From Fidelibacterota bacterium (lineage in GTDB: Bacteria > Fidelibacterota > UBA2242 > JAOZSR01): 54,735 nucleotides of DNA. A model generated the notes under the pieces. It made no database searches. It was not told where the DNA came from and saw only the letters and a program-made list of their open reading frames with translations. The stretch covers positions 5,329 through 60,063 of the forward strand of contig JAOZSR010000010.1 of assembly GCA_029939575.1 (NCBI GenBank), given 5' to 3'. The translations under genes and the position numbers were made by a program. Of this stretch, positions 1 through 54,735 are shown piece by piece (the stretch's first letter is position 1; each line of letters opens with the position of its first letter).

Positions 1-2
1 TA

Positions 3-1916
3 CATAACAAAACAAAGTGGGGCTTCCAGTCGTTCATTATCGGCTTGATCCTGGTTCTGTTAATTTTGGGAAAACGCGGGTCAGATATGGAAAAATTTTG
101 TCCAATGGGTGGATTATTATCTTTGGGCAGTAAATTTTGGTTAGGTTCAATGTCTTGTACAATGGGGGCACAACAGGTTTTTATGGGAATCGCCTTACTT
201 GTCGGAGTTATAATATTCAGCAAATTGTTTTGTGGATATCTTTGTCCAATTGGAACAATTACTGAGTGGCTAAATAAACTTTATTCAAAATTTGGAAAAA
301 CAATCACCCTGAAGGGCTTATTGGATAGAATATTGAGGGTTGGCAAATATATTCTTTTGTTTTTTACAGCATATTATTCTATTACTTCCAGTGAATTATT
401 TTGTAAAAAATTTGATCCCTATTATGCCAGTGTAAGTGGTTTTGATCATGATGTCGTACTATGGGCGGGAATACTTACAATAATTGCAGTAATATTTTTA
501 TCAGTAATAATTCGCTTTTTCTGGTGTAAATATGTTTGTCCTTTAGGTGCAATAAGCAATCTGTTCCAAAATTCTATCATTATCATTCCTGTTATTTTAA
601 TATTTGTATTATTACGTGTTACAGGCGTTGATCTGGGAATTATCTGGCTAATCCTGGTCTTATGTATTATTGGCGCTGCTATTGAAGTTTTCCGGTTTAA
701 ATTTTTTACAATTTCTCCATTTAAAATCAAAGTTAATCAAAACACCTGTACTTCCTGTGGTCTATGTGATAAAAAATGTCCCCAGGGAATTGAAGTTTCA
801 AAGGTTGAAACGGTTACTCATCCGGATTGTAATTTATGTTTGGACTGTGTTAAAGCCTGCGAAACTAAAGATGCTATCTCTATATCCAATGCAAAATATA
901 ATTGGATTCCTCCTGTAGCAATTATAGTTCTATTTGCTTTGGGAATGATAGCGAGCAAACAATTTTCACTTACTACCCTATCTGAAAGATGGGATGGTTA
1001 TGAAAATGTCAGCAATATTAAAACATTCGAGATGGAAGGTTTAAAAAGCGTAAAGTGCTGGGGAAGTTCAAAAAGTTTACAAACAAAATTAATGCATTAT
1101 AAAGGAATTCATGGACTCGATACCTGGGTAAATCAATTTAAAATAAAAATCTATTACGATGGTGATCAATTAAATGAAAATGACATCAAAAAGGCTATGT
1201 TTAAACCATCAAAATATCGCTTAAGAAGTTATAAAAATGAGAAAATTCCTGAATCAGTTTCTGTTTTTGAAGTTCCGGTTGATGGGATTTTTGATACTTA
1301 TGATAATTATGATTTAATTTATATGTTAAAAAAACATAGTGCAATTTGTGGAATGGCTACTAATTTTGGTGAACCTGTAAATATTTCTGTTATTTTTAGA
1401 ACAGGAGAACTTACTCCTGCAGAAATTAGAAAAATCATTGAGCAGGATTCTTATGTAAAAAAGACTAAGGCTGGTGAAGAAGTTGTGAAAGTGAATTTTG
1501 AGTGTGCCAGTGAAGGAAAAATTCTGACCTCTATGACATATCATGAGTTTATAATAGATTTTTTCCAGGGATATGACATGAAATTCAATAAATATAATGA
1601 AAAAGATGTGACTTCATTAGCAATTTATGAAATTGGTTTACCTAATGCTGACAATTCTAATTTAAAGCGTAGATTGCCGTATCTTACAAGCCATATATCA
1701 CAAAATGATAATATTGTCAGATTAAGGACAAAATATATAGACAGGCCTGTTTTACAGATTTTCTTCGTAAAAGATAGTGTTTCTCAGAATGATATTTATG
1801 AAAAATTGATCAGTGAAAAATTAACAGTATCACTAAGAAATGGAGAAATTAAAGATTTTGACAATCCTTTCTCCTATGAAAAACCTGTAAAAATTACCAT
1901 GGCAGAAGTAAAATAA
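3..1916 (+). CDS. NapH/CcoG-like polyferredoxin membrane protein with long C-terminal tail (5' truncated)
   Basis: The reading frame is open to the window edge and encodes a hydrophobic stretch before the first possible start (TTG at 45), so the gene very probably begins outside the window. The N-terminal half has several membrane segments with the FCPMGG, CGYLCPIG and CKYVCPLG motifs typical of the NapH/NosR/CcoG (FixG) electron-transfer family. A 2x[4Fe-4S] ferredoxin domain follows (CTSCGLCDKKCP at about residue 235 counting from the TTG, then CNLCLDCVKAC). Such proteins pass electrons across the inner membrane to a periplasmic partner. After one more membrane helix comes a tail of about 300 residues that the family normally lacks. 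It contains blocks reminiscent of ferredoxin-like/HMA folds (around GSSKSLQTKL and GIFDTYDNYDLIYML) but without the CxxC metal site. The electron partner is unknown. A strong hairpin follows the stop codon. Confidence 0.8.
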   Translation, partial: HNKTKWGFQSFIIGLILVLLILGKRGSDMEKFCPMGGLLSLGSKFWLGSMSCTMGAQQVFMGIALLVGVIIFSKLFCGYLCPIGTITEWLNKLYSKFGKTITLKGLLDRILRVGKYILLFFTAYYSITSSELFCKKFDPYYASVSGFDHDVVLWAGILTIIAVIFLSVIIRFFWCKYVCPLGAISNLFQNSIIIIPVILIFVLLRVTGVDLGIIWLILVLCIIGAAIEVFRFKFFTISPFKIKVNQNTCTSCGLCDKKCPQGIEVSKVETVTHPDCNLCLDCVKACETKDAISISNAKYNWIPPVAIIVLFALGMIASKQFSLTTLSERWDGYENVSNIKTFEMEGLKSVKCWGSSKSLQTKLMHYKGIHGLDTWVNQFKIKIYYDGDQLNENDIKKAMFKPSKYRLRSYKNEKIPESVSVFEVPVDGIFDTYDNYDLIYMLKKHSAICGMATNFGEPVNISVIFRTGELTPAEIRKIIEQDSYVKKTKAGEEVVKVNFECASEGKILTSMTYHEFIIDFFQGYDMKFNKYNEKDVTSLAIYEIGLPNADNSNLKRRLPYLTSHISQNDNIVRLRTKYIDRPVLQIFFVKDSVSQNDIYEKLISEKLTVSLRNGEIKDFDNPFSYEKPVKITMAEVK

Positions 1917-1962
1917 CTTTCAAAATTGCCAATAACAAATAACCGATAAAAACAATATAAAA

Positions 1963-1992
1963 AAAAGAGGTGGAAAAAATTCCACCTCTTTT
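1963..1992. terminator. Bidirectional intrinsic terminator
   Basis: A perfect 13-bp stem (AAAAGAGGTGGAA with its complement) around a 4-nt loop lies between the convergent polyferredoxin and flagellin genes. T-runs follow on both strands, so it can end both transcripts. Confidence 0.85.
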
Positions 1993-2015
1993 AGTTTTTA
2001 TGGTTTTTGTACTAG

Positions 2016-2837
2016 TTAACCAACTAGAGAAAGCACAATCTGTGGTGAGGAATTTGCCTGGGCAAAGGACGATACCGCAGTCTGTTGCAATATCTGCAAC
2101 TTCATGACCTCCATCTGCTCCTTAGCAAAATCAGCATCCTCAATTGAACTTCTGACTGCCTCGGTATTTGTCGAAGCAACTGAAAGTGTTTGTTCTTTGG
2201 AAGATAACCTTACTTTCCATTCTCCTACATCCTGAATTTTTCCGGACAAATTATCAATAGCAGTATCAATGCTACTAATCGCAGCTGCTGCACTGGTAGT
2301 GGTTGTTAAATTAACCGTATTAATTGATAATGCTGCTGAATCAGCATCCTGGATAGAAACACTTAATTGATCTGAACTTCCTTCACCGGTTTGAAAACTA
2401 CCGCAGTATCCACCATCAATTAACTTATCTCCATTAAATGTAGTTTCGTCAACAATATCTTGAATTTCTGAAACCAGTGCAGAAACCTGGTCATTCAATG
2501 CACTTCTCTGTGAACTATTTAATGAATAATCAGCAGCCTGAGTGGCTTTCTCTTTTGCAGTCTGAAGAATATCCATAATGTTTTGATATCCGCCTTCAGC
2601 TACATTTAAAATGTTTTTCGCATTACTTACATTTTGTAAAGCAACGTCTAGACCTCTTTTACGTTTTTCCAGGCTCCTTGCTAAATGGTATCCAGCCGGG
2701 TCGTCTTCGGTTGAATTGATCTTTTTTCCTGTGGCAAGACGTAGTTGATGCTTACCCATTTTGTCGTTAATTCTATTCATCGATTGAAAAGAACTCATGG
2801 CCTGAATGTTTGCAGCAATCTTAGTTAAACCGCTCAT
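2016..2837 (-). CDS. Flagellin
   Basis: A 273-residue flagellin, the filament subunit exported through the flagellar type III apparatus. It has the conserved N-terminal D0/D1 region (LATGKKINSTEDDPAGYHLA, then LQNVSNAKNILNVAEGG) and the C-terminal D0/D1 helix ending in QILQQTAVSSFAQANSSPQI and a terminal LSLVG. The variable middle is short, so this is a compact flagellin. I chose the ATG at 2837 because a strong AAGGAGGT ribosome-binding site sits five bases upstream (2843-2850); a longer reading at 2864 would overlap that site. No other flagellar gene is in the window. A FliA-like promoter lies upstream. Confidence 0.93.
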   Translation of the reverse strand: MSGLTKIAANIQAMSSFQSMNRINDKMGKHQLRLATGKKINSTEDDPAGYHLARSLEKRKRGLDVALQNVSNAKNILNVAEGGYQNIMDILQTAKEKATQAADYSLNSSQRSALNDQVSALVSEIQDIVDETTFNGDKLIDGGYCGSFQTGEGSSDQLSVSIQDADSAALSINTVNLTTTTSAAAAISSIDTAIDNLSGKIQDVGEWKVRLSSKEQTLSVASTNTEAVRSSIEDADFAKEQMEVMKLQILQQTAVSSFAQANSSPQIVLSLVG

Positions 2838-3269
2838 GTGAAACCTCCTTGTTAAGTCGGGCAATCCCTGCCCTGTTTTTGGAACTCAAATTTAAAAAAC
2901 CTGTTATCAATATCGGTAGAGTTGCAACAAAAAATTAATTACAAATTAAAAAGACAACAGACCTGTTAAAAATCTGGAATTTTCGGGAAAAAATGATAAT
3001 ATCAGATAATTTATACCAGTAATCAAGAAAGCACGCAATAATTTACCAGGCAAGATCAACATTTTTCTTATGTTTATATAAATTAATTGTTTTATACATT
3101 TTTTTATAATATGTTAACTCGATTTTTTTTGAATAAGTTTATCCGGATTTCAAAATTAGTCAAAAATGATGATTCCAATTATATTTAAAAACCAGGAGAC
3201 CCTTTGAATTATTGTTATACCAAGAAAGACATTTTTGTTAGTTTTCCTCTTTTTAAGGAGTTGTAATTT
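2838..3269. other. Divergent intergenic region, flagellin / TauE-like gene
   Basis: This 432-bp AT-rich spacer separates the divergently transcribed flagellin and TauE/SafE-like genes and must hold both promoters. On the minus strand it carries the flagellin ribosome-binding site and the FliA-like promoter. On the plus strand an AAGGAG site precedes the ATG at 3270. I see no gene or RNA in the remaining stretch. Confidence 0.6.
2910..2937 (-). promoter_or_regulatory. Candidate sigma-28 (FliA)-like flagellin promoter
   Basis: Reading the minus strand, TAATTTTT is followed after 12 bases by ACCGATAT, resembling the FliA consensus TAAAGTTT-N11-GCCGATAA. The -10 part matches well; the -35 part is weaker and the spacer is one base long. 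It lies about 70 bases upstream of the flagellin start, a plausible leader length. Late flagellins are usually FliA-dependent, which supports the call; the site itself is inference. Confidence 0.4.
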
Positions 3270-4226
3270 ATGACTATAAGATCTAAAACAGCAGGGTTTT
3301 TAATCATCGGGTTAATCATAATTGGCATCATGGGCTTTGCTTTTGGAGGAGTAGAATCTGTCAAAGAAATCGAAAAAGCATCGGGTTTGGTTTGGTGGAT
3401 GTGGTTGGTTATCCTATTCCTTTTTACAATTGTACTGGGAATGATTGCTGTTGTTACCGGTATTGGTGGTGGTGTTTTATTTGTACCAATTGTTAGCGGA
3501 TTTTTCCCCTTTCATTTGGATTTTGTTCGTGGAACAGGATTGATGATAGCGTTGGCTGGTGCATTATCCGCCGGGCCGAAGTTATTGACAAAAGGATTGG
3601 CAAGTTTACGCTTAACTCTACCACTGGCTTTAATTGCTTCTGTTTTTTCTATACTTGGTGCTTTGGTTGGGTTATCATTACCAATAAATATTGTTCAAAT
3701 TGCTCTTGGTTCAACAATCATTATAGTGGTTTTCTTATTAATATTTCAAAAAAAATTAGAATATCCGGAAGTACTAAAAGCGGATTCTATTTCAAAAAAA
3801 TTAAAAATCAATGGCACCTATCTGGAAGAAAGTTCCGGACGACAAATTGATTGGAAAATCCATAGAACACCGGTCGCACTGATATTATTTATGTTAATTG
3901 GTTTTGTGGCCGGGTTATTTGGCCTTGGAGCCGGTTGGGCAAATGTCCCGGTATTAAATTTAATATTGGGTGCTCCATTAAAAATAGCAGTAGCAACCAG
4001 TATTTTTATTATTACTATAACAAATTCTACCGCTGCCTGGGTTTATCTTTCCAAAGGTGCAGTATTGCCATTGATTGCTATTCCTTCTATTGCCGGAATG
4101 ATGATAGGTACACGCATCGGTGCCCGAATTTTGTTAAAAACAAAACCCGAATCATTAAAATGGTTAGTAATCAGTATCCTGTTTTTTGCCGGCTTAAAAT
4201 CATTATTAAAGGGCTTGGGGATTTAA
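3270..4226 (+). CDS. TauE/SafE family (DUF81) transmembrane exporter
   Basis: A 318-residue inner-membrane protein with about eight hydrophobic helices and the two internal repeats of the TauE/SafE family, marked by VVTGIGGGVLFVPI in the first half and VAGLFGLGAGWANVPVLNL in the second. Family members move sulfite, sulfoacetate or other organosulfur anions, but substrates vary and cannot be read from sequence. A soluble insert between the halves (about residues 165-205) is charged. A good AAGGAG site supports the start. The next gene begins directly after the stop codon, so the two are co-translated and probably work together. Confidence 0.85.
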   Translation: MTIRSKTAGFLIIGLIIIGIMGFAFGGVESVKEIEKASGLVWWMWLVILFLFTIVLGMIAVVTGIGGGVLFVPIVSGFFPFHLDFVRGTGLMIALAGALSAGPKLLTKGLASLRLTLPLALIASVFSILGALVGLSLPINIVQIALGSTIIIVVFLLIFQKKLEYPEVLKADSISKKLKINGTYLEESSGRQIDWKIHRTPVALILFMLIGFVAGLFGLGAGWANVPVLNLILGAPLKIAVATSIFIITITNSTAAWVYLSKGAVLPLIAIPSIAGMMIGTRIGARILLKTKPESLKWLVISILFFAGLKSLLKGLGI

Positions 4227-4649
4227 ATGCTAAATACAGACAATATAAATCAATGTGAAGAACAATTAAAATATGCATCTATTTTGAATAAACTTGCTAT
4301 CCTTAGTTTTATTTTACTTGGGATTGGATTTTTTTTATATGTTTTTAATATAATTCCATCCCAGATTACTCCGTCTGATATTCAATATTTTTGGTCTAAG
4401 GGAAGAGATGATTTTATTACAAAAACCGGTCTTGAATCCGGATGGTCATGGATATTAAAATTAAATCAAGGCGATGCCATTGTTTTTCTTGGTCCTTATT
4501 TCCTGGCTATGGCAACATTAATTAGCTATTTATTCTCCTTGGTTCCGGCATTTATTTGTAAAAAGGATATTCCTTATTTATTAATTACTATTTTACAGAT
4601 TGTTGTTTTGATTTTTGCTATGACCGGATTTTTTTCTATAAATAACTAA
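4227..4649 (+). CDS. Small membrane protein, DUF1634-like partner of TauE
   Basis: A 140-residue protein with three clear membrane helices (about residues 22-42, 88-108 and 115-135) and a GWSWILKLNQGDAIVFLGP segment between the first two. Its ATG follows the TauE-like stop codon with no gap, which indicates translational coupling. Small three-helix proteins of the DUF1634 type are commonly encoded beside TauE/SafE exporters and this one matches in length and layout, but the family assignment rests on context and general shape. No function is known; a subunit or regulator of the exporter is the simplest idea. Confidence 0.55.
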   Translation: MLNTDNINQCEEQLKYASILNKLAILSFILLGIGFFLYVFNIIPSQITPSDIQYFWSKGRDDFITKTGLESGWSWILKLNQGDAIVFLGPYFLAMATLISYLFSLVPAFICKKDIPYLLITILQIVVLIFAMTGFFSINN

Positions 4650-4655
4650 TCTATT

Positions 4656-4670
4656 GGAGATTAAAAAATT
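4656..4670 (+). promoter_or_regulatory. Ribosome-binding site deciding a rare ATT start
   Basis: GGAGA at 4656-4660 sits seven bases upstream of an in-frame ATT at 4668. Beginning there adds a normal signal peptide to the following barrel protein, whereas the first in-frame ATG (4725) falls inside the hydrophobic core and has no ribosome-binding site. Confidence 0.6.
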
Positions 4671-5339
4671 TTAAAATTAAAAAAAAATACTACTGTTTTT
4701 TATCTATTTTTACTGGGTTTATTAATGACTGTTTCACTTCAGGCCGATATTGGACACTCAATAGTCAAATCTCCTAAACAGAAATTTTCCATGTCACTAT
4801 TAGGTGGTGGAAATGGCTCAATGGCCTATGGATTAGATGCCAAACAAAAAAATCTTAAACCGGGGTTTTCTACCGGTCTGGCCGGGACCCGGCTCATAAT
4901 GAACAATTTAAAACTTCGCACAGAAATTTTATATATTTCCAAAGGTAGCAGCCATAGAGAAAAAAACTACGATAATTATAATGGAGTGATGATTCATTCT
5001 TCATTGACATTACAATATATTGAAATTCCAATCATGATCCAATTCAAAGCAAAAATCAATCAATTACCTGACGCAATAATATATTTTGGACCTTATCTGG
5101 GAATATTGACAAAATCAACGACATCCTTAAAAATTGATGATAACATTCAATCTGATGCAGTTGATAGTATCCAAAAAATTGATAGTGGAATAATTCTGGG
5201 AAATTGTTACCAGATAAATGATTTTCTGAATTTGCATTTCCGATTAAGCGGAGGGTTACGGCGTTATATTGATGTGATCAATCCGCCGGATCTAAAAAAT
5301 ATATCTTTATCAATAATGTTAAGTCTGAAGATTTATTAG
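4668..5339 (+). CDS. Outer-membrane beta-barrel protein (PorT-like), ATT start
   Basis: Beginning at ATT 4668 the product is 224 residues: a basic N-region (LKLKKN), a hydrophobic core (FYLFLLGLLMTVSL) and an Ala-X cleavage region (LQADIG), then an alternating beta-rich body of the small outer-membrane-barrel type (PorT/OmpA-barrel-like). Recognisable strands include GFSTGLAGTRLIMN, LRTEILYISKGS, LQYIEIPIMIQF and IIYFGPYLGILT. An in-frame stop (TAA at 4662) precludes a longer reading. If the ATG at 4725 were used the protein would lose most of its signal peptide. Its stop codon overlaps that of the convergent TolC gene by three bases. Specific function unknown. Confidence 0.7.
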   Translation: MLKLKKNTTVFYLFLLGLLMTVSLQADIGHSIVKSPKQKFSMSLLGGGNGSMAYGLDAKQKNLKPGFSTGLAGTRLIMNNLKLRTEILYISKGSSHREKNYDNYNGVMIHSSLTLQYIEIPIMIQFKAKINQLPDAIIYFGPYLGILTKSTTSLKIDDNIQSDAVDSIQKIDSGIILGNCYQINDFLNLHFRLSGGLRRYIDVINPPDLKNISLSIMLSLKIY

Positions 5340-6817
5340 AGCGGTTTATCATTCTCATAATCATAAAATGTTTTACGATTCAAATCAGCAATTAATAATT
5401 TATAACTTATAAATGCTTCTAATTTACTAATATAGGCATTATTCAATCTGTTCCTGTTAAGAGCTAAGGATTGACTATCTATATCACCATTGGCAAATCG
5501 TTCCTGACTGATGTTAAAACTTTTTTCGGCCACAATTACATTTTTTTCCAGCAATTTTAATCTTTTTAGGCTACTTTTTAGATTATTAACTGTTTTTCGG
5601 ATATCTCTTACAACATTCACTTTTTCATTATTAATAGAATATTCCGCCTTTCTTAATCTGGCTTTCGCAGCCTCAACCCGCGAGCGGTTTACACCCCAAT
5701 CCCAAATTGGAATTGAAATATTTAATGAAACGCCTTTATTACCCGGCCGATTTTGTAATTCCTGCATTGTGTTACTAAAAAGAGTCGAGTATGCCACACC
5801 ACGATCGTTTTCGCCAACTCCAATAAAATCATAATATCCGGAGATGGAACCTGTAATCTGTCCATTGACTTTTGTTTTTCGAATATTAATCTCAGAAAGC
5901 GATTTATTAATTTCTCTTTCCCGGATTTCCAGCCTGTTTGCCAAACCTCTTTTAATAGCCTCTTCTATATTGACCTGAATAATTTTATAGGACATGTCTG
6001 AATTTATAACAATGGAGTCTTGTAAAGGAATCCCAAGTATTTGTTTGTAAATATCTTCCTGAGATCTGGCATTTGAAATTGCAATATCAAAATTATTTTG
6101 GGCTACACCCAGGTCGACTTCCATTTGAAGAGCCTCTACTTCTGCTATTACACCTGCTTTAAATTTATTCTGAGCCAAAGTAAACGCCTCTTGCTGATAA
6201 TCCATAGTTTGCTTGGCGATTTTTTTACTTTCATAGCAGGAAACCAGGGAATAAAAAGCGTTACTTACTTCATATTTCAGATCAAGTTGGGCACGGTCAA
6301 GTTGCTTGTTTGATAATTCAAAATATAATTTCGCTTCACGCAAAGATGTTTTGATTTCATTATAGGCATAAATCGCTTCAATAGGCTGCTGGAATCCTAG
6401 ACGAGTGTTTAATTGGGCTGAATTACGTTCCTTGTTAAAATCCTGAAGTGTATATATTCCGGAACTTAAGAAAAAATGGCCATCGGTTGGTAATGGCTGA
6501 CTGATTCTGATATCCGCTTCATATATTGATTGTTGGATCGGGGAATAGTAGACTCCCAGACTATCTTCAAATCTTCGCATGGTTTCTGTATAGTTTGGCA
6601 ATGTCATATCAAGATTAATATTTGTTTTAAAACGATTTGTTGCCACAGCAAGCTGATGTTTTGCTTCCAGAAGATTTTCTTTTAGAGTTTTCATTTTGTA
6701 ACTCTTTTCTAAAGCGATCTCCAGGCTTTTTTCCAAATCCAGGGTATGGATATTTTTTGCAAACACTAAATGAATGAGTAAAACAAATAGTACAAATAAT
6801 AGATTTTTACGAATCAT
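5336..6817 (-). CDS. TolC-family outer-membrane efflux protein
   Basis: A 493-residue outer-membrane channel subunit with a signal peptide (KNLLFVLFVLLIHLVFA) followed by the two long alpha-hairpin repeats of the TolC/OEP family. The typical opening LDLEKSLEIALEKSYKMK is present, and the second repeat includes NRLEIREREINKSLSEIN and SLNISIPIWDWG. Trimers form a duct across the outer membrane and periplasm. It is the last gene of a four-gene minus-strand operon with two adaptors and a MacB-like permease, so it probably serves that exporter; the gap to the permease gene is 19 bases. Confidence 0.9.
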   Translation of the reverse strand: MIRKNLLFVLFVLLIHLVFAKNIHTLDLEKSLEIALEKSYKMKTLKENLLEAKHQLAVATNRFKTNINLDMTLPNYTETMRRFEDSLGVYYSPIQQSIYEADIRISQPLPTDGHFFLSSGIYTLQDFNKERNSAQLNTRLGFQQPIEAIYAYNEIKTSLREAKLYFELSNKQLDRAQLDLKYEVSNAFYSLVSCYESKKIAKQTMDYQQEAFTLAQNKFKAGVIAEVEALQMEVDLGVAQNNFDIAISNARSQEDIYKQILGIPLQDSIVINSDMSYKIIQVNIEEAIKRGLANRLEIREREINKSLSEINIRKTKVNGQITGSISGYYDFIGVGENDRGVAYSTLFSNTMQELQNRPGNKGVSLNISIPIWDWGVNRSRVEAAKARLRKAEYSINNEKVNVVRDIRKTVNNLKSSLKRLKLLEKNVIVAEKSFNISQERFANGDIDSQSLALNRNRLNNAYISKLEAFISYKLLIADLNRKTFYDYENDKPL

Positions 6818-6836
6818 ACAAATTTCCTGTTATTAA

Positions 6837-8084
6837 TTATTCATATCTTAGGGCTTCAATAGGATCAAGATCCGCAGCTTTATTGGCTGGGAAATATCCA
6901 AATATTATTCCAATCATACTACTTACTCCAAAAGATAAAATCACCGACCAAAAAGAAACTGCTGTTTCCCAATCTGAGAAAATTGTCACAAAAAAGGATA
7001 ATAGATAGCCAATAAAAATTCCAATTAATCCTCCCGTTAAACTCAAAATCAACGCTTCTACTAAAAATTGATTTCGTATATCACTTTTAGTTGCTCCAAG
7101 TGAGCGTCGAATTCCGATTTCTCTGGTCCTCTCCAGAATTGAGGCAAGCATAATATTCATGATTCCAATTCCTCCGACTAAAAGGGATATTCCGGCGATA
7201 GCTCCCATAACAATATTAAAAATTTTCTGAGTTTCCTCACTTTGGCGAAGAAGTTGTTCGGGTATTATCAATTTATAATTTTTTTGTTGATTATGACGAC
7301 GAAATAAAATTTGATCAATAAAATCTGCACTTTTTACAACATGATCAGTGCTATTGACTTTTACAATTAACTGGTCGAGTTCACTTGCTCTTGGATCCCG
7401 TTCAAAACGGGTTGTAATAGTTTTTACCGGAGCAAATATATGATTGTTTAAATTTATTTCAGTATTTCCGGCTACACTGACAGGCTGGTATTCCAACACT
7501 CCCACAATTGTAAACCAAATATTATCTATCTTGATATGCTTACCAAGTGGGTCTTCAACTCTGAATAGGTTCTTCGCTACATTAGCTCCGATTACACAGA
7601 CCTTACGATAACTCTCATTATCAAGTTTGGAAAAGTAGCCTCCCTCTTTTAATCGAAGATTTGCCAATTTGAAATAAAGTGGCTCAGATCCAATTAAGGT
7701 TATTTCTTCAAAACGGGTTTTATAGTTTGCATCTGTATTAATTTCAACAACCGGTGCTCCAAAACTCACAGAAGGTAAAATATTAACTATAGCTTCCAGA
7801 TCGGAGTGGTTAAGTAAAACCGCTGATTGCCCTTCGTTTTCTTCCAGTTCTGCGATGTTGTGGACGATAATATTTTGCAAACCCAGTGATTGAATTTGGG
7901 ACATTGCCTTTCTACGAGCTCCCTCTCCAATAGCCAGCATAGAGATAACAGCAGCCACGCCAAAAATAATACCCAGCATAGTTAGAAAAGAACGAAGTTT
8001 ATGCTCTTTTAGTCCTTGTACGGAGATATTTAACTGTTCTGAAGTAATCAGGTTTAATTCACGGAATAGATTGAGATTTTTCAC
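6837..8084 (-). CDS. MacB-type ABC transporter permease (FtsX fold), no ATPase domain
   Basis: A 415-residue inner-membrane protein of the MacB permease type. One N-terminal helix (RSFLTMLGIIFGVAAVISML) is followed by a large periplasmic domain (about residues 55-280, MacB_PCD-like) and three C-terminal helices. The conserved ERTREIGIRRSLGATKSDI coupling motif precedes the third helix. Unlike MacB itself it lacks a fused nucleotide-binding domain, and no separate ATPase is encoded in this operon. Such mechanotransmission permeases work with HlyD-type adaptors and TolC to expel peptides, lipids or lipoproteins from the periplasm. Substrate unknown. Confidence 0.88.
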   Translation of the reverse strand: MKNLNLFRELNLITSEQLNISVQGLKEHKLRSFLTMLGIIFGVAAVISMLAIGEGARRKAMSQIQSLGLQNIIVHNIAELEENEGQSAVLLNHSDLEAIVNILPSVSFGAPVVEINTDANYKTRFEEITLIGSEPLYFKLANLRLKEGGYFSKLDNESYRKVCVIGANVAKNLFRVEDPLGKHIKIDNIWFTIVGVLEYQPVSVAGNTEINLNNHIFAPVKTITTRFERDPRASELDQLIVKVNSTDHVVKSADFIDQILFRRHNQQKNYKLIIPEQLLRQSEETQKIFNIVMGAIAGISLLVGGIGIMNIMLASILERTREIGIRRSLGATKSDIRNQFLVEALILSLTGGLIGIFIGYLLSFFVTIFSDWETAVSFWSVILSFGVSSMIGIIFGYFPANKAADLDPIEALRYE

Positions 8085-8109
8085 ATTATATCCAGATTAA
8101 TATTATAGA

Positions 8110-9423
8110 TCAGCCAACAATGACGACTCTTCTATGTTTACTACTTTTTTTATTTGATTTCTTTTTTTTAGGACGCATTTCATGAGATGCGTCGGGCAGA
8201 TTATCTGATTCAGCCCTTAACCTGATAAGGTCACCATCACTTAGACCTTTTTCAACTACAATAAAATCAGCATTGGATTTGCCAGTTTCAATTTCAATAA
8301 ATTTATTATTTTCATCATATACGCCGGTTTTTTCATCTTTGGTTGTAATTGCATCGATTGGAATAAAAAGAGTATCCGCAATTTTTTCAACAAAGATTTG
8401 ACAAGTAGCACTCATCCCGGGTTTTAACCGTTCATCTTTTTCATTTACATTCACTTCTACGTCGAAAACATTTTTTTCAGTCTTACGGTCTGTGTGTGCC
8501 AATGAAGAAATACTAGTAACTGAACCCGTATAAAAAGTGTCAATTATCGCATCAAGATGAATATGTACTTCCTGATCAATTTTTAGCCTGGAAATATCAA
8601 CCTCGTTGACCTGGAGTTTAACTTTCATCCCGGATTGACTTGGTATTTCCAGTAGTGGCTGATTTCTCCATGGTGATGATCCGACTTTGACTTTTTCAAG
8701 TCCGCCGGGTCCCCAAATCTCTTTATATACAACCAGACCATGAGTTGGAGAAATGAGTGTGAGCTGGTTTAGTTCTTCCTGCGCTCTTTCTACTGAAATT
8801 TTTGCCTGCTCTATGGCAAGTTGAGTTTCATGAATTGAGGCATCGTTTATTTTTTTTGTTTCCTGAATTTTTTCTTTTAGACGGTTATAAGATATTTTTG
8901 CTTTTTTCAGAGTATATTCAATTTCTTTACGTTTATTTTCAGCTTCATATATTGCATTTTGAGCCTGAAGTTTTGTTTGTTCAAGATTGTATTCTTCTAT
9001 TTGTAATTGGCTAACCAAATCAGATGTTTGTTTTGCAATATTTGCCATTTTTACTTCCAGATTCGCTTTAGCAGACTCCAATTCGTTCTGTTTTCTTTGT
9101 AATTGCTCCATAAATTCTGCTGTATCAAATTGGATTAAAAAATCGCCGGAATCCACAACAGTACCCTCTTCTATCATTTTAACAATTCTAATATTTCCCC
9201 AGATCCTGGATGGCGAATTAATCACGTGGGATTCAATTGCTTTCATCTCACCGATAGCTTCAATATCAATAATGAATTCGCCTTTTGAGACAATATATTT
9301 GGGGAATTTATCATTATCTGAGAACCATTTATTATAACTAAATGCGATTGTCATGAAAAGTAAAACTAACATGACCAGGCGGGACAGATTTTTTTTGATA
9401 AATATTTTTTTTAGTAATTTCAT
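8110..9423 (-). CDS. HlyD/MacA-type periplasmic adaptor
   Basis: A 437-residue membrane-fusion protein. The N-terminal anchor helix (LSRLVMLVLLFMTIAFSY) is followed by the split lipoyl-like domain, a long coiled-coil hairpin (about residues 100-220, rich in Glu/Lys/Gln), then beta-barrel and membrane-proximal domains including LKPGMSATCQIFVEKIADTLFIP. The C-terminus is strongly basic (RPKKKKSNKKSSKHRR), which is unusual for a periplasmic domain and could bind polyanions or membranes. It lies between another adaptor and the permease gene with 17 and 25-base gaps, so all four genes are probably one transcript. Confidence 0.88.
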   Translation of the reverse strand: MKLLKKIFIKKNLSRLVMLVLLFMTIAFSYNKWFSDNDKFPKYIVSKGEFIIDIEAIGEMKAIESHVINSPSRIWGNIRIVKMIEEGTVVDSGDFLIQFDTAEFMEQLQRKQNELESAKANLEVKMANIAKQTSDLVSQLQIEEYNLEQTKLQAQNAIYEAENKRKEIEYTLKKAKISYNRLKEKIQETKKINDASIHETQLAIEQAKISVERAQEELNQLTLISPTHGLVVYKEIWGPGGLEKVKVGSSPWRNQPLLEIPSQSGMKVKLQVNEVDISRLKIDQEVHIHLDAIIDTFYTGSVTSISSLAHTDRKTEKNVFDVEVNVNEKDERLKPGMSATCQIFVEKIADTLFIPIDAITTKDEKTGVYDENNKFIEIETGKSNADFIVVEKGLSDGDLIRLRAESDNLPDASHEMRPKKKKSNKKSSKHRRVVIVG

Positions 9424-9440
9424 TATAAACCTATTCCTGG

Positions 9441-10694
9441 TTAAAATGTTGGTATTTGTTTGTTGGAAATAATTTTCAAATTTTCTGATATATTTCCTTC
9501 TATAATTGCAGATCCGTCAAAAAGTTTGCATAGAGTTATTGGTATTTGTTTTTGCTCTGTAGTTTTGATATGAAATTGACCATCATTTTGAAATAAACAC
9601 CAGGATGGAATTCGGAAAGCCCGAGCATATTTATTGGTTATAATTTCAACCTTTGCTGACAATCCTGGTTTCAATCTGAAATTTTCTTTGGAATTTATTC
9701 TGACATGAATTGTATAGGTCTTAGTAAAGGATTCTTCAAAATCAAAATTCACAACATTGGATTTATATATTACATTTCCGGTAAAAACAGTATCCGGAAA
9801 AGCTTCGATGCTCAATTTTGCATTCATTCCCTGAGTTACATTTTGATAATCAACTTCGTTCAGGTCAATTACAGCCATCATGTTATCAGGATCCGGAATT
9901 TTTAATACTCCCCGCCTCGGACGGATAGAATCACCAATTTTAATTTTTTCTCCTCGCCTGTGTTGCTTTTGATAAACAACCATTCCATCTTTAGGCGCTA
10001 TGAGAAACATATCAGAAAGCATATTTTTGGCTTGAGAAACATTAAGTTCAGTTTGCTTAATATTGAGTAAAATATCATTTTCACTGTTTTTATTTAATAT
10101 TTTTTGAGCTTTAAGAGATTCTTTCGCTGACTTTAGGTTTAAATCAGTTTTTTTTACTTCCAATCTGGCATCTTTTTGATCATTATCAGAATTAAAATAA
10201 GATTGCTTAAGACGACTATCAGCAATTTTTTTTTGAATTTCCAGTTTTTTAATCTGGCTCTCATGCTCTCTGATAGATTCCTGATTCCGTAATCTTGTTT
10301 GTATTATCTGCTGTTTGAGAATATCCAGTTGTTTCAAAAATCCATTAAGTTTTGATTCTACCTGCCTGGTATCAAAAACAACTACAGTGTCACCCTTATG
10401 AACTCTTGTTCCTTCATCAGGAATAAAGGTTATCTGGTAGGTCAGATCCCAATTAGACGGTGCTGTTATTTCAGTAGCATTTATTGATTCTATTTTCGCA
10501 GATTCTATAATTGTTGATAGGCTGTCTTTTTGTACTAAGAAATATTTCTCAGATGAAATATCTTTTCTACTACTGCAGGAAATTAAAATTAAAAAGATGA
10601 AAAATGTAAAAAATATTTTATGATTTTTTTTCCAAATTATTAGTGTGTTAAAATCGACTTCTTTATTTTTATCCATCTTATATAAAAAACTCAT
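9441..10694 (-). CDS. Second HlyD-type adaptor, probable lipoprotein
   Basis: A membrane-fusion protein related in layout to the adjacent adaptor: lipoyl half-motif (PDEGTRVHKGDTVVVFDTRQ), coiled coil (about residues 110-210), second half-motif (APKDGMVVYQKQHRRGEKIK) and a barrel with FRLKPGLSAKVEI. The N-terminus has a basic stretch (WKKNHK), a hydrophobic core and LISC followed by SSRKD, a lipobox-like cleavage site, so it is probably lipid-anchored. I placed the start at ATG 10694, which has GGGAA about six bases upstream; TTG 10706 or the internal ATG 11 codons... further in (MDKNKE) are alternatives. It is the first gene of the four-gene exporter operon. Two different adaptors in one operon is uncommon. 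Confidence 0.82.
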   Translation of the reverse strand: MSFLYKMDKNKEVDFNTLIIWKKNHKIFFTFFIFLILISCSSRKDISSEKYFLVQKDSLSTIIESAKIESINATEITAPSNWDLTYQITFIPDEGTRVHKGDTVVVFDTRQVESKLNGFLKQLDILKQQIIQTRLRNQESIREHESQIKKLEIQKKIADSRLKQSYFNSDNDQKDARLEVKKTDLNLKSAKESLKAQKILNKNSENDILLNIKQTELNVSQAKNMLSDMFLIAPKDGMVVYQKQHRRGEKIKIGDSIRPRRGVLKIPDPDNMMAVIDLNEVDYQNVTQGMNAKLSIEAFPDTVFTGNVIYKSNVVNFDFEESFTKTYTIHVRINSKENFRLKPGLSAKVEIITNKYARAFRIPSWCLFQNDGQFHIKTTEQKQIPITLCKLFDGSAIIEGNISENLKIISNKQIPTF

Positions 10695-10840
10695 GTTTAT
10701 TCCCAATTTCTATTTCCAGGTAATATAGGATTAAATTCTTTTAACACATCATTACTTTGTCTTATAACTCTTCAAAAAAAACCTGAAAAATATAATATAA
10801 ATACAAATATAAGAGCATAAAGTTTCAAATTTAGAACAAT

Positions 10841-11902
10841 TTAATGTATATCAAATTTTGTTTCTATTTGGTTGATTTCATTAGCGATTTTTGTACAAAC
10901 TTTGTCCCGATGTGTTTTTGCGGCCACTTTGATAGCATTTGTTATTGCTTTGGCTTTTGATCTGCCATGAGCTTTAATAACAATTTCCTGAAAACCAAGT
11001 AATGGTGCTCCTCCATATTCAGAATAATCAGTTACTTTTTTCATCTGTTTAATTCCGCCGGAAAGTGCCATTAATCCCAATTTCCAGATCAGGCGATGTT
11101 TGAAGGCATATTTTCCAAGATGAGTAAGTGTTTCCGCAATTCCTTCAATTGTTTTAAGAACTACATTACCCACAAATCCTTCGGTAATGACAACGTCAGC
11201 CTTTCCTTTCATTATATCGTTACCCTCGATATTTCCAATAAAATTTATATTTTCCATTTCAGTTAGAATTTTGTAAACCTGGGAAAGGATTTCACCACCT
11301 TTATGAGGCTCCTTACCAAGATTTAGCAAACCTACTGTCGGGTTGGCAATACCTTTAATATCTGAGGCATAAAGTTTACCCATTATTGCAAAATGAACGA
11401 GATCTTTTGTCGAGCAATGAATATTAGCTCCGATATCTAACAACAAACTGAAAATATCTTCTCTCTTTTGCATATTTTGGGTGGGATATACTGATGCGAT
11501 CGCCGTCTTACTAATTCCTTTTATTCTTGGGATATGTTTTACTGATGATAGCACAAATGCTCCAGTATTTCCGGCAGAAACCAAACCATGAGCTTCTCCC
11601 TGACCACATAACTTTGCGGCTACTACCATAGAAGCATCGGTTTTTCTCCTGATTACTTCTTTTGGGTGGTCATCATTTGATATAACCTGTGTTGTATGGA
11701 CTATTTCAAGTTGATCTGAATTATATTCGGTATTATCCAAAATCTCCCGGATAATATTTTCATCGCCTACAAGTTTTACTTTTACAGAGGTTTCCAGAGT
11801 TACTTTTGCAGCTCCAAGAACTATTTCCCTTGGCGCATTATCGCCACCCATCGCATCAACCGCAATTATTGTCTGTTCTGAATTGTTTTTAACATTACTC
11901 AC
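10841..11902 (-). CDS. plsX: Phosphate acyltransferase PlsX
   Basis: A 353-residue peripheral membrane enzyme that converts acyl-ACP and phosphate to acyl-phosphate, the first step of the PlsX-PlsY route to phosphatidic acid. The diagnostic N-terminal IIAVDAMGGDNAPREIV, the GLVSAGNTGAFV loop and the C-terminal YGGAPLLGFQEIVIKAHGRS are all present, and the length is as expected. It usually sits near rpmF, fabH or fabD; here it instead follows crcB and a DUF190 gene, 17 bases after the latter, in a minus-strand operon. Confidence 0.96.
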   Translation of the reverse strand: MSNVKNNSEQTIIAVDAMGGDNAPREIVLGAAKVTLETSVKVKLVGDENIIREILDNTEYNSDQLEIVHTTQVISNDDHPKEVIRRKTDASMVVAAKLCGQGEAHGLVSAGNTGAFVLSSVKHIPRIKGISKTAIASVYPTQNMQKREDIFSLLLDIGANIHCSTKDLVHFAIMGKLYASDIKGIANPTVGLLNLGKEPHKGGEILSQVYKILTEMENINFIGNIEGNDIMKGKADVVITEGFVGNVVLKTIEGIAETLTHLGKYAFKHRLIWKLGLMALSGGIKQMKKVTDYSEYGGAPLLGFQEIVIKAHGRSKAKAITNAIKVAAKTHRDKVCTKIANEINQIETKFDIH

Positions 11903-11919
11903 TATTCTTCACCTATTGT

Positions 11920-12252
11920 TTAATCTTTACGAAAAATCCGCATCTTAACTTGTTCTGTTGTAACCAGGCCTTCATCGATCATTTCTTCAAGATAAGGCAT
12001 AATTTTTCTAATATTTTCTTCTTTATCGACCAGTTCAATAATTACCGGCAGGTCTTCTGACAGCCTTAGAATTTTTGCTGAATGAATATCAGTATGAGCT
12101 CCAAATCCCATAATTCCTCTGCTCACAGTTGCTCCATTAAGATTCAATTCCCTGGCTTTCAAGACAATTAACTCATAGAGGGATTTGCCTTTTACCGTAT
12201 TATTTTCATCAAGATATATTTTCAGCCGAATTCCCTGTCCAGAAGTAATCAT
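11920..12252 (-). CDS. DUF190 family protein
   Basis: A 110-residue soluble protein of the DUF190 family, with the typical LKIYLDENNTVKGKSLYELI opening, the ATVSRGIMGFGAH core and a PVIIELVDKEENI strand. The fold resembles PII-like ferredoxin-like regulators. DUF190 genes frequently neighbour crcB fluoride-channel genes, exactly as here (a six-base gap), so a regulatory or accessory part in fluoride resistance is likely but not proven. Confidence 0.88.
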   Translation of the reverse strand: MITSGQGIRLKIYLDENNTVKGKSLYELIVLKARELNLNGATVSRGIMGFGAHTDIHSAKILRLSEDLPVIIELVDKEENIRKIMPYLEEMIDEGLVTTEQVKMRIFRKD

Positions 12253-12258
12253 AACTTT

Positions 12259-12645
12259 TCACCTCACAAGATTGATTAAATATTTAGCCAGGAAAAAACC
12301 TAAAAATACCAAAACAATTCCTGCTAAATTACTAACTAAAATATTTATAATAGCAAACTTTACTTCTCCATCTCTAAAAAGATTCATTGATTCCAGGGCA
12401 AAAGAGGAAAAAGTCGTGAAACCGCCAAGAATTCCAATAAACAGGAAGTTTTTAACATTTGTATGCATTTCTTCAATATCAAGTAATCCCCATAAAAATC
12501 CTATTACCAGGGCACCGGTTAGGTTTACAGCCATCGTTCCGAAGGGAAATATTGTCTTTATATGTTTGTGGACTAATCCTGAAGCCGAATATCTTAAAAA
12601 AGTTCCAATAGCTCCACCAGTCATCAATATTAATATTTTTGTCAT
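12259..12645 (-). CDS. crcB: Fluoride channel CrcB/Fluc
   Basis: A 128-residue four-helix inner-membrane protein that forms a dual-topology dimer exporting fluoride. Family motifs are clear: GGAIGTFLRYS near the N-terminus, PFGTMAVNLTGALVIGF with the conserved Asn, and GILGGFTTFSSFALE containing the phenylalanine and Thr/Ser track of the pore. It is the first gene of crcB-DUF190-plsX on the minus strand. I looked for a fluoride riboswitch upstream and did not recognise one. Confidence 0.95.
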   Translation of the reverse strand: MTKILILMTGGAIGTFLRYSASGLVHKHIKTIFPFGTMAVNLTGALVIGFLWGLLDIEEMHTNVKNFLFIGILGGFTTFSSFALESMNLFRDGEVKFAIINILVSNLAGIVLVFLGFFLAKYLINLVR

Positions 12646-12835
12646 CTTTTTGTCTCAAATAATATATTACCATAATATAAGGATTTTGCTTTAAGAAAAG
12701 TAGAGGATTGTTTACTCATGTTCTCCTGGCTAAAAACATATACTTTGGAAATAACACAGAATAAAAATTCTAAATTCTTCAGACATCTATTCAGATTATT
12801 ATATCCAATTATAAAAATATTTATTATAAATCAAG

Positions 12836-12869
12836 ACAACCCCATTTTCATTACTGAAAATGGGGTTGT
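12836..12869 (-). terminator. Strong hairpin after the tldD-pmbA operon
   Basis: A perfect 15-bp stem (ACAACCCCATTTTCA with its complement) with a four-base TTAC loop lies 25 bases beyond the pmbA stop codon. The following bases on the minus strand are AT-rich rather than a clean T-run, so it acts as a terminator or an mRNA 3'-end stabiliser. Confidence 0.75.
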
Positions 12870-12893
12870 GAATTTTAAAAAAATAATATTTTA

Positions 12894-14237
12894 CTAACTG
12901 CCACTAATTGTCATTTCTTTGATTTTGAAAGTCGGTGAATTTGTAGTACCGCGAAAATCAAGATCATTACCTATCATGGTGATATTTTTCATCATGTCGA
13001 GAATGTTTGAAGCAACTGTAAATTCCTGTACCGGATGGGCTAATTTTCCATCTTTAATCCAGACACCTTCAGCGCCACGTGAATAATCACCTGTTATATT
13101 ATTTACACCTGTCCAATGTACATTGGTTAAATACAAACCATTTTTAACAGAACTGATGATTTCTTCGGGAGAATATTTTCCATTTTCCATATAGAAATTA
13201 GTAGTATCCGGAGATGGATTGGAACTTAATCCTCTTGAAGCGTTGGCAGTTGATTTCATATTCAGTTTTTTTCCGGTATAAGTGTCAAGAAGATAAGTTT
13301 TTAGGACACCATTGACAATCACATGATTTACCTGGCTTGGAAGTCCCTCGTCATCAAACAATCTTGATCCAAGTCCATCTGCCATCAGACTGTCATCAAC
13401 CAGGTTCATTTCTGCAACAGCAACTTTTTCATTCAATTTATCAAGTAAAAATGATTGTTTACGATAAATCGCAGTGCCAAGGATAACACCGGCGATTTTT
13501 CCCAGCAGATCTCTGGCTACCTGGGGATCAAAAACTACAGGTATGTTTTGAGTTTCCGGTTTGATTGCACCAAGTTTTCTGATGGTTCGTTTTGCAGCAA
13601 TAGTTGCAATATTTTCAATATCATCTAATTGATTAAAAAATCTTTTTCCACTATACCAATAGTCAGTCTGGCGTACACCTTTTTCCTCAGCCATTAATGA
13701 CAGGCTAAGATTACAACTGGTATATTCCTGTTCTCCATAAAATCCATTAGAATTGGCAACAATAAAAGTGGAAACTGAATCACTCCAGGAAGCGCCATCG
13801 GAATTTGTAATGCGTTTGTCATAATCCATACCGATTTTTTCCATTTTCTTCACCAGTTCAATCTTTTTGTCGGTTGGAACTTTAGCAACTTCCGGATCGA
13901 AAAGATTTAATTTTGCGTTGGCTTTTCCCTGCAATTCTTTAGCTGGTAATCCTGCGAATTCATCCGCTCCTGTTACAGTTGCCATTTCTACAGTTCTGGC
14001 AATAAGGTCATCCAGGGTTTCTTTCCTAAAATCACTAGTTGAAGTGATCGCCTTTTTGTTATTTTTGAATACTCTGATCCCAAGACCTTTAGGACTGGCT
14101 TGCTCTAATTTTTCTATTTCTCCAAGTCTGACATCAATACTCGAACGGGTTGAACTTGAGATGACAATATCTACTTCATCTGCACCTTTTTGTTTCGCAT
14201 TTTTTATAATATATTCTGATAATTGTTTTAATTCCAT
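12894..14237 (-). CDS. pmbA: TldE/PmbA metallopeptidase subunit
   Basis: A 447-residue partner subunit of the TldD/TldE (PmbA) heterodimeric protease that trims modified or unfolded peptides (known from microcin B17 maturation and CcdA degradation). Recognisable parts are the N-terminal domain (GADEVDIVISSSTRSSIDVR), LGIRVFKNNKKA and the C-terminal NASRGLSSNPSPDTTNFYM with VNNITGDYSRGAEGVWIKDG. As in the family it lacks the HExxxH metal site. The ATG at 14237 has an AAAGGAGAG ribosome-binding site three bases upstream; a longer reading from 14279 would overlap tldD and is unlikely. No export signal is visible, unlike its neighbour TldD. The gap to tldD is ten bases. Confidence 0.93.
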   Translation of the reverse strand: MELKQLSEYIIKNAKQKGADEVDIVISSSTRSSIDVRLGEIEKLEQASPKGLGIRVFKNNKKAITSTSDFRKETLDDLIARTVEMATVTGADEFAGLPAKELQGKANAKLNLFDPEVAKVPTDKKIELVKKMEKIGMDYDKRITNSDGASWSDSVSTFIVANSNGFYGEQEYTSCNLSLSLMAEEKGVRQTDYWYSGKRFFNQLDDIENIATIAAKRTIRKLGAIKPETQNIPVVFDPQVARDLLGKIAGVILGTAIYRKQSFLLDKLNEKVAVAEMNLVDDSLMADGLGSRLFDDEGLPSQVNHVIVNGVLKTYLLDTYTGKKLNMKSTANASRGLSSNPSPDTTNFYMENGKYSPEEIISSVKNGLYLTNVHWTGVNNITGDYSRGAEGVWIKDGKLAHPVQEFTVASNILDMMKNITMIGNDLDFRGTTNSPTFKIKEMTISGS

Positions 14238-14247
14238 GGTCTCTCCT

Positions 14248-15777
14248 TTATGAATTTGTTCCGCCAACAGTGATTTCACTAACTTTTGTAGTAGGAATTC
14301 CTACACTAACCGGCACTCGTTGTCCGCTTTTACCACATGTCCAGGTTCCGGGTGAAATTGTCGGATCATTTGCAACCATTGTTACTTTACGCATCACATC
14401 TGGGCCATTCCCAATAAGTGTAACATCTTTTAATGGTGCAGTTAATTTTCCGTTTTCAATCAAATATGCTTCATAAACACCAAATGTAAAATCACCTTTA
14501 GTAATATCAACCTGGCCACCGCCAAAACGTTTTGCATAGACACCATATTTAACAGAACTAATCACTTCTTCCGGTGTATGCTTGCCACCTCTCATGAATG
14601 TGTTTGTCATTCTTGGAATCGGTGGGTGGCTATAAGATTGTCGGCGTCCATTACCTGTAACTGAAGTTTTCATGGCTTTAGCTGAGATCTCATCATGCAT
14701 ATAACCTTTTAGAATTCCATTTTCAATAAGTACGGTTTCTTTAGGCAGATTTGCTTCATCATCAATATTAATACTTCCGCGAAGGTCCGGATAAATCCCA
14801 CCGTCTATGATAGTACAATGTTCTGATGCGACTTTTTCTCCAATCTGTCCAGAATAGTTTGACAAATCTTTTCGGTTAAAATCAGCCTCAAGTCCGTGAC
14901 CAACCGCTTCATGAAGTAGTACGCCACTTTCACCTGGACCAAGCACCAATTCCTGTGGACCGGGAGGTGCTGCAATTGCATCAAGGTTTTTCACTGCGAT
15001 TTCGGCACCCTCTTTAGCTATAAATTCCGGAGTATTTGTTGGAATATTAAAAAAGTCAAGCCCCATACGTCCAGCTCTGCCGGATCCTGCACCCTGACGT
15101 TTTTCTCCATCCTTAGTCACAACATAAGTTCTAAATACGATCATAGGTTGGATATCGGTAAAAAACTTTCCTTTTGAGTCAAAATACATTATATGTTTCA
15201 TTTCATCTGCAATTGAAACATAAGATTTTACAACTTTTGGGCTATAATTTTTGGCTGTTACATTCGCTCTTTCTATCAGTTTCAACTTTGTAGGCAAATC
15301 TGTATCAACAGCCAAATTATCAATTTTATATAGATTTTTCTTTGGAACTGTATTGAGTCCTGCAATTTTAATTTTTTGAGGAGTTTTGGCAATAAATGAG
15401 GCTGTTTTGGCAGCTTCTATTAATTTTTCAAATCTAAGATCATCAGTATGGGCATAACCAATTTGTTCACCTTTTATTACTCTAACACCCATTCCGAGAG
15501 AAATACTTCTGGTAGCATCTTTGACAATATCTTCTTCCATTCTTAATGATGAATTAATCCTATGCTCAAAGAACAGGTCAGCGTGATCCCCGCCATTTGA
15601 CAGAGCTATACTAATTAATTTCTTCATTTCTGTTTTAGAAATATTAAAAATCTTCAATAACCCTTCCTCTCCTTTTTCTTTAATACCTAATAGCTGACAT
15701 TGTTGTAGCCATAATGGTGCTGTTGCAACACCGGCAGTCATCAAACTGCCTGATTTTAAAAATTCTCGTCTTTCCAT
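14248..15777 (-). CDS. tldD: TldD metallopeptidase with twin-arginine-like signal
   Basis: A 509-residue catalytic subunit of the TldD/TldE protease. The metal-binding motif HEAVGHGLEAD (His289, Glu290, His294) is intact, as are GNGPDVMRKVTMVANDPTIS and the glycine-rich FGGGQVDITKGDFTFGVYEA. The N-terminus, MERREFLKSGSLMTAGVATA, looks like a twin-arginine (Tat) signal: two arginines, FLK, then a mildly hydrophobic stretch. Well-studied TldD proteins are cytoplasmic, so export of this one would be notable; several proteins annotated in FCB-type genomes as TldD/PmbA carry such leaders. It forms an operon with pmbA. Confidence 0.93.
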   Translation of the reverse strand: MERREFLKSGSLMTAGVATAPLWLQQCQLLGIKEKGEEGLLKIFNISKTEMKKLISIALSNGGDHADLFFEHRINSSLRMEEDIVKDATRSISLGMGVRVIKGEQIGYAHTDDLRFEKLIEAAKTASFIAKTPQKIKIAGLNTVPKKNLYKIDNLAVDTDLPTKLKLIERANVTAKNYSPKVVKSYVSIADEMKHIMYFDSKGKFFTDIQPMIVFRTYVVTKDGEKRQGAGSGRAGRMGLDFFNIPTNTPEFIAKEGAEIAVKNLDAIAAPPGPQELVLGPGESGVLLHEAVGHGLEADFNRKDLSNYSGQIGEKVASEHCTIIDGGIYPDLRGSINIDDEANLPKETVLIENGILKGYMHDEISAKAMKTSVTGNGRRQSYSHPPIPRMTNTFMRGGKHTPEEVISSVKYGVYAKRFGGGQVDITKGDFTFGVYEAYLIENGKLTAPLKDVTLIGNGPDVMRKVTMVANDPTISPGTWTCGKSGQRVPVSVGIPTTKVSEITVGGTNS

Positions 15778-15935
15778 TATTCCTCCATATATTATTCTTA
15801 TGTGTAGTTATCTAAGACTTGCCTTTTTATTAAAAAGTTGTCAATTAAGAAAAATGATTTTAAAAAATAAAGATTTTTTGGCAGATAAGCAATTGAATGA
15901 TTTTTAATCCCGGAAATGACATGTTAAATAATTAC

Positions 15936-15988
15936 AAAAAAAAACAGCCCCAAACTATTTGGCAATAATTTGAAGCTGTAATTGGGCT
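15936..15988 (-). terminator. Terminator-like hairpin with nine-base T-run (minus strand)
   Basis: On the minus strand AGCCCAA pairs with TTGGGGCT (one bulge) over a loop of roughly 28 bases, followed at once by nine T residues (complement of 15936-15944). It lies upstream of tldD and far downstream of tryptophanase, so it may end a short independent transcript or attenuate the tldD leader. The large loop lowers confidence. Confidence 0.45.
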
Positions 15989-16116
15989 AGTGTCTATGAA
16001 GTAAGGGGTGTTTATTGAAGTTTTTTCTTACTTTTCCTCAAAAATCGTTTAATACAAATGCAATAGGAATGCCAATAATATTCCATTAGAACAATAGAAA
16101 TATTTGTTTTTCAATT
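15936..16116 (-). ncRNA. Candidate small RNA or tldD leader transcript
   Basis: On the minus strand a perfect TATAAT (complement of 16123-16128) predicts a start near 16116, and a hairpin with a nine-T tail ends at 15936, giving a transcript of about 180 nucleotides with no convincing reading frame. A CRP/FNR-type palindrome is centred about 76 bases upstream of the predicted start. The -35 region (TTTATT) is weak, as expected of an activator-dependent promoter. This is inference from signals only; it matches no RNA family that I recognise. Confidence 0.3.
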
Positions 16117-16176
16117 AAAGATATTATATTTAGTTAATTACTGGCAATAAATCACAGGGAGACAACCCATATCAAG

Positions 16177-16208
16177 ACAATATTTGTGACATTTGTCACA
16201 AATATTGT
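16177..16208. promoter_or_regulatory. CRP/FNR-family operator palindrome
   Basis: A perfect 14-bp inverted repeat with a four-base centre contains TGTGACATTTGTCACA, which fits the CRP consensus TGTGA-N6-TCACA exactly. It is also similar to sites of other CRP/FNR-superfamily regulators. It lies upstream of a TATAAT on the minus strand and of a strong ribosome-binding site on the plus strand, so it could control either. It could also fold as an RNA hairpin, but it has no T-run. Confidence 0.55.
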
Positions 16209-16285
16209 TGATGCAGGATGTTAAATACTAAGATTGTTGCAAAAAACGCAACAAATTGTGTGTATTAGTCAACAAAGGAGGACAA

Positions 16286-16348
16286 TTGATATTATTAATA
16301 GCCGATATGAAGACAATAAAAAACCAAAAAATTCTCGGAGAATTCTAG
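16286..16348 (+). CDS. Possible 20-residue leader peptide (TTG start)
   Basis: A perfect AAAGGAGG (16274-16281) lies four bases before a TTG that opens a 20-codon frame (L/M-ILLIADMKTIKNQKILGEF, then TAG). It follows the CRP/FNR-like palindrome by about 65 bases. Nothing is encoded downstream on the plus strand until a repeat, so a leader role has no obvious target. It may be a tiny independent gene or chance. Confidence 0.2.
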   Translation: MILLIADMKTIKNQKILGEF

Positions 16349-16456
16349 CAATTATTTTCCAACAAATTGTAATCACCTTTTTATTCTGTTTTATTGTAAA
16401 TAATTATATTTTATAATTTTTTTAAATTTTGATGGGTCTGCAAAAAGTGAAAATCA

Positions 16457-16556
16457 GGTCATTCTGAGAGAGTTTCGAGCGAAGAATCCCAGTCCATTGT
16501 CGATGAGATTCTTCGTTGCTACGCTGTCTCAAAAAGACATCTTCGATTTTTTTACG
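16457..16556 (+). repeat. Dispersed palindromic repeat, copy 1
   Basis: This block opens with GGTCATTCTGAGAGAG and has GAAGAATC (16481-16488) facing GATTCTTC (16507-16514), giving a hairpin. Bases 16500-16531 match the reverse complement of 54639-54670 at 26 of 32 positions. The style (GTCATTCTGA near AAGAATC and GATTCTTCG) is that of short interspersed repeats seen in many bacterial genomes. It directly follows tryptophanase and may help end its transcript. Confidence 0.65.
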
Positions 16557-16600
16557 AAACCATCAATTTTTGATAATATTTTTTCCAGATATAATCAATG

Positions 16601-17983
16601 TTATTTCACCAATTCCAATCTCGCGAAAAAATGACGTAAACTTGATTCTTCACTATCTAGAATTCTCAAACCACAATATTGTTGTCTGTTTTTATGAATT
16701 TCTATTATTGAATCTGAAACATATTCTAAATGAGCCTTTGTATACATTCTACGTGGTAAAGCTAATCTGACAAGATCCATTGGTGGATAAACAATTTTAC
16801 CGGTTTTGGGGTCTTTTGTAGCAAACATAAAGCTGCCAATTTCTACTGAGCGAATCCCGGCCTCAAAATACATAGCAGTTACCAGAGCCTGCCCCGGGAA
16901 AAATTTTTGTGGAATATGTTCCATAAATGTTTTAGCATCAATAAAAACTCCGTGCCCGCCAATTGGTTTTAGTACTGGAATTCCGGCCTCATCGAGGAGG
17001 TCGCCCAGGTATTTTGTTTGCCCGATTCTATATTCCAGATAATCCTCATTCAAAGCTTCCTGCAGACCACGGGCCATTGCTTCGAGATCGCGTCCGGCCA
17101 ACCCACCATAAGTCAGAAATCCTTCAATCAAGATCAACTTTTCTTTAATTTTATCAGCCAATTTTCTGTCATTTAAAGCTAAAAATCCTCCAATATTGAC
17201 AAGTCCGTCTTTTTTAGCGCTCATAGTACATCCATCAACATAGGAAAACATTTCATTCACAATTTCTTTGATACTTGAATTTTTATATTTTTCTTCCCGT
17301 ATTTTTATAAAATAAGCATTTTCGGCGAATCGACAGGCATCAAAGAAAAAGGGAATATCATATTTATCTGCAATTTTTCGAATGTTTTGAATATTTTCCA
17401 TTGATACAGGCTGTCCACCACCAGAATTATTGGTTATTGTAAGCATAATAATCGGAATATTTTCCCTGCCATATTCTTTGATTGCCTCTTCGAGTTTTTC
17501 AATATTCATATTGCCTTTAAAAGGGTGATCAAGAGAAGGTGATTTTCCTTCATCAACAACCAAATCCAAGGGTACACCTTTATTAGCCAAAACATTGGCG
17601 CGGGTTGTATCAAAATGATTATTGTTCAGTACCAAAGACCCTTCCTCTACGATAGTCGAGAAAAGCAGATTTTCTGCAACTCGTCCCTGATGAGTAGGAA
17701 TGATATATTTTAATCCTGTAATATCTTTAACTACTGATTCCAGGTGAATCCAGTTTTTGCAATTTGCATAGGATTCGTCTCCCTGCTGCAAGCCGGCCCA
17801 CTGCCAGGCACTCATTGCCCCGGTGCCACTGTCGGTCAAAAGATCAACATAAACTTTTTCTGAGGGAACATTAAAAATATTATAGCCTGCATCTTTTAGC
17901 ACTTGTTTTCTCTCATTACGGTCGGTATGTCCAATTGTTTCGATTACTTTAATTCTAAAAGGTTCCAGTGGATATTTAGCCAT
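16601..17983 (-). CDS. tnaA: Tryptophanase (tryptophan indole-lyase)
   Basis: A 460-residue PLP-dependent beta-eliminating lyase that splits tryptophan to indole, pyruvate and ammonia. Hallmarks are LLTDSGTGAMS, IIPTHQGRVAENLL, the MSAKKDG motif with Lys257/Lys258 (the second expected to hold PLP) and YGGLAGRDLEAMA. The closest relative family is tyrosine phenol-lyase. Two features favour tryptophanase: GIRSVEIGSF, where phenol-lyases have Met-Glu-Arg, and LRHFFARLE with His, where phenol-lyases have Phe. GGAGG sits about seven bases upstream of the ATG. No tnaC-like leader or tryptophan permease is adjacent, so regulation is not visible. Confidence 0.9.
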   Translation of the reverse strand: MAKYPLEPFRIKVIETIGHTDRNERKQVLKDAGYNIFNVPSEKVYVDLLTDSGTGAMSAWQWAGLQQGDESYANCKNWIHLESVVKDITGLKYIIPTHQGRVAENLLFSTIVEEGSLVLNNNHFDTTRANVLANKGVPLDLVVDEGKSPSLDHPFKGNMNIEKLEEAIKEYGRENIPIIMLTITNNSGGGQPVSMENIQNIRKIADKYDIPFFFDACRFAENAYFIKIREEKYKNSSIKEIVNEMFSYVDGCTMSAKKDGLVNIGGFLALNDRKLADKIKEKLILIEGFLTYGGLAGRDLEAMARGLQEALNEDYLEYRIGQTKYLGDLLDEAGIPVLKPIGGHGVFIDAKTFMEHIPQKFFPGQALVTAMYFEAGIRSVEIGSFMFATKDPKTGKIVYPPMDLVRLALPRRMYTKAHLEYVSDSIIEIHKNRQQYCGLRILDSEESSLRHFFARLELVK

Positions 17984-18110
17984 TTACTACCTCCAGGTTA
18001 ATTTTTATATAATATTTGAATATATTGAAATTGCCAAAGCATGAAATATATTTATCCTGCTTTATAAAATTTTATACTAATCAGGCCAAAGAGAACCTGA
18101 ATAGAATAAA

Positions 18111-18446
18111 TTACTCCGTAATTTTCTTTTTAGCTTTTTCTATGGTTTTTTCTGCTGCTTTTTCAGCCTTTTCCAGGGCTTCTTCTTTGAATTTCTTAAT
18201 TTCTTTGGTACCTTTTTTTATGGCTTTATCAGTTATTTCCTCTGTCTTGGCTTTCAACTTTCTGATAAACTCCGGACTTTGTGAATTTTTATAAGTGACA
18301 CCAATCAGAACTGCCAGAATGACTGCGGCAATTAGAGCAAGTTTTAATAATTTTTTAAGCACCGTAACAACAGCTAACACGACGATAATAACAATAATTA
18401 ACAGGAATGTGGGATTTGATGTCAGATAATTAATCCAATAATCCAT
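18111..18446 (-). CDS. Small membrane-anchored coiled-coil protein
   Basis: A 111-residue protein of unknown family. Two hydrophobic segments (about residues 12-30 and 33-51) precede a highly charged Lys/Glu helix from residue 60 to the end, in which heptad-like repeats (EKAEKAAEKTIEKAKKK) suggest a coiled coil. It follows a PadR-type regulator by 21 bases and is probably in the same transcript. PadR genes are often linked to small membrane proteins, so envelope stress is one possibility, but nothing here proves it. Confidence 0.7.
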   Translation of the reverse strand: MDYWINYLTSNPTFLLIIVIIVVLAVVTVLKKLLKLALIAAVILAVLIGVTYKNSQSPEFIRKLKAKTEEITDKAIKKGTKEIKKFKEEALEKAEKAAEKTIEKAKKKITE

Positions 18447-18467
18447 ATCAGTTTCTCCTTTTTTATT

Positions 18468-18983
18468 TTATAAATATTGTATTAATTCCCGAACCCATTT
18501 TCGCTCTTCCTGCCACAGTACCAATGGTCTTCTTTTTAAGGCTTGCTTAAGAGTGTCAACTGTATCCATATTAGTGAGTTCTTTTACTTTTTCCTGAATC
18601 AACCGGCTGAGTTCTCCGTCATATATAGACAAAGCTTCTTTTATTTCTGCTTCGGTTAATGATGATGAAAAGGCTAAGGCGACTTCAAAAAAAGTGGCTT
18701 CATTTTTGGGTTGTGAAATAGATTTAAATAGTTCTTCTTTTATGATACTTTGACCTTTTCCGGTAATTGAATAAATTCTGCGCCCTGGCAATTTTTCCTG
18801 AGAAACAAACTTGCTTTCAACAAATCTTTTCTTTTCCATTTTCTTCAATGTAGCATAAATTGTGGAAAATCCGATATCCATCCTTCTTCTAATGCCACGG
18901 TCTTCAATAATTTTTTCAACCTGGTAGGCATGCCCGGGATTTTCAGCAATTAATCCCAAAATTGTCATTTCTAATAATGTCAT
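18468..18983 (-). CDS. PadR-family transcriptional regulator
   Basis: A 171-residue regulator with an N-terminal winged helix (LLEMTILGLIAENPGHAYQV, then GFSTIYATLKKMEKKRFVE and the GRRIYSITGKG wing) and a longer alpha-helical C-terminal domain (residues about 95-171), which fits the PadR subfamily with the Vir_act_alpha_C type tail. PadR proteins are usually ligand-responsive repressors of neighbouring genes, often of transporters or phenolic-acid metabolism. The downstream small membrane protein is the nearest candidate target. Confidence 0.88.
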   Translation of the reverse strand: MTLLEMTILGLIAENPGHAYQVEKIIEDRGIRRRMDIGFSTIYATLKKMEKKRFVESKFVSQEKLPGRRIYSITGKGQSIIKEELFKSISQPKNEATFFEVALAFSSSLTEAEIKEALSIYDGELSRLIQEKVKELTNMDTVDTLKQALKRRPLVLWQEERKWVRELIQYL

Positions 18984-19094
18984 TATTTATCCTGTTTTGT
19001 ATGATTTTTTGTTATCCCAGTAGTTAGGAAAACTTAAAAAGTAACTTTCAAAAGACACATAGATATTAAGTAATTATTTAGGAAATGTAAATAC

Positions 19095-19826
19095 TTATTT
19101 CTGATTATTAAAAAAGGAATCTTTTAATCCTGAGTTAATTTTATAGTCGGAAAACATAATTTTTACTTCTCCATGAAGTTTGTCCTCCTCAAATTGTTTT
19201 CCAAAGCTCATAAAGCCAAAAGGATATTTAATACTCGGTCTGGATGCGTCAGGAAGTCCCTTTTTGAAGTTTATATATAAATCAGTAGCCTCGGGAATCC
19301 AGAAACCATCAAGATTAACATAGGAAAAAATCATAGACGATCCTTTAATTCCTGATTCATTAGTGGTAATTTTATCAATCGTCCAACGACTGGTGTTTAT
19401 CCATAAAAAAAAGTTTGACAAAGTATCTTTGTCAAAAGAGTAGCCACATTCCAGTATATAGCATTTTGAATTATTAAGAGTGTCTTCTCTTGTCCATTTT
19501 ACTTCGGTGCTGTCACTCAAAAATGTTGTCGGTACCGGAAACATGCCACTTTTTGGCACTATTGCAAATCCATTGGTTTTAGTTATCAATTTATCAGGTT
19601 TTTTATAATAAAATTTAATTTTTTTTCGAGGCATACGTAGATTTGGAATATCCACCTTAACCCTGGCTGTTACCGAATAATCTTCAATTAAATCATAATT
19701 AGCCTGAACTTTGGCAATTACAATTTCAGGGTCTATATTTTCAGCCAATATTTGTATTGTCAATAACAATAATAATATTAGTAACCTGCATTGCAAATTC
19801 CACCGAAAACTTTTCCTTAAGTACAT
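19095..19826 (-). CDS. LolA-like outer-membrane lipoprotein-sorting protein
   Basis: A 243-residue exported protein with a signal peptide (CRLLILLLLLTIQILAE) and the concave beta-sheet pattern of the LolA/LolB fold: VIAKVQANYDLIEDYSVTAR, KIKFYYKKPDKLITK and SRWTIDKITTNESG. Such proteins carry lipids or lipoproteins through the periplasm. It overlaps the upstream ABC permease gene by ten bases and has an AAGGA site, so it is co-translated with that transporter. That linkage suggests it takes or delivers the lipophilic substrate of the ABC-2 system. Confidence 0.75.
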   Translation of the reverse strand: MYLRKSFRWNLQCRLLILLLLLTIQILAENIDPEIVIAKVQANYDLIEDYSVTARVKVDIPNLRMPRKKIKFYYKKPDKLITKTNGFAIVPKSGMFPVPTTFLSDSTEVKWTREDTLNNSKCYILECGYSFDKDTLSNFFLWINTSRWTIDKITTNESGIKGSSMIFSYVNLDGFWIPEATDLYINFKKGLPDASRPSIKYPFGFMSFGKQFEEDKLHGEVKIMFSDYKINSGLKDSFFNNQK

Positions 19827-20665
19827 ATATCCTTTCTTAAAAAACTAATTAAACTCAGGCTATAAAAAACCGCAATAAAAATTCCTAATCTGGAAAGATT
19901 AAATTTGATTTCTTCCCATGGAATTGGATCTGCAAAAGGTGCGAAAAACACATCAAAATATGATGTAAACAGGTAGGGTCTGATTCCGTCAAGAGCATCA
20001 ATTCTGAGTACTGACAAAATTAATGAAACTACAATAATTGCATAAGTGCCTATAATTGGGCCAACTGAATTATTTGACATTGTAGAAAACAGAAATGATA
20101 AAGACGCCACTACCATTTGTACGCAAACTGCAAGAGAATAAGCCAAAAGAAATCTTAACAGGGCCTCTTCTTGTGATAAAATTAATATCCCTTTATCAAA
20201 TACTAACAGATCACCACCACCGATAATTAGTATTCCACAGCCAACACTACAAAGACCAAGGAAAAAAACAATTGAACTGGTGTAGATAAAAGTTGCAAGG
20301 AATTTCGAAGTTAAAACAGTAAAACGCGAAACAGGTCTGGATAACCACAAACGAAAAGTGCCGGCTGAACTTTCTGAAGCTACAATATCACCTCCTACCA
20401 GAACAATAAAAAAGGGGAAATGTACCCACAATACTGTCATAAGATAATAGGAAATCAGTAGTCCGTTCACAAGAGATCCCACAAAAACAAAAGAGTTTTC
20501 CAGGGAATTCAGCGTGTTACCCTGCATTTCATCAAAACCATATTTTCGTACAAGCCACATGATAAGTGGAACCAGAATCGAAATGGTAACAAATCCAATA
20601 TAAGTCCTATAGCGACTGTATGTTTTTATTAATTCTAAACGTGTAGCAGTTAATAATGATATCAT
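19817..20665 (-). CDS. ABC-2 type transporter permease
   Basis: A 282-residue integral membrane protein with six hydrophobic segments. FRLWLSRPVSRFTVLTSKFL between helices two and three is the typical coupling region of ABC-2 permeases (NosY/CcmB-like group). It lies four bases after the ATPase gene and overlaps the LolA-like gene, forming a three-gene operon. The substrate cannot be read from the sequence. Confidence 0.88.
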   Translation of the reverse strand: MISLLTATRLELIKTYSRYRTYIGFVTISILVPLIMWLVRKYGFDEMQGNTLNSLENSFVFVGSLVNGLLISYYLMTVLWVHFPFFIVLVGGDIVASESSAGTFRLWLSRPVSRFTVLTSKFLATFIYTSSIVFFLGLCSVGCGILIIGGGDLLVFDKGILILSQEEALLRFLLAYSLAVCVQMVVASLSFLFSTMSNNSVGPIIGTYAIIVVSLILSVLRIDALDGIRPYLFTSYFDVFFAPFADPIPWEEIKFNLSRLGIFIAVFYSLSLISFLRKDICT

Positions 20666-20669
20666 TTAT

Positions 20670-21584
20670 TTATATTTGTCCTCGTTGTTCTATTAGTGAT
20701 AAGTAAAAATCTTCCAAATGGGTACGTGGGACAATTGAAGAAACTTTTAAATCATGAGACACCAAAAAGTCTACCAGTCTGGGGCGAAAATTTCCTGCAA
20801 CCTGTACTTTCAATATTCTTTCTGACAGGGTTGTTTTTTTTATCCACTCTTCTTCTGCCAGAAGTTTATAGGCTTTGTCAGGATTATCCACTTCAACTTC
20901 AGTTACAAAAAAATTCGTATCACGCAACAGTCCCTGGACATCCCCTTGGATAACCATTTTGCCATGATCAATAATTGCCATGTGAGTGCAAACCTGTTCA
21001 ATTTCATATAATCTGTGAGAAGAAAGGAAAATAGTGATACCCAGGTCATTGGCCATATCTGTAATTAAATCCCGCACCTCTTTGATTCCCTCCGGATCCA
21101 GACCGGTTGTTGGTTCATCAAGAATAAGTAATTCTGGATTGCTCATTAGCGCCTGAGCTATTCCTAATCTCTGTTTCATACCGTGAGAATAATTTTTCAC
21201 TTTTTCATGCTCACGGCCCTTGAGTTTTACAATTTCCAGGGCTTCATTAATTGCATCATTAGAAATACCACCAGTCAGATCTGCCAAAATTTTTAAATTT
21301 CGATAACCTGAAAGATAGAGATAAAAATCAGGCTTTTCAATTAAGGCTCCAATCCTTCGGTAAATATTCCGGGAATTAGCACAACCAAACAATCTGAATG
21401 CACCTCTTGTTGGTCTGATTAGTGATAAAAGCATGCGGATAGTTGTACTTTTTCCGGCACCATTAGGACCGAGAAAACCAAAAACCTGCCCCTGCCTGAT
21501 ATCTAAATTTATATCAGTAACTGCCCAGCGATTTTTATATTTTTTACTTAAATTTATAGTTTGAATTATTTGATCTTTATTCAT
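20670..21584 (-). CDS. ABC transporter ATP-binding protein
   Basis: A 304-residue nucleotide-binding subunit. Walker A (GPNGAGKST), the signature YSHGMKQRLGIAQAL, Walker B LLILDEPTTGLDP and the switch histidine in LSSHRL are all intact. A C-terminal extension (about residues 215-304) resembles that of CcmA/NatA-like exporters. It pairs with the ABC-2 permease encoded four bases downstream. Its start codon lies 27 bases from one copy of a 69-bp repeat that may carry the promoter. Confidence 0.93.
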   Translation of the reverse strand: MNKDQIIQTINLSKKYKNRWAVTDINLDIRQGQVFGFLGPNGAGKSTTIRMLLSLIRPTRGAFRLFGCANSRNIYRRIGALIEKPDFYLYLSGYRNLKILADLTGGISNDAINEALEIVKLKGREHEKVKNYSHGMKQRLGIAQALMSNPELLILDEPTTGLDPEGIKEVRDLITDMANDLGITIFLSSHRLYEIEQVCTHMAIIDHGKMVIQGDVQGLLRDTNFFVTEVEVDNPDKAYKLLAEEEWIKKTTLSERILKVQVAGNFRPRLVDFLVSHDLKVSSIVPRTHLEDFYLSLIEQRGQI

Positions 21585-21610
21585 TAAAAAAGTTAATTTA
21601 CATTTTTTGC

Positions 21611-21679
21611 ATTATCAAGCAAAAAACAAAAAATTGCCCAATCTCAGCAAATGTAAAGAATCAATTAGAAAATAATATA
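21611..21679 (-). repeat. 69-bp direct repeat, copy 1
   Basis: Identical over all 69 bases to 24595-24663, in the same orientation. On the minus strand its end contains GATAAT, a plausible -10 element, 31 bases or so before the ABC ATPase start. It may be a duplicated promoter block. Confidence 0.95.
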
Positions 21680-21778
21680 AAAAATGTTATTTGCTTTCAG
21701 AAAAATCTAACTTGCATATTTGATTGAGTTCAATTTTGAATTAATTTTGGCACTTGGGATTTTTAGGTTCAATAAAAA

Positions 21779-23038
21779 TTAGTTCTCTCGTTTTATACCT
21801 GCACCCAAACTATTCAATCTGTTTTCAATATCTTCATAGCCTCGATCAACTATTTCTATATTGTCGATAATTGAATTTCCATGAGCAGATAAGGCTGCAA
21901 TTACCAGGGCAATTCCTGCCCGAATATCGGGACTGCTTAGGTGTTGTCCGTGTAATTGTGTTGGTCCATTAACGATTACCCGGTGTGGATCAGCCTGTAT
22001 TATATCTGCTCCCATAACATTCAACTTATCCACAAAAAACATCCGGGATTCAAACATCCAATCATGGCAAAGTATAGAGCCTTTGGACTGAGTTGCCAGA
22101 ACAATTGCCGGGCTCATCAAATCAGTTGGAAAGTTTGGCCATAGTCCCACCTGTAATTTTTTCTCAATAATTTTCAATTCTGATGGAGAAACATGCAAAG
22201 TTTTTTTATCAAGAAATTGAAAATTTACATTCATTGATTTCAACATTCTACCCATTGATTGGAAATGATCTTCAATAGCATCATGTATAATTAAATTTCC
22301 CTTTGTGGCTGCTGCAGCAATTGCAAAAGTTCCTGCTTCAATATGATCCGGTACAATTGAATGGTTTGTTCCATGTAGTTTTTCACATCCCTTAATAATG
22401 ATCTGGTTTGTTCCTGCACCTTCAATTTTTACCCCTATTTTCATTAAGAATTCTGCAAGATCAACAACATGTGGCTCACAGGCTGCGTTTTGAATTATGG
22501 ATTTGCCTTTGATACCTGATGCCAATATCATAGCATTTTCAGTAGCAGTAACAGAAACCTCCTTGAGAAATATTTTTGCGGATTTCTTTTTGGATAATGT
22601 GATGTGAAATCCTTCCCGGCTTGTGGAAACTTCACCACCGAAATTCTCTACCATTTCAAAATGGGAATCCACTTTTCTTCGACCAATTACACATCCTCCC
22701 GGAGGAAAGAGAAATGCTTCATCGGTTTTGAGTAATAATCCCGCAAGCAATAAAATTGATGCTCGAAGTTTTCCTGCATATTCTTCTGGTAATTTGTTAG
22801 TAGAAATACTGCCTGTTATTCTGACAGAATTCTTGTTCAGATAGGTGATTTGTTTTCCTACTATTTCAAGAAGTTTGATCATTCTTCTAACATCAATAAT
22901 GTCAGGCAGATTATTTAATACTATTTCTTTATCTGTTAATAATGTCGCTCCCAAAATTGGTAAAGCAGCATTTTTGTTTCCAGCCACTTTAATTTCGCCA
23001 ATTAATGGATTGCCACCTTTTATATATAATTTTGACAT
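21779..23038 (-). CDS. murA: UDP-N-acetylglucosamine 1-carboxyvinyltransferase MurA
   Basis: A 419-residue cytoplasmic enzyme that transfers enolpyruvate from PEP to UDP-GlcNAc, the first committed step of peptidoglycan synthesis. Expected motifs are IKVAGNKNAALPIL near the N-terminus, PPGGCVIGRRKVDSH with catalytic Cys116 (fosfomycin target), VPDHIEAGTFAIAAA and GPTQLHGQHLSSPDIRAGIA. The Cys is retained, unlike fosfomycin-resistant Asp variants. The length is normal. It lies about 300 bases upstream of murB's stop codon region and both are on the minus strand, but the spacer is too long for a tight operon. Confidence 0.97.
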   Translation of the reverse strand: MSKLYIKGGNPLIGEIKVAGNKNAALPILGATLLTDKEIVLNNLPDIIDVRRMIKLLEIVGKQITYLNKNSVRITGSISTNKLPEEYAGKLRASILLLAGLLLKTDEAFLFPPGGCVIGRRKVDSHFEMVENFGGEVSTSREGFHITLSKKKSAKIFLKEVSVTATENAMILASGIKGKSIIQNAACEPHVVDLAEFLMKIGVKIEGAGTNQIIIKGCEKLHGTNHSIVPDHIEAGTFAIAAAATKGNLIIHDAIEDHFQSMGRMLKSMNVNFQFLDKKTLHVSPSELKIIEKKLQVGLWPNFPTDLMSPAIVLATQSKGSILCHDWMFESRMFFVDKLNVMGADIIQADPHRVIVNGPTQLHGQHLSSPDIRAGIALVIAALSAHGNSIIDNIEIVDRGYEDIENRLNSLGAGIKREN

Positions 23039-23343
23039 TTATTCTCTCTCTCCAGTATTATCAGACAGGATTTACTGGATAAATGTATTTTATTATCCTG
23101 TTTATAATGTTAATCCTATCCAATTTTTTTCTTTTTTTATGAAACTTTTGACACTACCGGGTTTGTTTGCTTCGCTCAATGACGGTGGTGCAGCCAATTG
23201 CTAGTCCGACTATTACAAATAGCAGGTAAACTTAACCAAATCAATAGAAAATTGAAATATTAAAGACAAGGATTTTTAGCCATAGATTAATACAGATAAG
23301 TACAGATTTTAATTAATGAAACTTTAATGAACGTATCTTAAAA
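23039..23343. other. Intergenic region between murB and murA with repeat remnant
   Basis: No gene is visible. Around 23158-23180 the plus strand reads TTTGCTTCGCTCAATGACGG, which resembles one end of the dispersed palindromic repeat found at 16457 and 54600. The rest is AT-rich with no strong hairpin. The murA leader is at the murB-distal side. Confidence 0.5.
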
Positions 23344-24336
23344 TCAGATAATTTTTACTTCTTCTTCCAAAGTAATTCCAAATTCATCAAACACACTTTT
23401 TTTGATTTTCTGTGAGAATTGAAATATCTCATTGCCAGTTGCTTTTCCATAATTCACAATAATCAAAGCTTGTTTATGATAGGTTCCAACGTTACCAATT
23501 TGTTTTCCCTTCCAACCGCATTTTTCAATCATCCAACCAGCGGGAATTTTATATTCATTATTAGGTAATTGGTAATATTTCAGATCATCAAATTTACATT
23601 TCAGTTCAAGAAACTTTTGGTTATTTACAATCGGATTTTTAAAAAAACTTCCGGCATTTCCAATCTCCTTTGGATTAGGTAATTTTGCTCTTCGAATTTT
23701 TATTACAGCATTTCGTACATTTTCAGCAGAAATATTAATTTTATCCTTCAATTCATCTCTCAGTCCAGAATATTCAAGATTAGGTTGAAAGGATTTTGAT
23801 AAGATAAAAGTTGTCGAAATAATTATATATTTCTGTTTCTTTTTGAAAATTGAACTGCGGTAATCAAATTTGCATTTATTTCTTTTGAAATATTCCAATT
23901 TTCTGGTTTGAATATTAATTGTTTCAACTTCAACAATGACATCTTTGATTTCACTGCCGTAGGCACCAATATTTTGAAAAGTAGCAGATCCAACATTACC
24001 GGGGATAAGTGAAAGATTTTCAATACCATAATAATTATGATTTACACAGAACTGTGCAAAGTCATCCCATATTTCGCCATTATATACTTTTAGCGTTATA
24101 TTTTCAGATGTTTCAGATAATATTTTAATACCTTTCAATTCCGGTTTTAAAATAAATCCTTCAAAATTATTTTTAAATAAAATATTACTGCCTTCGCCAA
24201 TAATCAGTTTGGAGTTGTTTAGGAAATCTTCACTTTTTAAACATTTTCTGATTTCTTCAATCGATGAACATTTAAAAAAATATTTGCATTTTGCATTTAT
24301 ATTGAATGTATTATAGGTTTTTAAATTATTCTTCAT
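23344..24336 (-). CDS. murB: UDP-N-acetylenolpyruvoylglucosamine reductase MurB
   Basis: A 330-residue FAD enzyme that reduces the MurA product to UDP-MurNAc. The FAD-binding LIIGEGSNILF and IPGNVGSATFQNIGAYG, the FDYRSSIFK segment with the conserved Arg, GNAGSFFKNP with the proton-donor Ser, and the last-strand Glu (LEEEV) are all present. The extra segment containing Tyr and KCGWKGK suggests a type I (E. coli-like) enzyme. The protein is very Lys/Asn-rich. A second copy of the 69-bp repeat lies about 260 bases upstream. Confidence 0.95.
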   Translation of the reverse strand: MKNNLKTYNTFNINAKCKYFFKCSSIEEIRKCLKSEDFLNNSKLIIGEGSNILFKNNFEGFILKPELKGIKILSETSENITLKVYNGEIWDDFAQFCVNHNYYGIENLSLIPGNVGSATFQNIGAYGSEIKDVIVEVETINIQTRKLEYFKRNKCKFDYRSSIFKKKQKYIIISTTFILSKSFQPNLEYSGLRDELKDKINISAENVRNAVIKIRRAKLPNPKEIGNAGSFFKNPIVNNQKFLELKCKFDDLKYYQLPNNEYKIPAGWMIEKCGWKGKQIGNVGTYHKQALIIVNYGKATGNEIFQFSQKIKKSVFDEFGITLEEEVKII

Positions 24337-24738
24337 TTCCTTAAAAATACTATTTTAACGTTCAACCTAAAAATCCCAAATAAATAGAAAAAATTCTATT
24401 AAAAACATCTCCAATTTGTTTAATTATAGCATGTTAAAACAGTAATAAAACAGAAGGTAGTGTGTAGAAAAGTGTGTCTCGAACCTCCACCACATTTTAT
24501 GTTTTAATCATTAAACATAGCATTCATTGTAAATTTATAAATTAGAGGTTCTTTTTCTACTAAAGACACTCTTTTTTCAACAGTAATTTTCTGTATTATC
24601 AAGCAAAAAACAAAAAATTGCCCAATCTCAGCAAATGTAAAGAATCAATTAGAAAATAATATATAAAATGTATTTTTTCATAACTTAGAATATGAAGAAA
24701 TTGTTATTAATTCAAATTTTTCTGGCTCTTATTCTCAA
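24337..24738. other. Intergenic region upstream of murB
   Basis: No gene is visible. It contains a near-perfect inverted repeat (TATGTTT at 24498-24504 facing AAACATA at 24513-24519), then the second 69-bp repeat copy at 24595-24663. The murB promoter is expected here and may be the GATAAT inside the repeat. Confidence 0.5.
24595..24663 (-). repeat. 69-bp direct repeat, copy 2
   Basis: Identical to 21611-21679. On the minus strand it lies upstream of murB, as copy 1 lies upstream of the ABC transporter operon. The sequences just outside the 69 bases differ. Confidence 0.95.
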
Positions 24739-25749
24739 TCAATATTTTATTGACAGCGTGAAAATATTTACAGCCTCCAGTCTTCCGTAATCAACAAAAG
24801 CGTAATCAATCTGCAATTTCAGAGATTGACTAAAGGTATACTTTAAACCGGCACCCATAGTCAGACCACCTTCCCTATTTTTTTGGAATAAGGCTCTTAG
24901 TCCTGTTCTCAGATAAAATATTTTGCTAATTTCAGCTTCTGTTCCAAGATTTACATATTCTGTATTATCGCTTGGATGAATAGCATCTGCTGACCAGGTC
25001 AGGCGCATAAACCTGTTTTCAAGCGCTTCACCTGATAATCCCACCCGAAAACTAAGAGGCAGAGGCCATCTGTCAAGCTGATATCCGGCTGGAATTTGAT
25101 CATTATTTCCATAGGATCCTTCATCCGGATCGTTATAAAACCGAACATCTCTGCCACTAAGTTTCATTTTTCCACCAAAATTCGAGATAGACATGCCTAA
25201 TCGAATATCTTTAAATTGGGTGATAAACAAGGCTCCAATATCAATAGCAGCTGTTTGAGCCGTCATATGCCATATCTTTTGCCCGATATATTTTACCTGC
25301 CCACCGATAGAAAATCTGTCGGTTAAGTTGTTTGAATAGGCTAAACCAATCGCAATATCCTGGGCATCAAAATACTCACCCGTTCCAAGTGGTTTTTCAA
25401 CCGACCTGACAGCCATATCACCATAATCCAAAACTGTATAATTAATCCCTACAACACCGTTCCTGCCAAAATCCATAGTACCGCCAAAATAAAAAAAATC
25501 GGTATTCACAAGCCAATTGGTTTGAGTAAAGGTAACTGCCTGAGTATGAAATCTTGATAAACCGGCCGGGTTATATTGCATTGCTGACATACTTCGTGGA
25601 TTTGCAACACCACTTTCTCCCATCCCCATAATATCAGCTACACTACCAATTTTCAAAAAATGGGCTACAGATGTCCCGGTTTTTGTCATAGTAAAAGCAA
25701 AACCGATACTTAAGGTCAATATTATTAGAATTTTTGAAATATTTTTCAT
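24739..25749 (-). CDS. PorV/PorQ-family outer-membrane protein
   Basis: A 336-residue outer-membrane barrel with a signal peptide (ISKILIILTLSIGFAFT) and the family opening GTSVAHFLKIGSVADIMGMG followed by GVANPRSMSAMQYNPAGLSR. PorV is the shuttle protein that carries T9SS substrates to the attachment complex; paralogues of unknown role are common in FCB genomes. The ATG at 25749 overlaps the stop of the upstream gene (ATGA), a sign of translational coupling, whereas an upstream reading at 25812 would overlap that gene by 67 bases. Being coupled to a large secreted protein, this copy may act specifically on it. Confidence 0.85.
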   Translation of the reverse strand: MKNISKILIILTLSIGFAFTMTKTGTSVAHFLKIGSVADIMGMGESGVANPRSMSAMQYNPAGLSRFHTQAVTFTQTNWLVNTDFFYFGGTMDFGRNGVVGINYTVLDYGDMAVRSVEKPLGTGEYFDAQDIAIGLAYSNNLTDRFSIGGQVKYIGQKIWHMTAQTAAIDIGALFITQFKDIRLGMSISNFGGKMKLSGRDVRFYNDPDEGSYGNNDQIPAGYQLDRWPLPLSFRVGLSGEALENRFMRLTWSADAIHPSDNTEYVNLGTEAEISKIFYLRTGLRALFQKNREGGLTMGAGLKYTFSQSLKLQIDYAFVDYGRLEAVNIFTLSIKY

Positions 25750-28700
25750 TTTATCACCGCAAATTTTCCAGTTTTTGTTCCTAATCCTGAGCTTTTGGCA
25801 TCCACGTGCCATAGATACATACCAAAGCCGATTTCCTGATTATCATTATTTAATAGATTGTAATATTCCGCTCCATTCCACATTGTACTATTATGTTCCA
25901 ATTTGCGGACAAGTTCACCCGCAACAGTATAAATTCTAATAGTACATTCCGGCGGGAGGTTTATAAATTGAATCCTGCGCTCACCTCGTCCGTAACCTGC
26001 ATGTTCAACTTTTGGTTCCCAAATAGCCTGTGCACAATACGGGTTTGGTACTACACCAATCATATCAAGAGGATCATCAATATTTTCCGGCTTATATGTA
26101 GCGGCTTTGGTAGAAAAAGTATAGATGTCATATTCCGAGAAAGGTCTTCCGATTCTTACTAAAAATTCATCTCCCGATTGTGGGAGAAGTGTATCAACAT
26201 CTGATGGTGGATATTTAAAAGTAATTTTCCAGGTAGTATTTTCTATTGATTGTTCACTATCTTTTAAAATTCCAATACTGGATTTTTTAAAGTTAAAAGT
26301 ATTGCTCACAGCGCCGATAATCAGGAATGGTGCCAAAAAGGTAGAATCTTTATAAGCAAAAGTAATGTCATATACTCTAAAAGGTGCATATTGTCCATAC
26401 TCGGTTGGTTCGTTTAAAAACTCCTCATCCCAAATTATTTTATAAGTATTAGGATATTTATCAGCCTCTTCATACCACTGTTCCACAAGATGTCCCATAT
26501 TTGATTCGCTCTTTGTCCATCCTGTATAATCCTCCATAATTTCTACTTTATCATCTTTCAATATTATTCGCATTCCATCAAAACTGGTATTTCCGTCCTC
26601 ACCATCAAAATAAGTATTTTCAAATACTGGTTGATATTTATATTTAATTAGAATGTTTTCACCGATGATCTCACTGCTGAATTTTACCCGACCCAAGATA
26701 GTATTTATTATATATAAACTTGTATCACAGGCTTGATTGTTACGTAGGACTTCAACATCTGTTATATGTACCTTTGGTAATTGTATCCAGCCATTATTTT
26801 CCGGAGTTAATTCATATTCATGAATTGTCTGATCTGTTACACTAAAAACCGTATCTGCCGGACCATCAGTTATTATTTTAAAAGATATCACATAATCAAT
26901 ATCATTTCTAATTAATGAATTATTGAGAATTTTTACTGATAATTCACCTGTTCCCGGTCCAAAATGCTGCAAACCATCTTCAGAAAAACCCGCTCCGGTC
27001 AGACCTGGAGAGTAAGCCTGAGGCACAATAGCAAGAGTATTCTTATCAAAAGAAATCTGTCCTGTAAAGGCATCTTTATTAATCGTTTTTGTACATTCAG
27101 ATGGCGGGATTTCCATTGTTCCGGTTGTATCACCGATATCGTAAGAACAAATCGCATAATAATATTTTACACCATTTGTAACTGTTGTATCAGTATATTC
27201 ATGTTTAAGTCCGGTATCACGCCCAAGATTATAATGGATTCCATTAATACCGACAAAAGACTCGCCCTTGATTCCGTCTTTCAGGTCAAATCTTACTATT
27301 GGTTGCCAAAAAGTTGCAATCCCGCTATTGTCTGTAATTGTATGAACTTCATTAAAACCTGGGTCAGTTGAGCGGTAAATCGCATAACCCTGGAAATCAT
27401 ATCCATAAACCGGATCCCAGGAATATTCCGCAATATCATCCCAATAAAGTGTAACTTTTCCATCACCAGCTATAGCTTCCAGAGTTGGCTTTTCCGGTGG
27501 TTTTGCAAATCGGTATCCACTATCATAAATATTTTGAACAACATTAGCAGTATTAAACAGATCATATTCATTTTCACCCATCAAAAGAGCTACAGAAAAC
27601 CGTTTTGTATCTCCTGCTTTCAGTGGGAAATAGCCTGATCCGTATAAAAATATATTATCAGCATTTTGAGCAATATCAGTAAAGGCGTTTTCCCTTCCAA
27701 CCTGGGTATATGGTTTTAATCTATTCCAAATTGATTTGTCATTTTTAATAGCATCTGATCCATATTGATAAGCATTAAAACTGGTTAAACCTATCTGGTC
27801 TGCTTCATCTAAATCAGAAACATCAAAATTTGGTTCACCTGGTTTAGTAGGATCGAATCTGTCTCCAGATGTAGGAACTCCATCTCCTTCGCCTTCATCA
27901 GGTCCCGGATAGGTTGGATCATCCGGTCCGATACCATCCATACCAACATCGTGTTTTTCCTCGTTCCAGTCTCCATCATCATCTATCCCATTAAACATTG
28001 ATTCATCAATCATTCCATCGCCATCATTATCAATACCATCATAGGGATTTCCCGGACTTTCTAAAAAAGAATAACCAAACCAACCGGTAACTCCGCCCCA
28101 TTCTCCTCTATTATCGCCATCATATCCATAAACCATATTTACATCAGTATCAAAATAAGCATAATCATCAGAGAAATCATTGGAGCCTCCGATATGTGGA
28201 TCACCAAACATACCAAATACAACTTTTTCATAATCATTTTCCGTTGTATTCGTTATTTCGTAAACAAAAAATATTGCATCTGAAGCCAGTACATTAGCCC
28301 ATTGGTAAGCTCTTACCTGTACTCTTAAACCCATTCCACCAACATCCTGATTATTTTTAAATGGGTAGAAAGGAAATTCCTGATTAAATCTATCATCCAT
28401 TACGTAATAAATTGCTTCGTCTGCTGTAGATGCGTTGGCTTTGTAGGTTCCCGGCCAATTTTCCCAGTTTTCCGGCCATGATTCAGGCTTTGTATAAAGT
28501 GCCAGGCTATTGCTTTCTTCGGCTGCATATCCTGCCAAAGGTTCCCAACCCCAGGGTTCATTCTCGGGAGATAATTCTTCCGAAGCTCCTGGTGCTCCAC
28601 CGTCAATCAATCCATCGGATATTATAAAAAAGGTCGTGTCATATAATTCATCGTTCTGATCGATGACCATTTGTCCACCCTCTTCTTTATAAGGGAAAAA

Positions 28701-29045
28701 ATGTCCATTAGTATCAACCGGAACTTCAATTCCTACCAGGGGACCAAACTCATAACCATATCCGTGATGTGAATATATCGGCCATTCCAAAGATGGTTCT
28801 TGTCCTGGTGCTCCTACAGAGCCAAAGTCAAAAACCAAAGTTCGAATAGAATTACCGGCCATTACTTCGGAACGTCTTTTAGGACGTTCAATGCTTGTGG
28901 TTCGTTTCAACAATTTTTGGTTATAATAATTTTGAATTTTTGACCTGGACCATTGTTTTGGAGAACCCTTTTGAAATGTATTCTGAGCAAAAATGATGTT
29001 CAGGCTGATTATAATCGTTATTGCAGGTATCAATACACGTTTCAT
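25746..29045 (-). CDS. Large secreted protein with DGDG loops, Fn3-like module and T9SS-like C-terminus
   Basis: A 1099-residue exported protein of a type usually found between a TonB receptor and a PorV gene in Calditrichota/KSB1/Marinimicrobia-like genomes; I know no assigned function. After the signal peptide (LIPAITIIISLNIIFA) comes a long N-terminal domain. Around residues 340-365 are calcium-type loops (DGIDNDGDGMIDES, GIDDDGDWNEE). A fibronectin type III-like module begins near PPEKPTLEAIAGDGKVTLYW. The last 90 residues (MIGVVPNPYCAQAIW, IRIYTVAGELVRKL, GFGMYLWHVDA, GKFAVIK) form a variant T9SS sorting domain. It lies 28 bases after the TonB receptor gene and is coupled to PorV. Confidence 0.75.
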   Translation of the reverse strand: MKRVLIPAITIIISLNIIFAQNTFQKGSPKQWSRSKIQNYYNQKLLKRTTSIERPKRRSEVMAGNSIRTLVFDFGSVGAPGQEPSLEWPIYSHHGYGYEFGPLVGIEVPVDTNGHFFPYKEEGGQMVIDQNDELYDTTFFIISDGLIDGGAPGASEELSPENEPWGWEPLAGYAAEESNSLALYTKPESWPENWENWPGTYKANASTADEAIYYVMDDRFNQEFPFYPFKNNQDVGGMGLRVQVRAYQWANVLASDAIFFVYEITNTTENDYEKVVFGMFGDPHIGGSNDFSDDYAYFDTDVNMVYGYDGDNRGEWGGVTGWFGYSFLESPGNPYDGIDNDGDGMIDESMFNGIDDDGDWNEEKHDVGMDGIGPDDPTYPGPDEGEGDGVPTSGDRFDPTKPGEPNFDVSDLDEADQIGLTSFNAYQYGSDAIKNDKSIWNRLKPYTQVGRENAFTDIAQNADNIFLYGSGYFPLKAGDTKRFSVALLMGENEYDLFNTANVVQNIYDSGYRFAKPPEKPTLEAIAGDGKVTLYWDDIAEYSWDPVYGYDFQGYAIYRSTDPGFNEVHTITDNSGIATFWQPIVRFDLKDGIKGESFVGINGIHYNLGRDTGLKHEYTDTTVTNGVKYYYAICSYDIGDTTGTMEIPPSECTKTINKDAFTGQISFDKNTLAIVPQAYSPGLTGAGFSEDGLQHFGPGTGELSVKILNNSLIRNDIDYVISFKIITDGPADTVFSVTDQTIHEYELTPENNGWIQLPKVHITDVEVLRNNQACDTSLYIINTILGRVKFSSEIIGENILIKYKYQPVFENTYFDGEDGNTSFDGMRIILKDDKVEIMEDYTGWTKSESNMGHLVEQWYEEADKYPNTYKIIWDEEFLNEPTEYGQYAPFRVYDITFAYKDSTFLAPFLIIGAVSNTFNFKKSSIGILKDSEQSIENTTWKITFKYPPSDVDTLLPQSGDEFLVRIGRPFSEYDIYTFSTKAATYKPENIDDPLDMIGVVPNPYCAQAIWEPKVEHAGYGRGERRIQFINLPPECTIRIYTVAGELVRKLEHNSTMWNGAEYYNLLNNDNQEIGFGMYLWHVDAKSSGLGTKTGKFAVIK

Positions 29046-29073
29046 ATTTATTTAATTCCTTATTTATTTAATA

Positions 29074-31887
29074 TTATTTGAAAGAAAAATTATAACTTAA
29101 ACCAATTAATATTTGTCTTGGGTTTGAATAATATGTAGGTCTGTATAAATATTCATCCAATGAATGAACAGCCGGATTATCCTGATGATCTGATACAGAT
29201 TGACCGGCATAGGTTGGAACCAGAGACGATCCGGCTCGTCCTGTATCATTATGGACATAGTTTTCATTTTTTCTATCAAATAAATTATATATTTTTACAA
29301 CACATTTTATCCTGCTGTTTCCAAGTTTAAAATATTTATATAAATACAAATCTGTTGTAAAGTGAAAGGGTTTTTGATCGGAATTTTCTTTAGCATCTTT
29401 TTGTCCCTGAACCTGGGGGGTATAGGGTCTTCCGGTTTCAAAACTATTTAATAAACTTATTCCCAAATCCCTTGTAGGTGTTATCGACAATTTTGCTTTT
29501 ATAGAATGCCTGATATCCCAATCCAATGGAATCACATATTTTTCTGATTCAACCGGAGGAATGCTTTGATTGTCATAATATTGAGCATCAGGTGATGATG
29601 AATTACCCTCTGCCAACTGGTAAGTATAATCAAGGTTCATGGTAAAAGCCCGTCCGCTTCTCTGGGTATAAGAAAAAGTAGCACCTCTAATGTTACCGTA
29701 ATCTTTGGTTGTATAGCGAGTATATCTAAACCATTGATCTATGAAATTATATTCTGAACTTAGCCAGTTAATAATATCTCTATAAAAAATCGTAATATCA
29801 ATTGAATTAATTGGACTTAACTGCTGTTGTAAACCAAACTCGTACATAACAGTTTTTTGAGCTTCCAAATCAGGATTACCAAACCTGGTAAGTCCGGATC
29901 CTTTTTTTAGATTGGGATTACGATATAAGTGAGTAAATGAAGGCATTTGGAAAAAATGACCATAAGAAAAATGGATAAAACCCTGATCGGTAATTGGAAA
30001 ACTGACTCCTAACCTGGGGCTTACCTGAGATTTTGGTTTAACTTTGACAGTATCTGAGCCGGCCGGGCTGGTTTCATCGGAAAAGTCATAATCATTGGCA
30101 TCAAAATAATCATATCTCAAACCGGCCTGAATTATAATATCCTGAATTTCAATCTTATCCTGGAAATAAGCAGAAAAATCCCAGGGTTTTTTTGTATAAT
30201 TATCATGGCCTGCAGTTTGACTACTTTGAATATATGGTTGCCACATTGTACGATCACTCATCTCAATAGCAGAATTAATTGTGCGCCGTTTATAGGCGTT
30301 GAACTCCAATCCTGTTTTAACCAAATGAATTTTTGTCAACTGAGATGTAAAATCATACTTGGCAGTCCAGGTATCATAATCACTTACATAATAACCGGTT
30401 CGCTGGCCACCATAAACAAAATGATAGGCAGGCACATCAGAACGTCCCTGTAGGGGAACATAAATTGCATTACCATCCTGGTCTTCATTGGGTAGAAATG
30501 CTCCAAATTCTTTGATAAAATCCCAATCAATCGAAAGATTTTCCAATTGGCCATTATTATTTAGGTCTTCATCAAATCCACCAAAACCCAAAGTATCATT
30601 AATACCATTGCCATTAATATCCTCATTCCAGTTAAATGGCATATCCAATTTACTGTGATAGGTTTCGGCATAATGTTTTTTATAAGATCCTTTGAAAGTC
30701 ATAAAAGTCTTATTAGAAACAGACTGGGTGATATGCAAAGCATGAAGATAATTGATACTTTCATTTGTATAACGTCCATCAGGATTATATTTCCAGGTAT
30801 GAACATAGTTTTGCCATTCTCCATTACTTCCGTAAAACTGGTATTTAACTTTTGTATTTTTTAAAGGGCGAAAAACAACATTTCCTAATACTTTTTGGCT
30901 ATTACTGGTATTCATAGCCACATCTTCTCCGTCGCCTCCCATATCAATTTGCCATTCATCCCCGATAAAATTGTACCTATCATATTTGGAATGCTCTCTT
31001 TTCCCAAATAACCAGCCATCTGAATTATTAAATGTACCAGTGATAAAAAATGAGCCTGATGGTAATAATGGAATGGGGCCACTAAAATTGATATCATATC
31101 TTTCAAAAGTTAACGGATTAAATTGATCTACATTAGAAAAAATATCAGTATTTTGTGAATACATATCTCCAAACTGGGTGGTTATTTTGCCCTCAAATTT
31201 TTTCATTCCTTCTTTGGTGGAAATTGATACAATTCCGCTCATGGCTTTACCATATTCCGCATTAAAAGTGCCGGAAATCAAGGTCAACTCGGATATTACA
31301 TCATTGGAAATTGAAAGACCGATATCATCGGACACAGAAATTCCATCCATCATGTAAACCACTTCTGTTGATCGGCCCCCGCGAATGTGGATTTTTCCAT
31401 CAGATCCGGTTGTGACACCGGCTTGGGTTGTTAAAATCGCTTTTGGACTTTCGGCAGGTAAATTTTCTATTTCATCGGCACTGACCGTTTTTTTAGATGA
31501 AGTTAAATCGGCCTGCACCAGGGGACGTGTCGCTACTACCACAACCTCTTCTCCTTGCAAAGAAGCTACTTCCATTTGAATATCAATTTTTGTTGTATGA
31601 TCAGATAAGACGCGAATATCTGTCATCAGCACATTTTTATAACCAATCATAGTTACTTTTAATTGATAAATACCCGGAGGAATATTTAAAATGCTAAAAT
31701 ATCCGTCTGTATCAGTCGCTGCGCCTTGCATTGTTTCTCCCAAAACTATATTAACACCAATTAAAGGCGTACCATCTGATGATTGGGTTACTATTCCGGC
31801 AATTTTACCTTTTGTACCACCAAGGAGGCTACATACCAAAAGGAGATTTAAAAAGATAATCCTAGTTATTTTTTTTAATTCCATCAT
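29074..31887 (-). CDS. TonB-dependent receptor with CarboxypepD-reg-like N-terminus
   Basis: A 937-residue outer-membrane transporter. The signal peptide (IIFLNLLLVCSLLGG) is followed by a carboxypeptidase regulatory-like beta-sandwich (residues about 25-115: GKIAGIVTQSSDGTPLIGVN, TDTDGYFSILNIPPG), a plug domain (about 120-230: IHIRGGRSTEVVYMMDGISV) and a 22-strand barrel ending in ILIGLSYNFSFK with a terminal aromatic residue. It imports or exports a bulky ligand using TonB energy. With the following DGDG protein and PorV gene it makes a three-gene operon, analogous in form to SusCD systems but without a SusD. Confidence 0.9.
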   Translation of the reverse strand: MMELKKITRIIFLNLLLVCSLLGGTKGKIAGIVTQSSDGTPLIGVNIVLGETMQGAATDTDGYFSILNIPPGIYQLKVTMIGYKNVLMTDIRVLSDHTTKIDIQMEVASLQGEEVVVVATRPLVQADLTSSKKTVSADEIENLPAESPKAILTTQAGVTTGSDGKIHIRGGRSTEVVYMMDGISVSDDIGLSISNDVISELTLISGTFNAEYGKAMSGIVSISTKEGMKKFEGKITTQFGDMYSQNTDIFSNVDQFNPLTFERYDINFSGPIPLLPSGSFFITGTFNNSDGWLFGKREHSKYDRYNFIGDEWQIDMGGDGEDVAMNTSNSQKVLGNVVFRPLKNTKVKYQFYGSNGEWQNYVHTWKYNPDGRYTNESINYLHALHITQSVSNKTFMTFKGSYKKHYAETYHSKLDMPFNWNEDINGNGINDTLGFGGFDEDLNNNGQLENLSIDWDFIKEFGAFLPNEDQDGNAIYVPLQGRSDVPAYHFVYGGQRTGYYVSDYDTWTAKYDFTSQLTKIHLVKTGLEFNAYKRRTINSAIEMSDRTMWQPYIQSSQTAGHDNYTKKPWDFSAYFQDKIEIQDIIIQAGLRYDYFDANDYDFSDETSPAGSDTVKVKPKSQVSPRLGVSFPITDQGFIHFSYGHFFQMPSFTHLYRNPNLKKGSGLTRFGNPDLEAQKTVMYEFGLQQQLSPINSIDITIFYRDIINWLSSEYNFIDQWFRYTRYTTKDYGNIRGATFSYTQRSGRAFTMNLDYTYQLAEGNSSSPDAQYYDNQSIPPVESEKYVIPLDWDIRHSIKAKLSITPTRDLGISLLNSFETGRPYTPQVQGQKDAKENSDQKPFHFTTDLYLYKYFKLGNSRIKCVVKIYNLFDRKNENYVHNDTGRAGSSLVPTYAGQSVSDHQDNPAVHSLDEYLYRPTYYSNPRQILIGLSYNFSFK

Positions 31888-32019
31888 ATTTTTTCTTCTT
31901 GTGAGATTAATGTTTTTTACAATCCGCGTTTTTTAAAAAGTTTTATAAAACCGAAAAAAATCGCGATCATAACTATTTCAATTCCGGTCAAAAATCATTT
32001 CTAACTGCGATGTTTTATA

Positions 32020-32051
32020 AATAATAGGGCAATATGAATTGCCCTATTATT
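32020..32051 (-). terminator. Intrinsic terminator after the FG-GAP protein gene
   Basis: A perfect 14-bp stem (AATAATAGGGCAAT and its complement) with a four-base loop begins 15 bases after the stop codon at 32066 on the minus strand. The flanking sequence is AT-rich. It separates the FG-GAP gene from the TonB receptor operon. Confidence 0.8.
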
Positions 32052-32065
32052 ATTGTGAAGTTTGC

Positions 32066-33862
32066 TTATTTAATAAGTGTTACTTTTCTTGTTTTTGAAT
32101 AATTGCCAAATTTCAGGGCATAAATATAAGTTCCTGAAGATACAATTTTTCCATTTGTATCACGGCCGTTCCAAACAACATTATAAGTACCGGGATTTTG
32201 ATTTTTGTTAACAAGTTCAACAACCTTGTTACCCAAGAGATCATAAACAACGAGTGAAATCTCTTTTTGGATCGGTAATGTGTATTGAATATTGGTTGTT
32301 GGGTTAAAAGGATTTGGATAAGCGTGTTCCAGTTTGTAATCAGCCGGCGTAATTACAGAATATTCCTTAATTGAAACCTCTGTAGCAAGAGTAGAATCTC
32401 CATATTCACAAACTCTGACTGACCAACTATGAGGATTTAGTATCATGGTAGTGTCAGTACCTTCAATAACTGTTATTGAATCAGGTACTGATTGATGAGC
32501 ACTTACTATTTCCAGATGTCCGTCACCATCAAGGTCAGCTACATCCATTTTTGCAACAAAACCCGCAGCAAGTGTATCGGTATTCCAAAAGCCCCAGGTA
32601 GTTCCGTCAAAGGATTTGATATCCCCTTTTGATCCGGAAGATCCACCAAAATAAACTTCATTGATACCATTACCATCAAAATCTCCTGATGTTGCACCAA
32701 ATGTTGCACCAATGTTAGTACCACCGGTTGTATCAGATATCATTTCAGTTTCATCTGCTGTAAAGTTTGTAGCATCATCATCAGAATCGAAAAATTTCCA
32801 AACATTTCCTGTATAATAATTGGCTGCATATACTTCATCTTTGCCATCATCATCAAGATCAGCAACTGTGGCATTCATCAAAACAGTATGATCACCACCT
32901 GTTTCCCCATTTACATAAGTTGTATCACCAAAAGAATAAGTATCAGGACCGGTAGCTTCTACAAAAAAGTTGTTAAAACCATTCCAGGCATGACAATATA
33001 TTTCTTTTTGTGAATCTCCATCAATATCACAAACAGCAACATTGATTGCTGATCCGCCACCTAATCTGTTTTCTCTTCCAAATAATGGACTGTCTTTTGT
33101 AACTGTTCCCATATCAATGTCTCTGGCAGAGGTTGCAAACTCAGCAGTTATATCCCCGGCTAACCCCTGAAGATCGCCAGTTGCGGACAACACACCAAAA
33201 AAATCTTCAGAATGGCCATATGTAGTAGTATCAGTTGCAGTTGTGTCAATTCTGTCAGTTACATATGAAGGTCCGTTAGAAGCAAAAATCAATTCTTCTG
33301 TTCCATCATTATCTACATCATTGATAACAAAATACTCTACACGCAATTGGGTAAGTAAGCCTTCACCATTGAAATTAAAGCGGGCGCCAAGATCATTCAG
33401 GCTAAAGAATACAACATCTTTAAAACCGTTGTCAGCGCCTGATGCTTCATAAATATAAAGCCCGGCTTTTGCATCGTTGGAATATCTTCCTCTGAAAAAG
33501 ATAACTTCGCCCATGCCATCACCATCCAGATCACCTGTTTGGACTATTCTGGTTCCTGAAGAATAAGCAGCGTCAGTTGTTGATGTATCAGAATTCCATA
33601 CCTGTTCCATAACACCTTCAGCTGTTACTTCCAGGCCGACTACACCACCACCATGACCATAATGAACAGCATATACTTCCTTTAGACCATCGCCATCAAG
33701 GTCAGCTCCAGCTGTCAGGCCTCTTGATCCCATTGCTCCGTGCCTTACATCCATTGAATCAGCTGGGTCAAATACATCATGACCGGCCAGGAAAAAATCC
33801 TGAGCAGACAGACAACCTACTAATAACAAAGTCAGAGTTAAAAGTTTTACCAATTTTTTCAT
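32066..33862 (-). CDS. Secreted FG-GAP/VCBS-repeat protein with T9SS type A sorting domain
   Basis: A 598-residue exported protein. After the signal peptide (LVKLLTLTLLLVGCLSAQ) come about seven calcium-binding FG-GAP blades spaced along the chain: DLDGDGLKEVY, DLDGDGMGEVI, DVDNDGTEELI, DIDGDSQKEIY, DLDDDGKDEVY, DFDGNGINEVY and DLDGDGHLEIV, consistent with one seven-bladed integrin-like propeller. The last 85 residues are a classic type A sorting domain (YPNPFNPTTNIQYTLP, VVYDLLGNKVVELV, SSGTYIYALKFG). The ATG at 33862 has AAGGAG close upstream. Probably a cell-surface adhesion or binding protein. Confidence 0.87.
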   Translation of the reverse strand: MKKLVKLLTLTLLLVGCLSAQDFFLAGHDVFDPADSMDVRHGAMGSRGLTAGADLDGDGLKEVYAVHYGHGGGVVGLEVTAEGVMEQVWNSDTSTTDAAYSSGTRIVQTGDLDGDGMGEVIFFRGRYSNDAKAGLYIYEASGADNGFKDVVFFSLNDLGARFNFNGEGLLTQLRVEYFVINDVDNDGTEELIFASNGPSYVTDRIDTTATDTTTYGHSEDFFGVLSATGDLQGLAGDITAEFATSARDIDMGTVTKDSPLFGRENRLGGGSAINVAVCDIDGDSQKEIYCHAWNGFNNFFVEATGPDTYSFGDTTYVNGETGGDHTVLMNATVADLDDDGKDEVYAANYYTGNVWKFFDSDDDATNFTADETEMISDTTGGTNIGATFGATSGDFDGNGINEVYFGGSSGSKGDIKSFDGTTWGFWNTDTLAAGFVAKMDVADLDGDGHLEIVSAHQSVPDSITVIEGTDTTMILNPHSWSVRVCEYGDSTLATEVSIKEYSVITPADYKLEHAYPNPFNPTTNIQYTLPIQKEISLVVYDLLGNKVVELVNKNQNPGTYNVVWNGRDTNGKIVSSGTYIYALKFGNYSKTRKVTLIK

Positions 33863-33973
33863 TTCTTCTCCTTTTTTTTTGTTTGTACTACAATACAATT
33901 ATTTCCTGTTTTTTTCAACATTATATAAGCTAACAAAACAAATAAGAAAATAAAGAAAATTCCCTATCATAAT

Positions 33974-35512
33974 TTACTTTAATTCTGCTTTTGTCAAAAA
34001 ATATTGATATAGATTTCCAATTAACACGGTTATTGAGGTGCCAATAAAGGTAAACCAAACCCAGTGAAAGAGAGGGCTCTCACCTTTAAGAATTGGTATT
34101 AGAACGATCAAAACCATTACAATTATCCCACTCGCAAACCCTGTTATTGCTGCTTTTTGTTTAACCTTATCAAATAACGACCCAAGGATAAAAGTTCCAA
34201 GCAAACCACCGTAAGTTATCGAAGCAATTCCTAAAGCAATTTCTACTACTGAATGTAAAATGCCAATAAACAAAAACGCGATCAGACTCAGAGCGATGCC
34301 CCAGCCAATAGTAATAAGCCTGGAAATGTATAAATCTTTTTTAGGACTATTGTTTTGACCGGCATACGGTTTATATAAATCCAACATAGTTGACGATGAT
34401 AATGAAGAAATTGAACCGGCAAGAGTAGACATGGCAGCTGCAAAAAGACCGGCCAGTATCAAACCCTTGACCCCGACAGGTAAATAATTTACAATAAAGT
34501 GGGGAAAAATTTCGTCATGCTTGGCAAAAGGCGCTGCTTCTGTACCGGGAATTACTCCTTTGTAAAAAGCAAATAAAAGTAATCCCACAAAAAGGAATAG
34601 GGCGAACTGAATAATAACAATTATTCCACTGGTTATTATGGCTTTCCTACTATCTTTTAGATTTTTTGCTGTTAGTAATCTTTGTACAATGAGTTGATCT
34701 GTACCATGTGACGCCATTGATAAAAAGCAACCTCCGAGTAAACTGCCAATTAAGGTATAGGAGTCGCTAAAAAAATGTTTTATCCCATTATCAAAGCCAA
34801 GATTGATTATCTCAAATTTGTTTGTATCTCCTGCAAGTCTGATAATATTAGCTATTCCATTTGGCATAATAGAGTTTATAACAAAGATTGTGATTATTAC
34901 TCCTCCAATATAGATTCCCATTTGTAAAACATCAACCCATATCACTCCTTTGATTCCTCCAAAAAAAGTATAAACCAAAGTAATACTTGTTATAATAAAA
35001 ATAGAAATTATATAGATTCCTATATTTGAAGAATTACTAAAATAATGAAAAGATTTCAGTATAACAGCCAATGGAATGGCTGTGGCGAATAATCTAACTC
35101 CTCCACCAATCGTCTGGGTTACCAGAAAAACTGAAGATGCGAAATTTTTTGTTTGTGCGCCAAATCTATTATCAAGCATTGAATAAGCAGTTTGTAAATT
35201 TCCTTTGGCATAAGCGGGAAGAAATATAAAACTGATTATAATTCTACCAATTAAATATCCCATCGTTACTTGCAGAAAATTTAAATTTGATAGATATGCC
35301 AGGCCCGGAATACTAATAAATGTCAGAGTGCTGGTTTCTGTGGCCACTATAGAAAAAGTGATTGCCCACCAGGGCACATTTTTATCACCAACAAAATAGG
35401 AAGTTGAAGATTTTTGTTTTCCTCCGGCAAAACTGCCAATAAGAGCAACAATAACTAAATATAAAACTAATATGATAAAATCAAGTAAGCTAAAAGTAAT
35501 CAAAAAAAACAC
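33974..35512 (-). CDS. Sodium:solute symporter family protein
   Basis: A 512-residue inner-membrane protein with about 13 helices and SSS-family motifs: SYFVGDKNVPWWAITFSIVA near the N-terminus, GGIKGVIWVDVLQM in the middle and the FAAAMSTLAGSISSLSSSTM sodium-site region. SSS proteins take up sugars, amino acids, sialic acid or other solutes with sodium. The substrate is not evident. It begins 67 bases beyond the lamin-tail gene stop codon on the same strand and may be read through from that operon. Confidence 0.9.
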   Translation of the reverse strand: MFFLITFSLLDFIILVLYLVIVALIGSFAGGKQKSSTSYFVGDKNVPWWAITFSIVATETSTLTFISIPGLAYLSNLNFLQVTMGYLIGRIIISFIFLPAYAKGNLQTAYSMLDNRFGAQTKNFASSVFLVTQTIGGGVRLFATAIPLAVILKSFHYFSNSSNIGIYIISIFIITSITLVYTFFGGIKGVIWVDVLQMGIYIGGVIITIFVINSIMPNGIANIIRLAGDTNKFEIINLGFDNGIKHFFSDSYTLIGSLLGGCFLSMASHGTDQLIVQRLLTAKNLKDSRKAIITSGIIVIIQFALFLFVGLLLFAFYKGVIPGTEAAPFAKHDEIFPHFIVNYLPVGVKGLILAGLFAAAMSTLAGSISSLSSSTMLDLYKPYAGQNNSPKKDLYISRLITIGWGIALSLIAFLFIGILHSVVEIALGIASITYGGLLGTFILGSLFDKVKQKAAITGFASGIIVMVLIVLIPILKGESPLFHWVWFTFIGTSITVLIGNLYQYFLTKAELK

Positions 35513-35579
35513 CCCATTTTATTGATAATTAATTTAACTAACTTACTAAAAAAATAAAAATACTTTTTTGAATTTTAAA

Positions 35580-37619
35580 TTATTTTACCAACATCATCTT
35601 GCGTATTCCGCTATATTCTCCTGCTGAGACTTTGTAGAAATAGACACCGCTGGATAAGGCTCCTGCATCAAAATTGACGGTATGAATTCCAGCTGCCATA
35701 TTCTGATCTACAACTTCATCAACCAATTCCCCATTAACATTAAATATATTTATTTTTACATGTTGAGCTAAGTTAATAGAGTATTTAATTGTTGTTGTCG
35801 GGTTAAATGGATTAGGATAATTGGGAAATATATAAAAATCATTTGCTACAGAAATTTGATCTTTTTCAATTTTGCTGGCTTGGTTTGGATTTCCTTTTGT
35901 TGGCTCGTTGAATTTTTGCCAGATATTTACTCCATCAGGAAACCGCCCCTCACTTTTATCCGGTTGTTGTTGATCAAAATCATAAAAATCCAAACCGGAT
36001 AAACTATCTGAAGCAGTTAACATAATTACATCATCTCCTTCGGAAGAAAAACTAAAGCCCAGAACATCTTCATAAATAACCAGAAATTCACCTGGTTCAA
36101 TGATAGAAATCAATTCAGATGGAAATGTCCATTTGGTATTATTACTTCTCTGATCAGATAAAAAACATCCGGCTAAATCAAAAGACTCTGTTCCCCGATT
36201 ATATAGTTCAATCCAATCATCTACTCCACCTAAAGCGCTGGTAGTTTGGAATTCATTAATACATACAGTAGAAAACAATTCACTGGATTCATTTCCAGTG
36301 CCGGGAGTAGGAGTTGCTAAATATTCGGGAGCAGTACCATCTTCCGGCTTGAATCCTACCGAAATATCCTGGCTCATTCTTCCATATTTCCAGCCATGAA
36401 TTAGTACATTGCCATGGTCAACAGTTTCAAAAAGTGCTATGGCTTCTCCCTGGGAAGACAATTTGAAATCAACATGTAAAATACCCTCTTCGGGATCATT
36501 ATCAGCCCAGAAAATTATATATTCATCAGGTGCGAGATTCAGTTGAGGTAGTTGAAAGGATTTTGATGAACCCATAGAATTACCAACATACATCCCGTTT
36601 AAGTTTACACTTTCTGATCCATAATTATGAATTTCAAACCAATCTTCATAATCACCGTTTTCATCGGTATTGACAGATTTATTCACCGCTAACAATTCGG
36701 TAATTCGAAGTTTTGGTAATGTATGTCCAACAGTATATGCATGGTACTCTGTCGGAGCATTGTTTGGCCAATTATCAGTTTGTCCAATATTATCTGTGGC
36801 TTTAGTAAAATATTTTACCAAAGTACCATCAGTTTGTTCGGATATTACTGCAGTATAAATTGAGTCACCTGCTGCAACATCTTCATTTAAACCATCATCA
36901 TGCATTGGCAGGCTAACATAACCCTGCCCGGTATTCAGAAATAATTCAACTCCGGACAAACCCTCGTTATCAAAAGCAGTAACGGTAATTGTAACTTTAT
37001 CGGAACTGACAGGCAGGCTGACAGAACGTTTCCCATTTTTGCATATTGGCTGAATATTTTGAGTAAAAACACTGTTTTGTTCTCCAGGAGTCCCATTATC
37101 CACAGAACTCGGGTCCCAACTGGCCGGGAGAGAATTATCAGCATTTGGATTGAGAAGTTCTAGTGACGGACCGTTACCATCTGGTGAGCCCGGCCATTCA
37201 CCACCATCATTATAATCAACACTGTTATGCAGATTACCGGAATTATCAAATAAACGAACCATATCACCACCATTACCAAGAGACCAGCCATTGCCATTAT
37301 TATCAAATACATTTGGATTGATATTTGAAACTCCGGCATATTTTGTTGTAAATTGACTCATATCAGCTGCTATCACCAGGTATTCTCCGGCATCTAAGGT
37401 CCAATCAATTATACAATGTGCATGGTCATCATTATCATCAAGAAGATACCAGTTTTGTAAATTTTGAGCAGTTCCGCTCACATTATACAATTCAACGAAT
37501 TCTACATCAGTGCCATCACTGTTATACATAATTTCATTTATTACAATAGAATTGCCGGCTAAGGTTATTTGAAATGCTAAAAAGCTAAAGATTATGTATG
37601 TCGAAATTTGTTTTTTCAT
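35580..37619 (-). CDS. Secreted lamin-tail-domain protein with T9SS sorting domain
   Basis: A 679-residue exported protein. Signal peptide (TYIIFSFLAFQITLAG), then three lamin-tail-like beta domains (about residues 24-165, IVINEIMYNSDGTDVEFVEL; about 300-430, LRITELLAVNKS with EDWFEIHNYGSESVNLNG; about 450-560, VCINEFQTTS with DDWIELYNRG). An Ig-like segment lies between the first two. The final 85 residues are a type A sorting domain (YPNPFNPTTTIKYSIN, INIFNVNGELVDEV, SSGVYFYKVSAGEYSG). Lamin-tail domains are commonly joined to CotH kinases in VTC/DUF4956 clusters; here no CotH kinase domain follows. It is the last tightly linked gene of the VTC operon (28-base gap). Confidence 0.85.
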   Translation of the reverse strand: MKKQISTYIIFSFLAFQITLAGNSIVINEIMYNSDGTDVEFVELYNVSGTAQNLQNWYLLDDNDDHAHCIIDWTLDAGEYLVIAADMSQFTTKYAGVSNINPNVFDNNGNGWSLGNGGDMVRLFDNSGNLHNSVDYNDGGEWPGSPDGNGPSLELLNPNADNSLPASWDPSSVDNGTPGEQNSVFTQNIQPICKNGKRSVSLPVSSDKVTITVTAFDNEGLSGVELFLNTGQGYVSLPMHDDGLNEDVAAGDSIYTAVISEQTDGTLVKYFTKATDNIGQTDNWPNNAPTEYHAYTVGHTLPKLRITELLAVNKSVNTDENGDYEDWFEIHNYGSESVNLNGMYVGNSMGSSKSFQLPQLNLAPDEYIIFWADNDPEEGILHVDFKLSSQGEAIALFETVDHGNVLIHGWKYGRMSQDISVGFKPEDGTAPEYLATPTPGTGNESSELFSTVCINEFQTTSALGGVDDWIELYNRGTESFDLAGCFLSDQRSNNTKWTFPSELISIIEPGEFLVIYEDVLGFSFSSEGDDVIMLTASDSLSGLDFYDFDQQQPDKSEGRFPDGVNIWQKFNEPTKGNPNQASKIEKDQISVANDFYIFPNYPNPFNPTTTIKYSINLAQHVKINIFNVNGELVDEVVDQNMAAGIHTVNFDAGALSSGVYFYKVSAGEYSGIRKMMLVK

Positions 37620-37647
37620 TATTTTTGCTCCACAATTAGTATAGTTA

Positions 37648-38430
37648 TTATTTGTCTAAATGAAATTTGGGGATTCTTCCATCATCAGAGGAACCGAAAA
37701 GGGAATCTATACCATAACAGTATTTGGAAAATCCCCGTTGCATAAGGTTAAATTTGCGTATTAATTCAACTGCCCAAAATGGTACATTATTTTCTACTTT
37801 TATTTCCAGAATAACCGGAGAATCAAAATGTCTTGTTGTAATAGGATCATCATAATAAGACATGTCCTGTTCTTTATAGTTTAACCCAACATTACCATAA
37901 GTCTGGCGACAACAGAGATTGCGATCAAAGGTAACACGACCATATTCTTCTAATTCAGTAACATAGGGTTCACGAAAATAGCGGACATGAAGGACTGAAT
38001 GAGCATTGTGCCAATAAACAATATTATCAAAAGTATCCAGACGTTTATTGATCATAGGAGGCTCTGGATTTACATTTTCCAGAGTAAATAGACTGTGCCA
38101 GTCTTCTATTGGTAAATAGTATCTCTTTTTCCAGACAACACTTGCGATTTTGTATTTGATTTCAGGCCAGATAAAATCTGTTGCGGCTTCTCCATAAAAA
38201 CGCGCCCTCGCTTTGTAACGATTTGTTTTTTTATATTTTGTATCATAATAAAATTTAAAATCAGAAGTGTCAAAATATAAATTATTTACAATATATCCCT
38301 TTTCACCTTCAGGAACATTTTTATCCATAGAACAAATATCTTTTATATAATCACGAATTTCCAGAGCCATCTGTTCTGAAATTGTGTATTTCAGTTCATA
38401 GCGCCTGATCTCGCTCAGGTTTTTTGACAT
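37648..38430 (-). CDS. VTC-domain protein (polyphosphate polymerase-like)
   Basis: A 260-residue cytoplasmic protein made of a single VTC domain, a triphosphate-tunnel-type barrel that in yeast Vtc4 makes polyphosphate from ATP. Tunnel-lining basic and acidic positions are present in order: RRYELKYTI, NNLYFDTSDF, NRYKARARFYG, WPEIKYK, VVWKKRYY, VTFDRNL, PVILEIKVENNVPFW and the C-terminal RGFSKYCYG. The pattern of alternating Arg/Lys (KARAR) and Glu (EIKVE) fits a catalytically competent enzyme. It starts four bases after a TolC-type gene and belongs to an operon with DUF4956 and an HlyD-like fusion, so polymer export is a reasonable idea (inference). Confidence 0.9.
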   Translation of the reverse strand: MSKNLSEIRRYELKYTISEQMALEIRDYIKDICSMDKNVPEGEKGYIVNNLYFDTSDFKFYYDTKYKKTNRYKARARFYGEAATDFIWPEIKYKIASVVWKKRYYLPIEDWHSLFTLENVNPEPPMINKRLDTFDNIVYWHNAHSVLHVRYFREPYVTELEEYGRVTFDRNLCCRQTYGNVGLNYKEQDMSYYDDPITTRHFDSPVILEIKVENNVPFWAVELIRKFNLMQRGFSKYCYGIDSLFGSSDDGRIPKFHLDK

Positions 38431-38434
38431 TCAC

Positions 38435-39784
38435 TTAATCCTGAATATTTAAGCATTCATTACTTTCAATACCAATGGCCAAAAATAAATCGATTAATGC
38501 GTACATAACATCTTTTTTCTTCTCAAACAGTATTTTTTGTGTTTCAATGGCAGTTAACTCCATTTCTAAAACTTCATCAGGAAACAAGGTTTCATGCTGT
38601 TTTGCCTGATCAATAACTTCATTTACATTTATAAGCATTTCATCAGCATTTTTTTTGAAATCTCTCCATTCTATAAAAAGATCTCTGTATATGATATATG
38701 CCGACCGAACTTCTTCTGCAATAGATTCCTGTATGGCACTTAATTCTCCCTGTTTTTTTGTTACGGCTAATTTTGTTGCCTTGATATTACCGCGGTTCCA
38801 ATTGAAAATCGGCAAGCTAATCCCGACAGAAAATTCTTTCCATTTATCTCCATCATTTTGTTTATGATATGAGTATTCTGCAAAATTTATCCAGGGAACT
38901 AATTTAAATTTTTCCATATTTTTTTTCCGAATTGCCAATGCAATTTTATTTTGTACAAGTCTAATTTCCGGACGATATTGATACGCTAATGATATTAACG
39001 TGTCAAGATCCTGTGTTACAGCCGGCATTTCATTGGTTAATAATAAAGAATTTTCCGCAATACCACTTCGTCTTGCTAATATCCGACGGGCTAATTTTTG
39101 ATTTTGCACAGTTTGTGTGTAATTGGTTTTTGATTCTGCGTGCCACATTTTAGCCTTGGTAAAATAAACTACAGAGCGATTCCCAAGATTTACCATTTGT
39201 TCAATAATCTTAATACGTTCATTTTCTTTCTCAACTCGTTGTAAGGCAAGGTCAACGAGATTGTCATACATGATTACTTTAGCAAAGTTCTTTTTAATTC
39301 TGGCAATAACTCTTTGTCTGTATTGAAATTCTTCTATTTGTTTTTCAACGATGTTTACCAATGCTTGTTGTTTTTCTTTGCGAATTTCCCCGAGTTCCGG
39401 GAATCGCAAGCGTAAACCTGCTTTGACTTCACTAAAATTATAAGGTAAATCTTCTATGATTTTATCCTTATCAGGATTGTCTAAAGTTTCTTCTCCAAAC
39501 CGAAGTTCCGGGTTTTGTAACCACTGAATAGATTTATAGCGATATTTTGCAATTTCTGTGTTGGTGGTTAAGGATTTTAGTTTATCGCTGTTCTCTAATG
39601 CCGAATTGATTATTTCTTGTTCCGATAATGGAATACCAGATGAGATCTCAACACCTGGCCTACTAATATTATCCGCAGTAGCTGTAACAGTAAAAAAAAG
39701 TATCAGTAAACAAAAATTGGTTATAGATTTCACCATTTTTTTTAACAGGCTGTTTGCCGCATTGTGTCTGGTTTTTGGTTTCAT
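38435..39784 (-). CDS. TolC-family outer-membrane channel (VTC operon)
   Basis: A 449-residue outer-membrane efflux protein with a signal peptide (ITNFCLLILFFTVTATAD), the opening LSEQEIINSALENSDKLKSL, coiled-coil hairpins and the second repeat YRPEIRLVQNKIALAIRKKN with VGISLPIFNWNRG. It is more like CzcC/CusC-type channels than the TolC at 5.3-6.8 kb. Its ATG overlaps the adaptor stop codon (ATGA at 39781-39784), so adaptor and channel are translated in step and probably form one duct. Confidence 0.88.
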   Translation of the reverse strand: MKPKTRHNAANSLLKKMVKSITNFCLLILFFTVTATADNISRPGVEISSGIPLSEQEIINSALENSDKLKSLTTNTEIAKYRYKSIQWLQNPELRFGEETLDNPDKDKIIEDLPYNFSEVKAGLRLRFPELGEIRKEKQQALVNIVEKQIEEFQYRQRVIARIKKNFAKVIMYDNLVDLALQRVEKENERIKIIEQMVNLGNRSVVYFTKAKMWHAESKTNYTQTVQNQKLARRILARRSGIAENSLLLTNEMPAVTQDLDTLISLAYQYRPEIRLVQNKIALAIRKKNMEKFKLVPWINFAEYSYHKQNDGDKWKEFSVGISLPIFNWNRGNIKATKLAVTKKQGELSAIQESIAEEVRSAYIIYRDLFIEWRDFKKNADEMLINVNEVIDQAKQHETLFPDEVLEMELTAIETQKILFEKKKDVMYALIDLFLAIGIESNECLNIQD

Positions 39785-41853
39785 AGTTGATTCCTGTCAA
39801 TATAACAAAAAGCAGGTGTTTCATTGTCATTATCAAACACTATTAAAAATTTCGAATCACTTTGCTGGCATAAACCTTCCGGTTTTTTGCCAGGAAATGT
39901 AAAAATCCTCTCTGCTACTAAACGACCATCAACATAGGAATTAATGCGATGGAATCCTCCAACCTGCTCATCTTTTGCAGTATTTGGATAAGTCGATAAA
40001 GCCCACAAAATGCCTTGATCATCAAACATCAAATCAGAAATACCGGCATATTTTTTTTTGATTTTCCCCAGATTAACCCTACCAAGAACTGTTAATTGAT
40101 TAGGTAATAATTTTTGATTTTGAAAAATACTATCGACATTATCAAGTTTCAGAATAATTGCTCCATTATCCGAAACCGGTTCTTTCAATCCAAAATATAA
40201 AGCATTATTATGATATGTAGCACCTTCAATATTTAAAATAGGTTTTCCATCTTTTGCCAATTGTTCCAAACCAAGTGCAAACAATTGTTCTTTCGAATAG
40301 GAGTTAAGGATTAATGAAAGTAAATATGCTTTCTTCTCTACTATATATTTATTGCCAATAGTTTTCACCTTTAATATTAATTCACGATTGGATGGGCGTT
40401 TATTTTTTTTGCTTATATTTTGAGATGAAATAAGATAAAAATCATTCTCTCCCAAGGGCACAATTGCTTCAAGATCATTTATGGTTTTTATTCCGGACAA
40501 TATAACCATAGATGAATCTATCACCCCATTTTCATCCATAAAAAATAAATAGGGAGCATGATCATTTTTTAAATTTTTAATTCCTGTATCATCACTAATA
40601 ATCAGGTACTTTTTTTTTTCATTTAACCAGGAAATGCCGGAAGGTTCAAAACGTGTTGTTTTAGATAAAGAGGCAGGAACCTCTATATTTTTCACATCGG
40701 GATAATTATTCTTTTGAGTATTTGAATCTTCTCTTCCATTTGCAAAAACAGAAAACAAACCTTTGTTTTTTTTATCTGATAAAACTCTTGATGTGATAAC
40801 TTCGCCGGGAATTAGGAAATGATTTTCCGGCAATTTCACTCTAATTTTACGTGCCCAAATAATTTGACCGCGAAAAAATAATCGGTTACTGGCCTGAGAA
40901 ATTCCAGGATGAATAAAGGTAATAGTACCCTGTGTATCAAATTCTCTTTTCCGTGATGAAAAAATATCTACTTTCGCACCTATAACGGGTAACACACTTG
41001 AGGTCTCGGGAATATAAATATCAACGAAACGAGGAGTTAATTCTTCAACCTTAAGAATAGGAACGAATTCTTCGACAATGTCACCTCTGTAACTAAAAAT
41101 TTCTGTTACATAACCGTCACAAGGCGATGAAATTGTACGTAATTTCAAACGATGTTTAATTTCAGAAATTTGTCTTTGAAGTGATTCTGTGTACTGAATT
41201 TGTTCTGTCAACATAGAATTTGTAAGAGAATCTAAATTTACATCCTTTAGAAGTTTACGTGATTCTTTGGTTTTTTCAAGTTGTTGTTTTTGATTATCAA
41301 AATCTTTACTTTGTTCTTTTAGATAAGCGGCTAAAGCATCTCTCTGAAGAATTAATTCAGACATGTTTCTACTGTGCCCAAGGCCGGCTTCTTCAGCATT
41401 TTTTAATCTTTTTATTTCTACATTTAACCCTACAAGTTCAGTACTTTTTGCTTCAATTTCTGATAAGTTATTTATTATATCTGATGCTTCATTTTCTAAT
41501 TGAAGTGCCGTTTTATACGCAATTATTGAAAATTGTTCATGTTGGCTACCTTCCAAACTCCGGATTTTGTTTAATTCACTTTTCAGTTGATTTAAAGTTG
41601 TTTTTAGATCTGACATATCAAGAATAGCCAAAACCTGGTCTTTTTTTACTTTGTCGCCAATATTAATTAATTCATTATACATTTTACCAGGTTCCTGGGC
41701 TCCGACAAAATGAGATTTTTTCTCCACAACTCCCAGAAATCTTTTATCAATATGCCATTTTCGATAGAGAAAAAAAATGATGAACAAGGAAATTATAAAA
41801 ACAATTGTATAATAATTAAAATTTAGTGTTTGTTTAAATTTTATAATTTTCAT
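39781..41853 (-). CDS. HlyD-like adaptor fused to a putative beta-propeller (phytase/SdiA-regulated-like)
   Basis: A 690-residue protein with two parts. Residues 1-340 form a membrane-fusion protein: anchor helix (TIVFIISLFIIFFLY), lipoyl half (MYNELINIGDKVKKDQVLAI), long coiled coil (about 80-240), second half (SSPCDGYVTEIFSYRGDIVE) and a barrel with LPENHFLIPGEVI. Residues about 360-690 look like a propeller of the esterase-like phytase / SdiA-regulated / DUF3616 type: FEPSGISWLNEKKKYLIISD, NIEGATYHNNALYFGLKEP, ISDLMFDDQGILWAL, KPEGLCQQSDSKFLIVFDND. The EGA/EGL and DxD-like acidic patches recall calcium or phosphate sites. The fusion is unusual. It follows DUF4956 by nine bases. Confidence 0.82.
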   Translation of the reverse strand: MKIIKFKQTLNFNYYTIVFIISLFIIFFLYRKWHIDKRFLGVVEKKSHFVGAQEPGKMYNELINIGDKVKKDQVLAILDMSDLKTTLNQLKSELNKIRSLEGSQHEQFSIIAYKTALQLENEASDIINNLSEIEAKSTELVGLNVEIKRLKNAEEAGLGHSRNMSELILQRDALAAYLKEQSKDFDNQKQQLEKTKESRKLLKDVNLDSLTNSMLTEQIQYTESLQRQISEIKHRLKLRTISSPCDGYVTEIFSYRGDIVEEFVPILKVEELTPRFVDIYIPETSSVLPVIGAKVDIFSSRKREFDTQGTITFIHPGISQASNRLFFRGQIIWARKIRVKLPENHFLIPGEVITSRVLSDKKNKGLFSVFANGREDSNTQKNNYPDVKNIEVPASLSKTTRFEPSGISWLNEKKKYLIISDDTGIKNLKNDHAPYLFFMDENGVIDSSMVILSGIKTINDLEAIVPLGENDFYLISSQNISKKNKRPSNRELILKVKTIGNKYIVEKKAYLLSLILNSYSKEQLFALGLEQLAKDGKPILNIEGATYHNNALYFGLKEPVSDNGAIILKLDNVDSIFQNQKLLPNQLTVLGRVNLGKIKKKYAGISDLMFDDQGILWALSTYPNTAKDEQVGGFHRINSYVDGRLVAERIFTFPGKKPEGLCQQSDSKFLIVFDNDNETPAFCYIDRNQL

Positions 41854-41862
41854 AATAGTTCT

Positions 41863-42540
41863 TTAAACCTCCACTGTTGCTTCTTGATTTATATATGAAA
41901 TGCCTCTGATGTTATTTATTTGTTCTAATTGTTGGATGAGTACCTGATTGGCTGATGGCGTGCTCAGCTTCACCTGATAAGCATAATCAATCACATTACC
42001 TTGAGCAACATTTCGCATTGTTACCAAAACGAATTTCTTTGTATAATTTTGCATAATTTTTGTCACTTGTGAAGAGGCTTCGGGACCAGCTGGTATCTGG
42101 AAACGCACCAGCCCGTCATGTTTTCTTCGGGTACCAAAAGGAGAAATATAAAGAATTATTACAACCAGGGAATAAACCAGAGCGCCAATCACTGCAGTTT
42201 CATAGCTCTGAACACCGCAAGCCACTCCAACTCCAAGTGAAGCGAAGAGAAAAATAAGATCCCGTGGATCTCGTAAATTTGTCCGAAAACGTATAATTGC
42301 CAAGGAACCAACAATACCGATTCCTCTGGCTATATTGTCACCAATCGCTATCATTAACAAACATGAAACAATGCTACCCAAAACCATACTTTGTACTAAT
42401 CCACGGGAGTAAGACAATCCCTGAAAAGTACGTTCATAAACTAAGGCTATAATACTGGATAATGAAAAGGCTAACAGGAAAGATAATAAAGCCACTTGCC
42501 ATTCAATTTGTTCAAAACCATAATTTAGTAAAGTTTGCAT
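41863..42540 (-). CDS. DUF4956 membrane protein
   Basis: A 225-residue inner-membrane protein with about four N-terminal helices and a soluble C-terminal domain from residue 145. The family core IARGIGIVGSLAIIRFRTNL then RDPRDLIFLFASLGVGVACG is present. DUF4956 genes are repeatedly found with VTC-domain genes, often together with CotH kinases, and the family is suspected to be the membrane partner of a bacterial VTC enzyme. It is the first gene of the five-gene operon and faces a 666-bp promoter region. Confidence 0.9.
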   Translation of the reverse strand: MQTLLNYGFEQIEWQVALLSFLLAFSLSSIIALVYERTFQGLSYSRGLVQSMVLGSIVSCLLMIAIGDNIARGIGIVGSLAIIRFRTNLRDPRDLIFLFASLGVGVACGVQSYETAVIGALVYSLVVIILYISPFGTRRKHDGLVRFQIPAGPEASSQVTKIMQNYTKKFVLVTMRNVAQGNVIDYAYQVKLSTPSANQVLIQQLEQINNIRGISYINQEATVEV

Positions 42541-43206
42541 ATTATCTCCTGAAAATTTCTAATCATTTTTTCCCCAAATCTCATTTTTCTATAATACTAA
42601 TAATTTCTTAACATCTCGTGTTATTCTGTTAATTAACATGTTGTTGTGTTTTTGACAATCCTGTTGAATCTTGCAATAAAATTCTCTTCATGAATATTTA
42701 CTTCCATTATTATACAGTTGGAAATCATGCTATCCCCACTTCTATCTGGAATTTATAACAAGTCTGATAATTATTACTATATTTTCCCCTAATTGGCAGG
42801 TTAAACGACTGGTTGTTCAATTCCAAATAACAAATAAAAAAATACTAAAAAGTATCAACAATAGCAAATTAATTTCAAGAGGTAAAATTGATAACATAAG
42901 CAGGTATAATCTGAGGTTACATTATAAAATAAACAAAATCGGACAAAATATTTAATAAAATAACCTATTCAATAAAATAGAGCCATATCCTCTATTATTC
43001 ATAAATTTTTGTTAAATATTAACCTCTAACTTTAGCGGGGAAAAAAATCAACAAACTCATAAACCCAACTTTAGTCAGAAATATTCATATCTTGGATAAA
43101 AATATCAAAATAAAACTAAAATAATTTCCTTGACAGATAAAAAAAATTAAAATAAATTAGTCCAATCTTAGTTACTCATGTCTGAGTTAATAATCTTTGG
43201 AGGGCA
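42541..43206. other. Divergent promoter region, DUF4956 operon / GH13 gene
   Basis: A 666-bp, very AT-rich spacer with no credible reading frame. It contains a small inverted repeat (AATAGAG 42976-42982 facing CTCTATT 42990-42996). The plus strand ends with GGAGGG at 43199-43204 just before the ATG at 43207, an unusually short spacing. Promoters for both operons are expected here; I cannot place them. Confidence 0.5.
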
Positions 43207-46200
43207 ATGAATCGATTCATACTAACAATTTTTATTCTTATCCCAACACTACTTTTTGCTGCAACTGATGTTTATTGGGAACCTGTAAATCCACAACCAG
43301 GTCAAAATTTTACTATATATTACAACCATGATGACAGAGGTGTATTACCGGTAGCAACATCTCCGGTTTATCTACATATAGGATATAATGATTGGCAAAG
43401 TACAAATGATTTTGCTATGTCTGAAACTGGTGATTACCACACTTATACTTATTCAGTTCCCAATGATGCAGAGTCTATTAATTTTGTTTTTACAAATAGC
43501 GCTCAGGACAGTTGGGATAATAATTCCGGTATAAACTGGGACATTCCTCTTAACCATGTTCAATCTCCAACAAACCCAAAACCGAATGAATCATTAACCC
43601 TGACATTATCAAATATAACAAAAGCCGGATCAGTTTACTGGTATATCAAAACTTACGATTACAAACAATTACCAATAGAAGAATACAGACCGGCTTCCAG
43701 TATTATAAGTAATGATCATCATGGGATTGAATCTCCAATGCTTCCAACCGGCACTCCTAATCAATACTCCATTACTTTTCCTGCTTTTAATACCGGAAAG
43801 CAGGTAGTGGATAAAATTTATTATACAATTAATTACAATGATGAAAGTTGGCTTGGAAAAATGCATGAAATCATTTTTCATCATGATGAAAACAATATCA
43901 GTTTTTCCTCTCCGGCAGAAAATACTTTTATAAATAAAAATACAGCGGTTTCTATCGCAGGAACCAGCTCCAATATAGATGAACTTAAAATCTGGGGTGG
44001 ACAGCAACTGCTAACTGAAATTACCGGAACAACTTTTAATTATTCATGGAACCCATCACAAACCCATCCGGAAACCTGTTTTGGGAAATATTGGATTACT
44101 ATCCAGGGTACTAATACATCATCGGGAGAAGTATGCTTTTCCAGAAGATTGATTGATATTGAGGCTAACCCGGTTCAGATATCCTATTCCGGCATTTTAA
44201 ATGATGGCGTAAGTGTAAACGGAAATCAGGCTGTCATTGCACTTTATGCACCAGGAAAAGAATACATCTCTATTTCAGGAAATTTCAATCAGCCCTATAT
44301 TCATGGAAAAATGATGAACAATAATGGTGATGGCTGGTGGTGGTACTCACTTAATCTTTCGCCTGGAAAATATTCTTACCAGTATGAAGTAAAAGATGAT
44401 AACTTTGGATGGACAAAAAGACTTGCCGATCCCTACAGCAAAGAATTGATCTGGAACGTTCCCGGAACAGAAAATGAATCCGGAGATATCAATCTTGCCA
44501 AAAGTGTATTTTATATCGGGACTTCTGATTTTGCATGGACAGATCATTATTACACACCTCCATCAAAAGAAAAATTCATAATCTACGAAACTCATATTGG
44601 TGATTTTTCCGGTGAAGATAACTTTGGAGGCGATTATTCTGATATGCTGGCTAAAGTAGAATCAGGATATTTTAATGATTTAGGTATTAATGCAGTAGAA
44701 ATTATGCCACTTCATGCTTTTGGGGGAGAAATGAGTTGGGGCTACAATCCTGCTTTTTACCTGGCTCCTCCAAATTGTTATGGTACTGTTAATGAATTAA
44801 AAACATTGATCAACAGTTTTCATAATCATGGAATTGGTGTAATTCTGGATGTGGTCTTTAATCATACTTATGGATCATCATCCACTTTTCAACTTTTCCA
44901 TGCGGAAGGATATTACGGCGCTGAAGAATGGCGGACACATCATGATTTCACTAACGATCCTTATTATAAAAACGGAGATTCCGAATGGGGCTACCCCCTG
45001 GATCACAGCAAAAACAAAACAAGGGACCTGATTGATGAAACCCTGGCCTGGTATGTTAGCGAATATCACATTGACGGATTCCGCTTTGACCATCCTCACG
45101 AAATGATCTGGGATAGTTATGATTATGGATTACAGCATTATTCATGGACAGTTAAACAAATCAATAATGATTTATTACTAATTGCCGAAGAAGATAATCC
45201 AACCGGAATAAATAATTCAAACTTTGATTCACAATGGGATTTTTCCGCTTATCATACATTCAAGGAAAACCTCTTTCAAATTGGTGATTGGGGGAATATT
45301 GATAATATTGCCAATGGGATTTATCATGATGGCCATAATAATCATTACGGACCGGTTAAATATACAGAATCCCATGACGAATCCCGTATCATTTATGAGG
45401 GAATGGAATACCAGAATTTTTCCAAAGATTTCGCAGTTAAAAAGTCCAAACTCGGCGCTGCAATAATTTTTACATGCACAGGTATTCCGATGATTTATCA
45501 CGGACAGGAGTTTGGACAAAACGCCCCGAAAAACGGTACTGATCCACAGCCATTGCAATGGGATACACTAAACACCGATTCCGGTGCTGATCTTTTTAAT
45601 TATTATAAAACTTTAATAGAATTACGAAAAAACAGCGAGGCTTTAACCGATTGGAAATTAGAAACAAGACAGAAATTTTTCACCGAAAAATCAATTGTCT
45701 ACTGGCGGAATGGGAATAAAGAAAAATATGTCATCGTCGCAAATTTTGATAATCAAAATCACTCTCTTAATATAGAATTTCCAAATTCAGGAAAATGGAT
45801 TGATGTCATTACTGAGCAGGAAATTAATATCGAGTCTTCATGGTATAGTTCATATCCGCTACCAGCTTCCGAAGCCCGAATTTTCAAATTTATTCCGGAA
45901 GTTTATGTCCCGGGAACTCATAATGACTGGGATCTTGATAATGATAACTTGGCAACAAGAAAAGAGAATTTTGGTGGTGATATTATCTATTACGGTAAAA
46001 CAATCCAGACTGCGGTAGATAATGAGTTTGCTATAGTTTACGGTGATTGGTCAAATAAATGGTGTAACGGATACTGGGTAACGGATTATGATACAAAACA
46101 TGATTTTGGCTGGTCCGGAAATAATGCTATATGGAAAAATTCGCCTAATACATACATCCATCTTAATATCCAAAATCCGGCTGATGCAATTTCAAAAAAT

Positions 46201-47163
46201 ATTCCCCTTGGAATTATGAAATTGAGCGAAATTCCGGCCAATATTTTATCAGTAACAACAGATTATTTTAATGGCACGTTTCTGAGATTACATATTACAA
46301 CAGATAATGCATTATGTAACGAAGAAAAAATTTATATCCGTGTTGCTCCGGATGGAAATTTTGCTAATGATTTATTCATAAGAGCTACAGGATCGGGAAA
46401 TGATTACTATGCTGAAATCTCGGACATTAGTTTCCTGAACTATATTGAATATTACGCTTTAAGCACCACTCTGACTTATGCTGAAGACAATAATCTTGAT
46501 AATTACACTGACTTAATGACTATTAATTATAACACAAATAATGGCCAGAACTACAAATTAGATCAAGATCAATCACTGGCTGTTGAATTATCAAAATTCA
46601 ACGCAACCCTAAAAAACGGCGGTGTAGAAATTACCTGGACAACCCAATCAGAAACTAATAACCTGGGATTTAATGTTTTTCGAAAATCATCTTCTGATGA
46701 GGATTTTATAAAAATTAATCCAGAAATTATTAGAGGCGCCGGAAGTTCATCCATATCACATAAATATACTTTTTATGATATGAAAATTATTTGTGGTGAA
46801 AAATATTTCTATAAACTGGAAGACATTGAGTATAGTGGAAAGAGGTATTTTAGTCATGAAATATCAATTAATATTCCGGAAAGTACTACTAATTTACCGG
46901 AACAATTATGTTTGTCATCATTATATCCAAATCCCTTTAATCCAACCTTAAATATAAAATTCGAAGTTCCGGAAAGAGATTGGATCAATATTTCCATGTA
47001 TAATCTTAAGGGTCAAAAAGTTGAACAACTTTTAAACAATGAAAAAAATAAAGGGATTCATGAATTGCAATGGAATGCATCAGCCCATTCTTCAGGAATC
47101 TATTTCATTAAGCTATCATCAAAAGAACATTGCACGGTAAAATCTTGTGTATTAATCAAATAA
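43207..47163 (+). CDS. Secreted multi-domain GH13 alpha-glucan enzyme with T9SS sorting domain
   Basis: A 1318-residue exported enzyme. Order: signal peptide (FILTIFILIPTLLFAA); CBM25-like starch-binding module (about 18-115, VYLHIGYNDWQ, SAQDSWDNNSG); two beta-sandwich modules; CBM48-like module (about 330-430); GH13 barrel (about 455-830) with DVVFNH (548-553), GFRFDHPHE with nucleophile Asp628, LIAEEDNP with acid/base Glu661 and TESHDE with Asp724; an alpha-amylase C-domain; two further modules; an Fn3-like linker (about 1123-1225); a type A sorting domain (YPNPFNPTLNIKFEVP). The AEE and ESHD motifs resemble branching enzymes and trehalohydrolases more than classic alpha-amylases. Likely acts on starch or glycogen at the cell surface. 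Confidence 0.88.
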   Translation: MNRFILTIFILIPTLLFAATDVYWEPVNPQPGQNFTIYYNHDDRGVLPVATSPVYLHIGYNDWQSTNDFAMSETGDYHTYTYSVPNDAESINFVFTNSAQDSWDNNSGINWDIPLNHVQSPTNPKPNESLTLTLSNITKAGSVYWYIKTYDYKQLPIEEYRPASSIISNDHHGIESPMLPTGTPNQYSITFPAFNTGKQVVDKIYYTINYNDESWLGKMHEIIFHHDENNISFSSPAENTFINKNTAVSIAGTSSNIDELKIWGGQQLLTEITGTTFNYSWNPSQTHPETCFGKYWITIQGTNTSSGEVCFSRRLIDIEANPVQISYSGILNDGVSVNGNQAVIALYAPGKEYISISGNFNQPYIHGKMMNNNGDGWWWYSLNLSPGKYSYQYEVKDDNFGWTKRLADPYSKELIWNVPGTENESGDINLAKSVFYIGTSDFAWTDHYYTPPSKEKFIIYETHIGDFSGEDNFGGDYSDMLAKVESGYFNDLGINAVEIMPLHAFGGEMSWGYNPAFYLAPPNCYGTVNELKTLINSFHNHGIGVILDVVFNHTYGSSSTFQLFHAEGYYGAEEWRTHHDFTNDPYYKNGDSEWGYPLDHSKNKTRDLIDETLAWYVSEYHIDGFRFDHPHEMIWDSYDYGLQHYSWTVKQINNDLLLIAEEDNPTGINNSNFDSQWDFSAYHTFKENLFQIGDWGNIDNIANGIYHDGHNNHYGPVKYTESHDESRIIYEGMEYQNFSKDFAVKKSKLGAAIIFTCTGIPMIYHGQEFGQNAPKNGTDPQPLQWDTLNTDSGADLFNYYKTLIELRKNSEALTDWKLETRQKFFTEKSIVYWRNGNKEKYVIVANFDNQNHSLNIEFPNSGKWIDVITEQEINIESSWYSSYPLPASEARIFKFIPEVYVPGTHNDWDLDNDNLATRKENFGGDIIYYGKTIQTAVDNEFAIVYGDWSNKWCNGYWVTDYDTKHDFGWSGNNAIWKNSPNTYIHLNIQNPADAISKNIPLGIMKLSEIPANILSVTTDYFNGTFLRLHITTDNALCNEEKIYIRVAPDGNFANDLFIRATGSGNDYYAEISDISFLNYIEYYALSTTLTYAEDNNLDNYTDLMTINYNTNNGQNYKLDQDQSLAVELSKFNATLKNGGVEITWTTQSETNNLGFNVFRKSSSDEDFIKINPEIIRGAGSSSISHKYTFYDMKIICGEKYFYKLEDIEYSGKRYFSHEISINIPESTTNLPEQLCLSSLYPNPFNPTLNIKFEVPERDWINISMYNLKGQKVEQLLNNEKNKGIHELQWNASAHSSGIYFIKLSSKEHCTVKSCVLIK

Positions 47164-47282
47164 ATTTTTATTCAAATATTTACAAAAAGTATTTATTGTT
47201 TTTCAAAAATAAATCTAATAAACTACACTCGATATTATGGAAAAATGATCAGATGTGATCTTATATTTTGGGAAGAATAAAT

Positions 47283-48662
47283 ATGAAAAAGATATTGTTA
47301 GTATTGTTTACTGTTAATTTAGTATTTGCCGGAGATGTCCATCTTCATATGCTAACTAGTGGTTCTCCAATTTCAACATATTATTTAGGTGATAAATTAA
47401 ATCCCGATGGTACATGGAATATTCAATTCGAGATTGGTCAAGTTAGTTGGAATGCTTCTGATGCGGGAATTGGCAAAATATATAACGATCCATCTAACTG
47501 GACATGGAGAACTGCAGTTTGGTATGACGATGGAGAAGGTAGTAACAAAAAAGTTTACTCAGATTTTGGTGACTTTCAATTCAACGCAACAGGAAATTGG
47601 TATATAAACGGAAGAGCAAAAGGAGACGGTGGCGATCCATGGCATTATGCAAATACAACGGATTGGGGTAATTCCGGAACATTTACTGCTACCTATTATT
47701 TTGAAGTTGACCCCTTATCCAATCCAACGAATATATCCACGTCCCCACAATCCAATAGTGATATTATAATAAACTGGACTCGCTGGGAAGGACGTTTCGT
47801 ACTTATAATTAGAAGTTTAGATAATAAATTTGGCACTCCGATACAAGGTCACACCTACAGTTCCGGTGATAATATTAATGATGGTTCCAATAACGATAAA
47901 GTAATATTAGTTGGTGATGGTAATACAATATCCGGAGAACAAAGGACATTTACAGATACCGATTTATCCCGGGGAACAACATATTACTATAAAATATTTA
48001 GCGAAAATTATAGTTATTATTCAGATGGAATCCAGATTAATGAGTCAGGTGACCAGTCTCTTCCTGTCACTCTCTCATCTTTCACAGCAGAACCCAATAA
48101 TGGTTCAGTTTTAATTAAATGGACCACAGAATCTGAAGTCAGTAACCTGGGTTTCAATTTATATCGAGCGGATAGCAAAAACGGTGTTTATACCCAAATT
48201 AACAACGAATTCATCAAGGGTGCGATAAACAGTTCCGTAAAAAATGATTATCAATATAAAGATATTCCTGTTGCTACAAATAAAAAATACTGGTACAAAC
48301 TGGAAGATATCAGTATCAATGGCAATAATAAAATGCATTCCCCGATTTCAGTTATAATAATAGATAACCTGGCAATTTCCGAAAATTTTAGTTTGGAAAA
48401 TTGTTATCCCAATCCCTTTAATCCCATTACTAATATAAAATTTTCCCTATCTGATAATTCCGGCATCCAAATTATGGTTTTTGATATTAATGGTAATTAT
48501 ATCAAAACCCTGGTAAACTCTAACTATTCTGCGGGAAATTATAACATTTCCTGGAATGGTACCGATATGAACAATATTTATGTAAGTGCAGGAATTTATT
48601 TTTGTAAGATGGTTACTTCCGACGGGTACACTAAAACAACAAAAATGGTTTTAGTAAAATAG
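47283..48662 (+). CDS. Secreted T9SS protein with putative carbohydrate-binding N-terminus
   Basis: A 459-residue exported protein, not assigned to a family. The ATG at 47283 opens a clean signal peptide (KKILLVLFTVNLVFAGD) and has GGGAAGA upstream. Residues about 20-150 are aromatic-rich (TWNIQFEIGQVSWN, NWTWRTAVWYDDGEG, ATGNWYINGRAKG), which suggests a glycan-binding module. An Fn3-like region follows, then the same linker type found in the GH13 protein (LPVTLSSFTAEPNNGSVLIK) and a type A sorting domain (YPNPFNPITNIKFSLS). It lies about 120 bases after the GH13 gene and shares its linker, so a partner binding protein is likely. Confidence 0.75.
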   Translation: MKKILLVLFTVNLVFAGDVHLHMLTSGSPISTYYLGDKLNPDGTWNIQFEIGQVSWNASDAGIGKIYNDPSNWTWRTAVWYDDGEGSNKKVYSDFGDFQFNATGNWYINGRAKGDGGDPWHYANTTDWGNSGTFTATYYFEVDPLSNPTNISTSPQSNSDIIINWTRWEGRFVLIIRSLDNKFGTPIQGHTYSSGDNINDGSNNDKVILVGDGNTISGEQRTFTDTDLSRGTTYYYKIFSENYSYYSDGIQINESGDQSLPVTLSSFTAEPNNGSVLIKWTTESEVSNLGFNLYRADSKNGVYTQINNEFIKGAINSSVKNDYQYKDIPVATNKKYWYKLEDISINGNNKMHSPISVIIIDNLAISENFSLENCYPNPFNPITNIKFSLSDNSGIQIMVFDINGNYIKTLVNSNYSAGNYNISWNGTDMNNIYVSAGIYFCKMVTSDGYTKTTKMVLVK

Positions 48663-48853
48663 AATATTCAAGGGTCATATTGTCCTCGAAAATCAAGATG
48701 TCTTTTCGAATAATTTCATCGTAGGCGAACAATCCGAACTGTCGCTTACAGTCATATTAAAATCCGCAATCTATTTTAATTGCAGCTCAAAGGTTGACAT
48801 CCACCAATAATAAAAACATCGATAAATTGATTAATTCTTTGTATTTTTATGTG

Positions 48854-50206
48854 ATGAAAAAACGACGCATTCTATTAGTCAATCCCTGGATTACCGACTT
48901 TGCCGCCTATGATTTATGGGCAAAACCTCTCGGATTATTATATATTGGAAAATTCCTTAGGGAATATGGATACAAAATTGAATTATTAGATTTTTTAGAC
49001 AGAAATCGATGGGGAGAAGTAATAAAACGTCGCTCTGAATCTGGAAAAGGAAAATATCTTAAAACAATTATCCCAAAACCGGATTTAATAGCTCATATTC
49101 CTCGTCAATATGGCCGATACGGAGCAACAATAAAACAAATTATTTCCGTAGTAAAAAACATGCAAACTCCAGATGCAATCCTTGTAACATCTCATATGAC
49201 ATACTGGTATCCGGGAGTTTTTCAAACTATTCGGCTGTTGCGAAAATATTTTCCGGGGAAACCAATAATTCTGGGTGGCACTTATGCCTCATTGTGTCCT
49301 GATCATGCCAGCCAAACAATCAAACCAGATTATTTAATAACCGGCTATGGTGAAAAAAAAGTTCTAAAACTTCTGGATAAAAAATTTAACATTCCCCGAA
49401 GTTACAATGATATCCCGGAATTTAACACTTCTGGTATTCCTCCCTGGGATTTATACAAAAAACTTGATGCTCTGCCAATTTTGACTTCTCGTGGATGCCC
49501 ATTTCATTGTACTTATTGTGCTACTAAACAACTAAATAATAATTTTGTCCAACACAATCCAGAAGATGTAATTAATGAAATTTGGACTGGCTATAATAAA
49601 TTCAGGATTAAGCATTTTGCCTTTTATGATGACGCTTTATTTTTCAAAAGAGACCAGCATATTATTCCAATTTTAAAAGGAATTATTGATTTGGGAATAA
49701 AGGCCAGTTTCTACACTCCAAATGGTCTTTTTGCCAGGGAGATTAACTTCGATTTAGCCAAATTAATGAGACAGGTAGGCTTTAAAACCATTAGGTTGAG
49801 TCTGGAATCAAACATTGTTAAATGGCAAAAAACATCTTCCGGAAAAGTCACTAATGCTAATTATTTAACTGCACTTGATAATCTGGAAAAGGCCGGTTAT
49901 AAAAAATTCGAAATTGAAACATATCTTCTGATGGGATTACCTGAACAAAAACCGGAAGAAGTGGAGGAGAGTATAAGATTTGTCGCTCGCCAGGGAGCAA
50001 TTTCCAGATTGGCTTCATTTACCCCGATTCCGGGAACTGTTGAGTGGGAAAGGGCTGTAAAACTAAACCTAATTGATAAAGATATTGATCCTATATTAAC
50101 AAACAATTCGGTATATTCTTGTAAATCAGAGTTTTTCACTGAAGAGCATTTCAAGAAACTGCGTGAATTATCGAATACCCTAAATCAAAAAAACAGAAAC
50201 AGTTAA
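48854..50206 (+). CDS. B12-binding-domain radical SAM protein
   Basis: A 450-residue protein. The N-terminal half is a Rossmann-like B12-binding-type domain (RILLVNPWITDF, KPLGLLYIGKFLREYGY, PIILGGTYASLCPDHA). The radical SAM barrel has the cluster motif C215-PFH-C219-TY-C222 after ILTSRG. Later motifs (FAFYDDALFF, IRLSLESN, TYLLMGLPEQKPEEV) match the family that includes BchE/HpnJ-like methylases and cyclases. The usual B12 DxHxxG is not seen, so cobalamin may not be bound. I placed the start at the ATG at 48854; a TTG at 48794 would add 20 unlikely residues. The substrate is unknown. A DUF4416 gene follows after 19 bases. Confidence 0.85.
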   Translation: MKKRRILLVNPWITDFAAYDLWAKPLGLLYIGKFLREYGYKIELLDFLDRNRWGEVIKRRSESGKGKYLKTIIPKPDLIAHIPRQYGRYGATIKQIISVVKNMQTPDAILVTSHMTYWYPGVFQTIRLLRKYFPGKPIILGGTYASLCPDHASQTIKPDYLITGYGEKKVLKLLDKKFNIPRSYNDIPEFNTSGIPPWDLYKKLDALPILTSRGCPFHCTYCATKQLNNNFVQHNPEDVINEIWTGYNKFRIKHFAFYDDALFFKRDQHIIPILKGIIDLGIKASFYTPNGLFAREINFDLAKLMRQVGFKTIRLSLESNIVKWQKTSSGKVTNANYLTALDNLEKAGYKKFEIETYLLMGLPEQKPEEVEESIRFVARQGAISRLASFTPIPGTVEWERAVKLNLIDKDIDPILTNNSVYSCKSEFFTEEHFKKLRELSNTLNQKNRNS

Positions 50207-50225
50207 TCATATATAGAGGAAAAAA

Positions 50226-50777
50226 ATGGGAATAATCAAACCGACACCTGAAACTCATCTTTTTGTAGCAATTATGTATAATTGCGAGAAAGATAAGCAA
50301 AGAATAATTACAATTCTGAAACAAAAATATGGTGAACTTCTTGGTGAAGGACCGATTTATAATGTCACTGATTTTACTAACTATTATCGGAAAGAATTTG
50401 GTGCTGACTTAAAAAAACAGATGTTTGTTTTCAAGGAACATTGCTCTTTGGAAATTTTACATGAAATTAAAATATTTACCAACGATCTGGAAATAGATCG
50501 GGAAAATAAAGAACAGGGTAAGAGAATAATTAATATTGATCCGGGATATCTCGAGCCATCAAAACTTGTGCTTTTTTCTACAAAAGATTTTTCTCATCGA
50601 ATTTATCTGGGTAAGGGAATTTTTGGTGAAATAACCATGCTTTATATGCATGGGGAATTTAAAATTTTAGGATGGACATATGCAGATTATTCGGCACCTG
50701 CCAGTATTAAATTCCTAAAACAAATGCGTAATCAAATTGTAAATGAAATGCGGCATAGAAAAATATCCAATAAATAG
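50226..50777 (+). CDS. DUF4416 family protein
   Basis: A 183-residue protein matching DUF4416 in length and motifs: ETHLFVAIMYN at the start, GPIYNVTDFTNYYRKEFG, IKIFTNDLE, RIINIDPGYLEPSKLVLFST, HRIYLGKGIFGEITMLYMHG and WTYADYSAP. Function unknown; such genes often lie next to B12-type radical SAM genes in FCB and Deltaproteobacteria genomes, as here. AGAGGAAA precedes the ATG. Confidence 0.85.
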   Translation: MGIIKPTPETHLFVAIMYNCEKDKQRIITILKQKYGELLGEGPIYNVTDFTNYYRKEFGADLKKQMFVFKEHCSLEILHEIKIFTNDLEIDRENKEQGKRIINIDPGYLEPSKLVLFSTKDFSHRIYLGKGIFGEITMLYMHGEFKILGWTYADYSAPASIKFLKQMRNQIVNEMRHRKISNK

Positions 50778-50849
50778 TTTGAAAAACAAACATCCATTTA
50801 CTAACTTCATAATGATAAATAAGTTACAATCAAATAGCGAGAGGCCTGT

Positions 50850-52871
50850 ATGCGACAAGTAATAATATTTCTATTTTGCCTTGTAAGTATTGGATTTTCA
50901 GAAATTAAAATAGACCCTGATTTTATTTTTAAATACCCACGGATATGGGGAAATACACCCATGGCCCCATGTTGGTCTTATGATGATTCCAGAATTGCTT
51001 TTTTGTGGAATGATAAAGGGGGGGAGTCCAGAGAAGTTTTTACAGTATATTTACCCTCAGGCAGACCAGCCAAAAGAACAAACTTCTTTAATTCAGATTC
51101 CTTAATAACAGACAGTAAAATTTCCTGTTTAAAATGGTTTCCAAAAAGTAACCGCTTACTTTTTGTTTATAATAATAATATTTTTACTTTGTTAGTTGAA
51201 AATAATAAAATTACTTCACTCAACATTAATTGTTCTGTGGAAATTGAACCGGAAATATCACCTGACGAAAAATATTTAGTTTATAATAAAGACTCAAAAA
51301 CATATCTTTATAGTTTTAACGAAAAGCAAGAAATTCCTTTGGAAGGTCAATGTCTCAGTTCCAAACATTCAAATTGTAAATATCAGTGGTCTTCAAATAG
51401 TCAAAAATTCGCGATCCAAAAATTATTTATTACTGATGAAAATCTGGCCTTATGTGAGGGGATTTATTTTTACAACACACAAAATGATCAAGACATCTTA
51501 TCACTTATTCCTTTTAGCAATAATATTTTTCTCCGAAATTTTATCTGGGCCGATAATGACAATACTATTATTTATGATCATGTTTCTAACAATCTAAAAT
51601 CACGTCTCATTTTATCTTTATCCATCGAATCCGGAGTACTTGATACGCTTTATTCTGAAGAAGCATCTAACTGGATTCCGGAATTTGGATCAGATTTATA
51701 TATAAATTATAAAGAGAATAAACTAATTTTTGGTTCTTCCAAAATGGGTTATCCGCATATTTTTTCTCTTGATTTAAAAACCAAAAATTACGATTCCCTT
51801 ACTCGGGGGCACTGGGATATTCTTGATTTTCATGCCGATAAACAGGGGAATAATATTTTTTTCAGAGCAACAAAAGATTCTCCTGTAAATAGTCAGATTT
51901 ATAAAATTAATTTGTTATCAAAAAAAATTAAAACTGTCTCCTACCAATCCGGTACTCACAATTTCACTCTGTCACATTCAGGTAAAAAGATGGCTAATAT
52001 TTTCTCAAACTCTTCACATTCGCCGGAGCTGTACTATTCAGAAACCATACCACAAAGTAAGATGATAAAATTAACCCGCTCTCCTTTATTTAATTTCCGG
52101 GATTACAAAATTAGACAACCTGAATATAAGAGCATCAATGTGAATAATTTCAAAGAAAATATTCATTATAAATTATGGTTACCTGAATCAAATCTGACCC
52201 AAAACAAATTTCCCTTAATAGTTTGTATTAATAATAATTTTGACTCAGAATATACAATCAACCGATTTGATGAATTAAGTTTGTTTAATCAATTATTAAG
52301 TGAAAAAGGGTTTGTTGTCGCACAAATGAATTGCACTTCTCTTACAAGATTTGCAGCGGAAAATAAAAAGAACTTTTTATTAAGATTAATTAATCGGCAA
52401 AAAGCGGAAATTTCCGCAGTTACTGAACATTTGGGGCAAAATGGATTTGTTGATGGCTCAGAAATTGGTTTGTTTGGATGGGGCTACAATGGATTTTTAA
52501 TTTCAGAAATGTTATTAGAAGAGCCGGAAATGTTTAAGGTCGGTGTTGTTTTGTCAGGTTACCCGGTTTGGGATAAAGTTCAAACATCCTATCAATCTGC
52601 GATTTATCAAAACCTGACAAAAGATGACTCTCTTCTTGTTTTTTCAGACAAATTAACATTATCTTCTAATCTACTGTTTTTACAGAGCCCCAAAAATAAT
52701 ATTAGCAATTTTTTTGATTCAAATCTCTTTGTAAAGAAAATGATTTATAACAGGTCAAAAGTAGATTTTATTTTTTATCACTGGGAGAAAGAATATTTTT
52801 CGAAGGATGTTACAAATATTGATATAGCAAAAAAGGTTTGCCATTATTTTAGGACAAACCTTTATTATTGA
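50850..52871 (+). CDS. S9 peptidase-like secreted protein with lost catalytic triad
   Basis: A 673-residue exported protein with a signal peptide (VIIFLFCLVSIGFSE), an N-terminal propeller built of WD40/TolB-like blades (about residues 35-410: PCWSYDDSRIAFLWN, EPEISPDEKYLVYN) and a C-terminal alpha/beta hydrolase fold (about 430-673). Prolyl oligopeptidase-type enzymes carry GWSYGG; here the nucleophile elbow reads GWGYNG, with Gly545 in place of Ser. The Asp and His regions (LFLQSPKNNISNFF, FIFYHWEKEYF) also lack the expected DxxV and GH patterns. It is therefore probably a non-catalytic binding or scaffold protein. Function unknown. Confidence 0.75.
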   Translation: MRQVIIFLFCLVSIGFSEIKIDPDFIFKYPRIWGNTPMAPCWSYDDSRIAFLWNDKGGESREVFTVYLPSGRPAKRTNFFNSDSLITDSKISCLKWFPKSNRLLFVYNNNIFTLLVENNKITSLNINCSVEIEPEISPDEKYLVYNKDSKTYLYSFNEKQEIPLEGQCLSSKHSNCKYQWSSNSQKFAIQKLFITDENLALCEGIYFYNTQNDQDILSLIPFSNNIFLRNFIWADNDNTIIYDHVSNNLKSRLILSLSIESGVLDTLYSEEASNWIPEFGSDLYINYKENKLIFGSSKMGYPHIFSLDLKTKNYDSLTRGHWDILDFHADKQGNNIFFRATKDSPVNSQIYKINLLSKKIKTVSYQSGTHNFTLSHSGKKMANIFSNSSHSPELYYSETIPQSKMIKLTRSPLFNFRDYKIRQPEYKSINVNNFKENIHYKLWLPESNLTQNKFPLIVCINNNFDSEYTINRFDELSLFNQLLSEKGFVVAQMNCTSLTRFAAENKKNFLLRLINRQKAEISAVTEHLGQNGFVDGSEIGLFGWGYNGFLISEMLLEEPEMFKVGVVLSGYPVWDKVQTSYQSAIYQNLTKDDSLLVFSDKLTLSSNLLFLQSPKNNISNFFDSNLFVKKMIYNRSKVDFIFYHWEKEYFSKDVTNIDIAKKVCHYFRTNLYY

Positions 52872-52893
52872 AAATTATATGTGAGAATCAAAA

Positions 52894-53223
52894 TTAGTTT
52901 GGTAATGTTCCGGGTTTTTTAGGCATTACAGGAAATGGGATTCCATCTTCTTTTTCAGGCATTTTGATTTCACCATATTTTGATTCAAATTTATTAATAT
53001 TATCTGCTAGAGTACGCAAAAGAGTTTTGGCATGAATCGGTGTCATAATAATCCGGCTCTGCACGTTAGCTTTTGGAACACCCGGCATAATTCTGGTAAA
53101 ATCAATAACAATTTCTGCTGCGGAATGTGAAATTACAGTAAAATTACAATATTTCCCATTGGCCTCAGATTCAGGCAATTCTATTTTCAATTGTTTTGAT
53201 TGTGGTTTATTTTCATTGCTCAT
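52894..53223 (-). CDS. DUF3467 family protein
   Basis: A 109-residue cytoplasmic protein with the DUF3467 pattern: YCNFTVISHSAAEIVIDFTR, then PGVPKANVQSRIIMTPIHAK and LLRTLADNINKFESKYGEI. These small proteins are widespread and uncharacterised. It converges with the S9-like gene and follows a zinc-ribbon gene by 12 bases, so the two are probably one transcript. Confidence 0.85.
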   Translation of the reverse strand: MSNENKPQSKQLKIELPESEANGKYCNFTVISHSAAEIVIDFTRIMPGVPKANVQSRIIMTPIHAKTLLRTLADNINKFESKYGEIKMPEKEDGIPFPVMPKKPGTLPN

Positions 53224-53235
53224 ATTGATAATCTT

Positions 53236-53637
53236 TCATTCTTTTTCATTTTTCATATCGTCCCAATCTTCATCAATCGCCCTGGCGTCATTAAAAATAT
53301 CCCAGGCCTCTTCTCTTTCGTCGTCGGTTTCCAGTCTCTGCTTCAGTTCAGTATCATCTTCAAATTCATCCCAGACTTCCTTGTGTTTTTCAAACTTGGA
53401 TATGTCTAATTCTGGTTCATCGTAATCTTCCCGTTCTTCATTGAGAATTTCCATGCCATAAAGATTCATGTCAAAGAAGTCAATATCGTCTACAACTTCA
53501 AGGTATATTAATAATTCTAAAAAATCCTTATATTTAGAATTATGTAATTTGGTTTTACAATTAGGGCAAACCAATTTTTTTCTAAGTTCTTCTTCTTCCA
53601 GATGGTGTCCACACTCAGGACATTCAAGTTCTTCCAT
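53236..53637 (-). CDS. Zinc-ribbon protein with acidic C-terminus
   Basis: A 133-residue protein of unknown family. The N-terminus has a zinc ribbon of two CxxC knuckles (ECPECGHH and VCPNCKTK). The remainder is extremely acidic (runs of Asp/Glu from residue 60 on, for example EREDYDEPELDIS), suggesting a flexible protein- or basic-patch-binding tail. The ATG at 53637 has AGGAG five bases upstream; a longer reading at 53691 has no such site. Confidence 0.78.
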   Translation of the reverse strand: MEELECPECGHHLEEEELRKKLVCPNCKTKLHNSKYKDFLELLIYLEVVDDIDFFDMNLYGMEILNEEREDYDEPELDISKFEKHKEVWDEFEDDTELKQRLETDDEREEAWDIFNDARAIDEDWDDMKNEKE

Positions 53638-53881
53638 AAAGACTCCTCTTTTTTGCGGCGCTAATATAAAGTAATAGATAGAACTGAGCAAGGATTTTTT
53701 TTGAAAATTTAAATAAATATTTGATGCAAAAAATTTTTAAGATTTGTTAACTGTCATATTTGCTTTTATAACAAAGTAAATAACTTATTATTAAGACAAA
53801 AATAAGAACAAAATATATTAATGTTGATTAGGATATATTTAAATTATTTTAGATTAAAATAAAAAAATTAATCAAGTACAA

Positions 53882-54418
53882 TTATGAAAAATTTTCAAGG
53901 TCCTGTTCAATTAAATTTCTAATTTGCCTGAAAGCAGGTTCTAATAATTCCTTATCCTTTGAGTCTACTTGTACATTAAAAAAATAATCTGAATATTTTG
54001 ATTTGAACCCAATTTTTTTCTTTGCTGTACTTTCGTTAATTAAATTGGCAGTTACCGGATACATTTCCGGATTCAAATCAACAGCTACCTCGTAGGGATG
54101 CTGTAAAAGATCTTCCATTGAAGAGTCCGGGAGTAAGTTATTTTTATCAAAACTATCTGCTTCAAAAGGAATTATTGATTCAGCATTAATATCATCTGAG
54201 CTATTAATTAGAGCACCATTGGCAACTGCTTTGATTTTTTCCGGATATTCTGCTAATATTGGGGAAAAAACATGGCAAGCAATTTTGTATGCCCTTGGTG
54301 CTGACGGTAAACATAACAATAGACATTGTTTTTCTTCGTCAGAAAATTGATTTGATTTTTTATTTTTACGCTTTGCCGCTTTAACAAGTCTCCTCAGACT
54401 TCTTGAGTAAATACTCAT
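53882..54418 (-). CDS. Hypothetical protein with basic N-terminus
   Basis: A 178-residue protein I do not recognise. The N-terminus is strongly basic (SRSLRRLVKAAKRKNKK), followed by EEKQCLLLCLPSAPRAYKIA and an acidic, mostly polar C-terminal half (EDLLQHPYEVAVDLNPEMYP). No signal peptide or membrane helix. I used the ATG at 54418, which has a GGGGG ribosome-binding site; ATG 54430 is an alternative. An 18-bp palindrome lies 13 bases upstream, so the gene may regulate itself. DNA or RNA binding through the basic region is speculation. Confidence 0.6.
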   Translation of the reverse strand: MSIYSRSLRRLVKAAKRKNKKSNQFSDEEKQCLLLCLPSAPRAYKIACHVFSPILAEYPEKIKAVANGALINSSDDINAESIIPFEADSFDKNNLLPDSSMEDLLQHPYEVAVDLNPEMYPVTANLINESTAKKKIGFKSKYSDYFFNVQVDSKDKELLEPAFRQIRNLIEQDLENFS

Positions 54419-54430
54419 TTTGACCCCCAT

Positions 54431-54448
54431 TTGTTTAATATTAAACAA
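54431..54448. promoter_or_regulatory. 18-bp palindrome upstream of the hypothetical gene
   Basis: TTGTTTAATATTAAACAA is perfectly self-complementary and lies just before the start of the adjacent minus-strand gene. A further half-site-like TATTAAAC sits at 54458-54465. A dimeric repressor site is the likely meaning. Confidence 0.5.
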
Positions 54449-54599
54449 TTTTGCTTTATATTAAACCCCTGTATAAAGATAATAAGAGAAAATTTAAAAT
54501 CAAAACATTATTCTGTTATTTATTAAGTTATATCTATTTTCTTATTTTAATTTATGAACGAGTTAATTATTTCTTAACTAATTGATGGAATAGTAAAAA

Positions 54600-54735
54600 G
54601 GTTCGAAGCTGTCTTTCCGTCGAAAGCCGGACATAGTCTGAGGCTGCCTAGCAATGAAGAATCTCGCCGATAATTGTAGAAGATTCTTTCAGTCAAAAAC
54701 CTGATTGTAAACATTCGTACCTCATTCAGAATACC
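54600..54735 (-). repeat. Dispersed palindromic repeat, copy 2 (inverted, reaches window end)
   Basis: GAAGAATCT (54656-54664) faces AGATTCTTT (54681-54689). The reverse complement of 54639-54670 matches 16500-16531 at 26 of 32 positions, and the right end (CTCATTCAGAATACC) corresponds to the GTCATTCTGA end of copy 1. It has an extra stretch of about 20 bases inside. It may continue past the window. Confidence 0.65.

Follow-up and report, generated by a model that had tools for sequence, protein, structure and literature searches.

Introduction

In Gram-negative bacteria, the synthase-dependent exopolysaccharides cellulose, alginate and Pel are extruded by their own synthesis and leave through an outer-membrane conduit. 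Adaptor and OEP (TolC-type channel) families usually serve ABC, RND or MFS pumps, and adaptors of the EmrA type are normally paired with an MFS pump. In the VTC complex of fungi, the chain is made and translocated in a coupled process through a single channel, with no pump (PMC9911596). There is no explanation of how Gram-negative bacteria move their surface polyphosphate across the outer membrane, and a study of the gonococcal pseudo-capsule goes no further than allowing a part for other gene products (PMC10237660); the module described here names concrete parts for such a crossing, in other bacteria. Our window is a stretch of 54,735 nucleotides from a Fidelibacterota bacterium (contig JAOZSR010000010.1), in which a VTC gene and a DUF4956 gene are linked to genes for an adaptor and a channel, a link for which no published description was found in the open-access literature searched. 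Kept in at least six phyla, this four-gene set points to a machine, so far undescribed, for making phosphate chains and exporting them across both membranes.

A conserved four-gene module

The cluster and its upstream region comprise the following features.

41863–42540, minus strand: DUF4956 gene (ORF of 225 aa, Pfam DUF4956)
39781–41853, minus strand: HlyD/EmrA-type adaptor gene (ORF of 690 aa, Pfam HlyD_D23)
38435–39784, minus strand: TolC-type channel (OEP) gene (ORF of 449 aa, Pfam OEP)
37648–38430, minus strand: VTC gene (ORF of 260 aa, Pfam VTC)
35580–37619, minus strand: lamin-tail-domain (LTD) gene (ORF of 679 aa, Pfam LTD and T9SS tail)
42541–43206, no strand: AT-rich intergenic region of 666 bases, separating the cluster from a divergent amylase gene

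The initial annotation had described five packed minus-strand genes of these families, and its coordinates and intergenic gaps (9, –4, 4 and 28 bases over 35580–42540, by ORF coordinates) agree with the ORFs and the Pfam assignments. The region 42541–43206 likely holds the cluster promoter; promoter consensus scans of it returned weak candidates at most.

The four core genes form a conserved module. The order DUF4956–adaptor–TolC–VTC (type A) is kept without exception in all related loci that a contig end does not truncate (complete in 18 genomes, truncated in 7), and its range covers at least six phyla: Marinimicrobia, KSB1, Calditrichota, Ignavibacteria, Myxococcota/Deltaproteobacteria and Gemmatimonadota. 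Restriction of the gene order to a single genome had been named beforehand as grounds for abandoning the proposal, and its complete presence in 18 genomes removes that objection. The same four genes stand in a second order, VTC–DUF4956–adaptor–TolC, in Myxococcota (L207, L208, L210, L211, L212, L214 and L223); the link therefore survives rearrangement. The four core genes are constant, the accompanying LTD or CotH genes variable. Two other accounts of the locus were discarded: a chance neighbourhood, since the arrangement is kept across phyla far beyond chance, and an oddity of a single genome acquired horizontally.

Proximity was further evaluated by counting HlyD-type adaptors within 1.5 kb of strong VTC–DUF4956 pairs. 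An adaptor lies within this distance in 21/21 Marinimicrobia and 7/7 Gemmatimonadota loci, and likewise in 30/30 Bacteroidota loci if one type A locus is included in which it is the channel that falls within the 1.5 kb. An adaptor or channel lies near the strong pair in 24 of 30 Myxococcota loci, in one of these only when more flank is read. Only two of the gene orders include the TolC gene itself, and adaptor versions lacking a clustered channel probably use a general TolC. Pairs with a short DUF4956 (type C) have neither adaptor nor TolC; instead, the next gene encodes a DUF2490 outer-membrane barrel in 10 of the 11 tested, leaving hardly any variant without an envelope part (type C locus L099 lacks DUF2490 also).

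Pump genes do not recur in these neighbourhoods. The annotated absence of an ATPase pump was borne out for the window cluster, which holds no ABC, MFS or RND pump. Among 41 type A and Myxococcota loci, searched for ABC, MacB and RND genes and, by reading of ORFs only, for MFS genes, 2 have a MacB-like permease in the vicinity and 1 has an ABC ATPase. Consistent pairing of adaptor and channel with an ABC or RND pump encoded elsewhere had been set as a further ground for dropping the proposal; in the neighbourhoods searched, neither kind of pump recurs. In a few cases (L033, L043, L045, L056 and L058), MacB-type genes are located no more than about 10 kb from the cluster, and the window carries a separate MacB-type operon at 5336–10706 with its own adaptors and OEP. 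PPK1 and PPK2 were not detected in the window genome or in its three order-mates carrying the cluster; PPK1 is present in seven genomes that carry it.

The encoded proteins

The VTC protein is a predicted polyphosphate polymerase of the triphosphate tunnel type. The Pfam VTC domain (E=3.5e-34, residues 10–245) spans the whole protein, and a profile matches yeast Vtc4 (PDB 3g3q) at E=2.4e-21 over 239 positions; the profile is required for this match, since the single sequence reaches only E=0.02 against PDB. In the alignment, K14, R75, R77, K92 and K101 correspond to Vtc4 K200, R264, R266, K281 and K294, and R153, R165, E209, K211 and K236 to R361, R373, E426, K428 and K458. These ten tunnel and catalytic positions are invariant in 89/89 bacterial VTCs, a finding on which the initial annotation had let its proposal stand or fall. 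TTM proteins with activities other than polyphosphate synthesis exist. Neither an SPX domain nor the Vtc-type three-helix TM domain was detected by Pfam in the 260-residue window protein, which consists of the VTC domain only. In yeast, the substitutions R264A/R266A/E426N abolish VTC activity (PMC9911596).

The DUF4956 protein (Pfam DUF4956, E=1.8e-12) has five predicted TM helices (14–39, 46–66, 69–87, 92–109 and 113–132) and, in an AlphaFold2 monomer model of modest confidence (mean pLDDT 76), a ferredoxin/ACT-like C-terminal domain. Foldseek matches to ACT domains and to the C-terminal domain of MgtC (2lqj) were weak, with no E-value under 1e-3, and no match was found among PDB sequences. 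The score against Pfam MgtC (5e-5, 24.1 bits) is under the cut-off of 31.4, and the likeness to MgtC/SapB is limited to overall architecture in the AlphaFold2 model, short of family membership; MgtC is not known to be a polymer channel. A search against plasmids gave six weak records. An invariant arginine-rich loop (RFRTNLRDPRD-type) is cytoplasm-facing in the prediction.

The adaptor combines one TM helix (14–35), a lipoyl domain, a long α-hairpin (helices 81–155 and 163–238), a beta-barrel domain and a propeller-like C-terminal domain; the first four are the features that define adaptors of tripartite exporters. It matches Pfam HlyD_D23 (3.1e-8), and the best Foldseek match of its AlphaFold2 model (mean pLDDT 84) is EmrA (4tko, E=4e-17), with MacA also among the best. 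The predicted all-beta fold of residues 387–690, together with Phytase-like and DUF6929/DUF6910 profile matches (the latter about 1e-7 to 1e-6, in the C-terminal half), points to a propeller-like domain resembling phytase and SdiA-regulated proteins. The extra propeller that had been read from the window sequence is thus predicted for this protein, but is not a general feature: adaptor homologues occur with and without the domain, which is absent in 7 of 24 order-A loci. R-x3-L-x6-S is the tip motif of TolC-docking adaptors; adaptors of the simpler clusters mostly carry it (most of type B and 5/9 of type D), and the type A hairpin tip, RxxxAxxxGLGxS, is a variant of it. The channel is assigned to the TolC family by Pfam OEP (1.7e-17, two repeats) and has an N-terminal signal-like segment; its profile matched nothing among PDB sequences at E≤0.01. 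The channel gene occupies the same place in homologous clusters.

The LTD protein (Pfam LTD, 5.8e-43) carries a C-terminal sorting domain (Por_Secre_tail, 1.3e-11; TIGR04183, 2.7e-11) and a signal peptide, the latter judged by eye, as T9SS substrates do; it is predicted to lie at the cell surface. The notion that the cluster exports this protein was rejected, since the protein itself bears a signal peptide and a T9SS tail. Its gene stands at the cluster 3′ end in Marinimicrobia, KSB1, Caldithrix and Ignavibacteria, and CotH-kinase proteins replace it after the cluster in L060, L064 and L066. Its proposed cluster membership therefore holds in the window but is confined to part of the clade, and we regard the LTD protein as a probable accessory part. 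Genomes with VTC are enriched for CotH: 38/42 carry it, compared with 75/203 in the phylum (Fisher p=6e-11, kinship not corrected).

Proposed mechanism and alternatives

From these features we infer polyphosphate activity, an export path and its cargo. The reading towards which we lean, by a modest degree, is a synthesis-driven polyphosphate secretion system in which VTC makes the chain, DUF4956 passes it and the adaptor and TolC conduct it out. Cytoplasmic VTC at the inner membrane, with its residues conserved, would polymerise phosphate from ATP, and the growing chain would enter a DUF4956 assembly in that membrane. DUF4956 is proposed as the passage because of its constant association with VTC, its five TM helices and its invariant arginine-rich loop, predicted to face the cytoplasm. 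The adaptor would span the periplasm and dock on the channel. The ATP spent in polymerisation would power export, so that a separate pump would be unneeded. Conceivably, the propeller domain binds or trims the chain at the periplasmic entry, and the exported product is used or anchored by LTD or CotH proteins at the cell surface. The duct as first proposed is partly supported: gene order, tunnel residues, the lack of a recurring pump nearby and the failure to detect PPK1 and PPK2 in the window genome fit it; its propeller and LTD components are the parts that did not prove universal.

A different role for DUF4956 is suggested by its resemblance to MgtC and by its ACT/MgtC-like C-terminal domain, ACT domains being usually regulatory ligand binders: it could be an ion or small-molecule transporter, forming with the adaptor and TolC a new tripartite pump which polyphosphate or short phosphate chains supplied by VTC bind or regulate, for example in metal–phosphate export. 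The normal service of EmrA-type adaptors to a pump also favours this, but DUF4956 is small and accompanies VTC in type C pairs as well, without adaptor or TolC; its constant partner is therefore the polymerase and not the duct, and we consider the transporter unlikely. Alternatively, what VTC phosphorylates or builds, and the duct exports, might be another anionic polymer, for instance a surface polysaccharide bearing phosphate groups or a molecule that donates phosphate to CotH kinases at the surface. VTC/DUF4956/CotH genes adjoin Pel polysaccharide genes in Gram-positives (PMC7112168), and both the CotH enrichment and the CotH genes that follow some clusters are in keeping with this. However, the clusters read showed no recurring glycosyltransferase, the ten polyphosphate-tunnel residues checked are all kept, and LTD and CotH vary against four fixed core genes, which leaves another polymer a decidedly doubtful product.

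The adaptor and TolC could also be ordinary efflux parts, their ATPase or RND component encoded elsewhere, that sit with VTC–DUF4956 for regulation only. The usual partners of both families and the MacB-type genes near a few clusters and in the window speak for this. Against it, the four genes are kept across phyla in at least two orders without a pump gene, strong VTC–DUF4956 loci in four phyla almost always have an adaptor alongside, and separate adaptors and an OEP belong to the MacB-type operon of the window; we regard this account as improbable.

Extended beyond the window, polyphosphate secretion might form a widespread, undescribed class in double-membrane bacteria, a generalisation that we hold tentatively: VTC polyphosphate would pass a DUF4956 pore and then either the adaptor–TolC duct or the DUF2490 barrel, powered by polymerisation, and surface LTD or CotH proteins would use the chain, possibly as the CotH phosphate donor. 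If true, this would provide a tripartite duct without a dedicated pump, a function for DUF4956, a polyphosphate route for bacteria lacking PPK1 or PPK2, and a connection between the eukaryotic VTC mechanism and a bacterial ancestor or relative.

Comparison with known systems

The proposed system would resemble synthase-dependent exopolysaccharide secretion by analogy, in extrusion by synthesis and in an outer-membrane conduit, but with an inorganic polymer, a TTM enzyme instead of a glycosyltransferase, and an HlyD/TolC conduit in place of the TPR scaffold and dedicated porin. EmrAB–TolC and MacAB–TolC share the adaptor fold and a TolC-family channel; the cluster differs from them in having no MFS, ABC or RND pump and in the extra propeller-like domain; in the inner membrane, DUF4956 together with a polymerase would partner the adaptor and channel, and the cargo would be a polymer. 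Gram-positive Pel clusters likewise pair VTC (there named 'poly-phosphate polymerase') with DUF4956, and CotH is often present too (PMC7112168). Their hosts, however, have a single membrane, the VTC/DUF4956/CotH genes are accessory to pelDEADAFG, and no HlyD-type adaptor or TolC-type channel is described for them. The eukaryotic VTC complex (Vtc1/Vtc3/Vtc4; PDB 8i6v, 7ytj; PMC9911596) has the same TTM polymerase domain and tunnel residues as the window VTC, and joins a polymerase to small membrane proteins, as proposed for the cluster, with synthesis thought to drive translocation. Unlike the cluster, it serves one membrane, that of the vacuole, has SPX domains and the Vtc three-helix TM domain where the cluster has DUF4956, and includes neither an adaptor nor an outer-membrane channel.

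Gene order and its conservation

Open reading frame (ORF) calls on the window placed the five minus-strand genes and the gaps between them as the initial annotation had read them, and Pfam bore out each domain: DUF4956, a HlyD-type adaptor with an extra C-terminal part, an OEP/TolC channel, VTC, and a T9SS-tailed LTD protein. The window derives from contig 34 of a draft genome (3.79 Mb, 95% complete). One gene diverges from the cluster:

43207-47163, plus strand: 1318-aa T9SS-tailed alpha-amylase carrying CBM53/CBM48

A gene for a second T9SS-tailed protein comes after it.

The co-occurrence search proposed at that stage found the order well outside the window genome, in several phyla. Among 100 relatives, the same five genes were present in G008 and G014 and, spread over two contigs, in G006; relatives assigned to the same taxonomic order include genomes deposited as Candidatus Neomarinimicrobiota. 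A DUF4956-profile scan of GTDB contigs yielded 22 loci, including two duplicate contigs of G006 and G008 (L054 is G006:C75), from KSB1, Caldithrix/Calditrichaeota, Neomarinimicrobiota, Ignavibacteriae, Deltaproteobacteria/Myxococcales and Gemmatimonadetes. DUF4956, adaptor, TolC and VTC shared one order (type A) in 22/22, up to contig limits; with the Myxococcota locus L205, type A is complete in 18 genomes and cut by a contig end in 7. In the KSB1 locus L047, DUF4956 and the adaptor are separated by two genes, one for an LTD protein and one for a small barrel:

L047:13000-13608: small OMP_b-brl outer-membrane barrel gene, between the LTD gene and the adaptor

The reading frames of locus L065 are broken, possibly by assembly errors. 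A VTC-like remnant with several stops, probably a pseudogene, lies beside CotH genes at G008:C245:9267-9473.

Other arrangements were also found, with counts taken from best-scoring hits and without kinship correction. Elsewhere in the phylum, the gene for a ~350-aa HlyD-type protein precedes VTC-DUF4956 (type B). Bacteroidota have both type B and type D (VTC-DUF4956-HlyD); 29 of their 30 strongest loci carry VTC, DUF4956 and adaptor within 1.5 kb, and the remaining one, from an Ignavibacteriae genome, is of type A. VTC occurs in 134 of 284 Myxococcota genomes, and type E (VTC-DUF4956-adaptor-TolC) accounts for six to seven of the 13 loci there that were read with more flank. Gemmatimonadota have types A and B. 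Type C clusters, which have a short DUF4956, lack an adaptor; DUF2490 directly follows it in 10 of 11 tested (L101, L103-L108 and L156-L158, from Marinimicrobia and Bacteroidota). This predicted outer-membrane barrel, also matching barrel/porin models in three cases, is a possible second route over the outer membrane. Across clusters, VTC and DUF4956 are the constant pair and an envelope component the near-constant third part. A quick tree built from 59 VTC proteins put types A, B and D each on one side of a branch, which indicates that the arrangements are old; G252 is a single genome with both A and B.

Predicted structures and conserved residues

The adaptor model (mean pLDDT 84) combines a single TM helix, a hairpin with arms of ~75 residues and barrel domains; a disordered linker (360-382) then leads to an all-beta domain (387-690). 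Foldseek ranked EmrA best, with MacA and AcrA next. The C-terminal domain matches DUF6929/DUF6910, and Phytase-like in Myxococcota homologues, where it is fused in the adaptors of L210-L213 and L217. This propeller is present in 17 of the 24 type A loci with the adaptor end visible (all except the fragment L068) and absent from seven (L051, L055, L056, L058, L059, L061 and L064). In L061, from Gemmatimonadota, the adaptor lacks the domain and a separate gene encodes it:

L061:4062-4922: stand-alone propeller ORF (SdiA-regulated/Phytase-like) that overlaps the VTC end

This pattern, with the propeller fused in other clusters and separate here, links it to the system.

For DUF4956, the prediction gives five TM helices and a C-terminal domain of ferredoxin/ACT-like fold. 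Conservation peaks in the loop that joins TM3 and TM4 (RFRTNLRDPRD); under the positive-inside rule, both this loop and the C-terminal domain would be cytoplasmic, on the side expected for VTC. The VTC profile matched yeast Vtc4 (3g3q) with E=2.4e-21 over 239 positions, and the tunnel residues are kept: K200, R264, R266, K281, K294, R361, R373, E426, K428 and K458 align with invariant positions in 89 bacterial VTCs. The yeast VTC complex is inactive with R264A/R266A/E426N (PMC9911596). PPK1 was found in 7 and PPK2 in 11 of 24 genomes checked; neither was detectable in the window genome and three order-mates, where single absences are weak because the genomes are drafts.

Pumps and outer-membrane partners

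No ATPase is encoded in the window cluster, and ABC and RND genes do not recur around type A and E clusters. The window contains another tripartite operon:

5336-10706, minus strand: OEP channel, MacB-type permease and two HlyD-type adaptors

Its four ORFs showed no ABC ATPase. Since this operon has its own channel, adaptors and permease, the duct of the VTC cluster is a separate set. MacA/MacB/ABC operons lie a few kb past DUF4956 in some type B clusters (L033, L043 and L045), possibly by chance or as partners. The hairpin tip motif R-x3-L-x6-S is kept in most type B and 5/9 type D adaptors; ~19% of shuffled hairpins match it anywhere, and the real motif sits at the aligned tip. Its retention suggests that these adaptors may work with a TolC encoded at another locus.

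Proposed function and relation to known systems

Given the gene content, order, residues and fold classes observed for the cluster, we infer as the simplest account polyphosphate synthesis coupled to export: VTC would be the active enzyme, DUF4956 the putative pore contacted by the adaptor, and the product would leave the cell. CotH is enriched with VTC in the phylum (38/42 VTC-bearing genomes versus 75/203; p=6e-11, ignoring kinship) and present in 22/24 cluster-bearing genomes, which makes surface phosphorylation a plausible use of the product. The window genome itself has about ten CotH-kinase genes.

Every part comes from a known family, and the combined machine fits no described kind. Within the open-access literature searched, we found no description of a tie between VTC/DUF4956 and HlyD/TolC. 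VTC, DUF4956 and CotH have been described together as accessory genes in Gram-positive Pel clusters (PMC7112168); VTC and DUF4956 are common to both systems, whereas the tie to HlyD/TolC is a feature of the present clusters.
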